A DNA stretch of 64,000 nt, taken from positions 1,612,001 through 1,676,000 of the forward strand of contig NZ_JAHLQN010000001.1 in the NCBI RefSeq assembly GCF_018919205.1, given 5' to 3'. Every line of letters begins with the position of its first letter. Within the stretch, counting starts at the first letter, position 1. Source of the stretch: Dysosmobacter acutus. Its GTDB lineage: Bacteria; Bacillota; Clostridia; Oscillospirales; Oscillospiraceae. Of the stretch, positions 1 through 64,000 are shown piece after piece. The position numbers and the translations under genes were made by a program. Under the pieces are notes generated by a model. That model ran no database searches. It worked only from the letters and a program-made list of their open reading frames with translations, and had not been told where the DNA came from.

Positions 1-3000
1 GTGGGGATAGCAGAAGTTGGAATAGATCGCCAGCCGACTTTCGACGCCCTCCCGCAAAAAATAATGGTCGATCTCGTCTTGTGTGATGAACATTTTGCAT
101 TGCCGCAGGAAGCTGGGCTGAGCATCAAAGTGTCGTTCCTCGTATGGCAGGTCGTTGAGGATGATGCCGATGCGGTGGGTGTTATACGCTGAAAGACGGT
201 AACGCAGAATGGATGGATCATCATAATAAGCGTCGAGAAAAGCGTGGTATTCCTGCGCCAGCATTTGTAGGCCACCATCCGTCTTTGCGAACGCGACCAT
301 GTCCTCGTCCAGTTCCGGGTAGCCCTTGTGCTGGTCGTGGATGGCCAAAGTCTGCGGGAGCAGCCCCATGTCCCGGCCTTCCTTGGTCAGGTCACGGGCT
401 GTCATCAGGAGGGCGTCCATTGCTTCGTGCAGCACCTTGTCAGGGGCCTGTGTCAGTTCGGCGGCGGAGAGATAGATCCCGGCCCGTAGCAGCCCCAAAA
501 TGCGGCCCGCCGCCAGTCCCCATGAGACCACGGTTTTGCTGTATCCGGTGCGGACGCTGTCGCCTTGGGCGAGGTGGATGCCGTCCTCCAGAAACCAAAC
601 GGCATATTTGCGGCCTTCGTACTCGATGCCGCGCCCATTTTCTGTGCCAAACTCCCGACGCAGAAACGCTATATTTTCCTGTTCAGAATGCTCCCGCATA
701 TAGAACATCGCAATGCGTTCGGCGCTGCCGGGTTCGTTTCCGGCTGTGTAAAGCGCCTGGTCGATGACCTCCTGCGGCACCGTGCGGGCCGGGGCCAGAA
801 TGCCAGAGGGCGCGTCTGCTGGAGCCTCGTACACCGGGGCGTCGCCGCCCATGTCGAATAGGGCAAGCTGCTCCGCGACGATTGGGGCGTTTTGCAGGCC
901 CAGCTTGATCTTGTACTCGCCGCGCTCGATCAGGCCCTCGGTCATTTCGGTGATGACCGACCATGAAAAAACGGACTCCGAGGTGCGGGAGAGGTAGCTG
1001 CTCTCCCACATCAAAAGTCCGTCTTTCTCAGCATGGTAGCCTGTCCGAACACCGTCAGTCACGACTTCCACCCATATATCGTTGTAGCTGTTTTTGAGAA
1101 ATTCTGTCCGCTCCGCAAGGCTCTTGTGGCTCTGAAAATACTCAAAAATCTCCTGTCGCTTGTGCTTGCGCCCGCCGTCATCCAACAGATTCGCTTCAAT
1201 GAGGTGCATATCCAAAAAGGCGGGCAGCTCTGCGGTATTTTGCCGCACGGCATCATGTTCCTGTGCAAAGGACGCAGCCTGCTCCTGTGCTTTTTCGTCC
1301 GGGTAATCACCGTAGACACGGAGGCACTGGCGTGTTTCGGCGTCATACACGGCAGCGCCGTCATAGGCAAAACCGTCTTCCTCCATCGTACCGGCAACAT
1401 AGCCCTGCGCCGCGGCCTCCGCTTCTTCCAGCGTTTGATAGTCCAGCTTATCGTCAAAGCCGTTTTCAAAATGGTGATAGGCTGCGACCTGATAGGGTGC
1501 GGCCATCTGCGCGGCATATCGGTCAATGGCTTCTGCGGTCAGCCATTCCGGTTTTTCCGGGAGGGCGTCATACAGCTCCCGCATTTTTTTGATCTGTGCG
1601 TGGACATTGCCTGCCCACAGGTGCTTTTCACTCCGCCCCCCAGCGCCGAGGAAGTAGTCGCAGTCGGCGCGCAGGCGGTCCAGCAGCGCGTAGTCCCCGC
1701 TGCGATCCGTCGAGTCCCCGCCAGCCAGCTTGGGATAGGTCTCGCCCAAAAGTTCCTGATGCAGCCTGGTATGGAATGCGGGCATATCGTAATAGAGCTT
1801 GGCAAGCCGCAGATCGCCGCTTTCGCTGACGATGCGCCGGATCGCCTCCGCCCCCTCCAAGAATGCGTTCTCCCGGTCTGAATTGCGGCAGGCGTTTCCA
1901 AACGTCGCATCTTTCATCAGGGCGTCGCCCACGGTTTGTTTGTACTGTGCAAACAGCTCCTTTACTGTGGGTTGAGGGGAGTCGGCAGAGGAAAAGGCGG
2001 GAAGCTCATCACTTCCTGCCTTTGCGGTTTCTTCTTGATTTAGCTGTAGATCAGGTCGTTCAGCACCAGCTCCTCCGCGCTGTGCTTGAGGTTGTTCATC
2101 AGGCCCGTCCAGCGCAGCGGATCGCGCTCCTTCAGCTCCTCCGTCACGCCCTCGGCCTGCGCCATCCGCGCCACGGTCTGCTCCACCATCTTCCGCGCGG
2201 TCTGCTCGATCTCCGCCAGATGCTCCGTCAGCTTGCCGCTGGTCTTGAGGTTGGTGTAAAGCACCCTGCGGTGCTTCTTCAGGTACTCTCTCCGCAGCTC
2301 CGCGTACTTGCCCAGATGCACCTCCGGCATCTGCGGCATCAGCAGGTTCGGCACCTGAAAGCCGTTCTGCATCCTGTAAGTGACCTCCATGCTGTTCGCT
2401 CCTTTCATGGGGTGTTTCGTGTTGTTCTGTGCGGCCATCATAACCGATTCTCGCGCGGTTTGCAAAAAACTGATCCCGCTGGGCCTGCATGACTGTGCGG
2501 CTGATCTCCCGCAGGCCCATCTCCGCGATGTCGCTGGTGGCGATGCCCAGGGCGTTGATGGTGGGCGGCGTGTTGAATTCATAAACGTGGGCAAACTCAT
2601 CGGGCGAAAAATAATCGTCTGCCCGCAGGCCCAGCCGTGTCATCAGCATATATGCCACGCTGACCTCCAGCGCATCCCGGTAGAACACCTCTAAATTGAG
2701 ATCGTCCAGCTCCTCCAGCAGGCTGTCCTCGCGGCAGTCGCGGAGATCTTGCAGGTAGTCTGTGATGTTATCTGCCACGGCATTGTGGCAGGCAGAGCGC
2801 ACGGCGTCCGCAAGATTTTCTTTTTCGGCCAGGTTGCCGAAGGTGGCTTCTAAGGTTTCGATGACCTCCGGCTCAAAGGCCGGGTGCATCGTCCAGATGG
2901 GTAGCGGACGGGCAAAACGGGACGCATGGGTATCCGACACGTCGAAGTAGAGCTTCAGACAGTTTTGCCCGTCATCACCAAATACGGCGATGCTCTTGGC

Positions 3001-3222
3001 CCCACGATTGACCCAGCGGCCAAACTGACGGTTCCATCGCTCCATCTCAAGGACCGCCGTGGCGTCCGGGCGTTGTGCGTAGATCAGAATTTGATCATCA
3101 AAGGGGCATTTGTAGTTATAGCAGGCCGCGCGGAGAAAGCCCGTCCAGCTTTGATAGCTGCCGGTGACGCTCTGCACAGTCTGGTCATATAGCTCCGTAA
3201 TAAGCTGAAATTTTGTAGGCAA
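1..3222 (-). CDS. Giant ICE protein: ArdC-like N-terminus of SNF2 helicase/N6-methylase family (partial)
   Basis: The frame opens at a TTG at 3222, with GGAGG seven bases upstream, and stays open to the left edge (1074 codons seen, 3' end missing). The N-terminus contains SYQSWTGFL and QILIYAQRPDAT, which I recognise from the very large ArdC-N/SNF2-helicase/N6-adenine-methylase proteins of Clostridia conjugative elements. These are thought to protect or remodel incoming DNA. Helicase and methylase motifs would lie beyond the edge. Residues about 278-395 are Ala/Gly/Arg/Asp-rich and low in complexity because this stretch is also the tnpV gene in another frame. It is the last gene of an ICE operon and starts 11 bases after the previous stop. 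The family call is from memory of the N-terminal and middle sequence. Confidence 0.8.
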   Translation of the reverse strand, partial: MPTKFQLITELYDQTVQSVTGSYQSWTGFLRAACYNYKCPFDDQILIYAQRPDATAVLEMERWNRQFGRWVNRGAKSIAVFGDDGQNCLKLYFDVSDTHASRFARPLPIWTMHPAFEPEVIETLEATFGNLAEKENLADAVRSACHNAVADNITDYLQDLRDCREDSLLEELDDLNLEVFYRDALEVSVAYMLMTRLGLRADDYFSPDEFAHVYEFNTPPTINALGIATSDIAEMGLREISRTVMQAQRDQFFANRARIGYDGRTEQHETPHERSEQHGGHLQDAERLSGAEPADAADAGGASGQVRGAAERVPEEAPQGALHQPQDQRQADGASGGDRADRAEDGGADRGADGAGRGRDGGAEGARSAALDGPDEQPQAQRGGAGAERPDLQLNQEETAKAGSDELPAFSSADSPQPTVKELFAQYKQTVGDALMKDATFGNACRNSDRENAFLEGAEAIRRIVSESGDLRLAKLYYDMPAFHTRLHQELLGETYPKLAGGDSTDRSGDYALLDRLRADCDYFLGAGGRSEKHLWAGNVHAQIKKMRELYDALPEKPEWLTAEAIDRYAAQMAAPYQVAAYHHFENGFDDKLDYQTLEEAEAAAQGYVAGTMEEDGFAYDGAAVYDAETRQCLRVYGDYPDEKAQEQAASFAQEHDAVRQNTAELPAFLDMHLIEANLLDDGGRKHKRQEIFEYFQSHKSLAERTEFLKNSYNDIWVEVVTDGVRTGYHAEKDGLLMWESSYLSRTSESVFSWSVITEMTEGLIERGEYKIKLGLQNAPIVAEQLALFDMGGDAPVYEAPADAPSGILAPARTVPQEVIDQALYTAGNEPGSAERIAMFYMREHSEQENIAFLRREFGTENGRGIEYEGRKYAVWFLEDGIHLAQGDSVRTGYSKTVVSWGLAAGRILGLLRAGIYLSAAELTQAPDKVLHEAMDALLMTARDLTKEGRDMGLLPQTLAIHDQHKGYPELDEDMVAFAKTDGGLQMLAQEYHAFLDAYYDDPSILRYRLSAYNTHRIGIILNDLPYEERHFDAQPSFLRQCKMFITQDEIDHYFLREGVESRLAIYSNFCYPH
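2040..2390 (-). CDS. tnpV: TnpV-family protein, nested in another frame of the giant ICE gene
   Basis: This is a 116-residue protein starting at ATG 2390, with AAAGGAG about eight bases upstream. It matches the small TnpV family of mobile elements: LGKYAELRREYLKKHR, LYTNLKTSGKLTEHLAEI and WTGLMNNLKHSAEE. Family members are named for their presence in transposons, and their function is not established. The gene sits entirely inside the giant ICE gene on the same strand, shifted by one base. I translated the outer frame codon by codon from 2391 to 2038 and found no stop, so this is an overlapping gene rather than an insertion. Codons of the tnpV frame look well chosen (many G/C third positions), which suggests this frame carries the main constraint here. 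Confidence 0.75.
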   Translation of the reverse strand: MEVTYRMQNGFQVPNLLMPQMPEVHLGKYAELRREYLKKHRRVLYTNLKTSGKLTEHLAEIEQTARKMVEQTVARMAQAEGVTEELKERDPLRWTGLMNNLKHSAEELVLNDLIYS

Positions 3223-3233
3223 GTTGGCACCTC

Positions 3234-4055
3234 CTATCTCTCCGGCTCCGCCCGCTTTTTTACTGCAAGCCGGTCATTCTTTTGCTGTTCTTTTTGGGCC
3301 TTTTCAAATGGCTTCCGCTGATAGCAATAAATATAAAACTGGTAATCACCTTTAACTGGCGTACAGCGAAGCATATACACATACCGCTGTGTTTTCGCCA
3401 TGAATCCGCAAGAGGGAAGCAACGCACCCTTGATGGCGCAGATCTGCTCATACCGGTTGCAGTAGCGTTTCATGCTGTCAAAGTCCCGCAGCGGGGAGCC
3501 CGGCTGCTCCCGCAGCCAGTTTACGGTACGGTCAATGTCGGCCTTAAACTCCGGCGTGTTCAGCGCATCCTGCTGGTGGGGCCACCATGTTGTATAAAAC
3601 TGCTTGCCGCTGCCAAAATCACCCCGCAGATGTCCCACGCAACCTACGGTCTTGTCCTGTTCCTCGCTGCGAGAGAAATAGAGAGCGTACAGTGCAGGCT
3701 CATTGACGCTGTAAAAGTCAATGACATCCTTATCGCTGGCGGGATATTTCTCCTGAAATTCCGCAAGGGTACGGCATCCGCCATCTTGAAAGGAAAGGCT
3801 GCCGTTCTCCAGCGGAATCCACCCATCAATGGGAAGCTGGAACGGCTCACGAGTGAGGACAGTGCCATAGAAGTTGACCATGAGGTTTCGGGCCAACTCC
3901 CTCGGTTCTCCCCAATCCTCATCCCCGTGGCGTAGCTCGTAGCGATATACGTCCTCCGGCAGGGTGGCTCGGTCAATGCGGCATTCCGTAAACAATGCCG
4001 GTCGGTCAAAAATCGTGACCTCCTGATAGGTCACCTTCTGCGCGTCATAGCTCAT
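3234..4055 (-). CDS. LPD28-like ICE accessory protein
   Basis: This 273-residue soluble protein begins MSYDAQKVTYQEVTIFDRPA and contains DVYRYELRHGDEDWG and LARNLMVNFYGT. I recognise this pattern as the LPD28-type domain carried on Clostridia conjugative elements. The C-terminal half (from about residue 130) holds an aromatic-rich stretch (QFYTTWWPHQ, YQFYIYCYQRKPF) that I cannot assign. It ends in a charged Lys/Arg/Glu tail like its neighbours. The start overlaps the upstream stop by four bases (ATGA), so translation is probably coupled. LPD domains were named for occurrence in large polyvalent proteins that travel with mobile DNA. A role in defence against host restriction or in establishment is inference. 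Confidence 0.6.
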   Translation of the reverse strand: MSYDAQKVTYQEVTIFDRPALFTECRIDRATLPEDVYRYELRHGDEDWGEPRELARNLMVNFYGTVLTREPFQLPIDGWIPLENGSLSFQDGGCRTLAEFQEKYPASDKDVIDFYSVNEPALYALYFSRSEEQDKTVGCVGHLRGDFGSGKQFYTTWWPHQQDALNTPEFKADIDRTVNWLREQPGSPLRDFDSMKRYCNRYEQICAIKGALLPSCGFMAKTQRYVYMLRCTPVKGDYQFYIYCYQRKPFEKAQKEQQKNDRLAVKKRAEPER

Positions 4056-4699
4056 CTGGCTTCACCTCGTTCTTTGTGTTTCTTTTGTGTCCTCTGCTGC
4101 ACCAAAAACTCCGGCACTTCCTTGAAACCAACGCTATCCGTGTAGTAGGCGGTTTTCTTTCCACCTTGCGTCAGTACCACGATGTCGCTTACAGACATGG
4201 AACGCATCCGATGGGCAAAGGGGCGGTGGTCGCTGTTGTGCTTTGTCCAAAGATGCTCCAGCGAATTTTCCTTTGCGTACATACCGGCGTAAGAACGCTG
4301 ATAATCAGCGTTCTGGAGTTTTCCCTTTGCCTCTGCATAAGGCCGGAAACAGTAGTCTACATCAGCGATTGCAGGGATTTGGTAGATTTCATAGGTGCCG
4401 ATCTCGGCGCTGATTTTCGGCGTTCTGGGAACATAGGTATTGCCGCTGCGTTCCTGCATTTCTGCAAACTCGCAAATATGATAGGCAGAATTACCGATGC
4501 AGACATGGCAATCGTCAATGTACTTGCAAGGGAAAACCATCTTTTCACCGTCAAAGCGGGTAATGACGATGCTTTCCCCGTCCTTGATGGTAAAGAGCGT
4601 GTGGTATTCACTGTCGATGAAGCGGATCACGCGCTCTTCCTTGTTAGGGTTTGGAAAGGCGATAACGCCCATGATGTTTACCGGCTCACGGTCACTCAT
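4052..4699 (-). CDS. YodL-domain ICE protein
   Basis: The protein has 215 residues. Residues about 97-200 carry the YodL-like domain: TYEIYQIP, YCFRPYAEAKGKL, then SVSDIVVLTQGGKKTAYYTD and FKEVPEFL. The first 90 residues form a separate domain (RFIDSEYHTLFTIKDG, YIDDCHVCIGN) that I do not recognise. YodL domains are common in mobile-element accessory proteins of Firmicutes, and no biochemical activity is known to me. The tail is very basic (Lys/Arg/Gln-rich). Both ends overlap neighbouring genes by four bases, which places it in the middle of a translationally coupled ICE operon running repA to the giant gene. Confidence 0.65.
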   Translation of the reverse strand: MSDREPVNIMGVIAFPNPNKEERVIRFIDSEYHTLFTIKDGESIVITRFDGEKMVFPCKYIDDCHVCIGNSAYHICEFAEMQERSGNTYVPRTPKISAEIGTYEIYQIPAIADVDYCFRPYAEAKGKLQNADYQRSYAGMYAKENSLEHLWTKHNSDHRPFAHRMRSMSVSDIVVLTQGGKKTAYYTDSVGFKEVPEFLVQQRTQKKHKERGEAR

Positions 4700-5481
4700 C
4701 GTGCTGTACCTCTTTCTTTTTTCGGCTCAGTACGCTTTTGTTCATATTCTCTCAGCTTTTCTTTCGCCCAATCCGGTATCTTTTCTGGATTGGCTACGCC
4801 AAGAATGTCGGAAGCGTCCCACCGGCAACGCTCACCGGAATACAGCTCCTGAAAGAAAACCGCACGTCCACGGGAACCGGGCGTACAGCCGAAGCCGCTT
4901 ATTGCAAAACCGAGTTGGCAGTCTGCGGTGCGGTATTCCGGGGCAAGACTGCTGGAGCGGACAACGATCAGTTTGCCTTGAAAGGATTCCTCTGATTGGG
5001 GAAGGCAGTCCTCTGCGCCCAAAACCACCTGCGGAATATTGCGGGCCGCACGGAACTCTTTTACCTTTTCCAGCTGCATCTGCAAGCGTTCTATAAAAGT
5101 ATTCGCAATCTCAAGATAGTCCTTGCTGGCAACTGCTTCTGGATATATCGTTTCTCCAAGGAAATTGTACTGTTCATAGCAGGTCATATAGGTTCCGTCC
5201 ATCGGATGAAAACCCATGAGCAAAACACGTCCACCCATGCGGATCTCCTGCATGATCTCGTAATCACCGACCTTGCGTTGTTTTGGTGCCTTTTGCTCTC
5301 CGTATCCAAGCTGTTCCGCTTTGTCCCGCAAGATAAGTTTTTTGAGATACGCGCCCTTTTCGGGCTGCTGTTCAAACCAATCTCGGACTTCTCCATCGCC
5401 AAGGGAAAGCTGGAAAGTAAATCTCATGATTTTGCTGCGATATTCGTCATTCTTTTCTTTTCGTTTCTGATAGTTCGTCAT
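4696..5481 (-). CDS. Uncharacterised ICE protein with helical N-terminus
   Basis: I do not recognise a named family for this 261-residue soluble protein. The first 60 residues (MRFTFQLSLGDGEVRDWFEQ and YLKKLILRDKAEQ) look like the small helical N-terminal regions seen in ICE proteins related to ribbon-helix-helix DNA binders. That is a weak inference. The middle contains DYEIMQEIRMGGRVLLMGFH. The C-terminal third has LIVVRSSSLAPEYR, SGFGCTPGSRGRAVFFQEL and IPDWAKEKLREYEQKR, a conserved-looking module with two cysteines. It overlaps both neighbours by four bases in the coupled ICE operon. No membrane segments or signal peptide are visible. Confidence 0.6.
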   Translation of the reverse strand: MTNYQKRKEKNDEYRSKIMRFTFQLSLGDGEVRDWFEQQPEKGAYLKKLILRDKAEQLGYGEQKAPKQRKVGDYEIMQEIRMGGRVLLMGFHPMDGTYMTCYEQYNFLGETIYPEAVASKDYLEIANTFIERLQMQLEKVKEFRAARNIPQVVLGAEDCLPQSEESFQGKLIVVRSSSLAPEYRTADCQLGFAISGFGCTPGSRGRAVFFQELYSGERCRWDASDILGVANPEKIPDWAKEKLREYEQKRTEPKKERGTAR

Positions 5482-6326
5482 CTGGCCTCACCTTGTTCTT
5501 TCTTCAGCGCGGTGTGCTGGTGTTCTTGCTGCGCTATATAATCTCTCTGCTTTTTGTACTCATTTCCAGCCCGTTCACAGAAGTCCTCGATGCAGGAAGC
5601 ACGGTCAGAGCGGTAATGCCCCCAAAAGAAGTTGGGCGGGCCGTCGCCATCATTTTTACAGTTGCGCTGCCATGTGACAAATGGATCTGGGGCCTTATCG
5701 CACTCTCCCATGACGAACTCCGCGCTGCCGACGTGAACGCGGGCGGTGATGTGGTATTCCTGATTGACCATTTCCCCCACTACATAGCTGCCGTGTTCTA
5801 ACTGGACGGTGCAGCTCCCGTTTTGTGCAAAGGTCGCTGTCACCGGCATGGCCGGTACTCCACATAGCATATCCGGCAGCATGATGAACTGCGACCTTTG
5901 GCCCATCAGCTCTTGCGGCAGTTTGTCCACGGGCAGATAAAAGTGCTGTTTGCCCATGATCTCATAGCACAGTAAGAAACTGCTGACGGGATAGTACACG
6001 CTCATGATTGGGTCTTTGATATGGCCTTGGACGATGTTGGAATTCACATATCTTGCGTTGTCCAAATACCATTGCGGGTTTGCACCGGGCGTGTCCCATC
6101 CAAACATGGAACCTGCCAGCATGGCGGCCTCCTGAATGTCCGTGATGCCGCGCCGCGCATTGTGGCTGCTGGCGATCTCGCGGTTTTCTTCGCGTTTCCC
6201 AGTGTCCCACTCGGAGGGATAATAGCCGCGCTCACCGCACCGGATGATAATAAGCTGCCCGCTGGACGGCAGAATGGAAAAACAGGTTTCCGGCAGGTCA
6301 TTCCTGCGCATCGGTTCGTTCCTCAT
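5478..6326 (-). CDS. Uncharacterised ICE protein
   Basis: This 282-residue protein begins MRNEPMRRNDLPETCFSILP. I recall that N-terminus from many hypothetical proteins lying directly after parB in Clostridia conjugative elements. Around residues 25-75 it reads LIIIRCGERGYYPSEW and EAAMLAGSMFGWDTPGA. The second half carries QELMGQRSQFIMLPDMLCG and a cysteine/tryptophan-rich end (VTWQRNCKND, ASCIEDFCERAG). No function is known to me. It overlaps parB by four bases, so it is likely expressed with the partition genes. The exact start is not contested: the first ATG fits the ATGA overlap. Confidence 0.6.
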   Translation of the reverse strand: MRNEPMRRNDLPETCFSILPSSGQLIIIRCGERGYYPSEWDTGKREENREIASSHNARRGITDIQEAAMLAGSMFGWDTPGANPQWYLDNARYVNSNIVQGHIKDPIMSVYYPVSSFLLCYEIMGKQHFYLPVDKLPQELMGQRSQFIMLPDMLCGVPAMPVTATFAQNGSCTVQLEHGSYVVGEMVNQEYHITARVHVGSAEFVMGECDKAPDPFVTWQRNCKNDGDGPPNFFWGHYRSDRASCIEDFCERAGNEYKKQRDYIAQQEHQHTALKKEQGEAR

Positions 6327-7261
6327 CGCACCTGCTCCTGCTGCCGCTTGCGGTGCCAGCCCTCCAGCAGCTTGATAATGACATCTTCCATCTGCTTTGG
6401 GGTGTAGCTGGCGGGAAAGTATTTTTGCAGGCGGTCGTTGCGGATGGTGACCTTGCGTTCCAGCGGCTTTTCCTCCCGCATGATGAGGTCGATGATGTTA
6501 TTTTCCAGTTTTCCCTCGCCGCTGAGCTGCTTGAGCCGCTGGGCCTGTCCCAGCGACGGGGATACCTCGTCGCGCTCCATGACCAGCAGGAGGTAGGTCT
6601 GTTCTTTTTCGGACAGGTGGGAGAGGAAATCCGCTGCGGGAACGAACTTGAGCGTTCCTGCGTCCACCGCGTCCAGCAGAGGGGGGATTAACTTGTTCAG
6701 CCGCACATAGCGTTGGATTGAAGTTACATTGTCAGTCGCTTGCTCAGCGAGGATTCTTACCGATGTTTTCTTGTTTAACTTCTCTCCAAGTTGGAGAGAA
6801 GTTAAATCTGTCCGCTGTCCCTGCCGTTTCATGGCGTCCAGCTTCAGCTTGTAGGCTTTGGCTTTCTCGCTGGGCAGCAAGTCCTCGCGGTTGATGTTAT
6901 AGTCCACAACAAGGATGTCCGCCTCCTCGTCACTGTAATTGCGGACGATGACAGGACGGGTATCCAGCCCCACCGCTTTTGCGCAGTAATCGCGCCTGTG
7001 GCCGGAAATGATCTCATACCCGCTGCTCTCACGGGGGCGAACGATCAGCGGCTCAGCGATGCCGATGTGCTCAATGCTGTCCATGAGCCGCACCAAGTCA
7101 GGCGTGGGGCGGTCAATGGTGTACGGCTGGCGGGAATATGGGAAAACCTCTGCTGCGGGAACGATCTGGATGCGCTCCTGCCGGTCAGCTTCACGCTCTG
7201 CGTCTGTTTTGAACAGGTCATCGTACCGGGTCAGCTCGATGCCGCTTAATTTGCTTGCCAA
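6323..7261 (-). CDS. parB: ParB/Spo0J-family partition protein of the ICE
   Basis: The product is a 312-residue DNA-binding partition protein. The ParB nuclease-like N-terminal domain includes EPLIVRPRESSGYEIISGHR (the GHRR box, residues about 95-115), followed by DILVVDYNINREDLLPSEKA. The HTH region contains VRILAEQATDNVTSIQRYVR. The start is a TTG at 7261 with GGGAGG nine bases upstream. This places the first 44 bases inside the end of parA, a tight coupling typical of parAB cassettes. With ParA it would stabilise the circular form of the element before reintegration. A family-level call is secure. Centromere sites were not identified, although the spacer upstream of repA (9121-9400) is a natural place to look. 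Confidence 0.92.
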   Translation of the reverse strand: MASKLSGIELTRYDDLFKTDAEREADRQERIQIVPAAEVFPYSRQPYTIDRPTPDLVRLMDSIEHIGIAEPLIVRPRESSGYEIISGHRRDYCAKAVGLDTRPVIVRNYSDEEADILVVDYNINREDLLPSEKAKAYKLKLDAMKRQGQRTDLTSLQLGEKLNKKTSVRILAEQATDNVTSIQRYVRLNKLIPPLLDAVDAGTLKFVPAADFLSHLSEKEQTYLLLVMERDEVSPSLGQAQRLKQLSGEGKLENNIIDLIMREEKPLERKVTIRNDRLQKYFPASYTPKQMEDVIIKLLEGWHRKRQQEQVR

Positions 7262-8027
7262 GGCTCAACACCTCCCTCGTCAGATTTTCATACGCCAGCG
7301 CCGCCTTGCCGCTGCGGTCGTGGTCGTAAATACTTTTGTTTTCCACACTGATCTCTGCCGCCTTGATGGACCGGGGGATTTCGCTTGCGAACACATGACC
7401 GCCATAGGTTTTGCGGATGAGCGCGTTGATCTCCCGCGCCAGTGTGGTACGGCTGTCCACCATCGTCAGCACAATGCCGTCCACCTCCAGCTTCGGGTTG
7501 AGCTGCCGTTTCACGCGGGTGATGGTTCGCAAAAGCTGTTCCAGCCCCTTTGCAGGGAGATATTGCGCTTGCACGGGGATAATCACGCTGTCCGCCGCGG
7601 TCAGGGCGTTGATGGTCAGCATACCGAGGGACGGCATACAGTCGATGAGTGCGTAATCGTAGCGGTCTGCCACGGTGGACAGATATTGCCGCAGCACCGT
7701 TTCGCGGCTCATGGTGTTGACCAGCGTGACCTCCAGTGCCGACAGCTCGATATTGGCGGGGACAAGGTGGACGCCGGACGGGTGGTGCAGAATGCCCTCA
7801 CCGGGGGCGATGGGCTGCTCTGCGATGATCTTCTCCATCAGAGTGGAGAGCGTGGGGGATAATTCGTCAGGCTGCGGCCAGCCCAACATCTGCGTGAGAT
7901 TGCCTTGTGCATCGGCGTCGATCAGCAGGACTTTTTTACCTTGCCGAGAAAGACCAATGCCGAGGCTGGCGGCTGTGGTGGTCTTACCCACGCCGCCCTT
8001 CTGATTTGCCAGTGCGATTGTTTTCAC
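7218..8027 (-). CDS. parA: ParA-family partition ATPase of the ICE
   Basis: The product is a 269-residue Walker-type ATPase. The N-terminus reads MKTIALANQKGGVGKTTTA, the deviant Walker A of ParA/MinD/Soj proteins, and residues about 38-46 (VLLIDADAQ) give the Walker A' motif. YALIDCMPSLG around residue 125 is Walker B. The start is GTG at 8027 with AAAGGAG about ten bases upstream. It partners with the overlapping ParB for segregation of the excised element. It lies 61 bases after repA, in the usual repA-parA-parB order of Tn1549-like elements. A regulatory role (ParA autorepression) is possible but not visible. Confidence 0.93.
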   Translation of the reverse strand: MKTIALANQKGGVGKTTTAASLGIGLSRQGKKVLLIDADAQGNLTQMLGWPQPDELSPTLSTLMEKIIAEQPIAPGEGILHHPSGVHLVPANIELSALEVTLVNTMSRETVLRQYLSTVADRYDYALIDCMPSLGMLTINALTAADSVIIPVQAQYLPAKGLEQLLRTITRVKRQLNPKLEVDGIVLTMVDSRTTLAREINALIRKTYGGHVFASEIPRSIKAAEISVENKSIYDHDRSGKAALAYENLTREVLSLGKQIKRHRADPVR

Positions 8028-8088
8028 GGGTTCGATGCTCCTTTCAGTCGTAAAATGGGTTTCAAAAAAGCAGAGCTGTTCGCTCTGC

Positions 8089-9030
8089 CTATCCGCTGTC
8101 GTGGAAGTCGTGATTCACTTTGGCGCGGTAGTAGCTGCCGCAGGTAGCCGGGGCGTTGAACAGCATCTCCAGCAGATAGGCTTTGATGTTGCGAATGTCC
8201 GCGGTGCTCTCCCGCAGGCAGTCCAGCACATACTCGATGTGGGAGGAATCCAGCTTCAGAAAACGCTCCTTCACTAACGCCGTATAAAGCTGCTTTCCAC
8301 CGATCCGCATGAAGCTGCCCTGTGTGCAGAGGACCTCCAGCATGAGGTCCGCGATCTCGTCGATGTCGTCATAGGGATGCTGCCGGCGCAGGTGGTCATA
8401 CTCGATGTTCTCCCGAATCTCTTTTCGGTATCCCTCGATCACCTCCTCCGGCTGCGCGCCCGGATGGATAGATAAATCAGTATTACTCAACTCAGTATTA
8501 TTCTTATCAGTCTTATTACCCTCGGTTTTTCCGAGGTCTTGACTTCTGATTTTCCGAGGTCCAGACTTCGGTTTTTCAGAACTCTTGACTTCGGTTTTTC
8601 CGAAGTCTGGATTTCGGTAGCTCGGAGGCTCCGGTTCCGGCGTATCCTCGCCTGGTTCGTCCTCCATGCCCATGAAGCGGAGAACATAGATCTTTGCCGG
8701 CCTTCCCAGCCCTTGCTTGACACGCTTGATGAGTCCCACGCCTTTGGCGCTGTCCAGCTCCGCAAATAACTTGACCGCCTTATCCGTCTTGCAGCAGAGC
8801 TGTTCGCACGCCTCCTCCAGCGTAAAGTAGATATACACATGGCCGTCATCGTCCATCCAGCCGTTTCTCATGGACAGGCTCATGCGGTCCAGCATGAGGC
8901 CGTACAGCAGCTTCGCGTCGGTGGAGAGCCGCCGAAAGTACGGCTCGGTGATCAGGAGCTTGGGGATGCGGAAAAAGGCGTATTGCTCGGCGTCCATGCC
9001 AAGATGGTACGCAAAGATCGCCTGCGGCAT
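8089..9030 (-). CDS. repA: RepA_N-family replication initiator
   Basis: The 313-residue initiator has the RepA_N domain at its N-terminus: FFRIPKLLITEPYFRRLSTD, AKLLYGLMLDRMSLS and the winged-helix part FTLEEACEQLCCKTDKAVK. The start at 9030 is preferred over an ATG at 9072 because GGAGG lies eight bases upstream. Residues about 200-230 form a hydrophilic linker encoded by five 23-bp repeats (see the repeat entry). The C-terminal domain (YDDIDEIADLMLEVL onwards) resembles the second conserved domain of ICE-type RepA. In RepA_N plasmids the origin lies inside the rep gene, between the conserved domains, so this gene probably carries its own origin. It lets the excised circle replicate. Confidence 0.88.
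   Translation of the reverse strand: MPQAIFAYHLGMDAEQYAFFRIPKLLITEPYFRRLSTDAKLLYGLMLDRMSLSMRNGWMDDDGHVYIYFTLEEACEQLCCKTDKAVKLFAELDSAKGVGLIKRVKQGLGRPAKIYVLRFMGMEDEPGEDTPEPEPPSYRNPDFGKTEVKSSEKPKSGPRKIRSQDLGKTEGNKTDKNNTELSNTDLSIHPGAQPEEVIEGYRKEIRENIEYDHLRRQHPYDDIDEIADLMLEVLCTQGSFMRIGGKQLYTALVKERFLKLDSSHIEYVLDCLRESTADIRNIKAYLLEMLFNAPATCGSYYRAKVNHDFHDSG
8522..8629. repeat. Five 23-bp iteron-like repeats inside repA (probable origin)
   Basis: The core tcggtttttccgaggtc recurs with an exact 23-base step. CCGAGG-type hexamers begin at 8531, 8554, 8577, 8600 and 8623 (the fifth copy is diverged). Because 23 is not a multiple of three, the same DNA word is translated in three frames: DFGKTEV, SEKPKS, RKIRS, LGKTEG. 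That argues the constraint is on the DNA and not on the protein. RepA_N replicons are known to hold their origin within the coding region of rep. Two helical turns per repeat puts each site on the same face of DNA. I call this the likely RepA binding array; origin function is inferred. Confidence 0.7.
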
Positions 9031-9416
9031 ATCTGACACCTCCGTTCTGCCACAGTTTTTTATATCTCTCAACGGCGGTCTGTGGTATAGTAAAAGGGAG
9101 CATTGACGCGCAATGCTCCCTTACCGTAACCGGACCTGCCGGTGGATTCTTATTCAGTTTGACTTAACACATCACTGTCAGCCGTTTGTCAAATAATTGT
9201 GTTTCCCCCATGGGGTTTTCCCTTGATTTTGCCCTTATCAGCTCACGCGGTCAAGGGTAACAGCGTATAAAAGAAGATAATTTCGGGTAGTTTTGATTTC
9301 TCAATAAACCCAGTGATTTCAATGCTTTGCGCCGATTTTGACGGTTGCTTATAACCGCTAATAACAGATGAAATATTTGGGCGGTGCGAATTTGAATTTG
9401 TCAAGGAGTGACTCAC
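9031..9416. other. Gene-free spacer: repA upstream region and probable ICE terminus
   Basis: No credible gene is seen in these 386 bases. A perfect 10-bp inverted repeat lies at 9096-9105/9111-9120. Read toward repA it is followed by TTTTAC, so it may be a terminator or an attenuator of rep transcription. Further right are CCCCCATGGGG at 9206-9216 and a CCCTTGA/TCAAGGG pair at 9220-9226/9251-9257. A weak promoter for the MATE gene may sit at 9338-9364 (TTGACG, 15 bases, TAATAA). In related elements repA is the outermost gene at this end, so the attachment site is expected between about 9121 and 9400. I could not define the direct repeat without the other end. Confidence 0.45.
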
Positions 9417-10802
9417 GTGGAAGAAAACAGAACGGAAGCACTGGGCAGCGCACCGGTTGGGAAGCTGCTGTTCCAGATGGCGACACCGGCGGTTGCGGCG
9501 CAGATCATCAATCTGCTGTATAACCTGGTGGACCGGATGTATATCGGCCATATCCATCCCATTGAGACGGTGGGAAAGCTGGCGCTGACCGGCGTTGGCG
9601 TCTGCCTGCCGATCATCATGGTGATTTCGGCCTTTGCGGCACTGGTCAGCATGGGCGGCGCCTCCCGGGCCTCCATCTACCTTGGAAAGCGGGAAAACGA
9701 TACGGCGGAGCGGATCATGGGGAATTGCTTTACGCTGTTGGTTTTGATCGCCATTGCTCTGACACTGATTGTGCAGGTGTTTGCAAAAGACCTGCTGCTG
9801 GCCTTCGGCGCCAGCCCCAACACCATAGAGTATGCCCTGTCCTATATGAAAATTTACAGCCTGGGCACGCTGTTTGTCCAGCTGACCCTTGGTATGAACG
9901 CATTTATCACCGCCCAGGGCTTCTCCAAGACCAGCATGCTGACCATACTCATCGGCGCGGTCTGCAACATCATTTTGGACCCTATCTTCATTTTTGGACT
10001 GAAGCTTGGCGTGGCCGGCGCCGCACTGGCCACCATCATTTCCCAGGCGATCTCCATGACCTGGATTTTAAGATTCCTCACCGGCAGAAAGTCCACAATC
10101 CGTCTGCGCCCGGGAAAGCTGAAGCTCTCCGGAAAGATCATTCTGCCCTGCGTGGCGCTGGGGCTTGCGCCCTTTATCATGCAGTCCACCGAGAGCCTGA
10201 TCGCTGTGTGCTTCAACTCCTCGCTGCTCAAATACGGCGGCGATCTGGCCGTGGGCGCCATGACCATCCTCACCAGCGTGATGCAGTTTTCCATGCTGCC
10301 CCTTCAGGGGCTGACCCAGGGCGCCCAGCCCATCATAAGCTATAATTACGGCGCGAAAAATGCCGGCAGGGTCCGCGGGACCTTCCGGCTGCTGCTGATC
10401 TGCTGCCTTGTGTACTCCACGGCCCTGTGGGGCGCGGTGCAGCTGTTCCCACAGGGGTTTATCGAAATTTTCAACAATGAACCGGAACTGGTGGCATTTA
10501 CCGTCCATGCGCTGCGGATCTATATGGCGGTTTCCTTTGTGTTCGGCGCACAGCTGGCCTGCCAGCAGACCTTCATTGCCCTGGGAAATGCCAAAAGTTC
10601 GTTGTTCCTTGCGCTGCTGCGCAAAATCATCCTGCTGATCCCGCTGATTTACCTGCTGCCCGCGCTGATGGCCGACAAGACCACGGCGGTATTCCTGGCG
10701 GAGCCGGTGGCTGATTTCCTGGCGGTGTCCACCACAGTCACCCTCTTTACCATCCAGTTTAAAAAGGCCATGCACCGTCTGGATGCGCCGCTCCAAGAAT
10801 AA
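9417..10802 (+). CDS. MATE-family multidrug/Na+ exporter
   Basis: The 461-residue membrane protein has about 12 hydrophobic segments and typical MATE features. LLFQMATPAVAAQIINLLYN and YNLVDRMYIGHI form the first helices, and a second homologous half begins near residue 245 (FIMQSTESLIAVCFNSSLL). MATE proteins export cationic drugs or metabolites using a Na+ or H+ gradient. The start is GTG at 9417, because AAGGAG at 9403-9408 lies eight bases upstream. A GTG at 9408 would overlap that site. It stands alone between the conjugative element and a strong terminator, with no MarR gene beside it. The substrate cannot be read from sequence. Confidence 0.9.
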   Translation: MEENRTEALGSAPVGKLLFQMATPAVAAQIINLLYNLVDRMYIGHIHPIETVGKLALTGVGVCLPIIMVISAFAALVSMGGASRASIYLGKRENDTAERIMGNCFTLLVLIAIALTLIVQVFAKDLLLAFGASPNTIEYALSYMKIYSLGTLFVQLTLGMNAFITAQGFSKTSMLTILIGAVCNIILDPIFIFGLKLGVAGAALATIISQAISMTWILRFLTGRKSTIRLRPGKLKLSGKIILPCVALGLAPFIMQSTESLIAVCFNSSLLKYGGDLAVGAMTILTSVMQFSMLPLQGLTQGAQPIISYNYGAKNAGRVRGTFRLLLICCLVYSTALWGAVQLFPQGFIEIFNNEPELVAFTVHALRIYMAVSFVFGAQLACQQTFIALGNAKSSLFLALLRKIILLIPLIYLLPALMADKTTAVFLAEPVADFLAVSTTVTLFTIQFKKAMHRLDAPLQE

Positions 10803-10912
10803 GGGGCCGGTATTTCACGCTGTTTGGAACGCCCTTATGTGCTTCAAGACCGGGCGCTGAGAATGTGAGTCCGCCGGCTACGGAGCATCGGGTACTCTGA
10901 CTGCGCCGCAAT

Positions 10913-10949
10913 AAAAAGCCCCACCCGTTCCATCCGGGCGGGGCTTTTT
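10913..10949 (+). terminator. Rho-independent terminator after the MATE gene
   Basis: A 15-base stem, AAAAAGCCCCACCCG with CGGGCGGGGCTTTTT, has one A/C mismatch and a seven-base loop. It is followed by a T run, and A residues on the left make it usable in both directions. Confidence 0.85.
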
Positions 10950-11041
10950 GCAACTTGGGCAGCTAAAACGACCGCTTAGGGGCCAGGCACTTGCAAGCAG
11001 CGGGGAAATCGGATAGAGTGAAGCTGGAAGGGGGGAGGCCA

Positions 11042-11476
11042 TTGAAAATCACCATAGAGGAGCTGCCCGGCGCGGAGCTGGAGATTATTCTCCGCTGTCC
11101 CAGGGCCGATGAACAGATCCGGTCCCTGGCAAATCGGATTTCTGCCCTGGTAGAGGGACGGATTGCCGTCCGGGCAGAGGAGGAGACCAGGCTTTTGGAG
11201 CCGGAAGAGGTGCTCTACATCGAGGCGGTGGAGGGGACCGCGTTTGTCTACACGGAGAACGCGGTCTGGCCCACCCGGCTGACGCTGAGCGAGACGGAGG
11301 GGCTGTCGGAGGGATTCTTCCGCTGCTCCAAAAGCATGGTGGTCAATCTCCGGCGGATTGAGCGGCTGTGCAGCGGGCTCAACGGAAGGCTGATCGCCAC
11401 ATTGGCCAATGGGGAAAAAATCCTGATCTCCCGCCATTACGCGGCGCCGATCCGGTGGGCGCTTTTGAACGGATAA
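11042..11476 (+). CDS. LytTR-domain DNA-binding regulator
   Basis: This 144-residue regulator has no receiver domain. The C-terminal LytTR domain (about residues 45-140) shows VLYIEAVEGTAFVYT, FFRCSKSMVVNLRRIERL and NGEKILISRHYA. The start is a TTG at 11042 placed five bases after GGGGGAGG, giving the family-like beginning LKITIEELPG. Upstream in-frame ATG 10991 lacks a ribosome site. It is followed ten bases later by a DUF3021 membrane protein. This pair is widespread in Firmicutes, where the small LytTR protein usually controls its own operon and the membrane partner modulates it. The target genes are unknown. Confidence 0.85.
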   Translation: MKITIEELPGAELEIILRCPRADEQIRSLANRISALVEGRIAVRAEEETRLLEPEEVLYIEAVEGTAFVYTENAVWPTRLTLSETEGLSEGFFRCSKSMVVNLRRIERLCSGLNGRLIATLANGEKILISRHYAAPIRWALLNG

Positions 11477-11486
11477 GGAGGAGCAT

Positions 11487-11939
11487 ATGAAAGAGTTCAA
11501 AAAATTCTATGTCTGGGGCATGAATGCAAAGTTCTATATGGGGATATATTTTGCGGCGCTGGTATTTCTCTCCGGTTTGGTGACGGCGATCTCCGGCGGC
11601 GACTCGCTGAAGCTGATCCACTTGCTGCAAATGCTGCTGCTGGCCATGGTGGTGGCCCTGGCGCAGGTGCTGCTGCTGGAGGGGAAGCGGACCTACAATT
11701 CAAAGGAGATGGCTTGGCGATCCGGGCTTTGGGTGGCCGGCGCCGCCGGCGCCACGGTGATCTGCGCGCTGGCCTTTGGATGGATGGAGGGACTGGGCGG
11801 CTGGTGCCCCTACCTGCTGGGCCTGTTCATGACCTTCGGCTGCTGCGCCATGCTGATAGGGCTGAAGTTTGAGCGGGACGCGGACACCGTTCACCTGGAG
11901 CGGGAACTGGAGACGTACAAGAAAAGCGGCGGAAAATAG
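11487..11939 (+). CDS. DUF3021 membrane protein, partner of the LytTR regulator
   Basis: The 150-residue protein has four predicted membrane helices (about residues 15-37, 43-63, 74-96, 103-123) and a charged cytoplasmic tail (FERDADTVHLERELETYKK). This fits DUF3021 in length and layout. It starts with ATG after AAGGAG and lies ten bases downstream of the LytTR gene. The known pairing suggests it senses membrane state or anchors the regulator, although this is inference from context. A perfect terminator follows, so the operon has two genes. Confidence 0.82.
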   Translation: MKEFKKFYVWGMNAKFYMGIYFAALVFLSGLVTAISGGDSLKLIHLLQMLLLAMVVALAQVLLLEGKRTYNSKEMAWRSGLWVAGAAGATVICALAFGWMEGLGGWCPYLLGLFMTFGCCAMLIGLKFERDADTVHLERELETYKKSGGK

Positions 11940-11954
11940 AGTACGGCAAAGAAA

Positions 11955-11990
11955 AAGCATCCGGCCCGGAGTAATCCGGGCCGGATGCTT
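11955..11990 (+). terminator. Bidirectional terminator between DUF3021 and GNAT genes
   Basis: A perfect 15-bp stem, AAGCATCCGGCCCGG with its complement, has a six-base loop. It is preceded by A residues and followed by GATTCATTTTTT. It serves the convergent genes on both sides. Confidence 0.88.
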
Positions 11991-11993
11991 GAT

Positions 11994-12746
11994 TCATTTT
12001 TTCAGCAGTCTCTTTAAGTTGGAGACATCCAGCAGGAGATTGACGGTCTCAAATCTGCCTTTATAAAATACGGACCAGTTGTTGAAGACGCAGGGCAGCT
12101 CCTTGGCCTTTTGCAGCGAATCCACCGGGATAAAGGAGGCGGAGATGTCATTCGCCCCGCAATGCCGGCGCACCACCTCAATGGCTTGATGGATATAGGG
12201 GCACTGCAGATCGTAGTAAATGGTCAGCTCTTCCTCGTCAATCACCCCGGCTTTTGCAGCTGCTGTAAACTGCGGCGCTGTGCCGTCAAAGGAAAGCGCA
12301 AGCAGATCATAGCCATATCCGGTGGAATCCACCACCTCAAAGCCAAATTTTTTTGCAAAGGCCTGATCGGAGAGCCAGGCCTTCTGCTTGGTCGATCCAA
12401 GCATGCAGACGCCGGATTTCCCCTGCGCTTTTGCGTCTGCCAAGCAGTACTCCATCAGCGCCTTGCCATACCCGTTTCCCTTGAGGCCGCTTTCCACCCA
12501 CAGGCAGTACACATAGAGATAATTGCCGCCGGTGACGGGAACCCACGCCGATTCAAGAGGCGCATATTCGATGAAAACCGTGGCCTTTGCGGCCAATTTT
12601 CGAAAGACGTGCCCCTCCTTCAGCCTCTCTGAAAGCCAGGCGCGCTTTGCCTCCACGCCCGGATGAGGCTTTTTGGTGCGTATGATGCAGCACAGGTGCT
12701 CATTGGCCAGGGTTTCTGCCGTTACATTGACGAATTCAGCACACAT
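11994..12746 (-). CDS. GNAT acetyltransferase with C-terminal YoaP domain
   Basis: The protein has 250 residues. The N-terminal GNAT fold (to about residue 150) includes the acetyl-CoA binding signature VESGLKGNGYGKALMEYCL. The C-terminal part (about 165-250) contains EELTIYYDLQCPYIHQAIEV and VNLLLDVSNLKRLLKK, which matches the YoaP-type domain found fused to GNAT proteins. That domain resembles a thioredoxin-like fold with a CPY motif. The substrate is unknown; family members acetylate small amines or peptides. It is a single gene with its own terminator. Upstream (12747-13038) I see only AT-neutral spacer with no convincing gene. Confidence 0.85.
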   Translation of the reverse strand: MCAEFVNVTAETLANEHLCCIIRTKKPHPGVEAKRAWLSERLKEGHVFRKLAAKATVFIEYAPLESAWVPVTGGNYLYVYCLWVESGLKGNGYGKALMEYCLADAKAQGKSGVCMLGSTKQKAWLSDQAFAKKFGFEVVDSTGYGYDLLALSFDGTAPQFTAAAKAGVIDEEELTIYYDLQCPYIHQAIEVVRRHCGANDISASFIPVDSLQKAKELPCVFNNWSVFYKGRFETVNLLLDVSNLKRLLKK

Positions 12747-13038
12747 CGGCCGGTTTCCCCCTAAAAAGATTGGATGCTTTGAATGATGTCAGTATAGCAC
12801 AGAACATGGCCGGAGGCAATCGCCTTCCGGGCGTCGGAACCGACCTAAATTTCCACTGTCACTTTGCGCGGGCGGCAAACGCTATCTGTTTTCCCGTTCC
12901 AGGCGGAGGAATACGCCGCGGGCATAGAGGGCGATCAGAAGCGATGATGCGGTGTGTAAAATTTCCTGATCCCTGGAGACACGGTAGTGGATGCTTACGA
13001 CCACATCAATAAATCAGTCCTACTTTTTCCTCCGCATC

Positions 13039-14208
13039 TTATCCAAGTAACCGCAGGTCGTACCCTGATAGTTCACCTTTGTAATAGTAGTAACGCGGCA
13101 CACGCTTGGAAATGGCACATAATAACTCATATGAAATAGTACCGCACAACCTGGCATTGGTTTCGCACAGAATATGCTCGCCGAATATTTCAACCTCATC
13201 GCCGACTGCAATTTCCGGGAGGTCGGTCACGTCAATCATGCACATATCCATACAGATGCGCCCCACCTGGGAGGCCCTGCCACAAGATGTGAGCACCTGT
13301 AACTTGCCCGAGAGTGATCGGTGCAGTCCATCGGCATAGCCGATGGGGAGAACAGCGATTCGGCTTGGACGGGCAGCAAAAAACCCTCGACCGTAGCTTA
13401 CGGAAGTGCCGGCTGTTAATTCCTTGATTGTGGATACTGTGGTTTTGAGCGTCATGACCGGTTTAAGACCCATCTTTTTAGCAAGACTGTCTGTACCGTA
13501 GAGGATGATGCCGCAGCGCACCATGTCTTCCGCCCATTCGCTGTAGTTGGCGATGCCGCCGGAGTTGCAGCAGTGGCGAATGCGAAATTTGAAGCCGCCC
13601 CTTGACTCCACTGCCTCTATCATACGAACGAAACGGTCGTGCTGGATGTTGGTAAACGCGGTGTGCTCCGCTGCTGTTTCGTCGGAAACACAAAAGTGTG
13701 TGAATACACCCTCAACATCGAGCCCGGGCAGTTTAAGTACTTCAAGGATATCCCGCAGGCTTTTGTCAAAGTGTACGTCATCACACTGGAAGCCGAGGCG
13801 GCTCATGCCGGTGTCAAGTTTAATGTGCACCCGCATCTGCTTGCCTGAGGCAACAGCGGCATTGGAGAAAGCTCTGGCAATGTTGATGTCCTGCAGGGAC
13901 TGTGTCATGTCGAGACGCAAAATGCGTTCCGCCTGATCGGAAGGTGTATAGCCAAGCATGAGAATAGGCAGATGGACACCGCTGAAACGCAGTTCCTCGC
14001 ATTCATCGATATTGGAAACAGCAAGGAAGCTTGCGCCGATGGCCTCCAGATGCTTAGCCACCAGTACAGCGCCATGGCCATAAGCGTCAGCTTTTACGAC
14101 TCCAAGAAGTTTTGTGCCGGGAGCGACGGTGCGTCGGATGGCTTCAAAATTATAGGTGAGGTTATCAAGGTTTATTTCTGCCCATGTACGTTTAAGAGTA
14201 CTCTTCAT
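13039..14208 (-). CDS. alr: Alanine racemase
   Basis: The product is a 389-residue PLP enzyme that interconverts L- and D-alanine. Lys in LLGVVKADAYGHGA binds PLP, and the catalytic Tyr lies in SVSYGRGFFA. Other family signatures are HIKLDTGMSRLGF and CMDMCMID. The start chosen is ATG 14208 (MKSTLKRTWAEINLDNL), which matches other racemases. The in-frame ATG at 14292 adds 28 atypical residues. The best ribosome site (AGGAGGTG) is about 16-18 bases upstream, which is longer than usual. The gene is downstream of an opine/creatinase-like catabolic cluster on the same strand, so it may serve that pathway rather than the cell wall. A second alr elsewhere would support this. Confidence 0.93.
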   Translation of the reverse strand: MKSTLKRTWAEINLDNLTYNFEAIRRTVAPGTKLLGVVKADAYGHGAVLVAKHLEAIGASFLAVSNIDECEELRFSGVHLPILMLGYTPSDQAERILRLDMTQSLQDINIARAFSNAAVASGKQMRVHIKLDTGMSRLGFQCDDVHFDKSLRDILEVLKLPGLDVEGVFTHFCVSDETAAEHTAFTNIQHDRFVRMIEAVESRGGFKFRIRHCCNSGGIANYSEWAEDMVRCGIILYGTDSLAKKMGLKPVMTLKTTVSTIKELTAGTSVSYGRGFFAARPSRIAVLPIGYADGLHRSLSGKLQVLTSCGRASQVGRICMDMCMIDVTDLPEIAVGDEVEIFGEHILCETNARLCGTISYELLCAISKRVPRYYYYKGELSGYDLRLLG

Positions 14209-14631
14209 TTTGAAATTTTTTTGTTCACCTCCTGGTGTAAATCCAGCAGAGATATTAAGGATATATCCCGGCAAGAGCTTGAAAGTGTGCATATCAAGCT
14301 TGTTGAAACAACTGGCTGTTTGGCTTGGTTTGAGTCGATGGCGGGCCTGGATCGCTTACCGCTTCCTGGCCTTATCATTCCGCACAACAACTCTGTTCGC
14401 CGCCTTATATCAAATCAGGGATTTCTTTATTCTCACTATTTTTTGGCCATGTGGGCCATCCCTGACCCACGGTCATAGAGATGAGTTTTTTATTGCGGAG
14501 CAATAAAAAATCTGTGCCGCGTGCTAATTTCAACGTAATTCTCAACACGCGGCACAGATTAAGAGCCGTAGAGAGCCGTATTATTGCTTACCTTTGCTTG
14601 GAACAGGCCTATCCAATTTGTGTGGTAACGC
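14209..14631. other. Gene-free spacer upstream of alr
   Basis: In these 423 bases I found no credible ORF on either strand. The right part holds the double-hairpin terminator of the M24 gene (14489-14560) and a direct repeat AGAGCCGTAGAGAGCCGTA next to it. The left part upstream of alr is featureless apart from the ribosome site. Confidence 0.5.
14489..14560 (-). terminator. Double hairpin terminator after the first M24 gene
   Basis: On the minus strand a perfect 15-bp stem (14546-14560 with 14509-14523, 22-base loop) is followed by TTTTTTATTGC. That sequence itself folds with GCAATAAAAAA across three bases. It ends the transcript of the gene stopping at 14632. A similar ATTGC-NNN-GCAAT hairpin occurs at 48005-48031. 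Confidence 0.7.
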
Positions 14632-15807
14632 TTATTTCAGAGAAAAAAGCTTGCGCTCGATATCAGTCAACCGTTCAGGACCATTTTCGGTAATCAGTAT
14701 TGTTTCACTGAAGCCAAGTCCCTGCGCCATTGTCAGCACATGGAAGACCATACCGGGCTGGAAGGTCCAATCGGAGCCAGGCACCAGTTCGCGGATGAAC
14801 TCGCCCGCTGAAGGCCTGTAGGTAAGGCCAATGGAATAAGCCGTACGGTTCGTATAACTCTCCTTAGCACCGCTGCGGATCATCCCTTCGCGGAAGATAC
14901 GGTCCACCTCGCCGGCGTTGGCACCGACCTGCATTTTTTCAATACCGGCATCCTGTATGGAGTAAATAGTATCGGCGAGGCGGCGCTGGGCGTCAGTAGG
15001 CTTGCCGTTGATTACCGTACGCATGGTGCGGGCGACATACCAACTCACGCTGCCAGTCAGCTCAAAGTAGACAGGATCACCAGGCTGTACAACGCGGTCT
15101 GTGAACCGTCCATGCAGCTCGACCGTCCGTTCGCCGGAAATGATTACACCGTCGACCGGCGACTCGCTCCCGCCCTTGATCAGCGAGGCGTACGTGGCTG
15201 TTGCAAGTTCGCGCTCTGTAATGCCGTCCTGCACGGCGGCGATGGCTCCGCGCATTCCAGCACAGACCGCTGCGGCTGCACGGCGGATGACCGCAATCTC
15301 ATTAGGCGATTTGATGACGCGCAAAAGATCGACAATCTTGGGTTCTTCAACGAAAGTGACTTTTGGAAGCTGGCGCTTCAACTCATTTAAGCGCTCTGGC
15401 GTTAAAAACCAAGAGTGAAGGTCAACTCCGATCACACTTTCGGAAAGTCCCAGCTGCTCTACCGCACAGGCAGCGGCAGCGATCGAGGCAGGAACTGGAT
15501 TCTTATCGTCAGCATAGGCTGTGCGCTGAGACACCCAGGCGGTGTTTCGCATCGCCCCCTCCTCCATGTCACGGATAATCAGCACGGGCTCGCCTTCCGC
15601 GGGGATCAGCAGTGCATGGTAGGAAAAAATACCGGTAGTAAAGAAGCCGCTAACATAGCGGATGTTTTCCGGTTGGTGCAGCAACAGCGCAGGAAGGTTG
15701 TTGTTAGCCATCTCTGCCTGTACCTTTTCCAATCTTGCACGATACTCCTCAATGGGAAATTCATAGGTTTGTTTTAATTGAATTTTTGTCAATTCCTTCT
15801 GAAACAT
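14632..15807 (-). CDS. M24-family creatinase/ectoine-hydrolase-like protein (1)
   Basis: This 391-residue protein has the creatinase N-terminal domain (residues 1-160, LLLHQPENIRYVSGFFTTG) and a C-terminal pita-bread fold. The usual M24 metal ligands are not conserved. The first Asp position reads PVYFELTG, the second region reads YVARTMRT, and the ligand-His site reads TAYSIGLTYRPSAGEF. This matches creatinase/DoeA-type non-peptidase members rather than aminopeptidase P. His in VELHGRF and Glu in YFEL are spaced like the catalytic pair of creatinase. It probably hydrolyses a C-N bond in a small guanidino, amidine or N-substituted amino acid. A close paralogue is at 19504-20682. The start has AGGAGGAG upstream. 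Confidence 0.8.
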   Translation of the reverse strand: MFQKELTKIQLKQTYEFPIEEYRARLEKVQAEMANNNLPALLLHQPENIRYVSGFFTTGIFSYHALLIPAEGEPVLIIRDMEEGAMRNTAWVSQRTAYADDKNPVPASIAAAACAVEQLGLSESVIGVDLHSWFLTPERLNELKRQLPKVTFVEEPKIVDLLRVIKSPNEIAVIRRAAAAVCAGMRGAIAAVQDGITERELATATYASLIKGGSESPVDGVIISGERTVELHGRFTDRVVQPGDPVYFELTGSVSWYVARTMRTVINGKPTDAQRRLADTIYSIQDAGIEKMQVGANAGEVDRIFREGMIRSGAKESYTNRTAYSIGLTYRPSAGEFIRELVPGSDWTFQPGMVFHVLTMAQGLGFSETILITENGPERLTDIERKLFSLK

Positions 15808-15975
15808 TCGAAATCACTCCTCCTTTTAGGTAACAACGATTTCACAAGGGAAGGCGGCTTCCTGCTTGACCGCTTCTTGCAGAAAGCCTAAGCAGTTGTA
15901 GGTCCGTAGCCATTTTCTGGATGCCTGTGCGAAAGCCCCATGTGGGGATGATAGGCCATGCCACTGCTTTTTGCT

Positions 15976-17391
15976 TTACGCTTCGTTAGATTTCTCAGAG
16001 GCCTCATTTCCTTTTTTATTGGAGAGAAGGGACCCCACAACACAGATAATCAAACAAATACTGGAGCCAAGAATAACGCCGGCAATACCAGTTGCCTTGT
16101 TAAACGTGTAGTCCCAAATAGTTGAGACAAGGCAACCCGTCAGCATAGCGACATTTGCAACCTTTGCATTCATTTTCTTCCACAATACACCAAGCACCAG
16201 CGGGAAGAACACGCCTGCGCCGTAGGAGCTGCCGCCAACTCTGAACAGCTGGAATACATCGTCCCAGTACATGACAAGAAGGAGGATTACCACAGCAGAG
16301 CAGGGAATAATAATTCTGTTGAGCTTCAGCTTCCTGTCACTATCCATATTCGGAGCAAATCTGGGAATCACATCGTCTGTGAGAGTGGAGGAGATGATCA
16401 GCAGGAAAGAGTCGCCTGTCGTAAGCAGCAGGCCGAGAATTGCAGATAGCATCAGACCCTTCAGCACGGGCGGGAAATAAGCGGAAACGAGCATGGGAAC
16501 ATATTGAGAACCGTCTTCCAGTCCGGGGAAAATAAAAGGTATGCAATAAACGGACATGATGACGATGACGTAGGTCACGAATGCGATGATGCCCGCTATA
16601 GTAAGGCCTCTGGTGGCCGTCTTGGCATCTTTCGCGGCGAGCGCTCGCTGGGAATAGGCGGGATCGACAGAGACGGCAAGCACGTTTGCTAACACATAGC
16701 CCAGCATCGTGAGAGGCTCCATGCCCTTGAAAACATTCAAGCGATCCGGATCCGTATTTGCCAGGACAAATTCAACACCGCCCGCCTGATGGAAAGAAAT
16801 AAAGGGAATGATAATCGCCATACCGACAATGAGGATGACAGATTGAAGGGTATCTGTTGTAGTAACACCCCAGAGACCACTGAATACCGTGAAAAGAACA
16901 ATAACAAGCGCGCCGATCAAGGCCCCCGTAGTTCGATCCGTCAGTCCGAGAGCTTCGCAGGTAGTGCCAAAAGCGGTAAATTGTGCCGCGGTATAGCTGC
17001 AAGCCATCAAAAGAACGCACAAAGAGGAGATGGACCGGGTATTCTTGTTATAACGCATCTCCAGGAATTCAGGAATTGATGTAGCTCCACTCTTACGCAG
17101 AGGCTTGGAAAGAAGAATGAGGATGGGGAATCCCACGATGAAGTAGCATAAGGTCTGGGCATATCCCGACATACCATGTTTGTAAACATTGGCAAAGTTG
17201 CCGAAAATAACCCCTGCACCCATGCAGGTTGCAATGCTGGAACCAACAACAAGTTTCAGATTCAGGCTTTGTCCCGCGCTTGTAAAGTCTTTGGAATTTT
17301 TGACTTTCTTCCCACACATGATGCCAATGCCGATCATGATTACCATGTATAAAAAGATAACTGCAATATCCACAAATCCTATTGTACTCAT
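15976..17391 (-). CDS. Sodium:solute symporter (SSS family)
   Basis: This 471-residue protein has about 13 hydrophobic segments. It begins VDIAVIFLYMVIMIGIGIM and has KDFTSAGQSLNLKLVVGSS, both typical of the PutP/PanF-like SSS family. GVTTTDTLQSVILIVGMAII and a Lys/Glu-rich cytoplasmic tail are also present. It would import an organic solute with Na+. Its place between the two M24 genes and an opine-type dehydrogenase makes it the likely uptake system for the compound that the cluster degrades. The ribosome site GAGGGAG precedes ATG 17391. Substrate prediction by sequence alone is not possible. Confidence 0.9.
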   Translation of the reverse strand: MSTIGFVDIAVIFLYMVIMIGIGIMCGKKVKNSKDFTSAGQSLNLKLVVGSSIATCMGAGVIFGNFANVYKHGMSGYAQTLCYFIVGFPILILLSKPLRKSGATSIPEFLEMRYNKNTRSISSLCVLLMACSYTAAQFTAFGTTCEALGLTDRTTGALIGALVIVLFTVFSGLWGVTTTDTLQSVILIVGMAIIIPFISFHQAGGVEFVLANTDPDRLNVFKGMEPLTMLGYVLANVLAVSVDPAYSQRALAAKDAKTATRGLTIAGIIAFVTYVIVIMSVYCIPFIFPGLEDGSQYVPMLVSAYFPPVLKGLMLSAILGLLLTTGDSFLLIISSTLTDDVIPRFAPNMDSDRKLKLNRIIIPCSAVVILLLVMYWDDVFQLFRVGGSSYGAGVFFPLVLGVLWKKMNAKVANVAMLTGCLVSTIWDYTFNKATGIAGVILGSSICLIICVVGSLLSNKKGNEASEKSNEA

Positions 17392-17736
17392 AGCATTTTC
17401 TCCCTCTATTTATAGTATATAGTCGATTGTAAAACGCAAAAAATCCTGTAAATTTAACACTTCTTGGGAACGCTTAGTGCAGCAATTCCTCCGGCTGTTT
17501 TCTTGAAAGCACATATCGGCCTTGCAATAACCGTTTAAAAGCCGATGAAATTTTTCAGCTCAATGGGGGAGCCGCACTTAAAATTTCCATTTGATTTTTT
17601 GAAATCTCGAACTTTTACAATTGCCTACTCTATATGTCCTCCCACCTCCAAGCTCCATGATGAAATCAATATTTCGGTATCAGGTATTTCCAAATTCATC
17701 ATGGCGAAATTTGTCCTATAATTTTATAAGATTCAC
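17392..17736. other. Gene-free spacer between symporter and amidotransferase genes
   Basis: These 345 AT-rich bases contain no credible ORF. A TATA-rich stretch at 17408-17425 (tttatagtatatagtcgatt) just before the symporter probably carries its promoter on the minus strand. A 10-bp inverted repeat CCATGATGAA/TTCATCATGG with a loop of about 30 bases lies near 17655-17704, downstream of the amidotransferase gene. It lacks a T run, so its role is unclear. Confidence 0.4.
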
Positions 17737-19377
17737 TTAAGAGAAATTGCCCGCGCTCAATTGAGTAATCCATGTTCCCTGATTCTTAGCAATATTTACA
17801 GCCATGCTCAAAAAGGATATCATAAGTTCTTTTGCGCAGTTAAATGGTTTGGCTATTTCCGGATGGAACTGAGAGCCATACATCAGCCTCCCGGTGGCCC
17901 GAATCATTTCATTGCAAACAAACCCTTTGCTGTCTTTTGACGTCGCAAGAATTTCCCATCCTTCCGGGATAAGGGAAACCATCCATGAATGAAGCTCTGT
18001 ACCATAAAACGGAGTACTCATACCCTTCCAAATGGGATCTTCTTTCTGGATAGAGATGGGAGGAATGTCTTGTTCAATAATATCCTGCAATTCGTTGGTC
18101 CTGTATGAGCGCCCTGTATCCCTTGCAGCAGTGCTGCCGTAAGCCATTCCCATCATCTGTATCCCCGCACAGGACCCCCAGACAGGGATATTGGTGGTCC
18201 TGATCAACTCATACTCGCCGTTGAATTCAAAAAGGGGAAGCTGGCAAAATACATTGGGGGAACCGGAAAGAAAGATAGCCAAAGGCTTATGCTTTATCTG
18301 CTCAAACATTTTCAGTGAAAACATGTGTGCGGGAAGCTCTAAAACATCCAAGTCCCATGGGGGAGCAATATGTCCGTCTGTTCCCTTTATCATCTTGCCG
18401 AAGTCGGTTTTCACTATGCCCTTTTCCGGTACAAAGCTAAAAATATTGCTTATTACAAGGACATAGTTTCCGTGAGGAACTTCGGGAACAGCAGGCTGAG
18501 CCCTTGAATACAGCAAAATATCATAGATTTTGGGACTGCGGCCATGCCAGGCTCTAATGCAGAGCCTGACGTATCGAGCTGAAATGTCCTTTTCAAGGTC
18601 GATAACTGCTCTGAAGGAATTTGCGCCCCTCCGCTCCGTTTCAGCAATATCCGTCCAGGTTTTATCATCATTGCTGTATTGCCAGATATATTCCGCCAGC
18701 CTTCCGTCAAGATTTGAAGGGTTTGCCCAATCAGATCCGCTTGCCAGGCAGGCTCGCCAACCGGCTGCCCCACTTGTCATGAAAATCCGCGAAAGTAATT
18801 TAGGTTCGCCCAAATCAAAGCGAATCCAGTGACTGGATTGTCCGGCGGCTCCTTCCCAATAGGTTTCGCTCTTGTCATTCCGGTCTAAAATATTCTCTTT
18901 GCCGTATCCGAACGACGTCGTAATATCGGATATTGGCAGCCTTAAATATTCAAAGCTGTCTTTTTCTGCGGTATCAATAAAAAACCTGGCTGTAATTCCC
19001 CCGTATTCTGTACTCCAGTCGCTCTCCACTCCCATGGAATCGACAGCTTTCACTCTCCAGAACCACTGGGTTTTGTCCTTCAATTCTTTTTCCACTCTTG
19101 CCGCAGAGATATAGACATCCTCCGGGATTCCCTCTACTTGAAAAAAGTCCGTAGTACAAAACGACTCATCGGTATCCATTTGAAGTATATATTTGCGGGG
19201 TGGAATCCCCCCATCGCTGTTTCTCCAGGTGAGAAGCGGTCTTGCATCGGTGCAAACCTCGTCAAGACGCGGAGAGCTCTCTGGCATCGGAGCCGTCAGT
19301 GCCATACTTTCATTCCTGTCCTTCCCGGGAATAAAACATAATTCAGGCGGTGAAATTTCTTGATGAATCGGAACCAT
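17737..19377 (-). CDS. Fn3-like + F5/8C (discoidin) + class I glutamine-amidotransferase-like protein
   Basis: The 546-residue protein has no signal peptide, so it is predicted cytoplasmic. Three parts are visible. Residues about 35-130 form an Fn3/Ig-like module (PLLTWRNSDGG, KTQWFWRVKAVDSMG). Residues about 145-300 form an F5/8 type C-like module (HWIRFDLGEPKLLSRIFMTS, ISARYVRLCIRAW). Residues about 308-530 form a class I glutamine amidotransferase fold, with the nucleophile in VWGSCAGIQMMG and the His-Glu pair in YGSQFHPEI. Such amidotransferase folds include gamma-glutamyl hydrolases, which may fit a pathway releasing glutamate or an amine. The combination is unusual, because F5/8C modules normally bind carbohydrates outside cells. 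The start has AGGAGG six bases upstream. Confidence 0.75.
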   Translation of the reverse strand: MVPIHQEISPPELCFIPGKDRNESMALTAPMPESSPRLDEVCTDARPLLTWRNSDGGIPPRKYILQMDTDESFCTTDFFQVEGIPEDVYISAARVEKELKDKTQWFWRVKAVDSMGVESDWSTEYGGITARFFIDTAEKDSFEYLRLPISDITTSFGYGKENILDRNDKSETYWEGAAGQSSHWIRFDLGEPKLLSRIFMTSGAAGWRACLASGSDWANPSNLDGRLAEYIWQYSNDDKTWTDIAETERRGANSFRAVIDLEKDISARYVRLCIRAWHGRSPKIYDILLYSRAQPAVPEVPHGNYVLVISNIFSFVPEKGIVKTDFGKMIKGTDGHIAPPWDLDVLELPAHMFSLKMFEQIKHKPLAIFLSGSPNVFCQLPLFEFNGEYELIRTTNIPVWGSCAGIQMMGMAYGSTAARDTGRSYRTNELQDIIEQDIPPISIQKEDPIWKGMSTPFYGTELHSWMVSLIPEGWEILATSKDSKGFVCNEMIRATGRLMYGSQFHPEIAKPFNCAKELMISFLSMAVNIAKNQGTWITQLSAGNFS

Positions 19378-19503
19378 TGTTTACCTCCTGATTGAATTTA
19401 TAAAATAGCGCAACGCCAATTTGAAACATTGCTCCGCGGCTGGCTGGGGAATAGCCGCCCCGTCATTGATAGCCGTTCCCCTTACCGAGCCGGTTAAGCC
19501 ATT

Positions 19504-20682
19504 TTACATATTTTCAAAAAGTACACGCTCCAGGGTGGTCAAGCGCTCGGGCCCATTGTCCGTTACAAGAACACTTTCGCTAAAGCCCATTCCGCCCGCC
19601 ATCATCAGCATATGGAAAATCATTCCGGATTCCAATTTCCAATCCTTCCCGGGGACAAATTCACGGATAAATTCACCGGCGGAAGGGCGATAGTTAAGAC
19701 CAATCGAGTAGCCGACACGGTTTGTATACGTCTCGCGCAGCCCAGCCTTCAGAATCGGTTCGCGGCAAGCGCTGTCAATTACGCTGGAAGGGGTTCCCGG
19801 CAGCATTAGCGAAATAGCCTTGTCCTGCGTGCGGAGGATTATCTCCGCGACACGCTTTTGCTCGTCGCTTGCCGGTCCCACAATGGCACTTCGCATCATT
19901 TTTGCGTCGTATTTGTGGCAGGAGGCAACCAGTTCAAAGTAGGCGATATCGCCGCGTTCAAGAACCCTATCACCATAGGCACCGTGCAATTGATTTGTTC
20001 TGCTGCCTGAGGTGATGATGCCGATGAGAGGGATTCCCGCGCCGGCATGGACTTCGGCGTTGAATACGGCAGCGGCTAATTCCTTTTCAACTGCTCCTTC
20101 TTTTACAGCGTTTAAACCTGCGCGCATGCCTGCTTCCACTTGACGGCAGGCCATACGCATATATTCGATTTCTCTTGGGGATTTAATAATACGCAGATGA
20201 TCAACAATGCGGGGCTCCGCAACCAAGGTTGCATTAGGCAGCAGCTCCTGCATTTTTTTCCAACGTTCAACTGTCAAAAACCAGGAATGTTCATCCACAC
20301 CAATTTTCCCGTTTTCAAGCCCCATTCCCTCGACTGCTCTGCGCGCCGCATCCAGCCAAACAGGCACAGGGTCGGCCGCATCTGAATAGACGGTAAAAGT
20401 CCTAACCCAAGATAGCGCCTCCGCGGCGGGGACCTCCATATCACGGACGATCAACACGGGGTCGCCTTCACTTGGGACAGCCAAAGCGTGGTATGAAAAA
20501 AATCCAGTTGAAGTGTAGAAGCCACTCAGATAGAGGATGTTTTCCGGCTGGTGCAGCAACAGCAACGGAAGACCGTGTTTTTTCATTTCTTCCTGTGCAC
20601 GCCGCAGACGCATTTTGTACTCTTCAAGGGGAAATTCCAAACCAGAGGTCAAGGGAGCGTCAGAAATAACAAAATTATCCAT
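19504..20682 (-). CDS. M24-family creatinase/ectoine-hydrolase-like protein (2)
   Basis: This 392-residue paralogue of the protein at 14632-15807 has the same order of motifs: LLLLHQPENILYLSGFYTST, NQLHGAYGDRV, IAYFELVAS, GYSIGLNYRPSAGEFIREF and GFSESVLVTDNGPERLT. The canonical metal ligands of M24 peptidases are again replaced, so a metal-free hydrolase of the creatinase/DoeA type is more likely than a peptidase. The His and Glu in LHG...YFEL are shared by both copies. Two divergent copies in one cluster suggest two related substrates or a heteromer. Creatinase-type proteins form dimers. The ribosome site GGAAGGG precedes ATG 20682. Confidence 0.8.
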   Translation of the reverse strand: MDNFVISDAPLTSGLEFPLEEYKMRLRRAQEEMKKHGLPLLLLHQPENILYLSGFYTSTGFFSYHALAVPSEGDPVLIVRDMEVPAAEALSWVRTFTVYSDAADPVPVWLDAARRAVEGMGLENGKIGVDEHSWFLTVERWKKMQELLPNATLVAEPRIVDHLRIIKSPREIEYMRMACRQVEAGMRAGLNAVKEGAVEKELAAAVFNAEVHAGAGIPLIGIITSGSRTNQLHGAYGDRVLERGDIAYFELVASCHKYDAKMMRSAIVGPASDEQKRVAEIILRTQDKAISLMLPGTPSSVIDSACREPILKAGLRETYTNRVGYSIGLNYRPSAGEFIREFVPGKDWKLESGMIFHMLMMAGGMGFSESVLVTDNGPERLTTLERVLFENM

Positions 20683-20785
20683 TTTACAAGTCCCTTCCGT
20701 TTGAGTTTTATTGGTTCCTTATATAGATCTTCCGTATGGTGGCAAGCGGAAGAATATTAAGTACGGCGGCGCGTTCAAAAGAATA

Positions 20786-22033
20786 TTACGCTTTTGAAAC
20801 TCCCTTGTGGAGATAGGCGAGGAGTTCCTCTTTGCTCATGTTGTCAATACCAAGATAAGCGAGGCTGTAGCGGCTGGCCTCAAAGAAGTTCTTCCGGTGC
20901 ATCGCCCCCGCCAGAACAATCATTGCGTCGATGATCGGGGTCTGCACGCCGTACTGCACACCCAGGTCATGATAAATCTTGCAGCCGATGGGAACGTCCT
21001 CGGTCATGTAACGATGGTGAATGCTGTTGGGGCCGGTGTTTCCTTCGGAAGAGGGCTGGTCAAGCGGAAAAACGACATTGTCGTCGCCATTTTCATCAAG
21101 GCCCATGTACTCTTGTGTCAGCACGCTGCGGCGGGAAAAAAACATTTCCTTCTTATAGGTAGGCGTGCCGACACCGATGGCCTTTGCCAATTGAATCTCC
21201 TCGCCGTAGAACTGATATTGCACCTCACAAATAGACGGGCACAGGCCGTGAGAATACATCGAATAACTGGTTTTATCATATCCGCCGAAAATTACACCCC
21301 AGTTTTCCATTGTGGAAACGCCAAGGACAGTGGCGGGAACATGGATAACGGGGTTGACGTTGGCGAAGTCGACGTCTAAGATCGTGTTGCCTTTGGATGG
21401 GCCGTCGCCGTTGGTCACAGCGTCCATACACGGCAGATATTTGGAGGCTTCCAGAAAGTCGTCCGTGTCAGTCATCGGGAGAGCGGCGCCGCGCAGCGTA
21501 ATCGCGCGGTACTTTGCACTTACATGCGGAAACACACATTTTCCGATATTTTCGAGTCGGGTGCCATAAGGCGCGGAGGACCACCCACCGACAAGAATCT
21601 TCTTCGTGCAACCCATCTCCCGCATGAGTTTGCGCAGCAGCAGGCAGCCAAAGTTATCGGTAAACACATTGACAACCTGACCATCCTCCAAATAGGGGAT
21701 CATCGCGCGGAACATTGCCTCATGTCCCCAGGAGCCACAGGAAACAACAATATGCCCCGCCCCCTTGACCGCTTTTTCGATGTCTGTTGTCACGATGTCG
21801 ATAAACGCGCGCCCACTGCGCTCAAAGCAGTACTTGTTTCGCTGAATACCGTCAAAGAGAATGCCGGTCTTGTCAAGGTCCTTTAGGGACTTTTCAGCAA
21901 ATGGCGGCACGTCAAACAGCCGCACCTCCCGGCCTGCCAGTTTGATGTCCGCGGCGCAGCTTTTGCCGACTGCGCCTCCGCCAAGCACTGCAACTGGCAG
22001 GTCTTTTAAATACTCCATCTTGCTCATGACCAT
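20786..22033 (-). CDS. Opine-type (octopine/nopaline) NAD(P)-dependent dehydrogenase
   Basis: The product has 415 residues. The N-terminal Rossmann motif VAVLGGGAVGKSCAAD binds NAD(P). The C-terminal octopine-dehydrogenase domain contains NPVIHVPATVLGVS, whose Asn-Pro-x-x-His is the usual catalytic His setting, and VQYGVQTPIIDAMIVLAG. Opine dehydrogenases join or split an amino acid and an alpha-keto acid through a secondary amine. In a catabolic operon with uptake and hydrolase genes, the splitting direction is the natural reading. This is the first gene of the minus-strand cluster and faces the LysR gene. Two in-frame ATGs (22033, 22027) are possible starts; AAAGG lies four or ten bases upstream. 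Confidence 0.85.
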   Translation of the reverse strand: MVMSKMEYLKDLPVAVLGGGAVGKSCAADIKLAGREVRLFDVPPFAEKSLKDLDKTGILFDGIQRNKYCFERSGRAFIDIVTTDIEKAVKGAGHIVVSCGSWGHEAMFRAMIPYLEDGQVVNVFTDNFGCLLLRKLMREMGCTKKILVGGWSSAPYGTRLENIGKCVFPHVSAKYRAITLRGAALPMTDTDDFLEASKYLPCMDAVTNGDGPSKGNTILDVDFANVNPVIHVPATVLGVSTMENWGVIFGGYDKTSYSMYSHGLCPSICEVQYQFYGEEIQLAKAIGVGTPTYKKEMFFSRRSVLTQEYMGLDENGDDNVVFPLDQPSSEGNTGPNSIHHRYMTEDVPIGCKIYHDLGVQYGVQTPIIDAMIVLAGAMHRKNFFEASRYSLAYLGIDNMSKEELLAYLHKGVSKA

Positions 22034-22137
22034 ACTACCTTTCCTTAAATGTTTTGTAAAAAGTCACGAATTTTCTTCTTTTTACTTTACAGATTCATTT
22101 TAAACAGCTAAGATAAATTTGTAAAATAAATAATTTT

Positions 22138-22150
22138 GATTGTTACAATC
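22138..22150. promoter_or_regulatory. LysR-type palindromic operator
   Basis: GATTGTTACAATC is a perfect 6-1-6 palindrome with the T-N11-A form of LysR sites. It sits in the AT-rich spacer between the opine-dehydrogenase gene and the lysR gene. It is flanked on both sides by GTAAAATAAA copies (22120, 22151), as expected for recognition and activation half-sites. Confidence 0.5.
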
Positions 22151-22282
22151 GTAAAATAAAATCGATTGGAATTTTTTGGAACAAAAGCAAATGGCGCTTT
22201 GCATTCAGCAGAAAGCGCCATACATGGAATGGAGAATTTATAATCGGAAGACGTACCAATTGATGTTATTTGAGGAGCAAAA

Positions 22283-23173
22283 ATGGATACAAAAATTGTA
22301 AAAACTTTTTTATGCGTTGCTGAATTGGGTAATTTTACAAAAGCAGCAGAAAAATTGGGATACGTTCAATCTACGGTTACTGTTCAGGTACAGCAGTTGG
22401 AACAGGAATTGGGGTACCCTCTTTTTGACCGGATAGGGAAGAAAGTAGCGCTCACTTCCTTTGGAAAAGAATTTTTGCCATTTGCATATGAGATGCTGCA
22501 TATTATGCAAAAGGCAACTTCACTTGGAACTTCTCCCTCCCAAATTCGGGGAACTCTCCGCATTGGCGCACTGGAAACCCTTCTTGACAGCAACATGCCG
22601 CTTATTCTTTCTTCTTATAAGTGGCAATATCCGCTTGTTGATATTGAGCTTAAAATGGGCCGTACCATCGATTTATTGGAATTACTTAAACAAAATCAAC
22701 TGGACATGCTCTATGTGTGTGAAGACATCAATGCGGATCCGGAACTTTACTGCTGCTACAAAAGAAGGGAGCAGCTTATTTTTATTACAAGTCCTGAACA
22801 TGAATTGGCAAAACAGAAAAACGTGTCACTGCGTGAAATTTTTGAGCATACTCTGATTGTTACGGAGCAAAGCGGCATTGTGTATAAACGGCTGAAAAAT
22901 CTTGCAATTAGAGAAGGGATGAAGCTGCACCATTCTTTCATTGTGGATAGTTCAGTTGCGATTATCCGGATGGTGACTAAAAACTTAGGAATAGCATTCC
23001 TCCCTGAGTATTCTGTTATCAATCAAATACAAGATGGGCAACTTGCAAAAATTAATGTTGATATGCCCCCGCAAACGTATTACAGTCAGATTCTTTACCA
23101 TACAAGCAAATGGGTTGCGCCTTTTGCTGAGGGACTCGTCGATATCATCCGAACAAGCTTTCCAGAAAAATAG
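22283..23173 (+). CDS. LysR-family transcriptional regulator of the opine-like cluster
   Basis: The regulator has 296 residues. The N-terminal winged HTH reads KTFLCVAELGNFTKAAEKLG and STVTVQVQQLEQELGYPLFD. The effector domain follows from about residue 90. It is transcribed away from the opine-dehydrogenase gene, which is the classical layout for a LysR activator of the adjacent operon. The coinducer is presumably the substrate or an intermediate. The gene is clearly richer in A/T than neighbouring transporters, supporting acquisition of the region by transfer. AGGAG lies eight bases before the ATG. Confidence 0.93.
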   Translation: MDTKIVKTFLCVAELGNFTKAAEKLGYVQSTVTVQVQQLEQELGYPLFDRIGKKVALTSFGKEFLPFAYEMLHIMQKATSLGTSPSQIRGTLRIGALETLLDSNMPLILSSYKWQYPLVDIELKMGRTIDLLELLKQNQLDMLYVCEDINADPELYCCYKRREQLIFITSPEHELAKQKNVSLREIFEHTLIVTEQSGIVYKRLKNLAIREGMKLHHSFIVDSSVAIIRMVTKNLGIAFLPEYSVINQIQDGQLAKINVDMPPQTYYSQILYHTSKWVAPFAEGLVDIIRTSFPEK

Positions 23174-23273
23174 CCGATTGCGGTCATACTGTGAAGACGA
23201 TGGACACAAAGATGCAGATAAATGCGGCATGGTTTATGTCATAGAAAAGTCCGGCGGAGCTTTGTCAACAAAA

Positions 23274-23308
23274 ATCCCCCCTGCGCGGAAAAACCGCGCA
23301 AGGGGGAT
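23274..23308 (-). terminator. Terminator of the NSS transporter gene
   Basis: An imperfect 15-bp stem (ATCCCCC.TGCGCGG with CCGCGCA.GGGGGAT) has a five-base loop. On the minus strand it is followed by TTTTTG, nine bases past the transporter stop codon. Confidence 0.82.
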
Positions 23309-23316
23309 TCGTATGT

Positions 23317-24672
23317 TTACAGGCCAAGGATCAGGATGATGAGGATCAGGACAGGCAGGATGAACTGAAGATAGAACTTCAAAACCCGGCTGCGGGGCAT
23401 CCGCAGACCAGTGCCTGTGTTGGCCTCCTCCAGATACTTGTCGTAGCCCCAGCCCCATCTGCTGACGCAGAAGAGCAGATAGATCAGAGAGCCCAGGGGC
23501 AGCAGCAGGTTGCTGACCAGGAAGTCCTCGCTGTCCAGCACATCCTTGCCCAAGATGGGGCGGAAGTCGCTCAGTACATTATAGCCCAACAGGCAGGGCA
23601 GGCTGGCGATCAGGACGAAGACGCAGTTGATGACCACGGCTTTTTTCCGGCTCCAGCCGAAGTTGTCGATGCAGCTGGCCAGCAGGTTCTCAAACACCGC
23701 GATGACGGTGGAGAAGCTGGCAAAGGTCATGAACAGGAAAAACAGCGTGCCCCAGAGCCGGCCGCCGGCCATATTTACAAACACCCGGGGCAGCGTCATG
23801 AAGATCAGAGCCGGGCCCTGCGTGGTCTCCACATTGAAGGAGAAGCAGGCGGGGAAGATGATAAGGCCGGACATCAGCGCCACAAAGGTGTCCAGTCCGC
23901 AGATGCGGACGGCCTCGCCGGTGAGGGTGTGGTCCTTGGACATATAGCTGCCGAAAATCTCCATGGCGGCAATGCCCAGACTCAGGGTGAAGAAGGCCTG
24001 GTTCATGGCCGCGGTGATCACGTTGCCCAGCCCCACCTCGGAGGCCCGCTGGAAGTCGGGCAGCAGATAGAATTTTACGCCCTCCACAGCCCCTTCCAGG
24101 GTCAGGCTGTGAACCGCCAGCACTACAATCAGAAGCAGCAGCCCGGTCATCATGACCTTTGTGATGCGCTCCAGCCCCTTCTGGAGGCCGAAGCTGCACA
24201 CAAGGAAGCCGGCCAGCACCGTGAGCACCATCCACATAGCCATTTCGGCGGGGGCACCCAGCATGGCGTTGAACACACCGTCGATGGCCTCACCTTCCAG
24301 TCCGGTAAAGGCGCCGCCGGCAAATTTGAAGAAATAGCCCAGCATCCAGCCGGACACGGTGGTGTAGTACATCATCAGCAGATAGCAGCCGATCACGCAG
24401 AACCAGCCGTGGATATGCCACTTGCTGCCCGGCTTCTCCAGCGCCTTGTAGCCCAGTACCGCGCTTTTCCGGCTGGCCCGGCCCACCGCCAGTTCCATGG
24501 TCAGCACGGGCACGCCCATGATGATCAGAAACAGCAGGTAGAAGAGCACAAACACGCCGCCGCCGTTGGCGCCGGTCACGTAGGGGAATTTCCAGACGTT
24601 CCCGATTCCGATGGCGCACCCGGCGCTCACCAGCAAAAAGCCCAGGCGGGATTGGAAGTTTTCTCGTTTCAT
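23317..24672 (-). CDS. Sodium-dependent transporter, NSS (SNF) family
   Basis: The 451-residue protein has about 12 helices and shows the NSS signature near the N-terminus: GFLLVSAGCAIGIGNVWKFP with GANGGGVFVLFY. Bacterial members such as LeuT, MhsT and TnaT import amino acids with Na+. The start is ATG 24672, with AAGGAG nine bases upstream; ATG 24696 lacks a site. A good promoter lies at 24736-24764. It is a single-gene unit ended by a terminator. The gene is GC-rich like the host background, unlike the adjacent LysR island, so the island boundary lies between 23173 and 23270. Confidence 0.9.
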   Translation of the reverse strand: MKRENFQSRLGFLLVSAGCAIGIGNVWKFPYVTGANGGGVFVLFYLLFLIIMGVPVLTMELAVGRASRKSAVLGYKALEKPGSKWHIHGWFCVIGCYLLMMYYTTVSGWMLGYFFKFAGGAFTGLEGEAIDGVFNAMLGAPAEMAMWMVLTVLAGFLVCSFGLQKGLERITKVMMTGLLLLIVVLAVHSLTLEGAVEGVKFYLLPDFQRASEVGLGNVITAAMNQAFFTLSLGIAAMEIFGSYMSKDHTLTGEAVRICGLDTFVALMSGLIIFPACFSFNVETTQGPALIFMTLPRVFVNMAGGRLWGTLFFLFMTFASFSTVIAVFENLLASCIDNFGWSRKKAVVINCVFVLIASLPCLLGYNVLSDFRPILGKDVLDSEDFLVSNLLLPLGSLIYLLFCVSRWGWGYDKYLEEANTGTGLRMPRSRVLKFYLQFILPVLILIILILGL

Positions 24673-24735
24673 TCGATCTTTCTCCTTCACGTACACTTAC
24701 GCAGGCAAACACAACCCGCGGAAATCTAATACTGT

Positions 24736-24764
24736 ATGGTAGCAGTTGGAAGGGAGAAAGTCAA
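24736..24764 (-). promoter_or_regulatory. Promoter of the NSS transporter gene
   Basis: On the minus strand TTGACT (24764-24759) is followed after 17 bases by TACCAT (24741-24736). Initiation would fall near 24729, about 57 bases before the start codon. Confidence 0.6.
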
Positions 24765-24995
24765 CCTTTTCACGGGAAAATGGAACGGAGAAGGAGAGAA
24801 AGGCAGAAAAATAAATGAAAAGTGCAGTTTTTCATGACTCTGCATGCAGAATGGCTTGAAGGGGGAATGGCGAATCTGATTCTTTAAAGCAAAAAAGACG
24901 CGTTGCGTCAAAGGGGACAGAGGCGATGCGGCAAAGAAAAGAGCGGAGGCGGAGATGTGGAAAAATGAAGGCGGCGTAGCAGGAGACCACAAAAA

Positions 24996-25023
24996 GCCAC
25001 GGACCGCTTCTGCGGTCCGCGGC
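24996..25023 (-). terminator. Terminator of the CBS-domain gene
   Basis: A 12-base stem (GCCGCGGACCGC with GCGGTCCGTGGC) has a four-base loop and is followed by TTTTTG on the minus strand, 13 bases past the stop codon. Confidence 0.8.
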
Positions 25024-25036
25024 AGTGATATGTAGG

Positions 25037-25465
25037 CTATGCCTCCATTGGGACCTTTTCTTCTGCGAAATAGCGGATGATGTCCTTACGGGTAACAATG
25101 CCGATGAAGTTGCCCAGATCATCCACCACCGGGATGAAGTTCTGCTTTGTGGCGTTGTGCAGCAGGGCATCCATAGATACGGTGATCCGCACACAGGGGT
25201 ACTGGCCCGGCCGGATGATGTCCCGCACGTGAAGGGTTTCCGTATCCTTCAGGGCAATGGGCTCCACCTCGCCCCGGGTATCCTGAACCAGCGCCCAAAG
25301 GAAATCCCCCTCGCTGACAGTGCCAATGTATTGACCGGACCGGGAGATGACCGGGATGGCGGTGTAACCGTGGTGCCGCATCTTCTCCAGACCTTGGCGG
25401 AAGGTACAGTCGTCATATAAAAACGCGACTTTGCTTTTTGGCATCAGAAAATACGCAATGTTCAA
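25037..25465 (-). CDS. CBS-pair protein
   Basis: This 142-residue protein is made almost only of two CBS motifs: TAIPVISRSGQYIGTVSEGD in the first and FIPVVDDLGNFIGIVTRKDI in the second. CBS pairs bind adenosyl nucleotides and act as sensors. The start is a TTG at 25465 with AAAGAGG eight bases upstream, giving the family-like beginning NIAYFLMPKSKVAFLYDD. The ATG at 25504 would add an unusual extension. It has its own terminator and faces away from the Crp/Fnr gene. The ligand and partner are unknown. Confidence 0.85.
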   Translation of the reverse strand: MNIAYFLMPKSKVAFLYDDCTFRQGLEKMRHHGYTAIPVISRSGQYIGTVSEGDFLWALVQDTRGEVEPIALKDTETLHVRDIIRPGQYPCVRITVSMDALLHNATKQNFIPVVDDLGNFIGIVTRKDIIRYFAEEKVPMEA

Positions 25466-25580
25466 GCGATACGCCTCTTTCCGTCTGTTGTCCGGGAGGA
25501 GCACTCCCTTGTTATATACAGTATAACGCCTGGGAAAGAAAAAATCGTGAATAATTTGGAAACATCCGCAAAGGGGTCTG

Positions 25581-25609
25581 TTTACTTTTTTTGTGTCTTG
25601 CGATATGAT
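25581..25609 (+). promoter_or_regulatory. Promoter of the Crp/Fnr gene
   Basis: TTTACT (25581-25586), a 17-base spacer and TATGAT (25604-25609) lie 45 bases upstream of the Crp/Fnr start codon. Confidence 0.65.
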
Positions 25610-25653
25610 AGAAAAAAGGTTGCCTTTGCAACAGATGAGAGGGGGAGCAGTTT

Positions 25654-26316
25654 ATGATGACGCAGGAGGAAATTCGACGGAGCCCGCTTTTCGAGGGGAT
25701 CAGCTATGACAGCTACCTTCAGATGGTGGATTGCTTCCAAATGAGAACCAAGGCCTATCAGCCCGGCGAGATCATTCTGAACTATGGGGAGGGAACCCCC
25801 CAGCAGGTGGGGATTTTGGAGGATGGGACAGCGGCCCTGCTGCGGATTGACGCCGACGGGAACAACACCATTCTGGAGGAGATGGGGGCCGGCAGCGTAT
25901 TCGGCGAAACCGTGGCGTTTTCCGGCGTCGGCGGCGACAGCCTGATGGTGGTCTGCGAAAAGGACTGCCGGGTGGAGTTTGTGAATTATGCACATATCGT
26001 CAAGCGCTGTGAGCAGGCCTGCATCCACCACAGCATGCTGGTGCAGAATATGCTCCGGCTGATTTCCGATAAGACCCTGGCCCTTGGTGAGCGGGTGGAG
26101 GTGCTTTCCCAGCGCTCTATCCGGGATAAGCTGATGTGCTACTTTACCCTCCAGGCCTCGAAAAACGGCGGCAGCACCTTTCTTTTGCCCTTTTCACTGA
26201 GCCGTCTGGCGGAGTACATCAGCACCGACCGCAGCGCCATGATGCGGGAGCTGAAAAAGATCCGGGAAGAGGGGCTGGCGGAGGTGAAAAATGGGGAGAT
26301 CACCCTGCTCCAGTAA
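25654..26316 (+). CDS. Crp/Fnr-family transcriptional regulator
   Basis: The protein has 220 residues: an N-terminal cyclic-nucleotide-like sensor domain (YQPGEIILNYGEGTPQQVGI, GAGSVFGETVAFSG), a dimer helix, and a C-terminal HTH (LPFSLSRLAEYISTDRSAMM). No Fnr-type N-terminal cysteine cluster is present, so direct Fe-S oxygen sensing is unlikely. A small-molecule ligand is possible. This type is common in Clostridia next to redox genes. It lies upstream of nfnAB on the same strand but is separated by a promoter. Start ATG 25654 follows GAGGGGGAG; the next codon is also ATG. Confidence 0.9.
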   Translation: MMTQEEIRRSPLFEGISYDSYLQMVDCFQMRTKAYQPGEIILNYGEGTPQQVGILEDGTAALLRIDADGNNTILEEMGAGSVFGETVAFSGVGGDSLMVVCEKDCRVEFVNYAHIVKRCEQACIHHSMLVQNMLRLISDKTLALGERVEVLSQRSIRDKLMCYFTLQASKNGGSTFLLPFSLSRLAEYISTDRSAMMRELKKIREEGLAEVKNGEITLLQ

Positions 26317-26417
26317 GCAATTGTTCCACGCAGCGGCCCGACCGGCTGGGGGATTGTAAAACGTCGAAAATGACAAAAAAGTTGTTGAAATTCCGGCGAA
26401 AAGCCGATGAAAATCAT

Positions 26418-26446
26418 TTGACGAGGTAGGCTTACCGTGTTAATAT
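26418..26446 (+). promoter_or_regulatory. Promoter of the nfnAB operon
   Basis: TTGACG (26418-26423), 17 bases, then TAATAT (26441-26446; a TATAAT overlaps at 26444-26449). It lies about 108 bases upstream of the nfnA start. Confidence 0.55.
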
Positions 26447-26553
26447 AATACCGTACGCTTGTTAATTGTTTGGCAATTATACAAAAGCAGCATACAGCGA
26501 AAGAGGAAGGACAACTCTGGATTACATGACTTTTGAGGGAAAGAAGGAACAGT

Positions 26554-27396
26554 ATGTATCGCATCGTTAGAAGAGAGGCACTCCGGCCCACAGTGACGTT
26601 GCTGGAAGTGGAAGCGCCTCTGATTGCCAAAAAGGCCCGGCCGGGTCAGTTCATCATCCTGCGGGTGGATGAGGACGGGGAGCGCATCCCTCTGACCATC
26701 TATAATGCCGACGCAGCCAAGGGCACCATTACGATCATCTTCCAGATTGTGGGCGCGACCACCGAGAAGCTGAACCACAAGGCGGAAGGAGAATATCTGC
26801 AGGATTTCGTGGGTCCTCTGGGCAAGGCCACCGAGACGGAGGGCCGCAAGAAGGTCTGCGTGGTGGGCGGCGGCGTCGGCTGCGCCATTGCTTATCCCGT
26901 GGCCAAGGCCTTCCACGAATGCGGCACCGAGGTCCACACGGTGGTGGGCTTTAAGAATAAGGACCTGGTCATCCTTGAAGAGGATTTCCGTGCGGTCAGC
27001 GATGTGATGAAGCTGATGACTGACGACGGCACCTATGGCGAAAAGGGCCTTGTCACCGACGCCCTCAAGCAGCTCATCGAAGCGGGCAACACCTATGACG
27101 AGGTGTTTGCAATCGGCCCCATGATGATGATGAAGTTTGTCTCTTTGACCACCAAGCCCTACGGATTGAAGACCATCGTCTCCATGAGCCCCATCATGAT
27201 CGACGGCACCGGCATGTGCGGCGGCTGCCGGATCAGCGTGGGCGGCGAGACCAAGTTTGCCTGTGTGGACGGCCCTGATTTTGACGGACACCAGGTGGAT
27301 TGGGATCTGGCTGTGAAGCGCGGCGCCATGTACAAGGAATTTGAGCGCCATGCTTACGAGGAAGCCTGCAATCTGTTCAAACAGGAGGTCAAATAA
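26554..27396 (+). CDS. nfnA: NfnA-like FAD/NAD-binding [2Fe-2S] subunit
   Basis: The 280-residue flavoprotein is of the dihydroorotate-dehydrogenase electron-transfer subunit type. The FAD domain includes RPGQFIILRVDEDGERIPLT. The NAD domain includes CVVGGGVGCAIAYPVA. The C-terminal [2Fe-2S] cluster cysteines lie in GTGMCGGCRISVGG and KFACVDGPDFDGH. With the following gene it forms NADH-dependent ferredoxin:NADP+ oxidoreductase, which bifurcates electrons between NADH, ferredoxin and NADPH in anaerobes. The start is ATG 26554 after AAGGA. The SudB/GltB-like annotation used in databases describes the same fold. It starts two bases before its partner. Confidence 0.88.
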   Translation: MYRIVRREALRPTVTLLEVEAPLIAKKARPGQFIILRVDEDGERIPLTIYNADAAKGTITIIFQIVGATTEKLNHKAEGEYLQDFVGPLGKATETEGRKKVCVVGGGVGCAIAYPVAKAFHECGTEVHTVVGFKNKDLVILEEDFRAVSDVMKLMTDDGTYGEKGLVTDALKQLIEAGNTYDEVFAIGPMMMMKFVSLTTKPYGLKTIVSMSPIMIDGTGMCGGCRISVGGETKFACVDGPDFDGHQVDWDLAVKRGAMYKEFERHAYEEACNLFKQEVK

Positions 27397-27398
27397 CA

Positions 27399-28781
27399 AT
27401 GGCAAACATGTCTTTGAAGAAGAATCCAATGCCCTCTCAGGAGCCGGATGTCCGCAATAAGAATTTTGAGGAAGTGGCCTTGGGCTACACGGAGGAGCAG
27501 GCTCTGGACGAGGCACAGCGCTGCCTGCACTGCAAAAATAAGCCCTGCATGCAGGGCTGCCCGGTCATGGTACATATCCCCGATTTCATCGCCGAGGTGG
27601 CCAAGGGAGACTTTGAGGCGGCCTATCAGATCATCTCCGCCACCTCCGCCCTGCCCGCCGTCTGCGGTCGCGTCTGCCCCCAGGAGAGCCAGTGCGAGAA
27701 GTACTGTGTGCGCGGCGTCAAGGGTGAGCCGGTGGGAATCGGCCGTCTGGAGCGCTTTGTGGCCGACTGGCATAACGCACACTGTACCGAGGCCGCTGTC
27801 AAGCCGGCTTCCAACGGCCACAAGGTGGCTGTGGTGGGCTCCGGCCCTGCGGGATTGACCTGTGCCGGCGACCTGGCCCGCAAAGGCTACGAGGTCACTG
27901 TGTTTGAGGCGCTGCATCTGGCCGGCGGCGTGCTGGTCTACGGCATCCCCGAGTTCCGTCTGCCCAAGAGCATCGTGCAGAAGGAAGTGGACGGCCTGAA
28001 GGCCATGGGCGTCAAGGTGGAGACCGATATGGTCATCGGACGTGTGCTCTCCATCGACGAACTGATGGAGGAGTACGGCTTTGAGGCCGTGTTCATCGGC
28101 TCCGGCGCGGGACTGCCCATGTTCATGCACATCCCCGGCGAGAACCTCTGCGGCGTCTATTCTGCCAATGAGTTCTTGACCCGAATCAACCTGATGAAGG
28201 CCTATCAGCCCGGTTCCAACACACCCATCCAGCACGGCAGAAAAGTGGCCGTGGTGGGCGGCGGCAACGTGGCCATGGACGCGGCCCGCTGCGCCAAGCG
28301 CTTGGGCGCGGATGTCCACATTGTCTACCGCCGCGGCAAGGATGAGCTGCCTGCCCGCCGGGAGGAAGTGGAGCACGCCGAGGAAGAGGGCATCATCTTT
28401 GACCTGCTGACCAATCCCACGGAGATCATGGGCGACGACAAGGGCGACGTGTGCGGCATGAAGTGTATCCGCATGGAGTTGGGTGAGCCCGACGCCTCCG
28501 GTCGCCGCCGTCCTGTGGAGATCGCAGGGTCTGAGTTTGAGCTGGATGTGGACTGCGTCATCATGGCGCTGGGCACCAGCCCCAACCCCCTGATCAAGTC
28601 CACCACCAAGGGCCTGGAGATCAATAAGAAGGGCGGCATCATCGTCAACGAAGACGGTCTGACCTCCCGCGAGGGCGTCTATGCCGGCGGCGACGCCGTC
28701 ACCGGCGCTGCCACTGTGATCCTTGCCATGGGCGCCGGCAAGACCGCCGCCAAGGCCATCGACGAGCAGTTGTCCAAATAA
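27399..28781 (+). CDS. nfnB: NfnB-like NADPH-dependent glutamate-synthase-type subunit
   Basis: The 460-residue protein has an N-terminal double [4Fe-4S] domain (RCLHCKNKPCMQGCPV, VCGRVCPQESQCEKYCV). Two dinucleotide-binding motifs follow: VAVVGSGPAGLTCAGDLA for FAD and VAVVGGGNVAMDAARCAKRL for NADPH. A final FAD motif reads GVYAGGDAVTGAATVI. Databases call it GltA-type glutamate synthase, but with NfnA directly upstream the NfnAB transhydrogenase is the better reading, because no GltB large subunit is nearby. The pair balances NADH, NADPH and reduced ferredoxin. It lies two bases after nfnA and a terminator follows ten bases past the stop. Confidence 0.9.
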   Translation: MANMSLKKNPMPSQEPDVRNKNFEEVALGYTEEQALDEAQRCLHCKNKPCMQGCPVMVHIPDFIAEVAKGDFEAAYQIISATSALPAVCGRVCPQESQCEKYCVRGVKGEPVGIGRLERFVADWHNAHCTEAAVKPASNGHKVAVVGSGPAGLTCAGDLARKGYEVTVFEALHLAGGVLVYGIPEFRLPKSIVQKEVDGLKAMGVKVETDMVIGRVLSIDELMEEYGFEAVFIGSGAGLPMFMHIPGENLCGVYSANEFLTRINLMKAYQPGSNTPIQHGRKVAVVGGGNVAMDAARCAKRLGADVHIVYRRGKDELPARREEVEHAEEEGIIFDLLTNPTEIMGDDKGDVCGMKCIRMELGEPDASGRRRPVEIAGSEFELDVDCVIMALGTSPNPLIKSTTKGLEINKKGGIIVNEDGLTSREGVYAGGDAVTGAATVILAMGAGKTAAKAIDEQLSK

Positions 28782-28790
28782 GCAAATATA

Positions 28791-28825
28791 AAAAGCGGCC
28801 CGGCCAAAAAGGCTGGGCCGCTTTT
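28791..28825 (+). terminator. Terminator of nfnAB
   Basis: AAAAGCGGCCCGGCC and GGCTGGGCCGCTTTT form a 15-base stem with one G-T pair and an AAAAA loop. A and T runs on each side let it also serve the convergent DUF5662 gene ending at 28830. Confidence 0.85.
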
Positions 28826-28829
28826 GCTG

Positions 28830-29366
28830 TTATCTTGCGTTGTGCAGGACCTCACGCCGGATGTAGTCAAAGGCGGCATCCTCCCCCTGGTCCCGGAGGA
28901 TGAGGAGAATTTTCTCCAGCAGGGCGGAGGAGTTTTTGTTGAAGATGGTGTGGCTCTTGCCGCGGATGAAAAAGTCGTAGGGATCGCTGTCCTTGTAATC
29001 CCCCTTGTGGTAGGTCTTGCAGGCGGCCAGGCGGTCGCAGAACATCTCCGCCACGTATTTGACCGGCATCTCCATGCCTGTCATGTTGTGATCGCCGTTG
29101 GGGGAGTAATCGATCCAGTATTCCAGGTGGTGGCGGTTGCGACCCTTGTGGTGCAGCCACGAGGTGCTGCACCCCGTGGCCTGGCGCTCGGCATCGTTGG
29201 GGCTGCGGTCCCCCTGATAGTATTTGGCTCCAACCCAAAACTCCCTGGGGGAGTACTTGGACAGGTCGTGGGTCAGTCCCTGCCAGTAAAGCCCCAAACG
29301 GAAGCAGTATTTACACACCAGATAGCGATGATGGTTCACGGTTTTCAGGTGAGAGAGCGGGTGCAT
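28830..29366 (-). CDS. DUF5662 family protein
   Basis: This 178-residue, His/Tyr-rich soluble protein matches DUF5662: THDLSKYSPREFW, WLHHKGRNRHHLEYWIDY, MPVKYVAEMFCDRLAA and YDFFIRGKSHTIFN. The many conserved His and Asp residues (HDLSKYS, HHKGRNRHH) resemble an HD-like metal site, but this is inference and no activity is known to me. It is a single gene facing nfnB. GGAGGGAT lies before the ATG. Confidence 0.8.
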   Translation of the reverse strand: MHPLSHLKTVNHHRYLVCKYCFRLGLYWQGLTHDLSKYSPREFWVGAKYYQGDRSPNDAERQATGCSTSWLHHKGRNRHHLEYWIDYSPNGDHNMTGMEMPVKYVAEMFCDRLAACKTYHKGDYKDSDPYDFFIRGKSHTIFNKNSSALLEKILLILRDQGEDAAFDYIRREVLHNAR

Positions 29367-29560
29367 GACAAATCCCTCCTCAGGAATGGGCGCTTTTTGC
29401 GTTTAAGGCGTGCTGTATAGTAGGATGGGCGTTTGCGCATTGCTTATACCGGAGCGGGAAGCGGCGCCTACGGCTATTATATCACGGACGAATGAAAACG
29501 GAAAGAAGAATCGGCGTATAAAACGCTACTTCCCGCTCAAACTGGAGACGAGGTGAAAAC

Positions 29561-30025
29561 ATGATACAGGCTGGATTTTTAGGCGCATCGGAGTTGTTTG
29601 CGGCGGGGAGGCTGCCGCCGGAGGTCATCTGGATCGATCCCCAGCGCCCGGAGGTGCTCACCACCAGGCGCTGGGATTTACTGACGCTGAGCCGCGGGGG
29701 CTGCGAACGGCTGGAGGCGCATAAGGGCCTCTTCTGCGCCTGTGAAACGCTGCTGGTGCCTGGAGACTGCGGCGGGGCGCTGCTGCAGAGAATCCGGGCG
29801 GAGCGGGTAGTGGGCTACGGCGTGGATCGAAAGGACAGCCTGACCTTTTCCAGCATGGGCGACGGGCAGAAGGTGCTCTGCATCCAGCGGGAGCTGCGCA
29901 GTGTGGGCGGAACCACTGTCGAGCCCCAGGAGATTCCACTGCCGGATACAGTGCTCCACCTTCCGGAAGAGGGGGTTTTGGCTCTGATGGGGACCAGACT
30001 GCTGTTGGGAGCGCTGTTGCAATAG
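29561..30025 (+). CDS. Uncharacterised protein
   Basis: I do not recognise this 154-residue protein. It is soluble with a hydrophobic beginning (IQAGFLGASELFAAGRLPPE), and the middle reads LVPGDCGGALLQRIRAERVV and YGVDRKDSLTFSSMGDGQKV. The repeated alternation of short beta-like and helical parts suggests a Rossmann-like or Mur-like regulator, but I cannot support either. It starts with ATG after GACGAGGTG. The gene is followed within four bases by a promoter for the next small gene, so it ends its own unit without an obvious terminator. Confidence 0.55.
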   Translation: MIQAGFLGASELFAAGRLPPEVIWIDPQRPEVLTTRRWDLLTLSRGGCERLEAHKGLFCACETLLVPGDCGGALLQRIRAERVVGYGVDRKDSLTFSSMGDGQKVLCIQRELRSVGGTTVEPQEIPLPDTVLHLPEEGVLALMGTRLLLGALLQ

Positions 30026-30028
30026 CTA

Positions 30029-30057
30029 CTGACAAAAGGCGGCGGATGTGGTATGCT
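30029..30057 (+). promoter_or_regulatory. Promoter of the small membrane-protein gene
   Basis: CTGACA (30029-30034), 17 bases, TATGCT (30052-30057). Initiation near 30064 would leave a leader of about 127 bases. Confidence 0.65.
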
Positions 30058-30063
30058 TTTCCC

Positions 30064-30190
30064 GTAAAAGGGGAGATACCGATGGCTGGTATCGTGCTGA
30101 TTGTATGCGCTCGGACCGCTTGTGTCACAGGAGCGCAGCGCGATGCATCTCTCTCGCTGACACCGAGGCCGAATACAAAGGAGGGACGCC
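30064..30190 (+). promoter_or_regulatory. Structured 5' leader of unknown class
   Basis: The leader can fold GATACC with GGTATC (loop of seven), and GCGCTC with GAGCGC. GTGTCA inside that second loop can instead pair with TGACAC further on, which is a pseudoknot or switch-like arrangement. It starts AAAAGGGGAG, recalling manganese riboswitches, but the matching 3' element is missing. It ends with AAAGGAGGG before the ATG. Confidence 0.35.
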
Positions 30191-30388
30191 ATGTCGCCGC
30201 AGATGATCATTGGTGGAATTGTGCTGCTTGCTGTTTGGATTGGGGTCTCCTGGTTCATGGCCGGGAAAGGCGGCGTTGATGGCTGCCACGGCTGACTGGG
30301 CCGGACCGGACCGTTGGTCCGCGAGCGGGTGGAGGGCCAGAAGAAACTGGATGAGATGCGAAAAGAAAACGAGAAAAAGGCGCCGTGA
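30191..30388 (+). CDS. Small membrane protein with in-frame TGA (possible selenoprotein)
   Basis: ATG 30191 follows a strong AAAGGAGGG site. The first 34 codons encode one membrane helix (MIIGGIVLLAVWIGVSWFMA) and end in GGVDGCHG, then TGA (30293-30295). The same frame continues for 30 codons as a charged, coding-like tail (LVRERVEGQKKLDEMRKENE) to a second TGA at 30386. That second TGA lies inside the terminator stem, so the mRNA ends right after the extended frame. The TGA gives Cys-His-Gly-Sec, a CxxU redox motif. Directly after it CTGGGCC/GGGCCAG and CGGACC-GTT-GGTCCG form a hairpin whose loop starts with G, 17 bases from the TGA, as in bacterial SECIS elements. Alternatives are a 34-residue protein, a nonsense mutation or a frameshift. 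Confidence 0.45.
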
Positions 30389-30410
30389 ACTTCACGGCGC
30401 CTTTCTTTTT
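30379..30410 (+). terminator. Terminator of the small membrane-protein gene
   Basis: A perfect 11-bp stem GGCGCCGTGAA/TTCACGGCGCC with a one-base gap is followed by TTTCTTTTT. It also faces the end of livF. Confidence 0.82.
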
Positions 30411-31119
30411 ATCCGCCAAGATAGGCTTTTTTGATGGCTGGGCTCTGGATCAGCTCCGTCCCCGTGCCGGTGGTCACGATGGTGCCGGTTTCCAGCACGT
30501 AGCCACGGTCGGCGATGGAGAGAGCCATCAAGGCGTTTTGCTCCACCAGCAAAATGGTGGAGCCGGCCTTATGCAGGTCCTGGATGATGTCAAAAATCTG
30601 CTCCACTAAGATGGGGGCCAATCCCATGGAGGGCTCATCCAGCATCAGCAGCTTGGGGTGGCTCATCAGGGCGCGGCCCATGGCCAGCATCTGCTGCTCG
30701 CCGCCGGAAAGGGTGCCGGCAATCTGTCTGCGCCGTTCCTTCAGCCGGGGGAAGAGGCCGTAGACCTTCTCCAGGTCGCTGTCCACGCCGGAGCCCGGCT
30801 GGGTGTAAGCGCCCATCTCCAGGTTTTCCTCCACCGTCATCTGCAAAAAGACCCGCCGCCCCTCGGGAACCTGGGCCAGGCCCATCTCTACGATCTTGTG
30901 GGGCGCGATCCGGTCCAAAGGCTTGCCCATGAAGGAGATGGAGCCGGACTTGCTGTGCAGCAGGCCGGAAATCGTGTTCAGTGTGGTGGATTTACCGGCG
31001 CCGTTGGCGCCGATCAGCGTGACGATTTCTCCTTCACGGACTTCAAAGGAAACCCCTTTGATGGCGTGGATGCTGCCATAGTAGACGTTGATATCCTCCA
31101 CTTTCAGAATCGTATCCAT
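30409..31119 (-). CDS. livF: Branched-chain amino-acid ABC transporter ATPase LivF
   Basis: The 236-residue ATPase has Walker A GANGAGKST, the ABC signature LSGGEQQMLAMGRAL, and Walker B LLMLDEPSMGLAPILV. The length and the LAPILVEQIFDII segment are typical of LivF. It energises uptake of Leu/Ile/Val or a related substrate together with LivG, LivH, LivM and LivK. It is the last gene of the livKHMGF operon and lies two bases after livG. Its stop abuts a terminator shared with the opposite small gene. Confidence 0.95.
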   Translation of the reverse strand: MDTILKVEDINVYYGSIHAIKGVSFEVREGEIVTLIGANGAGKSTTLNTISGLLHSKSGSISFMGKPLDRIAPHKIVEMGLAQVPEGRRVFLQMTVEENLEMGAYTQPGSGVDSDLEKVYGLFPRLKERRRQIAGTLSGGEQQMLAMGRALMSHPKLLMLDEPSMGLAPILVEQIFDIIQDLHKAGSTILLVEQNALMALSIADRGYVLETGTIVTTGTGTELIQSPAIKKAYLGG

Positions 31120-31121
31120 CG

Positions 31122-31952
31122 TTACGCCTCCTTTTTCTTGCCCAGGTAGGCCTCAATGACCGTGGGGTTGGCCTGAATCTCAGCAGGAGTGCCCTTGGCA
31201 ATCACATGGCCGAAATTGAGGACGCAGATGCCCTCGCACACGTTCATCACCAAACTCATGTCGTGTTCGATGAGCATAATGGCGATGTGGAAGGTGTCCC
31301 GGATCATGCGGATGTGCTCCATCAGGTCCGCGGTCTCGGAGGGGTTCATGCCTGCCGCAGGTTCATCCAACAGCAGCAGGCTGGGATTGGTGGCCAGGGC
31401 GCGGACGATCTCCAGCCGGCGCTGCGCACCGTAGGGGAGAGAGCCGGCCCGGGCGGAGGCCAGATCCTGCATACCGAAAAAGGACAGCAGCTCCATGGCG
31501 CGGTCGTGAGCCACCTTTTCCTCCTTCCAGTAGCCGGGCAGGCGGAAAACACCGCTCCACATGTTATAGTGCATCTGGTTGTTCATGGCGACCTTTACGT
31601 TGTCCTCCACGCTGAGGGCGGTAAAGAGCCGAATGTTTTGGAAGGTGCGGGCAATGCCGGAGCGGTTGACCTGGGCTGTGGTCATGCTGTTGGTGTCCAC
31701 ACCGTCCAAGAGGATGGTGCCCCGGGTGGGCTGGTAGACCTTGGTCAGCAGGTTGAACACGGTGGTCTTACCGGCGCCGTTGGGGCCGATAAGGCCGGCG
31801 ATCTCCGTGCGGCCGATGGTGAGATTGAAGTTGTCCACAGCGGCCAGGCCGCCGAATTTGATCCCCAGGTCGATGCACTCAAGGATCGGGGACTTGTCGA
31901 TGTCCCGCTCAGGGACAATGCCCCGGCCGGGAACCGGTACCATTTTAGACAT
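31122..31952 (-). CDS. livG: Branched-chain amino-acid ABC transporter ATPase LivG
   Basis: The 276-residue ATPase has Walker A GPNGAGKTT, signature LPYGAQRRLEIVRALA, Walker B LLLDEPAAGMNPSET, and the LivG-type C-terminus (VIEAYLGKKKEA). The N-terminus is slightly extended (about 25 residues before LGIKFGGLAAVDNF). It works as a heterodimer with LivF. The start overlaps the end of livM by eight bases, which supports coupled translation. Confidence 0.95.
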   Translation of the reverse strand: MSKMVPVPGRGIVPERDIDKSPILECIDLGIKFGGLAAVDNFNLTIGRTEIAGLIGPNGAGKTTVFNLLTKVYQPTRGTILLDGVDTNSMTTAQVNRSGIARTFQNIRLFTALSVEDNVKVAMNNQMHYNMWSGVFRLPGYWKEEKVAHDRAMELLSFFGMQDLASARAGSLPYGAQRRLEIVRALATNPSLLLLDEPAAGMNPSETADLMEHIRMIRDTFHIAIMLIEHDMSLVMNVCEGICVLNFGHVIAKGTPAEIQANPTVIEAYLGKKKEA

Positions 31953-33012
31953 CTTCCGCTGCCCCCTTTCCCTTGCCTGCGATGGCGACTCTGATTTTGA
32001 CGATGAATTGACGGACCTGGGGGCTGTTGGTGGCCAGCATCACCAGGATCAGGACAATGGCGTAGACCAGCATCCGGTAGTCGGAGAACTGACGCAGCGC
32101 CTCCGGCAGGATAGTCAGCGCCGCGGCGGCGATGATGGAGCCTAACATGTTGCCCAGGCCGCCTAAAACCACGAACACCAGGATCAGGATGGATGTGTTG
32201 AAATCGAACTTATTGGCCACGATGGTGGAATAGTTCATGGCAAAGAGGGTGCCCGCCGCGCCGGCCAGGGCGGCGGAGGTGACAAAGGCCATCATCTTGT
32301 AGCGGGTGATGTTGAGGCCGATGCTCTCCGCGGCGATGCGGTTGTCGCGGATGGCCATGATGGCCCGGCCGGAGCGGCTGTTCACCAGATTGAACACCAC
32401 CGCCAGCGTGATGAGGATGAGAAGAAACCCGGCGGTGAAGGTGGAGATAGTCTGAATGCCGCCGACGCCCATGGGACCGCCGATAATCAGCTTTCCGCCC
32501 TCAGACAGATGGGTTTTGTCACTGAGGAGGCTCATGTGGAAGCCGCTGGAATCCAGGCCCACATAGAGGTTGTTGAAGATGCTCTTGATGATCTCGCCGA
32601 AGGCAAGGGTCACAATGGCCAGATAGTCGCCGTTGAGCCGCAGCACCGGGATGCCGATGAGGAAGCCGGCCAGGGCCGCAAAGGCGGCGCCCACCGCCAT
32701 GGCGATGGCCAGACGCAGCGGAGCAAGAGGGATCAGGTCCTGGAGGGCGACGGCGGCGGTGACGCCGGTAAAGGCGCCCACGCTCATAAAGCCCGCGTGA
32801 CCCAGGCTCAGCTCGCCCAGCACACCTACGGTCAGGTTCAAAGAGATGGCCATGACCACATAGGCGCAGATGGGTACCAGCATGCCCTGCAGCGAGTAGC
32901 CCACGGCTCCGGCGCCGTTTAAAATCTGAAGCACAACGTAGGCGACGATGACCAGCGCGTAAGTAATCAGGTTCCGACGAAAGACGCGGGAGCCGGTTTT
33001 GAGTTTTTTCAT
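31945..33012 (-). CDS. livM: Branched-chain amino-acid ABC transporter permease LivM
   Basis: The 355-residue permease has about 9 hydrophobic segments. The LivM signature VGVLGELSLGHAGFMSVGAF lies near residue 75, and the coupling region near residue 240 reads MAIRDNRIAAESIGLNITRY. The start is ATG 33012 with GAGG eight bases upstream. ATG 33051 would overlap livH and lacks a site. It pairs with LivH to form the channel. Confidence 0.93.
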   Translation of the reverse strand: MKKLKTGSRVFRRNLITYALVIVAYVVLQILNGAGAVGYSLQGMLVPICAYVVMAISLNLTVGVLGELSLGHAGFMSVGAFTGVTAAVALQDLIPLAPLRLAIAMAVGAAFAALAGFLIGIPVLRLNGDYLAIVTLAFGEIIKSIFNNLYVGLDSSGFHMSLLSDKTHLSEGGKLIIGGPMGVGGIQTISTFTAGFLLILITLAVVFNLVNSRSGRAIMAIRDNRIAAESIGLNITRYKMMAFVTSAALAGAAGTLFAMNYSTIVANKFDFNTSILILVFVVLGGLGNMLGSIIAAAALTILPEALRQFSDYRMLVYAIVLILVMLATNSPQVRQFIVKIRVAIAGKGKGAAEDV

Positions 33013-33022
33013 CCGTCCCACC

Positions 33023-33943
33023 TCACACTTTCTCGCGGAGCTGCTTGCCAAGAAGGCCCGCAGGCTTGACCAGCAGTACGATGATCAGCACGGCGAACAC
33101 CACCGCGTCGCTGAGCTGGGTGGAGATGTAGGCCTTGGCAAAGATTTCGATGATGCCAAGCATCAATCCGCCCAAAAGCGCGCCGGGGATGGAGCCGATG
33201 CCGCCGAATACTGCGGCGGTAAAGGCCTTGATGCCGGGCATGGAGCCGGTGGTGGGCACCAGCGTGGGATAGGCGGAGCACAGCAGCACGCCGGCGATGG
33301 CGGCAAGACCGGAGCCGATGGCAAAGGTCAGGGAGATGGTGGAGTTGACGTTGATGCCCATCAGCTGCGCGGCGCCCTTGTCCTCTGAGCAGGCCCGCAT
33401 GGCCTTGCCCATTTTGGTCTTGCCGGTGAAGAAGGTGAGGGCCAGCATAATGACCAGGCAGCTGACGATGGTGATGATGGTGACAAAGGAGATGTTCAGC
33501 GCGCCGCCAAAGAGCTGGATGCCGTTTTTCACCGTCTCACCGTCCGCGGTTTTCTCCGTAATGGTGAAGAAGTTGGGGAACATCTTGGTGTTGCTGGTCC
33601 ACAGCAACAGCGCCGCGTTCTGCAAAAAATAGCTGACGCCGATGGCGGTGATCAGCACCGCCAGAGAGGGTGCCTGACGCAGCGGCTTGTAGGCCAGCCG
33701 CTCCACCACCATGCCTAACACCGTGCAGACCACAATGGCCAGCAAAATCCCCACCAGGGGCGGCAGGGAATAGGTGGATACGGCGAAAAAACAGACATAC
33801 GCACCCACCATGATCACGTCGCCGTGGGCGAAGTTCAGCATCTTGGCAATGCCGTAGACCATGGTGTAGCCCAAGGCGATGATGGCGTAGATGCTGCCAA
33901 GACTGATCCCGTTGATCAGGAAATTGAGGAAAGTCATTTGCAC
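33023..33943 (-). CDS. livH: Branched-chain amino-acid ABC transporter permease LivH
   Basis: The 306-residue permease is of the LivH type: NFLINGISLGSIYAIIALGY, AKMLNFAHGDVIMVGAY, then MRACSEDKGAAQLMGINVNS, the EAA-like coupling loop. It has about eight helices. It stands ten bases before livM and 164 bases after livK. That gap holds two stable hairpins, which fits a high ratio of binding protein to membrane parts. AGGTGTG lies before the ATG. Confidence 0.94.
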   Translation of the reverse strand: MQMTFLNFLINGISLGSIYAIIALGYTMVYGIAKMLNFAHGDVIMVGAYVCFFAVSTYSLPPLVGILLAIVVCTVLGMVVERLAYKPLRQAPSLAVLITAIGVSYFLQNAALLLWTSNTKMFPNFFTITEKTADGETVKNGIQLFGGALNISFVTIITIVSCLVIMLALTFFTGKTKMGKAMRACSEDKGAAQLMGINVNSTISLTFAIGSGLAAIAGVLLCSAYPTLVPTTGSMPGIKAFTAAVFGGIGSIPGALLGGLMLGIIEIFAKAYISTQLSDAVVFAVLIIVLLVKPAGLLGKQLREKV

Positions 33944-33996
33944 ACACCTCTTGATTCAAATTGACAGGAGGAAGAGCCCCCGCAGACGGGAGCAGA

Positions 33997-34084
33997 GCGC
34001 ATCTGAAAAGTACCGGCAGCGCCGGCGCCTTTCAGATACGCACTGGCCCCCGGGGCCGGAGGGGGCGCACTGTGGCCCCCTCCG
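33997..34084 (-). promoter_or_regulatory. Two intercistronic hairpins between livK and livH
   Basis: Stem one is 33997-34008 with 34030-34041 (12 bp, one mismatch). Stem two is 34057-34066 with 34075-34084 (perfect 10 bp, very GC-rich). No T run follows, so mRNA stabilisation or partial termination after livK is more likely than full termination. Confidence 0.5.
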
Positions 34085-34107
34085 CCGGGTGATCTGTTGA
34101 GTTTTGA

Positions 34108-35322
34108 TTAATCCAGGCCCACGTAAGAGCCGTTCTGAATGACCATGCCCTTGGGGCTCTTGGAGACGGCGCCGGAAGCTTCCCAGGTCATGCCGGATTC
34201 ATCGCTGGTCAGACCCACAAAGGTCATGGAGGCGAACTGCTCCATCATGGCGCTGCACAGCTCCTCGTTGCTCATGTCGGGGGTGCAGCCGGCGGCTTCC
34301 AGAGCCTGCTTGTAGGCGTAGACGCAGTCATAGGCGTCGGCGGCGAACTGGTTGGGGATCTCATTGAACTGCTCCTGATACTTGGCGGTGAAAGCCTGGG
34401 TGCGCGCATCGCTGGAGTCGGCGGCAAAGGGAGTCAGCAGCATGACGCCCTCGGCCAGGGAGGTGTCAAAGCCTTCCACGGAGAGGATGCCGTCCATGCC
34501 GTCCACGCCGAACCACTTGGGCGCATAGCCCATGGAGTTGGCCTGGTTGAAGATCAGAGCGGCCACGTCATAGTACATGGGCAGGAACACCAGGTCGGCG
34601 CCCTTGCTCTGAGCGTCGGAGAGCTGGACGGAGAAGTCGGTGGCGTTGCCGTCGTTGAAGGTGGTGTCGGAGACAATCTCCAGGTTCAGATCCTTGGCCG
34701 CGGCGGTGAAGGTGTCGTACAGGCCCTTGGAATACACATCGTCGTTCTTCCAGATGACGGCGATCTTGGTGCCAAGGTCCTTGCTTGCGATGTACTCAGC
34801 GGACTTGGCGCCCTGGCCGGGGTCGGTAAAGCACATCTGGAAGACGTTGTCCTTGCCCTCGGTGGTGGCCACGGAGGAGGCGGAGGGGGTCAGGGCAAAA
34901 ATGCGGTCCTCAAAGTTCTTGGCAGAGGTGGCCTCAGCGGGCTTGGAGGTGACGGAGCCCAGGGACAGCTGCATGCCCCAGCCCTTCAGGGCGTTGTAGG
35001 CGTTGACGGCTTTTTCGGCGTCGTGGGCGTCGTCTTCATACTTCAGCTCGAACTGGATGCCGCCCATGGCGTTGATCTCATCCACGGCGATCTGGGCGCC
35101 GTTGCGGGCAGCGATGCCGTAGATGGCGGCGCCGCCGGTCAGGGGGCCGGTGCCGCCCAGCTTAAAGGCCGCGCCGGAGGAGGAACCGGAGGAGGCAGCG
35201 CCGGAGCCGGACGCGGCGCCGGAACCGGAGGCGGAACCGGAAGAGCCGCCGGAATTACCGCAGCCTGCCAGACATGCGACGACCATAACCATGGCCATCA
35301 TGAGACACACAAACTTTTTCAT
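34108..35322 (-). CDS. livK: Branched-chain amino-acid binding lipoprotein LivK
   Basis: The 404-residue periplasmic-type binding protein has a lipoprotein signal peptide: MKKFVCLMMAMVMVVACLAG with the lipobox Cys next. A Gly/Ser/Ala-rich linker (residues 22-50) follows, then the LivK fold (FKLGGTGPLTGGAAIYGIAA, GAQIAVDEINAMGGI). It catches the substrate outside the membrane for LivHM. The exact ligand (Leu/Ile/Val, or another amino acid or urea-like molecule) is not determined. It is the first gene of the operon. AAAGGAGATCAG precedes the ATG, and an upstream terminator (35362-35399) separates it from a strong promoter and a short ORF. Confidence 0.93.
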   Translation of the reverse strand: MKKFVCLMMAMVMVVACLAGCGNSGGSSGSASGSGAASGSGAASSGSSSGAAFKLGGTGPLTGGAAIYGIAARNGAQIAVDEINAMGGIQFELKYEDDAHDAEKAVNAYNALKGWGMQLSLGSVTSKPAEATSAKNFEDRIFALTPSASSVATTEGKDNVFQMCFTDPGQGAKSAEYIASKDLGTKIAVIWKNDDVYSKGLYDTFTAAAKDLNLEIVSDTTFNDGNATDFSVQLSDAQSKGADLVFLPMYYDVAALIFNQANSMGYAPKWFGVDGMDGILSVEGFDTSLAEGVMLLTPFAADSSDARTQAFTAKYQEQFNEIPNQFAADAYDCVYAYKQALEAAGCTPDMSNEELCSAMMEQFASMTFVGLTSDESGMTWEASGAVSKSPKGMVIQNGSYVGLD

Positions 35323-35361
35323 CTTTTCTGATCTCCTTTTTAATGTGATGACGATTTATAC

Positions 35362-35399
35362 AAAAAAGTGGCTCTGCCAAAAGAGCAGAGCCACTTTTT
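35362..35399 (-). terminator. Terminator or attenuator in front of livK
   Basis: A perfect 15-bp stem (AAAAAGTGGCTCTGC with its complement) has a seven-base loop and on the minus strand ends in TTTTTTG. It sits ten bases after the short ORF and about 40 bases before livK. No clear promoter lies between it and livK. Confidence 0.8.
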
Positions 35400-35409
35400 G
35401 CATACCAGT

Positions 35410-35655
35410 TTAAGCGGTAAGCGCTCGTTCTCTTGGCGATTCAGTTGTCTCCAAAATCAAAAGGCTAATCAAGCATACCAGAATCATGGATACCAGGCAT
35501 ACGGATACAAGGATGCCCAGGCATACCAGAATAACAAAAAAGGACGCCAGAATGGCGTCCAGGACAACAACGGCAGTATGAGCGCAGGAAAAAGAAGCCT
35601 CTGCATCACAGGCAGACGCAAACGCGGGCTGATTGGCGTTGCGGTACATCGTCAT
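35410..35655 (-). CDS. Short Val/Leu/Ile-rich ORF upstream of liv operon
   Basis: This 81-residue ORF begins at ATG 35655 with AAAGGAG seven bases upstream and a consensus promoter at 35697-35725, so it is very likely translated. Residues about 29-68 are almost pure Val, Leu and Ile with some Cys (VVVLDAILASFFVILVCLGI and on), enough for one or two membrane helices. It is either a small membrane protein or a leader ORF whose translation speed reports the supply of branched-chain amino acids to the terminator right behind it. I know of no homologue. Its DNA contains several imperfect copies of gcataccagaat. Confidence 0.6.
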   Translation of the reverse strand: MTMYRNANQPAFASACDAEASFSCAHTAVVVLDAILASFFVILVCLGILVSVCLVSMILVCLISLLILETTESPRERALTA

Positions 35656-35696
35656 AATGAGGCTCCTTTCTGCATGATTTTATGAAGGTATTTACT

Positions 35697-35725
35697 ATAA
35701 TAAAGAAGAGCGGAAGAAAAGTCAA
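35697..35725 (-). promoter_or_regulatory. Strong promoter upstream of the short ORF and liv operon
   Basis: On the minus strand TTGACT (35725-35720), exactly 17 bases, TATTAT (35702-35697). Initiation falls near 35690, 35 bases before the short ORF. This is the only strong promoter I see for the livKHMGF genes. Confidence 0.75.
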
Positions 35726-35796
35726 TCGTCGTATTTACCATCTTTTTGCATAAAATGGGAGAACGATCTCGCCCTTTTTAACAATATTGCACAAAG

Positions 35797-35830
35797 GGAC
35801 CGTGGGAGAAAGCCTCCCACGGTCCTTTTT
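35797..35830 (-). terminator. Terminator of the opuC operon
   Basis: A perfect 12-bp stem GGACCGTGGGAG/CTCCCACGGTCC with a five-base loop. The T run is strong on the plus strand and short on the minus strand. It lies a few bases past the last opuC gene. Confidence 0.7.
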
Positions 35831-35834
35831 CACA

Positions 35835-37358
35835 TTATCCCACGAGGCCGCGGCTGCCCAGGAAATCCCGGACCACATCGTCCACAGCACGGCCCTGGAC
35901 GTCCACCTGATAGGTCATCTCCACCATGTCGTCGTTGGAGATCTGGCCGGCCAGCAGGTTCAGGACCTCCTCCAGGTTGGGGGCGGTGTCGGCAAACTTT
36001 TCAAAGGTATCCTCCCGAATCAGGAACGCGCCGTTGTAATCGGGGAAGAAGCCCTTGTCGTCCTCCAGGACCTTCAGCTTGGCCTTGCGGTTCAGGCCGT
36101 CGGTGGCGTACACCTCTGTGACGTCGAAGCTGCCCTTTTCCGCGGCGGCGTATTTGAGGCTCACGTCCACGGAGACGACATCCTTGAAGTCCAGACCGTA
36201 GAAAGCGGTGAAGGGACCGAACTTCATGCTGCCCTCCTGGGTAAAGAACTCATGCTCGGCGCCGAAAACCAGTCCCTTTGCCACCGGGATCAGATCGCTG
36301 ACCGTCGTCAGGTTGTACTGCTCCGCCACGGTTTCCGGCACGGCGATGGCATAGGTATTGTCAAAGCCCAACTTTTCAAGCAACCGCATGTCGTAACGCT
36401 CCATGGCCTCCTCATTGACATAGTCGTAGATGGACATGCCCTCCGGCACATCCTCCGGGTCCTGTTTGAGGAAGGTGGTCAGGAGTGTACCGTCGTAACT
36501 GATCATCATGTCGCAGGTGTGGTTGTCTCCCTTGAGGGAGTTGAAGTTGTTCACCTGGGACATCTGGTCCTTGATGGTGACGGTCAGGTCCGTCTTATCC
36601 TCCACCAGCATTTTGATCATGTGGTGCATGACCTGGGTTTCGCTGTAGTCGCCGTCATAGAGGATCAGCTCGTTGGCTCCGGTGGTATCCCGCAGGCCGA
36701 AGGGGAGGATCAGCACGAAGGCAAGCAGCAGAGCCGCCACGGGGATCCACATCCGCTTGCCCCCGCCGCCGCGGGTCTTCTTCATCTTCTGCTCGAAGCC
36801 GCCCATCAGCAGGTCCAGCACCACGGCGATGATCATCAGCGCTCCTGTGCCGGAGAGGATCAGGCCCATGTCCTGAATGCGGATGCCCCGGGTGATGATG
36901 CTGCCCAGGCCGCCGCCGCCCACAAAGGCCGCGAACACAGCGGAGCCGATGGCATTGACCACGGCGATGCGCACGCCGGTGAACACCATGGGGAAGGCAA
37001 GGGGGAATTCCACGTTCACCAGCCGGTACATCCGGCTCATGCCCATGCCCCGGGCGGCTTCCTTGACGCCGGTGTCCACCTCCTGGAGCCCTAAGCAGGT
37101 GTTGCGCACAATGGGCAGCAGGGAGTAAAGGGTGATTCCAATGATGACCGTCAGCTTTCCGGCCCCAAGGAACACCATGATGATGCCAAGAAGGGCCAGG
37201 GAGGGGATGGTCTGCAGCAGGTCAACGATCCGCAGGATGACGGACCGGGCCTTGGGGAACATGTAGGACAGCACGCCTAACGGCAGGCCCACCAAAATGG
37301 ACAGCACGCTGGCGGCCAGCACAATGAACAGGTGTTCCCATACCAGTGCCCAACTCAT
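35835..37358 (-). CDS. OpuC-type fused permease and glycine-betaine/choline binding protein
   Basis: The 507-residue fusion protein has two parts. Residues 1-200 form a permease with the coupling loop EVDTGVKEAARGMGMSRMYR. One membrane helix follows (about 205-225). The OpuC/OpuB-type binding domain then runs to the end (ILYDGDYSETQVMHHMIKML, NTYAIAVPETVAEQYNLT, GAEHEFFTQEG). The binding domain is outside the membrane. It imports glycine betaine, choline or carnitine. It overlaps the second permease by four bases. Such fusions are common in Firmicutes and fix the binding protein next to its channel. Confidence 0.9.
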   Translation of the reverse strand: MSWALVWEHLFIVLAASVLSILVGLPLGVLSYMFPKARSVILRIVDLLQTIPSLALLGIIMVFLGAGKLTVIIGITLYSLLPIVRNTCLGLQEVDTGVKEAARGMGMSRMYRLVNVEFPLAFPMVFTGVRIAVVNAIGSAVFAAFVGGGGLGSIITRGIRIQDMGLILSGTGALMIIAVVLDLLMGGFEQKMKKTRGGGGKRMWIPVAALLLAFVLILPFGLRDTTGANELILYDGDYSETQVMHHMIKMLVEDKTDLTVTIKDQMSQVNNFNSLKGDNHTCDMMISYDGTLLTTFLKQDPEDVPEGMSIYDYVNEEAMERYDMRLLEKLGFDNTYAIAVPETVAEQYNLTTVSDLIPVAKGLVFGAEHEFFTQEGSMKFGPFTAFYGLDFKDVVSVDVSLKYAAAEKGSFDVTEVYATDGLNRKAKLKVLEDDKGFFPDYNGAFLIREDTFEKFADTAPNLEEVLNLLAGQISNDDMVEMTYQVDVQGRAVDDVVRDFLGSRGLVG

Positions 37359-37996
37359 TTGCCCACCTCCTTGCGCATACCGCGGGGCGTGACCCTCTTT
37401 TGCAGCAGATCGATGACAGCGCCCACCGCAATGGCCAGGATGGCGGCGGGAATGGCGCCGGCAACAATCAGCGTGTTGTTGTTGGAGGATACGCCCTGAT
37501 AGACGAAGTCACCCAGGCCGCCAAGTCCGATCATGGAGGCAAGGACGGTCCAGCTGACGGTATAAATGGCCGCCATCCGGAGCCCGGCGATGATGGTGGG
37601 CATAGCCAGCGGCAGCTCCACCTGGAAGAGGGTCTGGACGGCGGACATGCCGCAGCCCTTGGACGCCTCCACGTACTGGGGCGCCACGCCCAATATGCCG
37701 GTGTAGGTGTTTTTCAGCACCGGGAACATGGCGTAGATGGAAAGGGCGATGATGACCGTGGCGGGCACCATGCCGACGTAGAGAAACAGCACGCCGATGA
37801 ATACCAGACCGGGAATGGTCTGGAAGATGGAGATGACCGGCAGGATGATGCCGGACCACTTGGGAATACGGGAGAGCAGAATGCCGAAGGCAAGTCCCAG
37901 CACAAAGCCGATGGCCACAGAGATCAGCACATACACGGTATGAATCCCAATGGCCTTGATCAGCATACTGCCGTATGTAGCAAAGAACTCTTTCAT
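37355..37996 (-). CDS. opuCB: Osmoprotectant ABC permease OpuCB
   Basis: The 213-residue permease has about 5-6 helices and the conserved coupling segment YVEASKGCGMSAVQTLFQVE, homologous to the permease half of the next gene. Together they form a heterodimeric channel. It overlaps both neighbours by four bases, so the four genes busR-opuCA-opuCB-fusion are translated in series. The name follows the B. subtilis/Listeria OpuC system; ligand range is not shown by sequence. Confidence 0.9.
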   Translation of the reverse strand: MKEFFATYGSMLIKAIGIHTVYVLISVAIGFVLGLAFGILLSRIPKWSGIILPVISIFQTIPGLVFIGVLFLYVGMVPATVIIALSIYAMFPVLKNTYTGILGVAPQYVEASKGCGMSAVQTLFQVELPLAMPTIIAGLRMAAIYTVSWTVLASMIGLGGLGDFVYQGVSSNNNTLIVAGAIPAAILAIAVGAVIDLLQKRVTPRGMRKEVGK

Positions 37997-39111
37997 TTGC
38001 CGTCCCCCCAGAGGTTCTGCGCCACCGACCGGGCCACGCTGGTCTTGGTTACAATGCCGGCGATGGTGTTGTCCTCGTTCAGGATGACCACGTAGTTGGC
38101 GCCGGAATCCAGCAGGTAGTCGAAGCTCTCCCTGGCGTCGTCACCCACCTGAGCGGTCCGCACGCTCTGGCGGATCAGCGGCTCGATGCTGGTCAGCTCC
38201 CGGCCCCAGTGGCGGATGTCGCCGATGGAGACGGTGCCAAGGTACTTGCCGGTTTCATCGGTGACCAGCAGTGTATCCACGCTGTTGCGGGCCATCATCT
38301 CCGCGCACTCCAAGACGCCACGGTTCTTCTTGACCCGGAACACGTTGGTGCGCATGTAGTTTTCCACCTTAGAGGGGGCGGAGGACTCGGAGGTGTGCTT
38401 GCCTAAGAAGCTGCGCACCAGGTCGCTGGCGGGATGCTCCAGCATCTCCTCGGGAGAGGCCTGCTGCACGATCTCGCCGGACTCCATAAAGATGATGGTG
38501 TCCGCCAACTTCAGGGCCTCGCCCATGTCGTGGGTGACAAAGACGATGGTCTTGTTCAGCTTCTGCTGGAGGCTTTTCACCTCGTCCTGCAGCACCTCGC
38601 GGGTCATGGGGTCCAGCGCGCCGAAAGGCTCATCCATCAGCACAATGGGAGGGGAGGCAGCCAGGGCCCGCAGTACGCCGATGCGCTGCTGCTGTCCGCC
38701 GGAGAGCTCACTGGGGTATTTGTTGCCGTACTGCTCGTAGGGCAGGTTTACCATCTCCAGCAGTTCGCGGGCAATCTGGTCGCAGCGGGCTTTGTCGTAC
38801 TTCAGCAGCCGGGGTACCACGCAGATGTTCTGAGCCACCGTCATGTTGGGGAACAGGCCGATCTGCTGGATGACGTAACCGATGTGGCGGCGCAGCTCCA
38901 CCGGGTTCATCGCGGCGGCATCCTTCCCGTCGATGAGGATGTGGCCGCTGTCAGGCTCGATGAGCCGGTTGATCATTTTCAATGAGGTGGTCTTTCCACA
39001 GCCGGAGGGGCCGATCAAAACGACAAATTCGCCGTCGTTCAGGGTATAGGTCAGATCCTTCAGGATCTTCGTTTTCCCATAGGACTTTGACACGTGTTGA
39101 AATTCGATCAT
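37993..39111 (-). CDS. opuCA: Osmoprotectant ABC ATPase OpuCA with CBS pair
   Basis: The 372-residue ATPase has Walker A GPSGCGKTT, signature LSGGQQQRIGVLRALA and Walker B VLMDEPFGALDP. The C-terminal CBS pair (about residues 250-370) includes DTLLVTDETGKYLGTVSIGD and YVVILNEDNTIAGIVTKTSV. In OpuC systems of Gram-positives the CBS domains bind c-di-AMP, which shuts transport off. Together with the c-di-AMP-type BusR encoded just upstream, this suggests control at two levels. It overlaps busR by four bases. Confidence 0.93.
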   Translation of the reverse strand: MIEFQHVSKSYGKTKILKDLTYTLNDGEFVVLIGPSGCGKTTSLKMINRLIEPDSGHILIDGKDAAAMNPVELRRHIGYVIQQIGLFPNMTVAQNICVVPRLLKYDKARCDQIARELLEMVNLPYEQYGNKYPSELSGGQQQRIGVLRALAASPPIVLMDEPFGALDPMTREVLQDEVKSLQQKLNKTIVFVTHDMGEALKLADTIIFMESGEIVQQASPEEMLEHPASDLVRSFLGKHTSESSAPSKVENYMRTNVFRVKKNRGVLECAEMMARNSVDTLLVTDETGKYLGTVSIGDIRHWGRELTSIEPLIRQSVRTAQVGDDARESFDYLLDSGANYVVILNEDNTIAGIVTKTSVARSVAQNLWGDGK

Positions 39112-39758
39112 ATTACACTCTCCTTTACAATTTTACGATTGACAAATTCCTCGGCGGCACTGACCGCCTCTTCACTTCCCACCATCAATATGACGTCTCC
39201 CGCGTACAGCTCGGCAAAGGGACCGGGAGAAAGGATCACGTGCTGCCCCCGCCGGATAGCCACGATGGTGCCGCCGGTGGCCTGCCAGAAGCGGATGGAG
39301 CCGATGCTCTTTCCAATCAGGGCGGAGTCCCTTGGAATGCGGATTTCGTAGTTTGGGAAGGGGCGGTTGGCGGCGGCGGAGTAGGTGGAGCCATTGCTGA
39401 GCAGCGCTGCAGACACGTCGATCAGCCGGTGGTTGAGTTCGGTGTACTCGCCGATCAGGTCCTTCAGCTGGGCGTACAGTGCAAAGGTGTCGGAGTGCTC
39501 GTCATACTGCTCAAGATACCGCCGGGCATTGTCCGCGGACAGCACATTGACGCCGCTTTGGGGCCGGACATCCACCACGCGCATGTCCGCTAACTGCTTC
39601 AGCGCCCGGCGGATGGTCTCCGGAGAGACGGAATACTCCGATGCCATCACGGACCGGCCGTAGATTTTGCTGCCCTCCTGGAATTCACCGCTGGCAATTC
39701 GGGACGCCAGATCGTAGGCGATTTGCAGGTATTGCGCGGGAACCACTTTTTCTGCCAT
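39108..39758 (-). CDS. busR: BusR-like GntR regulator with RCK_C domain
   Basis: The protein has 216 residues. The GntR winged helix at residues 1-75 includes YGRSVMASEYSVSPETIRRA. A helical linker is predicted to form a coiled coil (residues 82-125). The C-terminal RCK_C/TrkA_C domain (about 130-205) includes IRIPRDSALIGKSIGSIRFW and LYAGDVILMVGSEE. This is the architecture of BusR of streptococci and lactococci, a c-di-AMP-dependent repressor of betaine uptake genes. Being first in the opuC operon it should repress its own promoter at 39797-39825. TrkA_C binding of c-di-AMP is known for BusR and KtrC; here it is inferred. Confidence 0.88.
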   Translation of the reverse strand: MAEKVVPAQYLQIAYDLASRIASGEFQEGSKIYGRSVMASEYSVSPETIRRALKQLADMRVVDVRPQSGVNVLSADNARRYLEQYDEHSDTFALYAQLKDLIGEYTELNHRLIDVSAALLSNGSTYSAAANRPFPNYEIRIPRDSALIGKSIGSIRFWQATGGTIVAIRRGQHVILSPGPFAELYAGDVILMVGSEEAVSAAEEFVNRKIVKESVI

Positions 39759-39796
39759 GCAGTCACTTCCAATCCATCTGTAAGTAAGATGGACTT

Positions 39797-39825
39797 ATTA
39801 TATACTAACAACTTTCAAAAGTCAA
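39797..39825 (-). promoter_or_regulatory. Promoter of the busR-opuC operon
   Basis: On the minus strand TTGACT (39825-39820), exactly 17 bases, TATAAT (39802-39797), 39 bases before busR. The flanks are AT-rich. I could not define a BusR operator with certainty. Confidence 0.75.
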
Positions 39826-39971
39826 TAGGATGTCAGTTATTAATTATTTGTGAACATTGCAAAAACAGAATAAATTAAGAAGAAATGACGTTAATATTAT
39901 GTAAAAAGTGTAATAATTTAATTACAACTTGCAATAAAATGGAAGTTGTCAGAATGAATTGGATAAAAAAA

Positions 39972-39997
39972 TCCCCTCCGGCAAAAGCCGGAGGGGA
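39972..39997 (-). terminator. Terminator of serC-serA
   Basis: A perfect 11-bp stem TCCCCTCCGGC/GCCGGAGGGGA with an AAAA loop is followed on the minus strand by seven T residues, shortly after the serA stop codon. Confidence 0.9.
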
Positions 39998-40012
39998 AAG
40001 AGGAAAACAAAT

Positions 40013-40921
40013 TTATTTGGCAAAGCTCTCGATGATGTCGACGATTTCCATGCCGATGCGCTGCTGGGCCTCCTGGGTACCGGCGCCGATGTGGGGGGTG
40101 CAGGAGACGTGGGGGTGGTTGAGCAGCTCCTGATTGCTGGCGGCCTCTTCGGCAAACACGTCCAGGCCGGCGGCACGGACCTTGCCGGAGTTCAGAGCCT
40201 CAAGCAGGGCCGCCTCGTCCACGTTGGTGCCCCGGGAGGTGTTGATGAAGATCACGCCGTCTTTCATCTTGGAAATGGTCTCACGGTTGATGAAGGGCTT
40301 GCCCTCGATGGCCGGGGTGTGGAGGGTGATGATGTCAGAGTTTGCCAGCACCTCATCCATCTCGGCATAGTGCATGGTGTCGCACTCCAAGCCGTCCACC
40401 TTGAAGATATCGTATGCAAGGACGTTCATGCCGAATGCCTGGGCCTTGGCGCCGATGGACTGGCCAATGCGGCCGTAGCCCAGTACGCCCAGAGTCTTGC
40501 CGGTGAGCTCCATGCCCTTGGAGTAGGCCTTCTTCTCCCACTTGCCTTCCCGCATGGTGTGGCCGGCCACGGACACGTTGCGGGCGCAGGAGAACATGTG
40601 GGCCAGAGCCAGCTCCGCCACGGCGTTGGAGGAGGCGCGGGGGGTGTTGCGGACTTCAATGCCGTTTTCCTTGGCGTAGTCCACATCGATGTTGTCCACG
40701 CCCACGCCGCCGCGGATGACGACCTTCAGCTTACCGCCTTTGGCCTCGTCGATCTGCTTTGCGCGCACCTTGGTGGCGCTGCGGACCACAGCCACGTCGA
40801 ACTCTTTCAGCGCAGCGCCCAGGGCGTCGGGCTCATAGAACTGCTCCACCACCTCGTGACCGTTTTCCTTCAGCTTGGCCAGGGCGGTCTTGTCCATACC
40901 GTCAGTAACCAGAATACGCAT
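40013..40921 (-). CDS. serA: D-3-phosphoglycerate dehydrogenase
   Basis: The product is a 302-residue NAD-dependent dehydrogenase catalysing the first step of serine synthesis. The Rossmann motif is LGVLGYGRIGQSIGAKAQAF. Catalytic residues lie in VVIRGGVGVDNIDVDYAKEN (Arg), AEEAASNQEL (Glu) and CTPHIGAGTQEA (His). It lacks the C-terminal ACT domain, so it belongs to the short type without classical serine feedback. It lies 42 bases after serC in the same operon. The third enzyme, SerB, is not in the window. Confidence 0.93.
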   Translation of the reverse strand: MRILVTDGMDKTALAKLKENGHEVVEQFYEPDALGAALKEFDVAVVRSATKVRAKQIDEAKGGKLKVVIRGGVGVDNIDVDYAKENGIEVRNTPRASSNAVAELALAHMFSCARNVSVAGHTMREGKWEKKAYSKGMELTGKTLGVLGYGRIGQSIGAKAQAFGMNVLAYDIFKVDGLECDTMHYAEMDEVLANSDIITLHTPAIEGKPFINRETISKMKDGVIFINTSRGTNVDEAALLEALNSGKVRAAGLDVFAEEAASNQELLNHPHVSCTPHIGAGTQEAQQRIGMEIVDIIESFAK

Positions 40922-40963
40922 ATGAAAATCTCCTTTAATTTTATAATGTAGAGTCAGCGGCTT

Positions 40964-42055
40964 TTACTTGGTGTGCTCCGCCTCGTATTTGCTCAGGAAG
41001 TCCACCAGAGCCTCCACGCCTTCTTTGGGCATGGCGTTGTAGGTGGAAGCACGCAGCGCGCCCACGCTCTTGTGGCCCTTCAGATTGTCGTAGCCGGCGG
41101 CCTTGGTGGCGGCAACCACGTCGGCGTCCATCTCCTTGTCGCCGGTGGTGAAGGGGATGTTCATCAGGGAGCGGTACTCCTTCTCCACAGTGCCCTTGAA
41201 CAGCTTGCTGGAATCAAGGAAGTCGTAGAGGACCTGGGCCTTTTCGATGTTGCGCTGATTCATGGCCTCCAGGCCGCCCATGTCCATCAGATACTTAAAT
41301 ACCTTGCCGCAGCAGTAGATTGCCCAGCAGTTGGGGGTGTTGTACATGGAGCCGCTGTCGGCGTGGGTCTTGTACTTCATATAGGTGGGCACATAGTCCG
41401 CCAGGTCGTCGCGGATCAGGTCCTCACGGACAATCACCACGGCCATGCCGGCGGGACCCACGTTCTTCTGGACGCCGGCCCAGATCAGGCCGTAGTCGGA
41501 GACGTTGCAGGGTCTGGACAGGAACATGGAGGACTGGTCGGAGACCAGGATCTTGCCCTTGGTGTTGGGCAGGGAGGTGTAGGTGGTGCCGTTGATGGTC
41601 TCGTTCTCGCAGATGTAGACATAGTCGGCGTTGTCGGGGATGTCCAGATCGGAGCAGTCGGGGACATAGGTGAAGTTCTTGTCGGCACTGGAGGCGACGA
41701 CCTTCACCTCGCCGTACTTCCTGGCCTCGGCAATGGCCTTCTTGGACCAGGAGCCGGTTTCCACATAGCAGGCCACGCCGTTTTTCATCAGGTTCATGGG
41801 AACCATGGCGAACTGCAGCGTGCCGCCGCCCTGGACGAACAGGACCTTGTAGTTGTCGGGAATGCCCATCAGCTTGCGCAGATCAGCCTCTGTTTCGTCG
41901 ATGATGGTCTGGTACACCTTGGAGCGGTGACTCATCTCCATCACACTCATACCGCTGCCGCGATAGTTCATCACCTCGGCGGCGATCTCCTCCAGGACAG
42001 GCTCAGGCATCATGGCGGGACCTGCGGAGAAATTAAATGTGCGACCGTACTTCAT
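40964..42055 (-). CDS. serC: Phosphoserine aminotransferase
   Basis: The product is a 363-residue class V PLP aminotransferase: FNFSAGPAMMPEPVLEEIA at the N-terminus, SMFLSRPCNVSDYGLIWAGV, then QKNVGPAGMAVVIV with the PLP-binding Lys. It converts 3-phosphohydroxypyruvate to phosphoserine using glutamate. Start ATG 42055 follows GGAGG by eight bases; ATG 42070 overlaps that site. It is the first gene of the serC-serA operon, with a good promoter at 42117-42145. Confidence 0.94.
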   Translation of the reverse strand: MKYGRTFNFSAGPAMMPEPVLEEIAAEVMNYRGSGMSVMEMSHRSKVYQTIIDETEADLRKLMGIPDNYKVLFVQGGGTLQFAMVPMNLMKNGVACYVETGSWSKKAIAEARKYGEVKVVASSADKNFTYVPDCSDLDIPDNADYVYICENETINGTTYTSLPNTKGKILVSDQSSMFLSRPCNVSDYGLIWAGVQKNVGPAGMAVVIVREDLIRDDLADYVPTYMKYKTHADSGSMYNTPNCWAIYCCGKVFKYLMDMGGLEAMNQRNIEKAQVLYDFLDSSKLFKGTVEKEYRSLMNIPFTTGDKEMDADVVAATKAAGYDNLKGHKSVGALRASTYNAMPKEGVEALVDFLSKYEAEHTK

Positions 42056-42116
42056 TTTCGTTGCCTCCATTTTCTGTTTTCAGTTGTGGGTACTCTGTTT
42101 TTTCATTTATGTCACC

Positions 42117-42145
42117 AGTATACGACATCCGGATGGGATATTCAA
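42117..42145 (-). promoter_or_regulatory. Promoter of serC-serA
   Basis: On the minus strand TTGAAT (42145-42140), 17 bases, TATACT (42122-42117). The surrounding 304-base gap (42056-42359) otherwise holds only an AT-rich stretch near 42270-42300 that may carry the promoter of the ClC gene. Confidence 0.7.
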
Positions 42146-42359
42146 CCAAGGAAGGTGAAAATTTTGAACTCTCAGCAATGAAAAAGCGTCATGTTGAAGC
42201 CGGGCCGCGGATCAAACGGCGGAATTTGTGTTTTTTGCCCCCGCGGAAAGGGAGTTGCATTCCGCAGAGGAATTTTTTATAATATTTTAACGGGATTTAA
42301 ACGGCTCAACCGGGCCGGCTGGAATGAAGAGACGCATTTGAAGGGATGGGAGAGACGGC

Positions 42360-43649
42360 ATGGACGCGTGCAGGGCATTTTTTTACCGGGTGAAGCTGTA
42401 TCTGACCGCCCTGGGCAAGTGGGTGGCCCTGGCGGTGGTGACGGGCTTTTGCTGCGGGTTTCTTGGCGCGCTGTTCCACATGGGGGTGGAGATGGCGACG
42501 AAGTACCGGACGGAGCATCCCTGGCTTTTGTGGCTGCTGCCGGCAGCGGGTCTGGCCATTGTGGGGCTCTATAAACTGACCCGTACCGAGGGCCAGGGCA
42601 CCAACGACATCATCGACGTGGTGCATTTGGGGAAGGGCCTTTCCATCTGGCTGCTGCCCACCATCTTTTTCAGCACGCTGCTGACCCACCTCTGCGGAGG
42701 CAGCGCGGGCCGCGAGGGCGCGGCGCTTCAGATGGGCGGCGACATCGGCTACCACATGGGCGCGGCCTTCCATATGGACGATCGGGACATCCGCACGGCC
42801 ACGCTGTGCGGCATGGCGGCCTTTTTCTCCGCGCTTTTTGGGACGCCCCTCACCGCCACCGTGTTCGCCATCGTCGTGGTCAGCATCGGCGTGCTGTACC
42901 ACGCCGCGTTTATCCCCTGCCTGGTGGGAGCGCTGACCGCCTATTGGGTCTCCCTGGAGTTGGGGGTGGAGCCCACCCACTTTGCCGTGGCCGCTCCGGA
43001 ACTGGACGCGGCCATGATGGCCCGGGTGGCGATCCTGGGGGCGCTGTGCGCGCTGGTGTCCATTCTCTTTTGCAACAGCATCCACTTCCTCCAGCACATC
43101 CTGACAAGATGGCTGCCCAACCCGTGGATTCGGGCGGCCGCAGGCGGATTCGCCGTCATTGCGCTGACCTTCCTCTGCGGCACCGGGGACTACAACGGGG
43201 CCGGCATGGAGGTGATCGTCCGGGCGGTGGAGGGCGGCGCGGCGCGGCCTGAGTCGTTCCTTTTGAAGATTCTCTTCACCGCCGTGACGCTGGGCGCCGG
43301 GTTCAAGGGCGGCGAGGTGGTGCCGTCCTTTTTTGTGGGGGCCACCTTCGGCTGCTGGATGGGGCCGCTGCTGGGAATTCCGGCCGCCTTCGGCGCGGCG
43401 CTGGGACTGGTGTCCGTATTCTGCGGGGCGGTGAACTGTCCCATCGCCTCCATCTTTTTGAGCATTGAACTCTTCGGCGCCGGAGGGATGCTCTATTTCG
43501 CCCTTTCCTGCGGCATCAGCTACATGCTCTCCGGATACAACGGGCTGTACAGCAGCCAGACCATCCTCTATTCCAAGCTGAAGGCCCAGTACATCAATGC
43601 CAAGACCAACGAATACCACGCGGGACAGATCTGGGAAGAGGAGGAATAA
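42360..43649 (+). CDS. ClC-family anion channel/transporter
   Basis: The 429-residue protein has 10-12 hydrophobic segments. The ClC signature GGSAGREGAALQMGG lies near residue 120, and GFKGGEVVPSFFVGATFG near residue 315. These correspond to the second and third selectivity segments of ClC proteins. The GREGA rather than GREGP form and the GGEV segment place it in the bacterial voltage-gated-channel-like or fluoride-exporter side of the family. I see no fluoride riboswitch upstream. GGGAGAGACGGC precedes the ATG. DUF421 follows 73 bases later with a hairpin between. Confidence 0.88.
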   Translation: MDACRAFFYRVKLYLTALGKWVALAVVTGFCCGFLGALFHMGVEMATKYRTEHPWLLWLLPAAGLAIVGLYKLTRTEGQGTNDIIDVVHLGKGLSIWLLPTIFFSTLLTHLCGGSAGREGAALQMGGDIGYHMGAAFHMDDRDIRTATLCGMAAFFSALFGTPLTATVFAIVVVSIGVLYHAAFIPCLVGALTAYWVSLELGVEPTHFAVAAPELDAAMMARVAILGALCALVSILFCNSIHFLQHILTRWLPNPWIRAAAGGFAVIALTFLCGTGDYNGAGMEVIVRAVEGGAARPESFLLKILFTAVTLGAGFKGGEVVPSFFVGATFGCWMGPLLGIPAAFGAALGLVSVFCGAVNCPIASIFLSIELFGAGGMLYFALSCGISYMLSGYNGLYSSQTILYSKLKAQYINAKTNEYHAGQIWEEEE

Positions 43650-43722
43650 ATTCCGGCTTATGACACAAACTGCTCCCGTATTGCCCGGCAGGCCTTCTGC
43701 CGGGCCTGGCAGGAGGGGTTTT

Positions 43723-44433
43723 ATGACTGAAGTGCTGAGTGTCGCCGGAATTTCCCTGGTTTCCCTGGGCGTTCTGCTGATTCTGACCAAGCTGATGGGC
43801 AGCAAGCAGGTCTCCCAGATGACCATGTTCGACTATGTGATTGGAATCACCATCGGTTCCATTGCCGCGGAGCTTGCAACGGAGCTGGAGCAGCCGATTC
43901 AGCCGCTGGTGGCGATGATCGTCTACGGCCTTGTGGCATTGGGTATCACCATCTGGACAAGCAAGTCCCTGAAGGCCCGCCGCATGCTCAGCGGGAAGCC
44001 CATCATTTTGCTGGACAAAGGGGTCATCTACCGGGAAAACCTGAAAAGGGCCAAGCTGGATCTGTCGGAATTTCTGACCTACTGCCGCATAGAGGGGTAT
44101 TTCGACCTGAACCAGATTCAGACGGCCGTATTTGAGCACAACGGAAAGGTGAGCTTTTTGCCCAAGGCCATGCAGCGGCCGGCCACGCCGGCGGATTTCT
44201 CCATCCAGCCGCAGCAGGAGCTGCTGCAGCTGCCCCTGGTTCTGGACGGCCATGCGCTGCCCGGGAACCTGAAGCGGATGGGGAAGGATGAAACCTGGCT
44301 GCAGCGCACCCTTTCCAGGCAGGGCTACCACGGGGCGGAGGAGGTGCTTCTGGCGCTGTGCGACGGAAGCAATCAGCTCACCGTATTTCCCATGTATCCG
44401 CCGAAAGGACCGGAATCCGCCGGCATAGAATAG
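43723..44433 (+). CDS. DUF421 (YetF-like) membrane protein
   Basis: This 236-residue protein has three N-terminal helices (VAGISLVSLGVLLILTKLMG, then YVIGITIGSIAAELATELEQ and a third). The soluble YetF-type domain holds RRMLSGKPIILLDKGVIY and LTYCRIEGYFDLNQIQTAVF. The start is ATG 43723, with GGAGGGG seven bases upstream; an in-frame start at 43597 would run into the ClC gene. DUF421 proteins are frequent in spore-forming Firmicutes. A role in spore or envelope membranes is suggested in the literature but is not shown here. A GCCCGGCAG/CTGCCGGGC hairpin lies just upstream (43683-43706). Confidence 0.85.
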   Translation: MTEVLSVAGISLVSLGVLLILTKLMGSKQVSQMTMFDYVIGITIGSIAAELATELEQPIQPLVAMIVYGLVALGITIWTSKSLKARRMLSGKPIILLDKGVIYRENLKRAKLDLSEFLTYCRIEGYFDLNQIQTAVFEHNGKVSFLPKAMQRPATPADFSIQPQQELLQLPLVLDGHALPGNLKRMGKDETWLQRTLSRQGYHGAEEVLLALCDGSNQLTVFPMYPPKGPESAGIE

Positions 44434-44449
44434 AGACGGGTGATGAAAG

Positions 44450-44626
44450 ATGGATGGCTTCTGCCTGACAACGGGGATCAATACGCTGGCGGTGACGCTG
44501 GCGCAGACGCTGACGGACGACGAGCTGGCTCTGGCGGCGGCCTTCCTGACGCAGTTGGGAGATACGCTGGCCACGATTGCCGTGGTACGGGCGCAGTGTG
44601 AGGCAAAAAAGAATGGACCGGGATAG
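44450..44626 (+). CDS. DUF6774 small protein
   Basis: This 58-residue protein reads FCLTTGINTLAVTLAQTLTD, DELALAAAFLTQLGDTLATI and AVVRAQC. The DELxLLAxxLxQLGDTLATI core is what I recall for DUF6774, a small helical family of gut Clostridia. It starts 17 bases after DUF421 and its stop codon lies inside the terminator stem, so it closes that operon. The ribosome site is weak. No function is known. Confidence 0.7.
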   Translation: MDGFCLTTGINTLAVTLAQTLTDDELALAAAFLTQLGDTLATIAVVRAQCEAKKNGPG

Positions 44627-44644
44627 GCTCCCGGTCCATTCTTT
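44608..44644 (+). terminator. Bidirectional terminator between DUF6774 and the csaB fusion
   Basis: A perfect 16-bp stem AAAGAATGGACCGGGA with its complement, five-base loop, and A/T-rich ends. It overlaps the stop codons of both convergent genes. Confidence 0.85.
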
Positions 44645-46877
44645 ATTCGTTTTCCTCCGACTGCCGGAGCAGCTCCCGCGCCTCCCGCACATTGCCGCTC
44701 TCAATCTCCCGCAGTGTTTCCACAGCCTGGCGCTGGACTTCGGGATTTTCCCCCAACTTCACGGCCCGGTCGATCATGGCCTTGAGGTCGTCGGTGGAAA
44801 GGCGCTCCAAATCCACGAACAGCTCCTGACCGATGTAGCGCAGAAAGGCGCTCACCTTCGGGTCATAGACCACACCCACCAGCGGGATCCCCTGACCGGC
44901 GGTAAAGATCAGCGCGTGGAGCCGCATGGAGACCACCACCTGCATCCGGGACAGCACGCCGATGATGGACCCAGCACCGCCCCCGTCGGGCAGGAAGTAA
45001 TGGGGCACCTTGAGGTCCCGGGCGGCCAGCACCGCGGCCGAGGGGTCGGAGTGCTTTTCCACCGAAACGAAAACCGGAGTCAGGCCATAGGTGCTGTAGG
45101 CGTACTCCGCCGCCTCGCCGAAGCAGGCGGCGCGGGCGTCAAAGCCCTTCCAGTGGCGCAGGGCGAAACAGATATACCTGCCATGGGGTGGGATTCCGGC
45201 CTTCAGCATGGTGCTGTCCACCACGTCGTCGTCCGCCTTGGGAAGGGTCAGCGCCGGGTCCGCCGTCAGCAGGATTTTGGGCTTGGTGACGCCGATGGAG
45301 CGCAGCTCCTGGAGGGAGTCCGGCTCCCGGAGGGTGATGACGTCCACATAGCGGTTGAGCATATCGGCGGCCAGCTTCTTGTGGTTTTCCCGCAAAATGG
45401 GACCGATGCCGCAGCCGTACATCTGCACCTGGCAGCCGCGCCGTTTGGCGGTGGCGATGTTGTTGAGGTAGTACCACAGGGAGCGGCGGCTGGTGACATC
45501 CTGGATCAGGCTGCCGCCGCCGTTGATATAGAGTCTGCTGCGGCCCATGATCCGTGGCCAGACAAAGAGGTTGGAGCGGTGGACGGCCTGCACCCGGTAG
45601 GCGAGGCGGGTGTCCCTTGGATTTTTGCTCAGCACGGTAATGGGCATGTCCGGGTCAATTTGGCGCATCTCCCGGAGAATGGCCTCCAAAATGGCGTCAT
45701 CCCCCGCGTTGCCCCGGCCATAGGCGCCGCAGATCACGGCGCCGTCCCGCTTCTGCTTGGGGCGGTGGTAGCGCCGCAGCACCTCCTCATAGATGTGCAT
45801 CTGGGTATCCACCGTATTTTGAATGGAAAAATGGGTGGAGGCCTTTTCGTAGAGCCGCCGGCCCATGTCGCGGCGGAGCTGTTCGTCCCGGGTCAGGGTG
45901 ATCAGGGAGCGGCCCAGGGCCTCGTGGTCCCCGGGAGTGAACAAAAAACCGTTGACGTCCTGGTCGATCAGATAGGGGATGCCGCCCACGGAGGTGGCCA
46001 CCGTGGCCAGCTTCCAGCGGGCGCCCTCCGTGAGGGCATAGGGGAAGGTCTCGGACAGCGAGGTCAGGCAGTTGATGTCAAGCGCGTGGTAAAAGCGGTC
46101 CATGCCGCCGGATATCCACCCGGCAAAGCACACCGGCACCTGAAGCTCCTCTGCCAGTTTGCCCAACAGCTGGCGCTCCTCGCCGTCGCCCGCGATGACC
46201 AGCCGCAGATTGGGACATTGGCGGTAGGCGGCGGCATAGCCCCGAATCAGGGTGGACATGTCCTTGACCGGGTTTAAGCGGGCGGCGATGCCGGCCACCA
46301 CGGAGTGCTCATCCACGTCCGCCCCAAGGGACCTGAGGTACTCCAGCCGGTCCTCGTCCACCGGCGTGGGGGTGAAGTCGATGCCATTGTAGATGGTGTA
46401 GAACCGGTCGGCGGGAAAGCCGCGGGAGATCAGCAGGTCCACCATGGCGTCGGACACGCCGATGCGGTAATCTAACTTCCGCAGCGCCCAGGAGTTGATG
46501 TTGCCGAAGGTGAGGCGGCTGAGGGGACGGCCCAGGTAGTCCAGCTTGTAGTCGCTGTGGACGGTGGTCACCACGGGAACCTGGAGCCGCCGGCGCAGCA
46601 GCGCGCCGATCATGTTGGCCCGGGAGCCGTGGCAGTGGATCACCTCAAAGCCCTCCGCCTGGATGTGGGCGCTCAGCTGGCGGCAGACGTGGCGCACGTT
46701 GTTGCCGCCCATGATTTGCGTCGGAATGCCCAGGCCCCTGGCCTCCTCCGCGAAGGGACCGTCCCGGAAACAGATCAGCTGGGCGGTGATGCTCCTGTTC
46801 AGGTTTTTCAGGAGGCTGAGCACGTGGGTTTTGGCCCCGCCGGAGTCGCCGCCGCTGATGAGATGAATGACTTTCAT
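44643..46877 (-). CDS. csaB: Glycosyltransferase family 4 fused to CsaB-type polysaccharide pyruvyltransferase
   Basis: The 744-residue fusion protein has two enzymes. Residues 1-375 form a GT-B glycosyltransferase of the GT4 type: MKVIHLISGGDSGGAKTHVL, VVAGIAARLNPVKDMSTLIR, LTSLSETFPYALTEGARWKL. Residues about 385-740 form a polysaccharide pyruvyltransferase of the CsaB family: VICGAYGRGNAGDDAILEAI, LYINGGGSLIQDVTSRRSLW, VVSMRLHALIFTAGQGIPLV. CsaB adds pyruvate to secondary cell-wall polymers that anchor SLH-domain proteins. Fusing a sugar transferase to it suggests both act on the same polymer. The start ATG 46877 follows GAGG by six bases. Confidence 0.88.
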   Translation of the reverse strand: MKVIHLISGGDSGGAKTHVLSLLKNLNRSITAQLICFRDGPFAEEARGLGIPTQIMGGNNVRHVCRQLSAHIQAEGFEVIHCHGSRANMIGALLRRRLQVPVVTTVHSDYKLDYLGRPLSRLTFGNINSWALRKLDYRIGVSDAMVDLLISRGFPADRFYTIYNGIDFTPTPVDEDRLEYLRSLGADVDEHSVVAGIAARLNPVKDMSTLIRGYAAAYRQCPNLRLVIAGDGEERQLLGKLAEELQVPVCFAGWISGGMDRFYHALDINCLTSLSETFPYALTEGARWKLATVATSVGGIPYLIDQDVNGFLFTPGDHEALGRSLITLTRDEQLRRDMGRRLYEKASTHFSIQNTVDTQMHIYEEVLRRYHRPKQKRDGAVICGAYGRGNAGDDAILEAILREMRQIDPDMPITVLSKNPRDTRLAYRVQAVHRSNLFVWPRIMGRSRLYINGGGSLIQDVTSRRSLWYYLNNIATAKRRGCQVQMYGCGIGPILRENHKKLAADMLNRYVDVITLREPDSLQELRSIGVTKPKILLTADPALTLPKADDDVVDSTMLKAGIPPHGRYICFALRHWKGFDARAACFGEAAEYAYSTYGLTPVFVSVEKHSDPSAAVLAARDLKVPHYFLPDGGGAGSIIGVLSRMQVVVSMRLHALIFTAGQGIPLVGVVYDPKVSAFLRYIGQELFVDLERLSTDDLKAMIDRAVKLGENPEVQRQAVETLREIESGNVREARELLRQSEENE

Positions 46878-46913
46878 AGCTGTCCTCGAATCGTAAAGAA
46901 TGAAGAATGGGAC

Positions 46914-46942
46914 TTGTGCCGATGGAAAAACCATGGTACAAT
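46914..46942 (+). promoter_or_regulatory. Promoter of the DUF4330 gene
   Basis: TTGTGC (46914-46919), 17 bases, TACAAT (46937-46942), about 60 bases before the start codon. Confidence 0.5.
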
Positions 46943-47004
46943 GTCAAAGTTGACGAAAGTATTATACAGTGCCTGTCCCATAAGGTCAAGCAAAGGAGTT
47001 TGCC

Positions 47005-47496
47005 ATGAAAGAGAAGAAGCTGTTCGGGAAATTGAATATCATCGACTTCCTTGTGATCATACTGCTGGTCGTGGTGGTGGCGTTTGTGGGCTATAAGCTG
47101 CTCAACCGGGGCTCGGGTTCCGGAGGGGAAAGCAACCGCATCGGCATCAAGTACACGGTGAAGTGTGAGGAGATCAATGAGCGGGTTTACGACGAAGCCC
47201 TCAAATACATTCCCTCCCAGGTGATGTCAAACGGCGAGCTGTGTTCGGTGAACATCGTGGGCGTGGAGAAGGAGCCCCATTACGTGATGACCGCCGACGG
47301 ACAGTGGGTGGAGGAGTACGGCAAGGTGGACCTGGTCTTCTCTCTGGAGGGCACGGTGGCAAACACCGCGGTCATCACCTCCGAGGTGGGGTCCCAGGAG
47401 ATCCGCGTGGGCAAGAGCGACCACATCGTAAAGAGTGAGTTCATCGAAGTCACCGGCGGCGTGATCACCTCCGTGGAGTGGGACATCCCCGAGTAA
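47005..47496 (+). CDS. DUF4330 membrane-anchored protein
   Basis: The protein has 163 residues. A short cytoplasmic start (MKEKKLFGKLNIIDFLV) leads into one helix (FLVIILLVVVVAFVGYKLL), followed by an external beta-rich domain. The layout and the KLNIIDF beginning are those of DUF4330. Its frequent place next to csaB-type polymer genes in Clostridia suggests an envelope role, which is inference. AAAGGAG lies before the ATG and a terminator follows. Confidence 0.78.
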   Translation: MKEKKLFGKLNIIDFLVIILLVVVVAFVGYKLLNRGSGSGGESNRIGIKYTVKCEEINERVYDEALKYIPSQVMSNGELCSVNIVGVEKEPHYVMTADGQWVEEYGKVDLVFSLEGTVANTAVITSEVGSQEIRVGKSDHIVKSEFIEVTGGVITSVEWDIPE

Positions 47497-47507
47497 AAGA
47501 GCGTGAA

Positions 47508-47535
47508 AAAGCCGCCTCCTGTTGGGGGCGGCTTT
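47508..47535 (+). terminator. Terminator between DUF4330 and ruvX
   Basis: AAAGCCGCCTCC pairs with GGGGGCGGCTTT over a TGTT loop, with A and T runs on the flanks. It serves both convergent genes. Confidence 0.8.
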
Positions 47536-47555
47536 CTTATGTTCCGGCGCGGGCA

Positions 47556-47981
47556 TCATAGCTCATCCTGACTCTTTTTAAAGGTGAGATACCCTTCCAG
47601 AATCAGCGCGGCAGCCACTGCGTCCACGGTTTTTTTTCGTTTTTTGGCGTTTTTGCCCGCGCCCATAAGAATCTGATGGGCGTCGATGGTGGTGCGCCGC
47701 TCATCCCACAGCGCAACCGGAAGCCCTGTGGAGCGCCGCAGAATCTCCGCCATGGCCTCCGCCTTTTCCGCCCGGGGACCGCGGGTGCCGTCCATATTCA
47801 GCGGATGGCCCAGCACCAGCTCCTCCACGCCATGGGTCCGGCACAGCTTGCAGAGCTCCGCCACTACCTGCTCCTGGCGCCTGGAGTGGATGGTGTCGGT
47901 GTGGCCGGCCAGAAAGCCGGTGGGGTCAGAGATGGCGATGCCGGTGTGGGCGTCGCCGTAGTCGATGGCCATGATACGCAT
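47556..47981 (-). CDS. ruvX: Holliday junction resolvase-like RuvX (YqgF)
   Basis: The product is a 141-residue RNase H-fold protein. MRIMAIDYGDAHTGIAISDP carries the first catalytic Asp, LVLGHPLNMDGTRGPRAEKA the middle segment, and WDERRTTIDA with KKRKKTVDAVAAALILEGYL the rest of the active site. It processes nucleic acids (pre-16S rRNA maturation or recombination intermediates). ATG 47981 has AAGGAG upstream. The long open frame continuing upstream to 48728 has no support, because it runs antisense over rpmG and secE. It lies alone on the minus strand. Confidence 0.92.
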   Translation of the reverse strand: MRIMAIDYGDAHTGIAISDPTGFLAGHTDTIHSRRQEQVVAELCKLCRTHGVEELVLGHPLNMDGTRGPRAEKAEAMAEILRRSTGLPVALWDERRTTIDAHQILMGAGKNAKKRKKTVDAVAAALILEGYLTFKKSQDEL

Positions 47982-48002
47982 AGAAAACTCCTTATTTCCG
48001 TT

Positions 48003-48085
48003 TGATGTTTTATTGCCGTGCAATAAAACATGCCATGCGCCGCTCCGTGGCGCGGCTGAAATGACAGGCATGGCGCAGAGCGGGC
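48003..48085. repeat. Hairpin element with ATTGC-NNN-GCAAT core
   Basis: ATGTTTTATTGC and GCAATAAAACAT form a perfect 12-bp stem over CGT (48005-48031). It is followed by a second imperfect hairpin (GCCATGC with GCATGGC, about 48034-48077, inner GCGCC stem). The core and order resemble 14489-14560. It lies in the 408-base gap 47982-48389, which has no gene; the right part holds the rpmG promoter. Confidence 0.5.
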
Positions 48086-48218
48086 ATAGAACAATAGCTC
48101 TTTGAGCTGTTTTCATTATCATATAATCTGCCGCCGCCGGAAAACGGGGAATGTGTCCGATTGAGCACACAACCGTTGCGGAAGGGCGGGAAATTTTCGG
48201 ATTCAGCTGAAAAAGTGA

Positions 48219-48247
48219 TTGACCTGATGATTTTCCTGTGTTAAACT
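48219..48247 (+). promoter_or_regulatory. Promoter of rpmG-secE-nusG
   Basis: TTGACC (48219-48224), 17 bases, TAAACT (48242-48247). Initiation near 48254 gives a leader of about 136 bases. Confidence 0.65.
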
Positions 48248-48389
48248 TATACTTACCTGTGAAAAAGGGCTTTTTTGTCATGCGCTTTTTTCGCTTTTTA
48301 CGCAGGGCAGAGAATTCCTTTTCCCAAAGCAGGGAGGCAAGCGGCGATCCCGAAGAGCGGATCGCCCAATAATAAGGAGGTGCCGTTAG

Positions 48390-48539
48390 ATGCGCGTTAA
48401 GATCACTTTGAGATGCAACGAGTGCAAGCAGAGAAACTATAACACGATGAAGAACAAGAAGAATGACCCGGATCGTCTGGAGATGAACAAGTACTGCCCC
48501 TTCTGCCGTAAGCACACGCTTCATACCGAGACCAAGTAA
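48390..48539 (+). CDS. rpmG: Ribosomal protein L33
   Basis: A 49-residue protein ([20 protein letters not shown] and on to [16 protein letters not shown]). The two CxxC pairs (CNEC, CPFC) make it the zinc-binding form of bL33. AAGGAGG lies seven bases upstream. It is the first gene of the rpmG-secE-nusG-rplK-rplA block, the standard order in Firmicutes. Confidence 0.96.
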
Positions 48540-48579
48540 TGGAAAAACGGACGAATGAGAAAGGGCGTGTAAACTGAAC

Positions 48580-48792
48580 ATGGCAGAGGAAAAGAAAAAG
48601 AAGGATCGCGGCCGTTGGTTCCGCGAGATGAAAAGCGAACTAAAAAAGATCGTTTGGCCTGAAGGCAAGACCGTGGCAAAGAACACCGGTACGGTTTTGC
48701 TCTGTTCTCTGGCGATTGGCGTATGCATCTGGGTCTTTGACTATGTGGCCGTCAACGCCATTCAGCTGTTGATCGGCGCCTTCGCAGGTTAA
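48580..48792 (+). CDS. secE: Preprotein translocase subunit SecE
   Basis: The 70-residue protein has a charged N-terminus, the conserved amphipathic part WFREMKSELKKIVWPEGKT, and one C-terminal helix (VLLCSLAIGVCIWVFDYVAV). It clamps the SecY channel. It lies between rpmG and nusG as expected. Confidence 0.95.
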   Translation: MAEEKKKKDRGRWFREMKSELKKIVWPEGKTVAKNTGTVLLCSLAIGVCIWVFDYVAVNAIQLLIGAFAG

Positions 48793-48802
48793 GGGGACCG
48801 GT

Positions 48803-49327
48803 ATGGCTGATAGCGCTAAGTGGTATGTGCTGCATACCTATTCCGGCTATGAAAATGCCGTAAAGACCAGCATTGAGAAGTTTGTCAAGGGCCGCGGCAT
48901 GGAGGATATGGTCCTGAAGATGGAAATCCCCATGGAGATGGTCACCGAGGTTTCCGATTCCGGCGCCAGCAAGGAAGTGGAGCGGAAGGTGTTTCCCGGC
49001 TACGTGCTGATCAAAATGGTTCTGACCGATGAGACCTGGCACCTGGTGCGCAATGTCCGCGGTGTGACGGGGTTTGTCGGTTCTGCCAATAAGCCGATTC
49101 CTCTTTCCGAGGAGGAGGTGCTTGCCTTGGGCATGGAGAAACACGAGATCGTCGTGAAGTACAACGTGGGCGACCATGTGAAGATCGTGGACGGCCCGCT
49201 GGCCAGCTTTATGGGAATCGTGGAGGAGATCGAGCCGGAGAAGAACAAGGTCCGGGTCGTGGTGTCCATGTTCGGCAGAGAGACACCGGTGGAGCTTGAG
49301 CTTGACCAGGTGGAGACTCAGAAATAA
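48803..49327 (+). CDS. nusG: Transcription elongation factor NusG
   Basis: The 174-residue protein has an NGN domain (WYVLHTYSGYENAVKTSIEK) and a C-terminal KOW domain (VGDHVKIVDGPLASFMGIVE). It binds RNA polymerase and the ribosome or Rho. ATG 48803 lies 11 bases after secE. A 102-base gap with GC-rich hairpins precedes rplK. Confidence 0.97.
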   Translation: MADSAKWYVLHTYSGYENAVKTSIEKFVKGRGMEDMVLKMEIPMEMVTEVSDSGASKEVERKVFPGYVLIKMVLTDETWHLVRNVRGVTGFVGSANKPIPLSEEEVLALGMEKHEIVVKYNVGDHVKIVDGPLASFMGIVEEIEPEKNKVRVVVSMFGRETPVELELDQVETQK

Positions 49328-49429
49328 CAGGCCGCCTCGGCGGCATACCAAGTGGGAGGGGCTCCGGCCCCGCCAAATCCGGCCGCAGAGCGGCCGACAC
49401 CACATTATTCAATTAGGAGGTGCTACTTC

Positions 49430-49855
49430 GTGGCACAGAAAATTACCGGTTATGTAAAACTGCAGATCCCCGCGGGCAAGGCAACTCCCGCGCCCCCCGT
49501 CGGACCCGCCCTGGGTCAGCACGGCGTCAATATCGCTGCATTTACCAAGGAGTTCAACGAGCGCACCAAGAACGACATGGGTATGATTATCCCCGTCGTG
49601 ATCACGGTCTACGCCGACCGCTCCTTCTCCTTCATCACCAAGACGCCTCCCGCGGCTGTCCTGATCAAGAAGGAGTGCAACATCGAGTCCGGCTCCGGCG
49701 TCCCCAACAAGACCAAGGTGGCCACCATCTCCAAGGCTTCCGTTCAGAAGATTGCCGAGCTTAAGATGAAGGACCTGAACGCGGCCAGCCTGGAAGCAGC
49801 CATGAGCATGGTCGCCGGCACCGCCCGTTCCATGGGCGTCGTGGTGGGCGACTGA
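49430..49855 (+). CDS. rplK: Ribosomal protein L11
   Basis: The 141-residue protein has [20 protein letters not shown] and [20 protein letters not shown], the classical L11 signature. The start is GTG 49430, with AGGAGG ten bases upstream. The longer frame from 49352 is not used. It is the target of methylation and stringent-response signalling. Confidence 0.97.
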
Positions 49856-49958
49856 TTCGTCACGGCAACCGCAAAAATACTCACATATTTGAGCGGCTTA
49901 GGCCGTTCCATACAGTGGGAGGAGTATTCCGAATAACCACTATGAGGAGGAAGTAACA

Positions 49959-50648
49959 TTGTTTAGAGGCAAGAAGTATAAAGAGAGCGCGAAGCAGATC
50001 GACAAGAACACCCTGTACGATGCTGCCGAGGGCTTTGGTTTGATTTGTAAGACAGCTTCCGCCAAGTTTGACGAGACCGTCGAACTGCACGTGAAGTTGG
50101 GCGTTGACTCCCGTCACGCCGACCAGCAGGTCCGCGGCGCCATTGTGCTGCCCCACGGCACCGGCAAAACCGTCCGCGTCCTGGTGTTCGCCAAGGGCGA
50201 TAAGGCCGACGCCGCCCGTGAGGCCGGCGCCGACTATGTGGGCGACATGGACCTGGTGGAGAAGATCCAGAAGGAAAACTGGTTTGATTTTGATGTGGTC
50301 ATCGCCAGCCCCGATATGATGGGCGTGGTGGGCCGTCTTGGTAAGGTGCTGGGCCCCAAGGGCCTGATGCCCTCTCCCAAGGCCGGAACCGTGGCTCCCG
50401 ACGTGGCAAAGGCTGTGAAGGAAGTCAAGGCCGGTAAGATTGAGTACCGCCTGGACAAGACCAACATCATTCACTGCCCCATCGGCAAGGTGTCCTTTGG
50501 CCCTGAGAAGCTGACGGACAACTACAACGCCCTGATGGGCGCCATCATCAAGGCGAAGCCCGCCTCCGCCAAGGGCCAGTATGTGAGAAGCTGCGTTGCT
50601 GCTTCCACCATGGGCCCCGGCGTGAAGATGAACGCCGCCAAGGTCTAA
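49959..50648 (+). CDS. rplA: Ribosomal protein L1
   Basis: The 229-residue protein has [40 protein letters not shown] and [12 protein letters not shown]. The start is TTG 49959 with AGGAGG upstream. The 103-base gap before it contains CCATACAGTGGGAGG/AACCACTATGAGG, a possible L1 control site on the mRNA, which I cannot confirm. Confidence 0.97.
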
Positions 50649-50684
50649 TTATTCCACGTTCGGTATCTGCCGCGAAATTGTCTC

Positions 50685-50712
50685 TTGACAAATTCTGTCG
50701 GTTTGATATACT
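50685..50712 (+). promoter_or_regulatory. Promoter of rplJ-rplL
   Basis: TTGACA (50685-50690), 16 bases, TATACT (50707-50712), right in front of the L10 leader. Confidence 0.8.
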
Positions 50713-50719
50713 AAATGAT

Positions 50720-50825
50720 GCGTTCCAAAGACAGCAGGAGGGGAATTCCCCATAAGACCTGCCGAGGACAGCAAGCGATTGCTACCCGTCCTTGTGTCTT
50801 TGCGCACAAGGACGGTTTTCTTTTT
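50720..50825 (+). ncRNA. L10 leader (ribosomal autoregulatory RNA)
   Basis: The leader carries the L10-leader layout: GCAGGAGGGGAATTCCCC, then CCTGCCGAGGACAGCAAGCG, and an attenuator CCGTCCTTGTG/CACAAGGACGG followed by TTTTCTTTTT (50786-50825). Binding of the L10-L12 complex is known to favour termination. Confidence 0.82.
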
Positions 50826-50861
50826 GAACGCACCGATCAATCTCTGGAGGTGAAAACAAGT

Positions 50862-51401
50862 ATGCCTAACGCAAAAGTTCTCAGTGAGAAGCAAGCCATT
50901 GTCGCCAATCTGACTGAAAAGCTGCAGAAAGCCGCGGCGGGCGTGATCGTCGACTACAAGGGCATCAACGTTGCACAGGATACCGCTCTGCGCAGTGAGT
51001 GCCGCGAAAGCGGTGTGGACTATGCCGTGGTGAAGAACACGCTGCTCCGCTTTGCATTCAACAACGTTGGCCTCAATGAGCTGGACGAGCTGCTCAACGG
51101 CACTACGTCTCTGGCCCTGTCCGATGATCCCGTGGCTCCCGCCCGGGTCCTGTCCGGCTTTGCCAAGAAGTTGGACGGCAAGTTCGAGATCAAGGGCGGC
51201 TTTATGGAGGGCAAGGTTGTCCCCATGGAGACCATCCAGCGGCTGGCTTCCATCCCCGCTCTGCCTGTTCTGCAGGCTCAGGTGCTGGGCACCATGCTGG
51301 CCCCCATTTCCGGTCTGGCCTGCGTCCTGAAGCAGATCGCCGAAAAGAACGGCGCTGTGGACGCTCCCGCAGCTGAAGAGGCTGCTCCCGCCGCTGAATA
51401 A
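50862..51401 (+). CDS. rplJ: Ribosomal protein L10
   Basis: The 179-residue protein has KAAAGVIVDYKGINVAQDTA, RESGVDYAVVKNTLLRFAF and an acidic Ala/Glu-rich C-terminus that carries L7/L12 dimers. The start is ATG 50862, with TGGAGGTG upstream; the frame extends back into the leader but is not used. It lies 45 bases before rplL. Confidence 0.97.
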   Translation: MPNAKVLSEKQAIVANLTEKLQKAAAGVIVDYKGINVAQDTALRSECRESGVDYAVVKNTLLRFAFNNVGLNELDELLNGTTSLALSDDPVAPARVLSGFAKKLDGKFEIKGGFMEGKVVPMETIQRLASIPALPVLQAQVLGTMLAPISGLACVLKQIAEKNGAVDAPAAEEAAPAAE

Positions 51402-51446
51402 CCAGCGGTACTAAAATCTGAAATTTACTATTAGGAGGCTAATCAA

Positions 51447-51818
51447 ATGTCTGAAAAAGTTACTGCTATGATCGAAGAGATCAAGGCTCTGACCGTTCTG
51501 GAACTGTCCGAGCTGGTTCACGCTCTGGAGGAAGAGTTCGGCGTTTCCGCCGCTGCCATGGCCGCTCCCGCCGCTGGCGCCGCTGCTCCCGCTGCTGAGG
51601 AGAAGACCGACTTTGACGTTGTTCTGACCGGTTTTGACGCCGCTGCCAAGATCAAGGTCATCAAGGCTGTCCGTGAGATCACCGGCCAGGGCCTGGCCGA
51701 GGCCAAGGCCACCGTTGAAGGCGCTCCCAAGACCCTGAAGGAAGCTGTTTCCAAGGACGAGGCCGAGACCCTGAAGAAGACCCTGGAAGAGGCCGGCGCA
51801 AAGGTCGAGCTGAAGTAA
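51447..51818 (+). CDS. rplL: Ribosomal protein L7/L12
   Basis: The 123-residue protein has an N-terminal dimer domain ([20 protein letters not shown]), an Ala hinge (residues 33-50), and a C-terminal factor-binding domain ([20 protein letters not shown]). A strong terminator follows 32 bases later and the next genes run the opposite way, so rpoB/rpoC are not directly downstream, unlike in most bacteria. Confidence 0.97.
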
Positions 51819-51850
51819 GCCGCCTCAATCAGCACAAACCGTATTTCCAT

Positions 51851-51886
51851 AAAAAGCCCCCAAGGCATTTGCCTTGGGGGCTTTTT
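51851..51886 (+). terminator. Terminator of rplJ-rplL
   Basis: A perfect 16-bp stem AAAAAGCCCCCAAGGC with its complement over ATTT, ending in TTTTT. Confidence 0.92.
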
Positions 51887-52018
51887 CACGCAGTTGATAT
51901 CAGGGGCGGGGAAGCGCCCCGCAAAAGATGAGAATCCCGTTGCTTCGTCCGAGAGACTTTCTTCAATCAAGAGTGGATCAAGGAGCGCCACAACGCCGGA
52001 AAAAGAAAATGAAAAGAG

Positions 52019-52064
52019 AACAGGGAAGAGGCGCGCCGCATCTGCGGCGCGCCTCTTCCCTGTT
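52019..52064 (-). terminator. Very long hairpin, terminator of the NhaC cluster
   Basis: A perfect 21-bp stem (52019-52039 with 52044-52064) with a four-base loop, followed on the minus strand by CTCTTTTC. It lies 25 bases past the end of the last gene of the minus-strand cluster. Confidence 0.75.
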
Positions 52065-52088
52065 ATGTGCAAATAGAGTGGATCGAAT

Positions 52089-53583
52089 TTACTTTGCCGC
52101 CTTGGCCTCTTTCTTCAGCTTCACATCGGGCAGTCTGAATAGAGGGATAAAGCGATCCAAACCAGTGAAGGTGAGGACCAGGATGCTGACCACGGAGATC
52201 ATGGACATCCAGTTGTTTCTGATGATGTCCCAGACGCTGATGTCGACGATGGGGAACACAGCGGAAGCGATGGCCAGGTAGAACACGGGGAAGCAGTGCC
52301 AGGGGATCATCTCAGAGCCGTACACGCCCAAGGCGTCGGTAAAGGTGGCCAGACGGGTACGAAGTCTGTAGTGCTCTTCCTCCGTGGCCTCCACGTTCTC
52401 CTCGACGATGCCGCGGACGATGGGGGAGAAGGTGGCGATCTCAGCGGACTCATCCGACAGGGCGGCGTTGCCGACGACGCACAGAATACCGCACCAGCCC
52501 ATCAGATGGTGGACATTCTTGGACAGCTTGACTAACCAGATTCGCCAGTGGCTGGAAGGCGTTCATGCTGTTCATGATGCCGCCGAAGGCCGCGACCCAC
52601 ATCATCATGACGATGGCCCAGCTGCCGGACTCACCAAACGCGGACAGGACCATGTCGTTCAGCCAGGTCATGGGGGTGCAGGTGCCGGCAAAGGTTCCTA
52701 AAATCATGGCGGAGACCATGCCGCAGCCCAGGCACAGCATGGTGTTCATGCCGGTGAAGGCAGTGCCGATGACCACAACGAAGGGGATGGCCATGTAAAT
52801 GGGGACACCGGTCTGGACCTGCTCCAGCAGAGCCAGTGCGGCGGGGCGCTCCACTTCCAGAGCCGCGTAGGCCTCGGGAGGAATGTTTTCCAGAGCCTCG
52901 GCCAGACTGCCCTGAGTGGAGGGCAGGGAGAGGGACATCGCAAAGGTGATGATCAGCGTAAGCACGACGCAGATGAGGGACCAAGGGCCCTGGTGCTTTA
53001 CACGGTCGATGATCTTGATGTCCTGCATGCCGCAGGAAAGAACGGTGGTGTCGGAGATCATGCCGATGTTGTCGCCAAAGCAGGAGCCGCCGGCAATGGC
53101 GCCCAGCACCAGGACGGTGTTGCCGCCTAAGATGTAGTTCAGCCACAGGAAGATGGGGGCGCAGGCGGCAAAGGTGCCCCAGGAGGTACCGGTCGCCAGG
53201 GACAGCAGGCAGGTCAGAATAAAGGACAGTGGGGCGATGGTCTGACCGGTGACGCCGGCTGCCAGGGAGAGGTTGATGATGGCAGCGCCGACGCCGGTGG
53301 CCATGAAGCACTCACCTACGCCGTAGGCGAACATACTGACGAAGAATACCATGACAATGCTGCGGACGGAGTTGACGCCGAATTCAAAGGCGGCGTCGAA
53401 GTTGTTGCGGTTGACGTACATGCTCACCACAACGGCAGCGAAAACGGCGATGGGGGCGGCAACCAACAGGTCAAGCTGAAGGAAGATAACCAGCAGGATG
53501 AAGACGAGCAGGGGCAGGAACTTAAAGATTGCCAGTCCTACGGATTCCTCTCTCGGGCCCTTGTTTTTGGTATCTGTACTCAT
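52089..53583 (-). pseudogene. nhaC: NhaC-family Na+/H+ antiporter, frameshifted
   Basis: Two frames together make one NhaC protein of about 497 residues. The first (53583 to about 52533) encodes about 11 helices (FILTCLLSLATGTSWGTFAA, AIAGGSCFGDNIGMISDTTV) and runs out of frame after MNAFQPLANLV. The second frame continues with VKLSKNVHHLMGWCGILCVV to the natural end at 52089. A single extra base near 52533 (GGTTAGTCAAG for GGTTGTCAAG) explains the break. I see no slippery heptamer, so a mutation or an assembly error is more likely than programmed frameshifting. It follows an intact paralogue (53706-55148). Confidence 0.8.
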
Positions 53584-53705
53584 TGAATGAACATCCTTTC
53601 CGTTTTATATAGACTTTAGAAGTTACAAATTTTCACTGGTCTTTTAGCAACGATCGGAGTTTTTTTTGGCGGTTCCGTATGCTGGGATTCGTGCTGTGCG
53701 TCATG

Positions 53706-55148
53706 TTACTTTGAGACAGGCGCCTCAGAGTCCACAGGACGGTAGGTCTTCTTGCTGGGTTTCTGACCGGTCTTCCACTGGAACAGACCAGTAAAGCCCC
53801 AGACAACAGCGATCAGCGGGCAGATCCAGTTGAACAGGGCAAAAGGCAGGTAGGTAAAGCAGCCCACGCCCAACGCCGCTGAGGCGAAGGCACCGCACAG
53901 GTTCCAGGGAATCAGCAGGGAGGTGACGGTACCGGAGTCCTCCAGAGTACGGGACAGGCACTGGGGCAGCATATCCTTCTCCTTGTAGACGGGCATCATC
54001 AGCTTGCCGCCAAGGATGATGGTCATGTACTGGCTGGCGGTGACCAGGTTCAGCAGAATCTCGATCACTACGGTGGTGCAGACCATGGTGCCCACGGTGC
54101 GGGTCAGGCCGCGCATCTTGCTGAGGATCTCGTCAAGGACACCGCACTTTTCAAGGATGCCGCCGAAGGCCATGACGATGACGGTCAGGCTGGCGGTGTA
54201 GTGCATGGAAAACATACCGCCGCGGGAGAGGAGCTTGTCGATGTCATAGAAGCCGGTCTCAGAGACAAAGCCGTTTTCCATGATGCTCATGATGCTTGGG
54301 ATGCTCTGGCCCTGGGCCAGGATCGCCATGGCGGCCGCCACCAGTGCGGAAATCAGCAGGGTCGGGAAGGCGGGGAACTTCATGATGGCGAGGGCCAGCA
54401 CCAGAATAAGGGGAATCAGGGTGGTGAGGTTCAGGTGGAAGATGCTGTTCAGGGAATCCAGAATCTGGGCAATGGTCTCGCTGTTGGCGTCGCCGCTGGC
54501 GGACATGCCCATAACGGTGAAGCCCACCAGGGCGATCACGATGGCGGGGCCGCCGGTGGTGACCATGGCCTTGATGTGGTCAAAGAGGTCTGCGCCGGCC
54601 ACAGCGGGGGCCACGTTGGTGGTATCGGACATGGGGGACATCTTGTCGCCGAAGGCGGCGCCGGAGACAATGGCGCCGGCGGTCATGGCGGGGTTCATAT
54701 TCAGGCCCATGCCGACGCCCATCAGAGCGACGCCCACGGTGCCGATGGTGGACCAGGAGCTGCCGGTGGCCATGGCGGTGATCATGCAGGCGATGCAGGC
54801 GGTGGTCAGGAACAGGCCCGGGCTGATCAGCTTCAGGCCCCAGTAGATGATCATGGGTACCGTGCCGCTGGCAATCCAAGAGCCCATCACGGCGCCGATG
54901 GTGTACAGGATGATCAGCGTGGGAATGGTCAGGTTGCCGCTGGAGATGATGGCTTCTTCAATCTTGGAATAGGGGCAGCCGGTGAGCACCAGCATCAGGA
55001 TGCAAAAGCCCATGCAGGTCAGCATGGTGATGTGCAGCTGCTGGCCGGTCAGGAAGATGGCGGAACACATGGCCGCAACCAGGAAAGCCATAATGACAAA
55101 GGATACCCAGGTTTTTGGACGGAAATAGTTTTGTTCGTTGTTTTCCAT
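53706..55148 (-). CDS. nhaC: NhaC-family Na+/H+ antiporter
   Basis: The 480-residue protein has about 11-12 helices and NhaC motifs: MITAMATGSSWSTIGTVGVA, AAFGDKMSPMSDTTNVAPAV. The start is ATG 55148 after AGAGGAATCTATT. NhaC proteins exchange Na+ for H+, and close relatives exchange organic anions such as malate for lactate (MleN). In this operon it could export a product or import a substrate of the amidohydrolases. It lies 60 bases after the amidohydrolase gene. Confidence 0.9.
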   Translation of the reverse strand: MENNEQNYFRPKTWVSFVIMAFLVAAMCSAIFLTGQQLHITMLTCMGFCILMLVLTGCPYSKIEEAIISSGNLTIPTLIILYTIGAVMGSWIASGTVPMIIYWGLKLISPGLFLTTACIACMITAMATGSSWSTIGTVGVALMGVGMGLNMNPAMTAGAIVSGAAFGDKMSPMSDTTNVAPAVAGADLFDHIKAMVTTGGPAIVIALVGFTVMGMSASGDANSETIAQILDSLNSIFHLNLTTLIPLILVLALAIMKFPAFPTLLISALVAAAMAILAQGQSIPSIMSIMENGFVSETGFYDIDKLLSRGGMFSMHYTASLTVIVMAFGGILEKCGVLDEILSKMRGLTRTVGTMVCTTVVIEILLNLVTASQYMTIILGGKLMMPVYKEKDMLPQCLSRTLEDSGTVTSLLIPWNLCGAFASAALGVGCFTYLPFALFNWICPLIAVVWGFTGLFQWKTGQKPSKKTYRPVDSEAPVSK

Positions 55149-55208
55149 AATAGATTCCTCTCTCTTTCGGCCGGAACACACAGATCCGGCCTGATTTTTG
55201 ACAAACAG

Positions 55209-56825
55209 TCAATTCACCTGTTTGCCGCCCAGATATGTGCCAACGGCGGAGATGGAGCGGAGATCGCTGGGGTCGACGGAAGTGGGATCACCGTTGAGTA
55301 CGACGAAATCGGCGTACTTGCCGGCTTCCACGCTGCCTTTGGTGCCATCCTCAAAAGAGGCGTAGGCGGAGTCCAGGGTAAAGCCCTTGAGCACCTGGTC
55401 GATGGACAGGCGCTCCTCGGGATACCAGCCGCCCTCCGGCCAGCCAGTGAGGTCTTTGCGGTTGACCGCGATGTAAGCGCTGTCGATGGGGTTGACAGAG
55501 TCCACAGGGCAGTCAGAGGAAAGGGGGACCCGAAGGCCCATTTCATTCATGGTGCGGTAGGCATAGGATTCCTTCATACGCTCTTTGCCCACCCGGTCCT
55601 CCACGCAGTGCATGTCGGCGCCCACGCAGATCGGCTCGCCATAGGCAAGGATGTGGTTTTTGAGCATACGGTTCAGGATTTCCTTTGTGGTGATCTGAAC
55701 ATGGATGATGCCGCTTCTTGGGTCCTCCACAGGGTGCTCGCTCTGCGCCTTTTCATAGGCGTTGAGCACCATGTCCATGGCGCCGTCGCCGATGGCGTGG
55801 CAGACAACCTGCATCCCGTTGGCATATGCCGTGCAGATCAGCTCATCCAGCTCATCCTGGGTAAAGACATGGATACCGCGGGTGCTGGGGTCGTCGGAGT
55901 AGGGCGCGTTGAGATAGGCGGTACGCTGGCCGATGGAACCGTCCGTCAACAGCTTGAGAGGCCCGATCTTGAACATGTCGGAACCCACACCGGTCTTGTA
56001 GCCGGCGGACAGGAACTGATTGAACCGGTCGATCTGGGGCAGCAGGCACTGCTCATAGACGCGGACCTTCAGCCTGCCCTCGGCCTCCAGCTCCTGATAA
56101 GCCTGGATGACGTTCTTCCAGTTCTTGGAGGAGAAGGTCTCAAAGTCGTCCGTCTGAACGGAGGTGAGACCCAGCCTGGAGACGAAGTCGATGGCATCAT
56201 AGAGCATCTCCTTGATTTCGGCGACGCTCTTGTCGGGAACCTTGGAATAGGCCAAATACCGGGCGTTTTCCTTCAGCACGCCGGTGGCGCGGCCGGTGGC
56301 GTCCCGCTCGATCTCGCCGCCCTCCGGATTGGGGGTGGAGTCATCGATGCCGATGAGCTCCAGGGCCTTGGAGTTGACCGCCACGATATGCTCACACACG
56401 CGGGTGAAGATTATGGGGTACTCCGTGGAAATTGCGTCCAGATCATCCCGGTTCGGGGTCCGCTTTTCCGGGAAGGAGCTCTGGTTCCAGCCGGCGCCGG
56501 AGACCCAGGACCCGGGGGCTGGCCTGCGCTCTGAAAGCCACTTTCTGGAGCGCTCCTGCACCTCCGCGATGGAACCGGTCCCGTACAGATTGATCTTGGT
56601 GCGGGAGTAGGCGAAATTCAAAAGGTGCAGGTGGCTGTCGTTGAATCCGGGGAGCACGGTGTTGCCCGAAAGATCCACCACAGCCGCGTCGGAACCGGCG
56701 GCTGCAAGGACTTCCTCCCGGCTGCCGACCCTGACGAACCTGTCGTCTTCCACCAAAAACGCTTCAGCCCTGGGCTGAGCGGGATTGATGGTGATGACAT
56801 TTGCGTTTACATATGCTGTTTTCAA
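55209..56825 (-). CDS. YtcJ-type amidohydrolase (1)
   Basis: The 538-residue enzyme is of the Amidohydro_3 family. Metal ligands are seen in LPGFNDSHLHLL (HxH), VVCHAIGDGAMDM (His) and LSSDCPVDSVNP (Asp). It ends SISAVGTYLGGKQVN, the usual beta-sandwich end. The start is TTG 56825 with AAAGG upstream; a GTG at 56849 is also possible. Family members hydrolyse amides, imides or hydantoin-like rings, often N-substituted. It follows an SDR gene by 27 bases. The same type of enzyme recurs at 57709-59301. Confidence 0.88.
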   Translation of the reverse strand: MKTAYVNANVITINPAQPRAEAFLVEDDRFVRVGSREEVLAAAGSDAAVVDLSGNTVLPGFNDSHLHLLNFAYSRTKINLYGTGSIAEVQERSRKWLSERRPAPGSWVSGAGWNQSSFPEKRTPNRDDLDAISTEYPIIFTRVCEHIVAVNSKALELIGIDDSTPNPEGGEIERDATGRATGVLKENARYLAYSKVPDKSVAEIKEMLYDAIDFVSRLGLTSVQTDDFETFSSKNWKNVIQAYQELEAEGRLKVRVYEQCLLPQIDRFNQFLSAGYKTGVGSDMFKIGPLKLLTDGSIGQRTAYLNAPYSDDPSTRGIHVFTQDELDELICTAYANGMQVVCHAIGDGAMDMVLNAYEKAQSEHPVEDPRSGIIHVQITTKEILNRMLKNHILAYGEPICVGADMHCVEDRVGKERMKESYAYRTMNEMGLRVPLSSDCPVDSVNPIDSAYIAVNRKDLTGWPEGGWYPEERLSIDQVLKGFTLDSAYASFEDGTKGSVEAGKYADFVVLNGDPTSVDPSDLRSISAVGTYLGGKQVN

Positions 56826-56852
56826 ATTGATCGCGCCTTTCTGTTTCACCGA

Positions 56853-57599
56853 TCAGGCGGTTTCGCCGCCGTCGATGGGAATGTGCTGGCCGGTGATGTA
56901 CTTGGCTTCATCAGAGGCAAGGAACGCATAGAGAGCGGCCACTTCCTCAGGCTCGGCGTGGCGTTTCATGGGGATGCCCTCGTTGACCACTGCCAGCATT
57001 TCGTCGGTGTACTCAGCGCGCTGCATGGGGGTCAGCACATAGCCGGGGCACACGGAGTTGACCCGCAGGTAGGGAGCGCACTCCAGAGCCAGGGAGCGGC
57101 CTAACAGGATCACGCCGGCCTTGGATGCGTTGTAGTCGGTGTAATAGGGATGGCCTTCCATGCCGTTGGTGGAAGCAGTCATCAGGATGACGCCGGACTT
57201 CTGGGGCATCATGCGGGACACGGCCTCTTTGCAGCACAGGAACATGCCGTCCAGATTGATGCCCATGACCTTGCGCCACTGGGCAAAATCGGTTTCCACG
57301 AACTTCTTGCGGACGCTGATGCCCGCGTTGGAGACCAGAACGTCGATGCCGCCGATCAGCTCGTCAACCTTTTTGAAGCCGTTGACAACGCTCTCTTCAC
57401 TGCTGACGTCCACTGCGACGGTGCCGGCCAGGCCGGGGATTTCCGCCTTCACGGCTTCCAGCGCTTTTTCGTTGATGTCGAACGCCACGACTTTGGCGCC
57501 CTCATCTACAAAGCGCTGAACAGTTGCCTTGCCGATGCCGCTGGCGCCGCCAGTGACAACGACTCTTTTGCCTTTCAGCTCCTCGTATTTTTTTACCAT
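56853..57599 (-). CDS. SDR-family oxidoreductase (1)
   Basis: The 248-residue NAD(P)-dependent dehydrogenase shows the GxxxGxG motif in VVTGGASGIGKATVQRFVDE, NAG in LVSNAGISVRKKFVE, and the YxxxK pair in YTDYNASKAGVILLGRSLAL. It ends IPIDGGETA as classical FabG-like SDRs do. The substrate is unknown, and it probably oxidises an alcohol or reduces a ketone formed in this operon. It has AGGAGG before ATG and sits between two amidohydrolase genes. Confidence 0.9.
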   Translation of the reverse strand: MVKKYEELKGKRVVVTGGASGIGKATVQRFVDEGAKVVAFDINEKALEAVKAEIPGLAGTVAVDVSSEESVVNGFKKVDELIGGIDVLVSNAGISVRKKFVETDFAQWRKVMGINLDGMFLCCKEAVSRMMPQKSGVILMTASTNGMEGHPYYTDYNASKAGVILLGRSLALECAPYLRVNSVCPGYVLTPMQRAEYTDEMLAVVNEGIPMKRHAEPEEVAALYAFLASDEAKYITGQHIPIDGGETA

Positions 57600-57708
57600 T
57601 GAAATTCCTCCTATTCTCTATTTACCTATTTGAATCAAGCAGGCAGGTGCCCGCTGAATTCCGCTTTTTAGATCTCGTGGATCTACCCTCTCTTCATTCG
57701 ATCAAACA

Positions 57709-59301
57709 TTATCTGCGGGAGTAAACTTCCTTGCCGCCAAGATAGGTCTTTTCCACATGGATATCCTTGATTGCCATGGGGTCCACTTCAAAGAGATCGG
57801 AGTCCAGCACCACAAAGTCGGCAAGCTTGCCGGGGGCGATGGTTCCCTTGATGTCTTCTTCGTAGGAGGAGTACGCGGCATTCTTCGTAAACATGGCCAC
57901 CGCCTCATACACGGTGACGCGGTTTTCAGGATACCAGCCGCCTTCCGGGAAACCGGACATATCTTTGCGGTTGACCACCGCGTATATGCCCTCAATGGGA
58001 TCGTAGCTTTCGCAGGGGGCGTCGGAGCCCGCCGTCAGGATCAGCCCCTCGTCGATGAGGCGGCGCCAGCAGTATAAGTACTTATGACGCTCCTCTCTGA
58101 CCCGGCTGCCCACCCACTTCAAATCCGTGGAGATGAACAGGGGCTGCATGTCGATGACCACCGGGAGCTTCTTGATCCGTTCGATCAGCTCATCGCTGAG
58201 CAGCGCCAGGTGGATCATGCGGAACCGGGCGTCCGGCCTCGGATGCTCTGAATAGACTGTCTCGATCGCGGTGGTAAACATCTCCACCGCACGGTCGCCG
58301 ATGGCGTGGGCGCCGACCTGGAATCCGCGTTCGTAGCCGGCCCGCACCAGAGCGTTCAGTTCCTCCTGGGTGTAGTTGGGCGTGCCCGCGTTGCCGGGAT
58401 CGTCCGCGTAGGGCTCGGTCATATAGGCGTTGCGGCCGCCCAAGTTGCCGTCAAGATACAGCTTATAAAAGCCGTATTTTACCATGTCGTCGCCCAGGCC
58501 GGTGTGGAAGTGGAGGTTCTGGCCGGGCAGCTCATCATAATTCACATAGACGCGGACAGTCAGCCGGCCCTCACGGTTCAGCTCCTGATAGGCGTCTAAA
58601 TACTCGGGGAGGTCGCAGTGCAGGCCCTGGATGGGGTGTACACCGGTGAGGCCGTGGCTGTTCAGGTCGCGGCAGGCTTTTTCCAGAATATCCTTTTTCG
58701 CCTCCAGGGATTTCAGGGGATCGGGAGCAAGGGCGATAACGTCCGAGCCGGCGGCGTCAAACAGAACTCCGGTGGGCTCCCCGTCTGCGTCAAACTCCAC
58801 GGTATTGGGAACCTTGGGCTGGAAGCCGCGGCCAATGCCGCCGGCGGCCAGCGCCATGGAGTTGACGGAAAACATATGGGCGCAGTAGCGGGACAGGACC
58901 ACGGGATTGCGGGGACTGACCCGGTCCAGCATCTCCCGGGTGGGCAGCACACGCTGATCGGTGAAAATCTCCTGATCGAACCCGGCTCCCAGGATCCACT
59001 GTCCGTCCGGAGTCTCTTCAGCGCGCTGACGAACCCGCTCAAGCAGTTCAGCCATGGTGGTCACATGCTTCAGGTCCAGCCGTGTCAGGTTGCGTGCGGA
59101 GGCAAACAGATGCTGGTGCGTGTCAATCATTCCAGGCAGGACCGCAGCCCCGCCCAAGTCGACAATCTCCTGCGCCATCTGAACCGCGCCGTCATTGCTG
59201 CCGCAGTAAACAAATTTACCGTTTTCCACAACAACCGCCTGGCAGACGTCGTGCTCTTTTTCCATTGTGTAAAATTTGCCGTTGATATAAGCCTTTGCCA
59301 T
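57709..59301 (-). CDS. YtcJ-type amidohydrolase (2)
   Basis: The 530-residue paralogue of the enzyme at 55209-56825 has LPGMIDTHQHLFASARNLTR (HxH), FQVGAHAIGDRAVEMFTTAI (His) and LTAGSDAPCESYDPIEGIYA (Asp). Similar C-terminal endings (IHVEKTYLGGKEVYSRR) and shared segments (AVVNRKDMSGFPEGGWYPEN) show common descent. The pair may handle two related amides. GGGGGG lies before ATG 59301. It lies 51 bases after the ATP-NAD-kinase-like gene. Confidence 0.88.
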   Translation of the reverse strand: MAKAYINGKFYTMEKEHDVCQAVVVENGKFVYCGSNDGAVQMAQEIVDLGGAAVLPGMIDTHQHLFASARNLTRLDLKHVTTMAELLERVRQRAEETPDGQWILGAGFDQEIFTDQRVLPTREMLDRVSPRNPVVLSRYCAHMFSVNSMALAAGGIGRGFQPKVPNTVEFDADGEPTGVLFDAAGSDVIALAPDPLKSLEAKKDILEKACRDLNSHGLTGVHPIQGLHCDLPEYLDAYQELNREGRLTVRVYVNYDELPGQNLHFHTGLGDDMVKYGFYKLYLDGNLGGRNAYMTEPYADDPGNAGTPNYTQEELNALVRAGYERGFQVGAHAIGDRAVEMFTTAIETVYSEHPRPDARFRMIHLALLSDELIERIKKLPVVIDMQPLFISTDLKWVGSRVREERHKYLYCWRRLIDEGLILTAGSDAPCESYDPIEGIYAVVNRKDMSGFPEGGWYPENRVTVYEAVAMFTKNAAYSSYEEDIKGTIAPGKLADFVVLDSDLFEVDPMAIKDIHVEKTYLGGKEVYSRR

Positions 59302-59352
59302 GAAAGTCCCCCCGTTCTCTATTTTGCCTGTTTGGAATTCAAAAGCGCTTTG

Positions 59353-60465
59353 TCAGGTCCGGTCTCTGCCGATCTTACAAATCTGCTCTTCCATATAGTT
59401 GATGATGACCCGTACATACCCGGAGAGCAGTTCATCCACCTCGCTGTCGCCGGTATCCACAAGCAGGGGGCTTCCCTGGAGATGGAACAGCTTTTCCTGG
59501 GTGGCCAGCACATGGAGCCGCTCTTTGCCGATGCGGCGCATTACCGCCGCGCTGAGCTGCTGGTTGCCGCGCCCAAGAAGGAAGCCCTGTCCGCCGGTGG
59601 GGGTGATGATCAGGTGGGTTTCCCGCTCATCCATGCGGCGCAGGATATCCTGCTCGCAGAGGTCGGACTGTACCAGCTGCTTGTTTAAGATCAGATCCAC
59701 GCCGATCAGGGTATCCGGCAGTCCCAGCACGTCCATCAGCGTTTTGGTGGTGGAGCCGGGGCCGACCAGATAATAGAGGTCGGGCTTCATCTGGTCGATC
59801 ATCTCCCAGGCGATGTTCACCTGCTGGGAGTGCTCGCTCAGGGGGGACGGCGCCTTGCTGCTCTGCAAAAACCGCCGTTCGTAGGGAACCTGCAGATAGC
59901 CGTAGAGGCTGGTGCTGACGCGCCCTTCCCGATAGGCGGACTCGTCGATGTCCACCACCTCGGCCTCGCGGGTCTGGGCGCAGCCGCCCTTGAGATAGTT
60001 TAAGGCCAGGCTGCCGGCCGCCTCAGGCCGGATGGCGTATACGGGGGAGTGGATTTTTACGCCGGCGGGGATGCCAAGGGCCACCTTCTCGCCGCCAACG
60101 GCGGACACCACGTCACGGGCCGTGCCGTCGCCGCCTGCAAAGAGCAGCAGGTCGGCGTCCTTCATGGCGCGGGCGGCGGCGATGGTGTCGGAGGCGGAGC
60201 TCTCCCGGGTACAGGTGGTGTAAACCACCTGTACCCGAAAGCCCAAGCTTTTTGCCAAATCTTCCCCCATCTCGCCGGAGGCGCACAGCACCAGCAGTTC
60301 GTCCTTCAGAGGGAGCAGCGCCTTCAGCGCCACGGCGGCACGGTCGTTGGCCTTGCGCACCGCGCCGCGGCGCACCGCCTCCTCATACATGCCGTCGGTC
60401 CCCTTGAGTCCCACGCTTCCGCCCATGCCTGCGATGGGGTTGATGAGTAAGCCTAAGGTTTTCAA
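59353..60465 (-). CDS. ATP-NAD kinase (AcoX-like) family protein
   Basis: The 370-residue protein has the NAD-kinase motif LLLFAGGDGTARDVVSAVGG, LGIPAGVKIHSPVYAIRPEA, and LIITPTGGQGFLLGRGNQQL. It belongs to the AcoX-type branch often found in catabolic operons, where its true substrate is not settled. The start is TTG 60465, whose TTGA overlaps the TGA of the gcvPB-like gene, so translation is coupled. The ATG at 60504 would add unlikely residues. A link to NADP supply for the two SDR enzymes is possible. Confidence 0.87.
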   Translation of the reverse strand: MKTLGLLINPIAGMGGSVGLKGTDGMYEEAVRRGAVRKANDRAAVALKALLPLKDELLVLCASGEMGEDLAKSLGFRVQVVYTTCTRESSASDTIAAARAMKDADLLLFAGGDGTARDVVSAVGGEKVALGIPAGVKIHSPVYAIRPEAAGSLALNYLKGGCAQTREAEVVDIDESAYREGRVSTSLYGYLQVPYERRFLQSSKAPSPLSEHSQQVNIAWEMIDQMKPDLYYLVGPGSTTKTLMDVLGLPDTLIGVDLILNKQLVQSDLCEQDILRRMDERETHLIITPTGGQGFLLGRGNQQLSAAVMRRIGKERLHVLATQEKLFHLQGSPLLVDTGDSEVDELLSGYVRVIINYMEEQICKIGRDRT

Positions 60466-62027
60466 TTGAACTTCTTCTGATAGCAGCGCCAGGTGACAGC
60501 CCACTGGTCGGGATCGTCCATGTTGGACTCATCCAACTGGTGGCAGACACTCTGATAGGGAGCGCCCTTGACCTTTTCAGGATTGTTGTAGGCCTCGTCG
60601 AAGACATACTTCAGAGTCTCGATGTATTCGTCGATATCATCCTTGGAGGGAGTCTCGGTGGGCTCCAGGGTCATGGGCTCGGGCACATAGTAGGGGTGGT
60701 GGCTCTGCCAATAGTGCATGCCGAAGTCCATCATGCGGCGCTGCACGTCGGCGGTGGAGACGCCGGTCTCGTCGAAGAGGGTCTCAAGGGTGTAGCGGCA
60801 CTGCTCGATGCGCTGCTTGCCGGGGATGTAGGGAGCATCCACACAGTGGAGATCCATCAGCTTCTTGAACATGTAGTTGTTGTTCAAAACAGCGGTCTTG
60901 GCCACCTGATACAGGCCGTCGGGACCCATGGAGCGGATCCAGGCATAGGCCTTCAGGATAACGGGCGCCACGCCATTGAACTCGCGGACCTTTCCGATGG
61001 CGGAGGGATCGGAGGTAATGTCGTAGTTGTAGAAGTACTTCTCTCCATCAAAATCCACCAGGGGGCCGGGCAGGAACTTCTCAAGGAACTTGGCGCAGCC
61101 GGTGGCGCCGCAGGCGGGGCCACCGCAGCCGTGAGGCGTGGAGAAGGTCTTGTGCAGGTTGAAGAAGCACATGTCAAAGCCGGCTTCTCTTGCGCGGGTG
61201 ACACCCAGCAGGCCGTTGGCGTTTGCCTGGTCATAGCCGCACAGGCCGCCCTTTTCGTGGACCAGCTTGGTGAATTCCAGAACATTCTTGTTGTAGACGC
61301 CGGTGTCCTCGGGGTTGGCCACGATGAAAGCGGCGGTGTGCTCGTTTACGGCAGCCTTAAAGGCCTCGTAGTCGGGATAGCCGTCCTTGTCGGGGTGGAT
61401 GTAGATGATCTTGAAGCCCTTGACATGGGGGGCTGCGGCGTCGGAGGGGTGGGAGTAGATGGTGGTGATGATCTCGTTGCGCTCGTTCTCCTCGCCTCTG
61501 GACTTGAAATAGGAGTAGACCAGGGAGGCCATGGTCAGGATACCCTGGCTGCCGCCGCTGGGCTGGAAGGTGAAGCGGTCCATGCCGGAAATCTCGCACA
61601 TGTAGCGGTTGGTGTCGTACATGATCTGCATGATGCCCTGGCAGGTGCTCTCGTCCTGCAGGGGGTGCATTTCACGCATCTCAGGCAGGTTGGCCAGCTG
61701 GTCGTTGACCTTGGGGCTGTACTTCACGGTGCAGGTGCCCTGGCCGATTTCGATGTTCACATCGGCGCCCAGGGTCTCCTGAGCCAGACGGGCATAGTGG
61801 CGCAGCACCCGGGGCTGAGAGATCTCAGGCAGGGCGGGAGCGCTCTTGCGCTGCAAAAACTCGGGCATGGCGGAGGTTCCGGCCACCGCCTGCTGAACGG
61901 CGGGGCTGGCCTTGGGGACCAGGATGCCGCGCTCGCCGGGCTTGGTCAGTTCAAAAATAACAGGTTCGTCCCACTTGGCCTGGTGAAACCCCGTGCGAAC
62001 CTTGGAGCTTCTGTCAATCTTTTTCAT
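60462..62027 (-). CDS. Divergent glycine-dehydrogenase (P-protein) subunit 2
   Basis: The 521-residue PLP protein is of the GcvPB type. The PLP Lys lies in FFNLHKTFSTPHGCGGPACG. Other regions have changed relative to true GcvPB. The usual GSCTMKYNP reads GTCTVKYSPKVND, and the usual HGTNPA region reads IYSHPSDAAAPHVKGF. It is also longer than typical subunits. I see no gcvT or gcvH in the window. It probably decarboxylates a different amino acid or works without the H protein. ATG 62027 follows AAAGGAG by eight bases; the subunit-1 gene lies 21 bases upstream. Confidence 0.82.
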   Translation of the reverse strand: MKKIDRSSKVRTGFHQAKWDEPVIFELTKPGERGILVPKASPAVQQAVAGTSAMPEFLQRKSAPALPEISQPRVLRHYARLAQETLGADVNIEIGQGTCTVKYSPKVNDQLANLPEMREMHPLQDESTCQGIMQIMYDTNRYMCEISGMDRFTFQPSGGSQGILTMASLVYSYFKSRGEENERNEIITTIYSHPSDAAAPHVKGFKIIYIHPDKDGYPDYEAFKAAVNEHTAAFIVANPEDTGVYNKNVLEFTKLVHEKGGLCGYDQANANGLLGVTRAREAGFDMCFFNLHKTFSTPHGCGGPACGATGCAKFLEKFLPGPLVDFDGEKYFYNYDITSDPSAIGKVREFNGVAPVILKAYAWIRSMGPDGLYQVAKTAVLNNNYMFKKLMDLHCVDAPYIPGKQRIEQCRYTLETLFDETGVSTADVQRRMMDFGMHYWQSHHPYYVPEPMTLEPTETPSKDDIDEYIETLKYVFDEAYNNPEKVKGAPYQSVCHQLDESNMDDPDQWAVTWRCYQKKFN

Positions 62028-62048
62028 ATTCGTTTCTCCTTTCACACA

Positions 62049-63443
62049 TCACAGGATCTCGCCCAGAGCGGAGACCAGGCGGTCGATGTCTTCCTTGGTG
62101 TGGATTTCTGTCACACAGTACATGGCGCACTGACCCAGGGCCGGGAAGTCCTTGGACAGATCCTTGCCGCCGAAGATGCCCTTGTCCAGAAGAGCCTTGT
62201 TGACCTGCTCCACCGTCTTGCCGGTCTTGGAGAAGTCAACGACAAACTCCTTGAAGAAGGGGGTGGAGAAGCGAATGGAGACATTGCTCAGCCCGGCGAT
62301 TTCCTTGGCGGCGTACTGGGCGTTCTGCATGATGGTCTCGCCCACTTCCTGCATGCCCTTGGGGCCCATGGTGGCCAGGTACACGCCGGCGGTGATGCCC
62401 CACAGGGCGGACTGGGTGCCCACATACTCCTTGGCCTTCTCACGCAGGTGGCCGAAAGAGGTGCGGTCATAGGCGACGTCGCCGAAGGCATACTCGCCCG
62501 GGGTGTTGGTGCAGCAGATGCCGAACAGGCGGGAGGGGAACTCCAGCACGTACTTGGGGTCATCCATGGTGGCCATGAAGCCGGACTGACCGCCGCCGTA
62601 GTTCATGTGGATGCCCAGAGGCTGCAAATCGCCGCAGACGATGTCCGCGCCATAGGAGCGGGGGACGGAGACGACGCCCAAGGAGATGGGATCCACACCC
62701 ACCACGCACTGTGCGCCCGCGGCGTGGGCCGCGTCGGCAATCTGCTGGGCCTGAACCTCCAGAACGCCCAGATAGGAGGGGTTCTCAAAGTAGACAACGC
62801 CGGTCTTGCCGGAGAGCTTGCTCTTGAGGTCATTGAGATCCATGCAGCCGGTGGCGCTGTCGATGGCCACGGTCACGATCTCCAGATCGGGCTCGCAGTA
62901 GTTCTTGATGACCGCTAACTTTTCCGGGTCAATGGAGCCGGTCAGCAGCACCTGGGTGCGGTCCGCGACACGGCAGCCCATGCGGATGGCGGTGGCGGCG
63001 GCCTGGGCCCAGTCCATGGTGGGGACGTTGACCACTTCCATGTCCACCAGCTCTGCCATCAGGCTCTCATATTCAAAGAGGCTCTGGAACCGGCCGAAAT
63101 CGTTGTAGGACTCGCCGCCGTACGCGGTGACGAACTCGCCCTTGCCGTTGACCTCGTCGCAGATGGCGGGCACATAGTGCTGCCAGCAGCCGGCGCCTAA
63201 GAAGTTCAGGTTGTCGGCGCAGGTCTTGTTCTTCTTCAGAACGCCCTCCACATGGCGGCGCAGCTCATATTCGGAGCCAAAGGCCTCGGGGAGATCCATC
63301 TGATCCTTGAGGATGATCTCATCGGGCACTTCGGCGTGGAGCTCTTCTATGGAATTCAGACCCAGCTCGCGGAGCATCTCCTGCTCTACTTCCGGAACGG
63401 AATTCGGGATGTACGGGTGACTTTTAAAACCTTTCACGCTCAT
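62049..63443 (-). CDS. Divergent glycine-dehydrogenase (P-protein) subunit 1
   Basis: The 464-residue protein is of the GcvPA type: SHPYIPNSVPEVEQEMLREL at the start, CADNLNFLGAGCWQHYVPAI (normally a SFLGAGxYxHYxPxxV form), FEYESLMAELVDMEVVNVPT, and GGGQSGFMATMDDPKYV. Subunit 1 forms the heterotetramer with subunit 2. The start is ATG 63443 with AAAGGA ten bases upstream; ATG 63452 is too close to that site. The two subunits of this operon match each other in divergence from the housekeeping enzyme. Confidence 0.82.
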   Translation of the reverse strand: MSVKGFKSHPYIPNSVPEVEQEMLRELGLNSIEELHAEVPDEIILKDQMDLPEAFGSEYELRRHVEGVLKKNKTCADNLNFLGAGCWQHYVPAICDEVNGKGEFVTAYGGESYNDFGRFQSLFEYESLMAELVDMEVVNVPTMDWAQAAATAIRMGCRVADRTQVLLTGSIDPEKLAVIKNYCEPDLEIVTVAIDSATGCMDLNDLKSKLSGKTGVVYFENPSYLGVLEVQAQQIADAAHAAGAQCVVGVDPISLGVVSVPRSYGADIVCGDLQPLGIHMNYGGGQSGFMATMDDPKYVLEFPSRLFGICCTNTPGEYAFGDVAYDRTSFGHLREKAKEYVGTQSALWGITAGVYLATMGPKGMQEVGETIMQNAQYAAKEIAGLSNVSIRFSTPFFKEFVVDFSKTGKTVEQVNKALLDKGIFGGKDLSKDFPALGQCAMYCVTEIHTKEDIDRLVSALGEIL

Positions 63444-63473
63444 AGCATTCATTTCCTTTCTGTATTGATGGGA

Positions 63474-64000
63474 TTAGGCGATGCCGCCGCCGTCCACCAC
63501 CAGCGCAGCGCCGGTGACCCAGCTGGCCAGGTCGGAGCAGAGGAAGAGCACGCCGTTGGCAATGTCCTCGGGCTGACCGATGCGGGCCAGGGGGCGGCCA
63601 GCGCCGCAGGACTTGAGGAACTCGTCGATGTCGGCGTCGCTCTTGATCTCGCCGGTCTGGCGGCCCTCGCTGACCATCATGGCGGTGACTGTGTCACCGG
63701 GGTTGATGGAGTTGACGCGGATGTTGTCCTTGCCGTGGTCAATGGCCATGGCGCGGGTGACGTTGACGATGCCGCCCTTCACGGCGCAGTAAGCGGCAGC
63801 CAGGTCGCCGCCCTTGAGACCCCAGCCGGAGCCGGTGTTGACAATGGAGCCGCCGCCGACCTTCTTCATCTCGGGGATCACGTGCTTGCTCATCAGGAAC
63901 AGGCCCTTCAGACCCACGTCCAAAACGAAGTCCCATTCCTTCTCAGCCAGATCCTCAATGGTCTTGCGGACGGTGACGCCGGCGTTGTTGTGCAGGATGT
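63474..64000 (-). CDS. SDR-family oxidoreductase (2), partial
   Basis: The C-terminal part of a second SDR enzyme, cut by the right edge. LHNNAGVTVRKTI carries NAG, YCAVKGGIVNVTRAMAIDHG the YxxxK pair, and the end reads GAALVVDGGGIA. It lies 30 bases upstream of the gcvPA-like gene and probably begins the visible operon or continues it. The N-terminal NAD motif is outside the window. Confidence 0.88.
   Translation of the reverse strand, partial: ILHNNAGVTVRKTIEDLAEKEWDFVLDVGLKGLFLMSKHVIPEMKKVGGGSIVNTGSGWGLKGGDLAAAYCAVKGGIVNVTRAMAIDHGKDNIRVNSINPGDTVTAMMVSEGRQTGEIKSDADIDEFLKSCGAGRPLARIGQPEDIANGVLFLCSDLASWVTGAALVVDGGGIA

Follow-up and report, generated by a model that had tools for sequence, protein, structure and literature searches.

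A 64,000-nucleotide stretch of the Dysosmobacter acutus genome, hereafter the window, appears to contain a LysR-controlled catabolic operon, ODH-M24B-GAT-SSS-M24A, that would break down an N-substituted amino acid and was probably acquired horizontally; we put the probability of this reading at about one half. We infer a single transcript, uptake of the substrate and the class to which it belongs, as well as the order and direction of the steps. SSS would import an N-substituted amino acid that also bears an amide or amidine bond, and the DoeA-like proteins M24A and M24B, together with the GATase-type hydrolase GAT, would open amide or amidine C-N bonds. The secondary amine so released would be oxidised by ODH at the expense of NAD(P)+, and hydrolysis of the imine product would yield an amino acid plus a 2-oxo acid, sources of both carbon and nitrogen.

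Table 1. Features of the island, by position in the window.
Feature	Description	Position	Strand	Evidence
Alr	alanine racemase	13039..14208	-	TIGR00492 348.8 bits, cut-off 168
Hairpin	rho-independent terminator-type hairpin	14504..14560	-	15-bp perfect stem, folded energy -31.4 kcal/mol, then T run
M24A	second creatinase/DoeA-type hydrolase	14632..15807	-	53% identical to M24B
SSS	sodium:solute symporter	15976..17391	-	PF00474 1.3e-40
GAT	F5/8 type C + class-I glutamine amidotransferase (GATase/C26)	17737..19377	-	PF00754 5.9e-16, PF00117 6.1e-14, PF07722 1e-6
M24B	creatinase/DoeA-type hydrolase lacking most of the customary metal ligands	19504..20682	-	PF00557 + PF01321; DoeA 6twj E 4e-34
ODH	octopine/opine dehydrogenase family protein	20786..22033	-	first gene of likely operon
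Inverted repeat	CAATCG-N11-CGATTG, possible LysR box	22146..22168	.	
LysR	LysR-type regulator, divergent	22283..23173	+	PF00126, PF03466 (HTH_1 + LysR_substrate)

All seven genes of the original prediction were found where it had placed them, each above the Pfam cut-off of the family named, including the Na+ solute symporter and, on the strand opposite to the operon, the divergent LysR gene with both of its expected domains. ODH, M24B, GAT, SSS and M24A likely form a foreign-looking operon under its own LysR regulator. A purine-rich, ribosome-binding-like stretch precedes each of the five genes, and the hairpin is likely the end of the operon, upstream of Alr; the intergenic gaps between the operon genes are 103-345 bp, so internal promoters are possible. 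The gap between LysR and ODH holds five inverted repeats against a shuffle mean of 1.8 (P 0.07), which is not clearly above chance. Promoter-like sites were not enriched (13 found, 13.5 expected), terminator-like sites numbered 16 against 11.8 expected, and no Rfam RNA family matched across 8000-30000. Alanine racemase had been proposed as a member of the pathway. It matches Ala_racemase_N/C, and its start is probably the ATG at 14208, preceded by AGGAGG, rather than 14292; because the terminator lies in between and the genome has four Ala_racemase_C genes, Alr among them, we set it aside as a pathway enzyme, and it is probably a unit separate from the operon. As a counterpoint, an alr does occur some 5.8 kb from M24 at two Mesorhizobium loci, which are near-identical to each other.

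The A/T richness that had been noted for the region was borne out, with GC of 0.44-0.52 in 2-kb segments fully inside 13001-23000 and of 0.55-0.63 in most segments elsewhere; a second dip (0.51-0.53) covers 3001-7000. GC3 ranges from 0.38 (LysR) to 0.65 (ODH) in the seven island genes and from 0.72 to 0.84 in eight of the nine neighbour genes measured, the ninth being the GNAT/YoaP gene at 11994-12746 (0.66). Judged from base composition, the gene set was probably acquired horizontally. Matches to the SNF transporter gene next to LysR occur in 28 of the 31 genomes of the genus (its own included). In the nine regions compared, the only other window sequence found to adjoin this gene is the block 50715-52072, in L181, and an empty site could thus not be demonstrated; a second flank gene gave weak matches only. 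M24B relatives were found at E<=1e-50 in none of 397 other genomes of the phylum, and at E<=1e-35 in none of 199 other genomes of the family and three of 390 of the class (best 37%), while full-length GAT relatives were found in none of 199 and 390, respectively; the family, class and phylum samples overlap. This rarity would suit a chance mosaic, assembled in an A/T-rich, transfer-prone stretch and serving no common pathway, as would the exact gene set having been found nowhere else. We consider such a mosaic improbable, since the same-strand gene order closed by a single terminator-type hairpin, the purine-rich stretch ahead of all five genes and the recurrence in Flintibacter described below argue against it.

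ODH had been called an opine-type dehydrogenase, and both its sequence and its predicted fold place it there. Its Octopine_DH domain (PF02317 family) scores 103 bits against a cut-off of 30, and the predicted structure contains the N-terminal Rossmann domain as well as the overall opine-dehydrogenase fold; the top of the fold lists holds only opine dehydrogenases, ketopantoate reductases and other 6-phosphogluconate-type dehydrogenases and excludes none of these. H231 and D346, which we take to be the catalytic His/Asp dyad of opine dehydrogenases, align with CENDH and are invariant in 40 of 40 sequences (the window ODH plus 39 orthologues from a list of 48). Conservation of the gene set, whose absence was to refute the prediction, is slight but not nil: the same five families recur at one of 56 related ODH loci; at the other 55 a DoeA-like M24 plus a GATase was not found beside ODH, six of the 56 (L082, L084, L097, L100, L101 and L105) holding less than 2 kb beyond ODH. 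The recurrence is in Flintibacter muris (L067), in the order LysR< ODH> GATase> M24> SSS> MmgE/PrpD, and its M24 is of the same kind as the window pair; identity to the window counterparts is no higher than 22-29% for its GATase, M24 and SSS, which argues against recent shared descent of one block. Elsewhere, L102 has an M24 that is an ordinary aminopeptidase P; the L105 member of its cluster and the partial M24 of L099 lie 7-9.5 kb from ODH, and the GATase match of L116 lies more than 6 kb from ODH.

Of the 53 ODH genes that could be tested, 31 have a LysR of the window's cluster as the next gene upstream, divergent in 29; five ODH genes with less than 900 bp upstream were left out of this count, upstream room was not checked for the minus-strand L003-L005, and among the 31 LysR rows compared for identity the window is counted two times (as itself and as L003), as is one genome (as L097 and as L004), while L095 contributes one of its two ODH genes. 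Neighbours within 8 kb were counted at 54 of the 56 loci, L084 and L117 having been dropped when a spurious overlapping ORF displaced ODH. MmgE/PrpD genes occur in 18 of them, and the transporters include GltS (6), TRAP-TAXI (5), BCCT (5) and NlpA/MetQ (4); FAD/Fe-S oxidase subunit genes, broadly of the opine oxidase (OoxA/OoxB) type, lie near ODH in L066, L089 and L094. For the one representative MmgE/PrpD searched, the nearest PDB entry is IDS-epimerase, an enzyme that acts on an opine-like imino-dicarboxylate.

Structurally characterised opine dehydrogenases work mainly in the reductive direction, and ODH might likewise couple an amino acid with a 2-oxo acid to give an opine, for biosynthesis or as an NADH sink, with the hydrolases recycling or processing the product. 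A 68%-identical orthologue in genome G197 favours this, lying between flippase and ATP-grasp genes with a DegT aminotransferase next and, by eye, with glycosyltransferase and dTDP-rhamnose genes around it; the polysaccharide-gene context suggests that this orthologue works reductively there. The same cluster also holds, by eye, thiolase- and 3-hydroxyacyl-CoA-dehydrogenase-like genes and is therefore not purely a polysaccharide cluster. Moreover, in both the window and L067 ODH stands behind LysR and is followed by hydrolases and a symporter, as is typical of gene sets for import and degradation, and with the transporter genes near ODH at other loci this makes a reductive ODH in the window rather doubtful.

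Both M24 proteins match Peptidase_M24 and Creatinase_N, and their nearest solved relative is DoeA, with creatinase scoring lower; the two creatinase/ectoine-hydrolase-like proteins of the original prediction are thus, by sequence, of the DoeA/creatinase kind. Relative to L130, the sole usable contrast row for the M24 ligands (L127 and L129 are antisense ORFs), M24A and M24B have the first Asp replaced by Glu, the second Asp by Arg or Lys and the His by Ser. The ectoine hydrolase family characteristically lacks the metal ligands usual in M24 proteins, and DoeA itself (PDB 6twj/6twk) has, like M24A and M24B, Glu and no Asp or His at those positions. The kinship with DoeA would favour an ectoine- or creatine-type pathway, with the M24 pair as the main step and ODH as a passenger, and so would the closest outside relative of M24B, a 63%-identical protein on a Sinorhizobium americanum plasmid where an amino-acid ABC transporter and two further M24 genes are also found, and an R. 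jaguaris M24 relative within a region containing ehuB. We find this quite unlikely: the two M24 proteins were rejected as ectoine hydrolase DoeA/EutD proper (160 and 149 bits against a cut-off of 613, and 217 and 209 against 575, with the models TIGR02993 and NF038259), no DoeB-like deacetylase turned up among the nine proteins scanned from 11994 to 24696, across the island and its edges, and Flintibacter, too, has ODH together with an M24 of this type.

GAT contains the GATase domain expected of the proposed amidotransferase-fold protein (PF00117 at 52.6 bits, cut-off 22.8; PF07722 at 29.1, cut-off 20.5), but it is a multidomain protein, with an F5/8-type domain ahead of the GATase and a possible Ig-like region (PF25788, below the Pfam cut-off). 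The motifs GSCAG and FHPE, read by eye in the translation, align with those of the Flintibacter relative and are presumably the catalytic Cys and His-x-Glu motifs; GAT is 29% identical to this stand-alone GATase. A single-sequence structure model of GAT had a pLDDT of 30 and was set aside. SSS scored under the PutP and PanF equivalog cut-offs, and its assignment as the sodium/proline symporter PutP was rejected (TIGR02121, 141 bits against a cut-off of 515.5).

A class-I GATase or C26 gene lies within 1.2 kb of the M24 relative in five of 15 plasmid neighbourhoods (H15, H19, H25, H27, H28), or four of 12 once near-duplicates by gene table (H16/H17, H23/H26, H27/H28) are merged; in two rhizobial plasmids the C26 gene is about 1 kb from M24. 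A transporter gene is present in 12 of the 13 neighbourhoods with a gene table, ODH was not found in any of the 15, and a GATase was found beside none of three Clostridia M24 relatives. Searching plasmids with GAT gave three records, matching the GATase part only. A GATase profile built from four sequences matches L067, L138 and L147 by construction and L188, L190 and L191 not by construction; a profile from the window GAT alone matched L067 only. The proposed gene-set association recurs in part, as an M24 and GATase pairing in Alphaproteobacteria and, in a second genus, as an ODH locus that also holds GATase, M24 and SSS. The 55 ODH loci at which the pair was not seen, the plasmid neighbourhoods in which ODH was not found and the Clostridia M24 relatives that had no GATase weigh against the proposed operon.

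By its sequence relatives, ODH is kept by many related bacteria but paired with differing partner genes. A speculative extension, in which we have little confidence, is an "opine gateway" in gut anaerobes, where a highly conserved ODH would be the fixed hub for one core opine-like intermediate and the regulator, transporter and front-end enzymes would be exchanged, so that a different N-substituted amino acid would enter at each locus; the front ends, equally speculative, would be M24 with GATase, an MmgE/PrpD epimerase, an Asp/Glu racemase with an aminotransferase, an FAD oxidase or a glycyl radical enzyme. Glycation products from the diet would be candidate inputs, N6-carboxymethyl-lysine for example; PMC9501902 mentions that Oscillibacter and Cloacibacillus evryensis break this compound down, and the terms "opine" and "dehydrogenase" are absent from its text. 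A carboxymethyllysine-opine link was not found in the literature searched, outside which most subscription papers lie. The same literature, with few subscription papers, gave nothing on clostridial gut opine dehydrogenase catabolism, on an octopine dehydrogenase and creatinase gene cluster or on 8IOF, and no title on this gene set for the combination of ectoine hydrolase, creatinase and glutamine amidotransferase; a search for opine dehydrogenase in gut bacteria led to an ocean metagenome study. If this view of ODH is right, gut Clostridia and Synergistales would have a common but unassigned dehydrogenase for secondary-amine amino acids, reached via exchangeable uptake modules. Such an enzyme would offer a genetic entry point to the gut breakdown of opines and glycated or N-alkylated amino acids, and a ready screen of one enzyme with many neighbourhoods, each hinting at a substrate.

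Agrobacterium Ti plasmids encode the opine oxidases OoxA/OoxB, and the chemistry proposed for the island is that of Ti plasmid opine catabolism; unlike that system, the window has a soluble NAD(P)-type dehydrogenase, with no FAD/Fe-S oxidase subunit among the nine proteins scanned. DoeA-type ectoine clusters differ from the island, which is without the deacetylase partner and whose M24 scores are far under the curated ectoine-hydrolase cut-offs. With class-I GATases and gamma-glutamyl-GABA hydrolases (Peptidase C26, PuuD-like) GAT has the GATase domain and, as read by eye, apparent Cys and His-x-Glu motifs in common, but it differs from them in carrying an F5/8 type C domain in the same chain. 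Octopine dehydrogenase (PDB 3c7a/3c7d/3iqd), a glycolytic enzyme of invertebrates, is 16-19% identical to the window ODH. CENDH, the N-(1-D-carboxylethyl)-L-norvaline dehydrogenase of Arthrobacter sp. 1C (PDB 1bg6), is 24-26% identical; compared with it, the window ODH is 56 residues longer and has close relatives spread over Clostridia and Synergistales.

The seven open reading frames of the predicted opine or N-substituted amino-acid catabolic island are present where they had been placed, and the families matched (alanine racemase, Peptidase_M24/Creatinase_N twice, SSF symporter, a GATase-containing protein, Octopine_DH and, on the opposite strand, LysR) agree with those originally named. 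Five genes follow one another on the minus strand in the order ODH, M24B, GAT, SSS and M24A, with gaps of 103, 126, 345 and 168 bp as calculated from the ORF coordinates. The hairpin behind M24A is absent from the consensus terminator scan because its loop exceeds the length that the scan permits. As it separates M24A from Alr, and the genome encodes four Ala_racemase_C genes including Alr, we excluded Alr from the operon, and its proposed role as a pathway member was abandoned.

Features of the island and of loci discussed in the text
Feature	Sequence	Positions	Strand	Remark
LysR	window	22283-23173	+	divergent regulator
ODH	window	20786-22033	-	opine-type dehydrogenase
M24B	window	19504-20682	-	
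GAT	window	17737-19377	-	
SSS	window	15976-17391	-	sodium:solute symporter
M24A	window	14632-15807	-	
Hairpin	window	14504-14560		15-bp perfect stem, folded energy -31.4 kcal/mol, T run after
Alr	window	13039-14208	-	start probably at 14208
SNF-family sodium transporter	window	23317-24696		adjoins LysR
ODH orthologue	L119 (G197:C29:46000-65000)	10769-11998		68% identity
ODH locus	L098	6776-17586		glycyl radical enzyme
ODH locus	L090	6139-10748		glycyl radical enzyme
Second Octopine_DH locus	L121 (G000:C1)	6857-9076		
GATase-M24 pair	L188, Rhizobium SSA_523	5408-9128		M24 start at GATase stop

The region was described as A/T-rich, and indeed GC is 0.44-0.52 in 2-kb windows within 13001-23000, while GC3 is 0.38-0.65 in the seven island genes versus 0.72-0.84 in eight of the nine measured neighbours. 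Close ODH homologues (E <= 1e-60) were found in 3/86 genus genomes, counting the 3.16-Mb, two-contig genome of the window itself; the remaining two homologues share 81% and 48% identity with the window's ODH. This sparseness and the deviant base composition speak for horizontal gain of the island. No empty site was demonstrable in the genus-genome regions compared. Matches to the SNF transporter are common in the genus, and their surroundings differ in nine fetched regions.

Searching genome contigs with ODH gave 56 loci (43-91% identity), mostly from Oscillospiraceae, Lachnospiraceae and Clostridia MAGs, with others from two Synergistales, Acidaminobacter and one Hermodarchaeum MAG. LysR is the immediate upstream neighbour at 31 of the 53 testable ODH genes, divergently in 29. 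Within 8 kb of ODH at the 54 loci tallied, where clusters were named from one Pfam-scanned representative each, we found MmgE/PrpD (18), class I/II aminotransferase (9), Asp/Glu racemase family (7), GltS (6), TRAP-TAXI (5), BCCT (5), FAD/Fe-S oxidase subunits (3) and glycyl radical enzyme (2). Mean identity over 31 rows was 83.6% for ODH and 41.8% for LysR (rank correlation 0.22); where ODH exceeded 85% (188 pairs), LysR averaged 43.5%, and MmgE averaged 61.3% over 105 pairs whose ODH mean was 83.5%. Faster divergence of the regulator alone may explain the low LysR identity, and therefore these figures indicate exchange only when combined with the changing transporter families. At L098 and L090, ODH is followed by a choline TMA-lyase-related glycyl radical enzyme and a radical-SAM activase, and L098 also encodes a BCCT transporter and a molybdenum hydroxylase. 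The ODH genes of L108-L113, L118 and the Enterococcus raffinosus plasmid L122 form a more distant group (about 43-55%), with aminotransferases and members of the Asp/Glu racemase family as neighbours (not all shown for L122); several loci of the group carry MetQ/NlpA-type ABC uptake.

Conservation of the gene set, on which the original prediction depended, was seen at one of the 56 ODH loci. This locus (L067, Flintibacter muris) reads LysR (reverse), then ODH, GATase, M24, SSS and MmgE/PrpD (forward); its ODH is 86-87% identical to that of the window, and its GATase, M24 and SSS just 22-29%. The genome of the window has nine M24 genes, and we consider chance co-occurrence of M24, GATase and SSS beside one of 56 ODH genes unlikely (our estimate, below 1 in 1000, inferred post hoc from such densities with the L067 match already seen).

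M24A and M24B are 53% identical. Aligned with L130, an ordinary M24 of the same genome, they have Glu for the first Asp, Arg or Lys for the second and Ser for the His, positions which we take to be metal ligands. Six aligned plasmid relatives likewise have Glu at the first position and have lost the other two, and the Flintibacter M24 has lost all three. M24A and M24B may act like the ectoine-hydrolase family; their scores are far below the curated cut-offs, so they were not assigned to it. GAT carries an F5/8 type C domain as well as a GATase domain, the latter containing Cys and His-x-Glu motifs. Sampling 199 further genomes of the family and 390 of the class gave no match to GAT over its full length; partial matches, nearly all within the GATase part, occurred in 49 of the 199 family genomes.

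Of 15 plasmid neighbourhoods of M24 relatives (the best 15 of 1,182 records), five have a class-I GATase or C26 gene within 1.2 kb of M24 (Roseomonas, Neorhizobium, Rhizobium SSA_523, R. binae and Phyllobacterium), or 4/12 with near-duplicates merged; ODH was found in none of the 15. The three Clostridia M24 relatives fetched had no GATase nearby. As a rough background, a GATase match occurs among the ODH loci only in L067 and at the far end of L116. The SSA_523 pair, whose genes abut, is adjoined by LamB/YcsF and carboxyltransferase genes, which are parts of 5-oxoprolinase, hinting at pyroglutamate chemistry. A Sinorhizobium americanum plasmid holds the closest M24 among the records listed (63% identity), together with an M20 aminoacylase, two further M24 genes and an amino-acid ABC transporter.

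The most economical account of the island is that a substrate would be taken up into the cell, its amide or amidine bonds hydrolysed and an opine-like secondary amine split oxidatively. The chief doubt about this catabolic reading is the direction of the ODH reaction. A reductive, opine-making ODH fits better at L119, a locus from a genome of the family, where the orthologue adjoins flippase, ATP-grasp and DegT aminotransferase genes, and where a glycan is possibly decorated with an opine. These neighbours belong to a surface-polysaccharide cluster. The second Octopine_DH gene of the window's genome (L121) is N-(1-D-carboxylethyl)-L-norvaline dehydrogenase-like and adjoins an ornithine cyclodeaminase/mu-crystallin gene, with apparent arginine biosynthesis genes, identified by eye, upstream.

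The component genes are of known families; their combination and the pattern of a fixed ODH core are new to us, and no published description of this gene set was found in the literature searched, whose coverage was incomplete. The nearest solved relative of M24A and M24B is the ectoine hydrolase DoeA. Three other ODH loci (L066, L089 and L094) carry Fer2_4, Pyr_redox_2, BFD-type Fe-S and DAO subunits, which resemble the multi-subunit opine or sarcosine oxidases.
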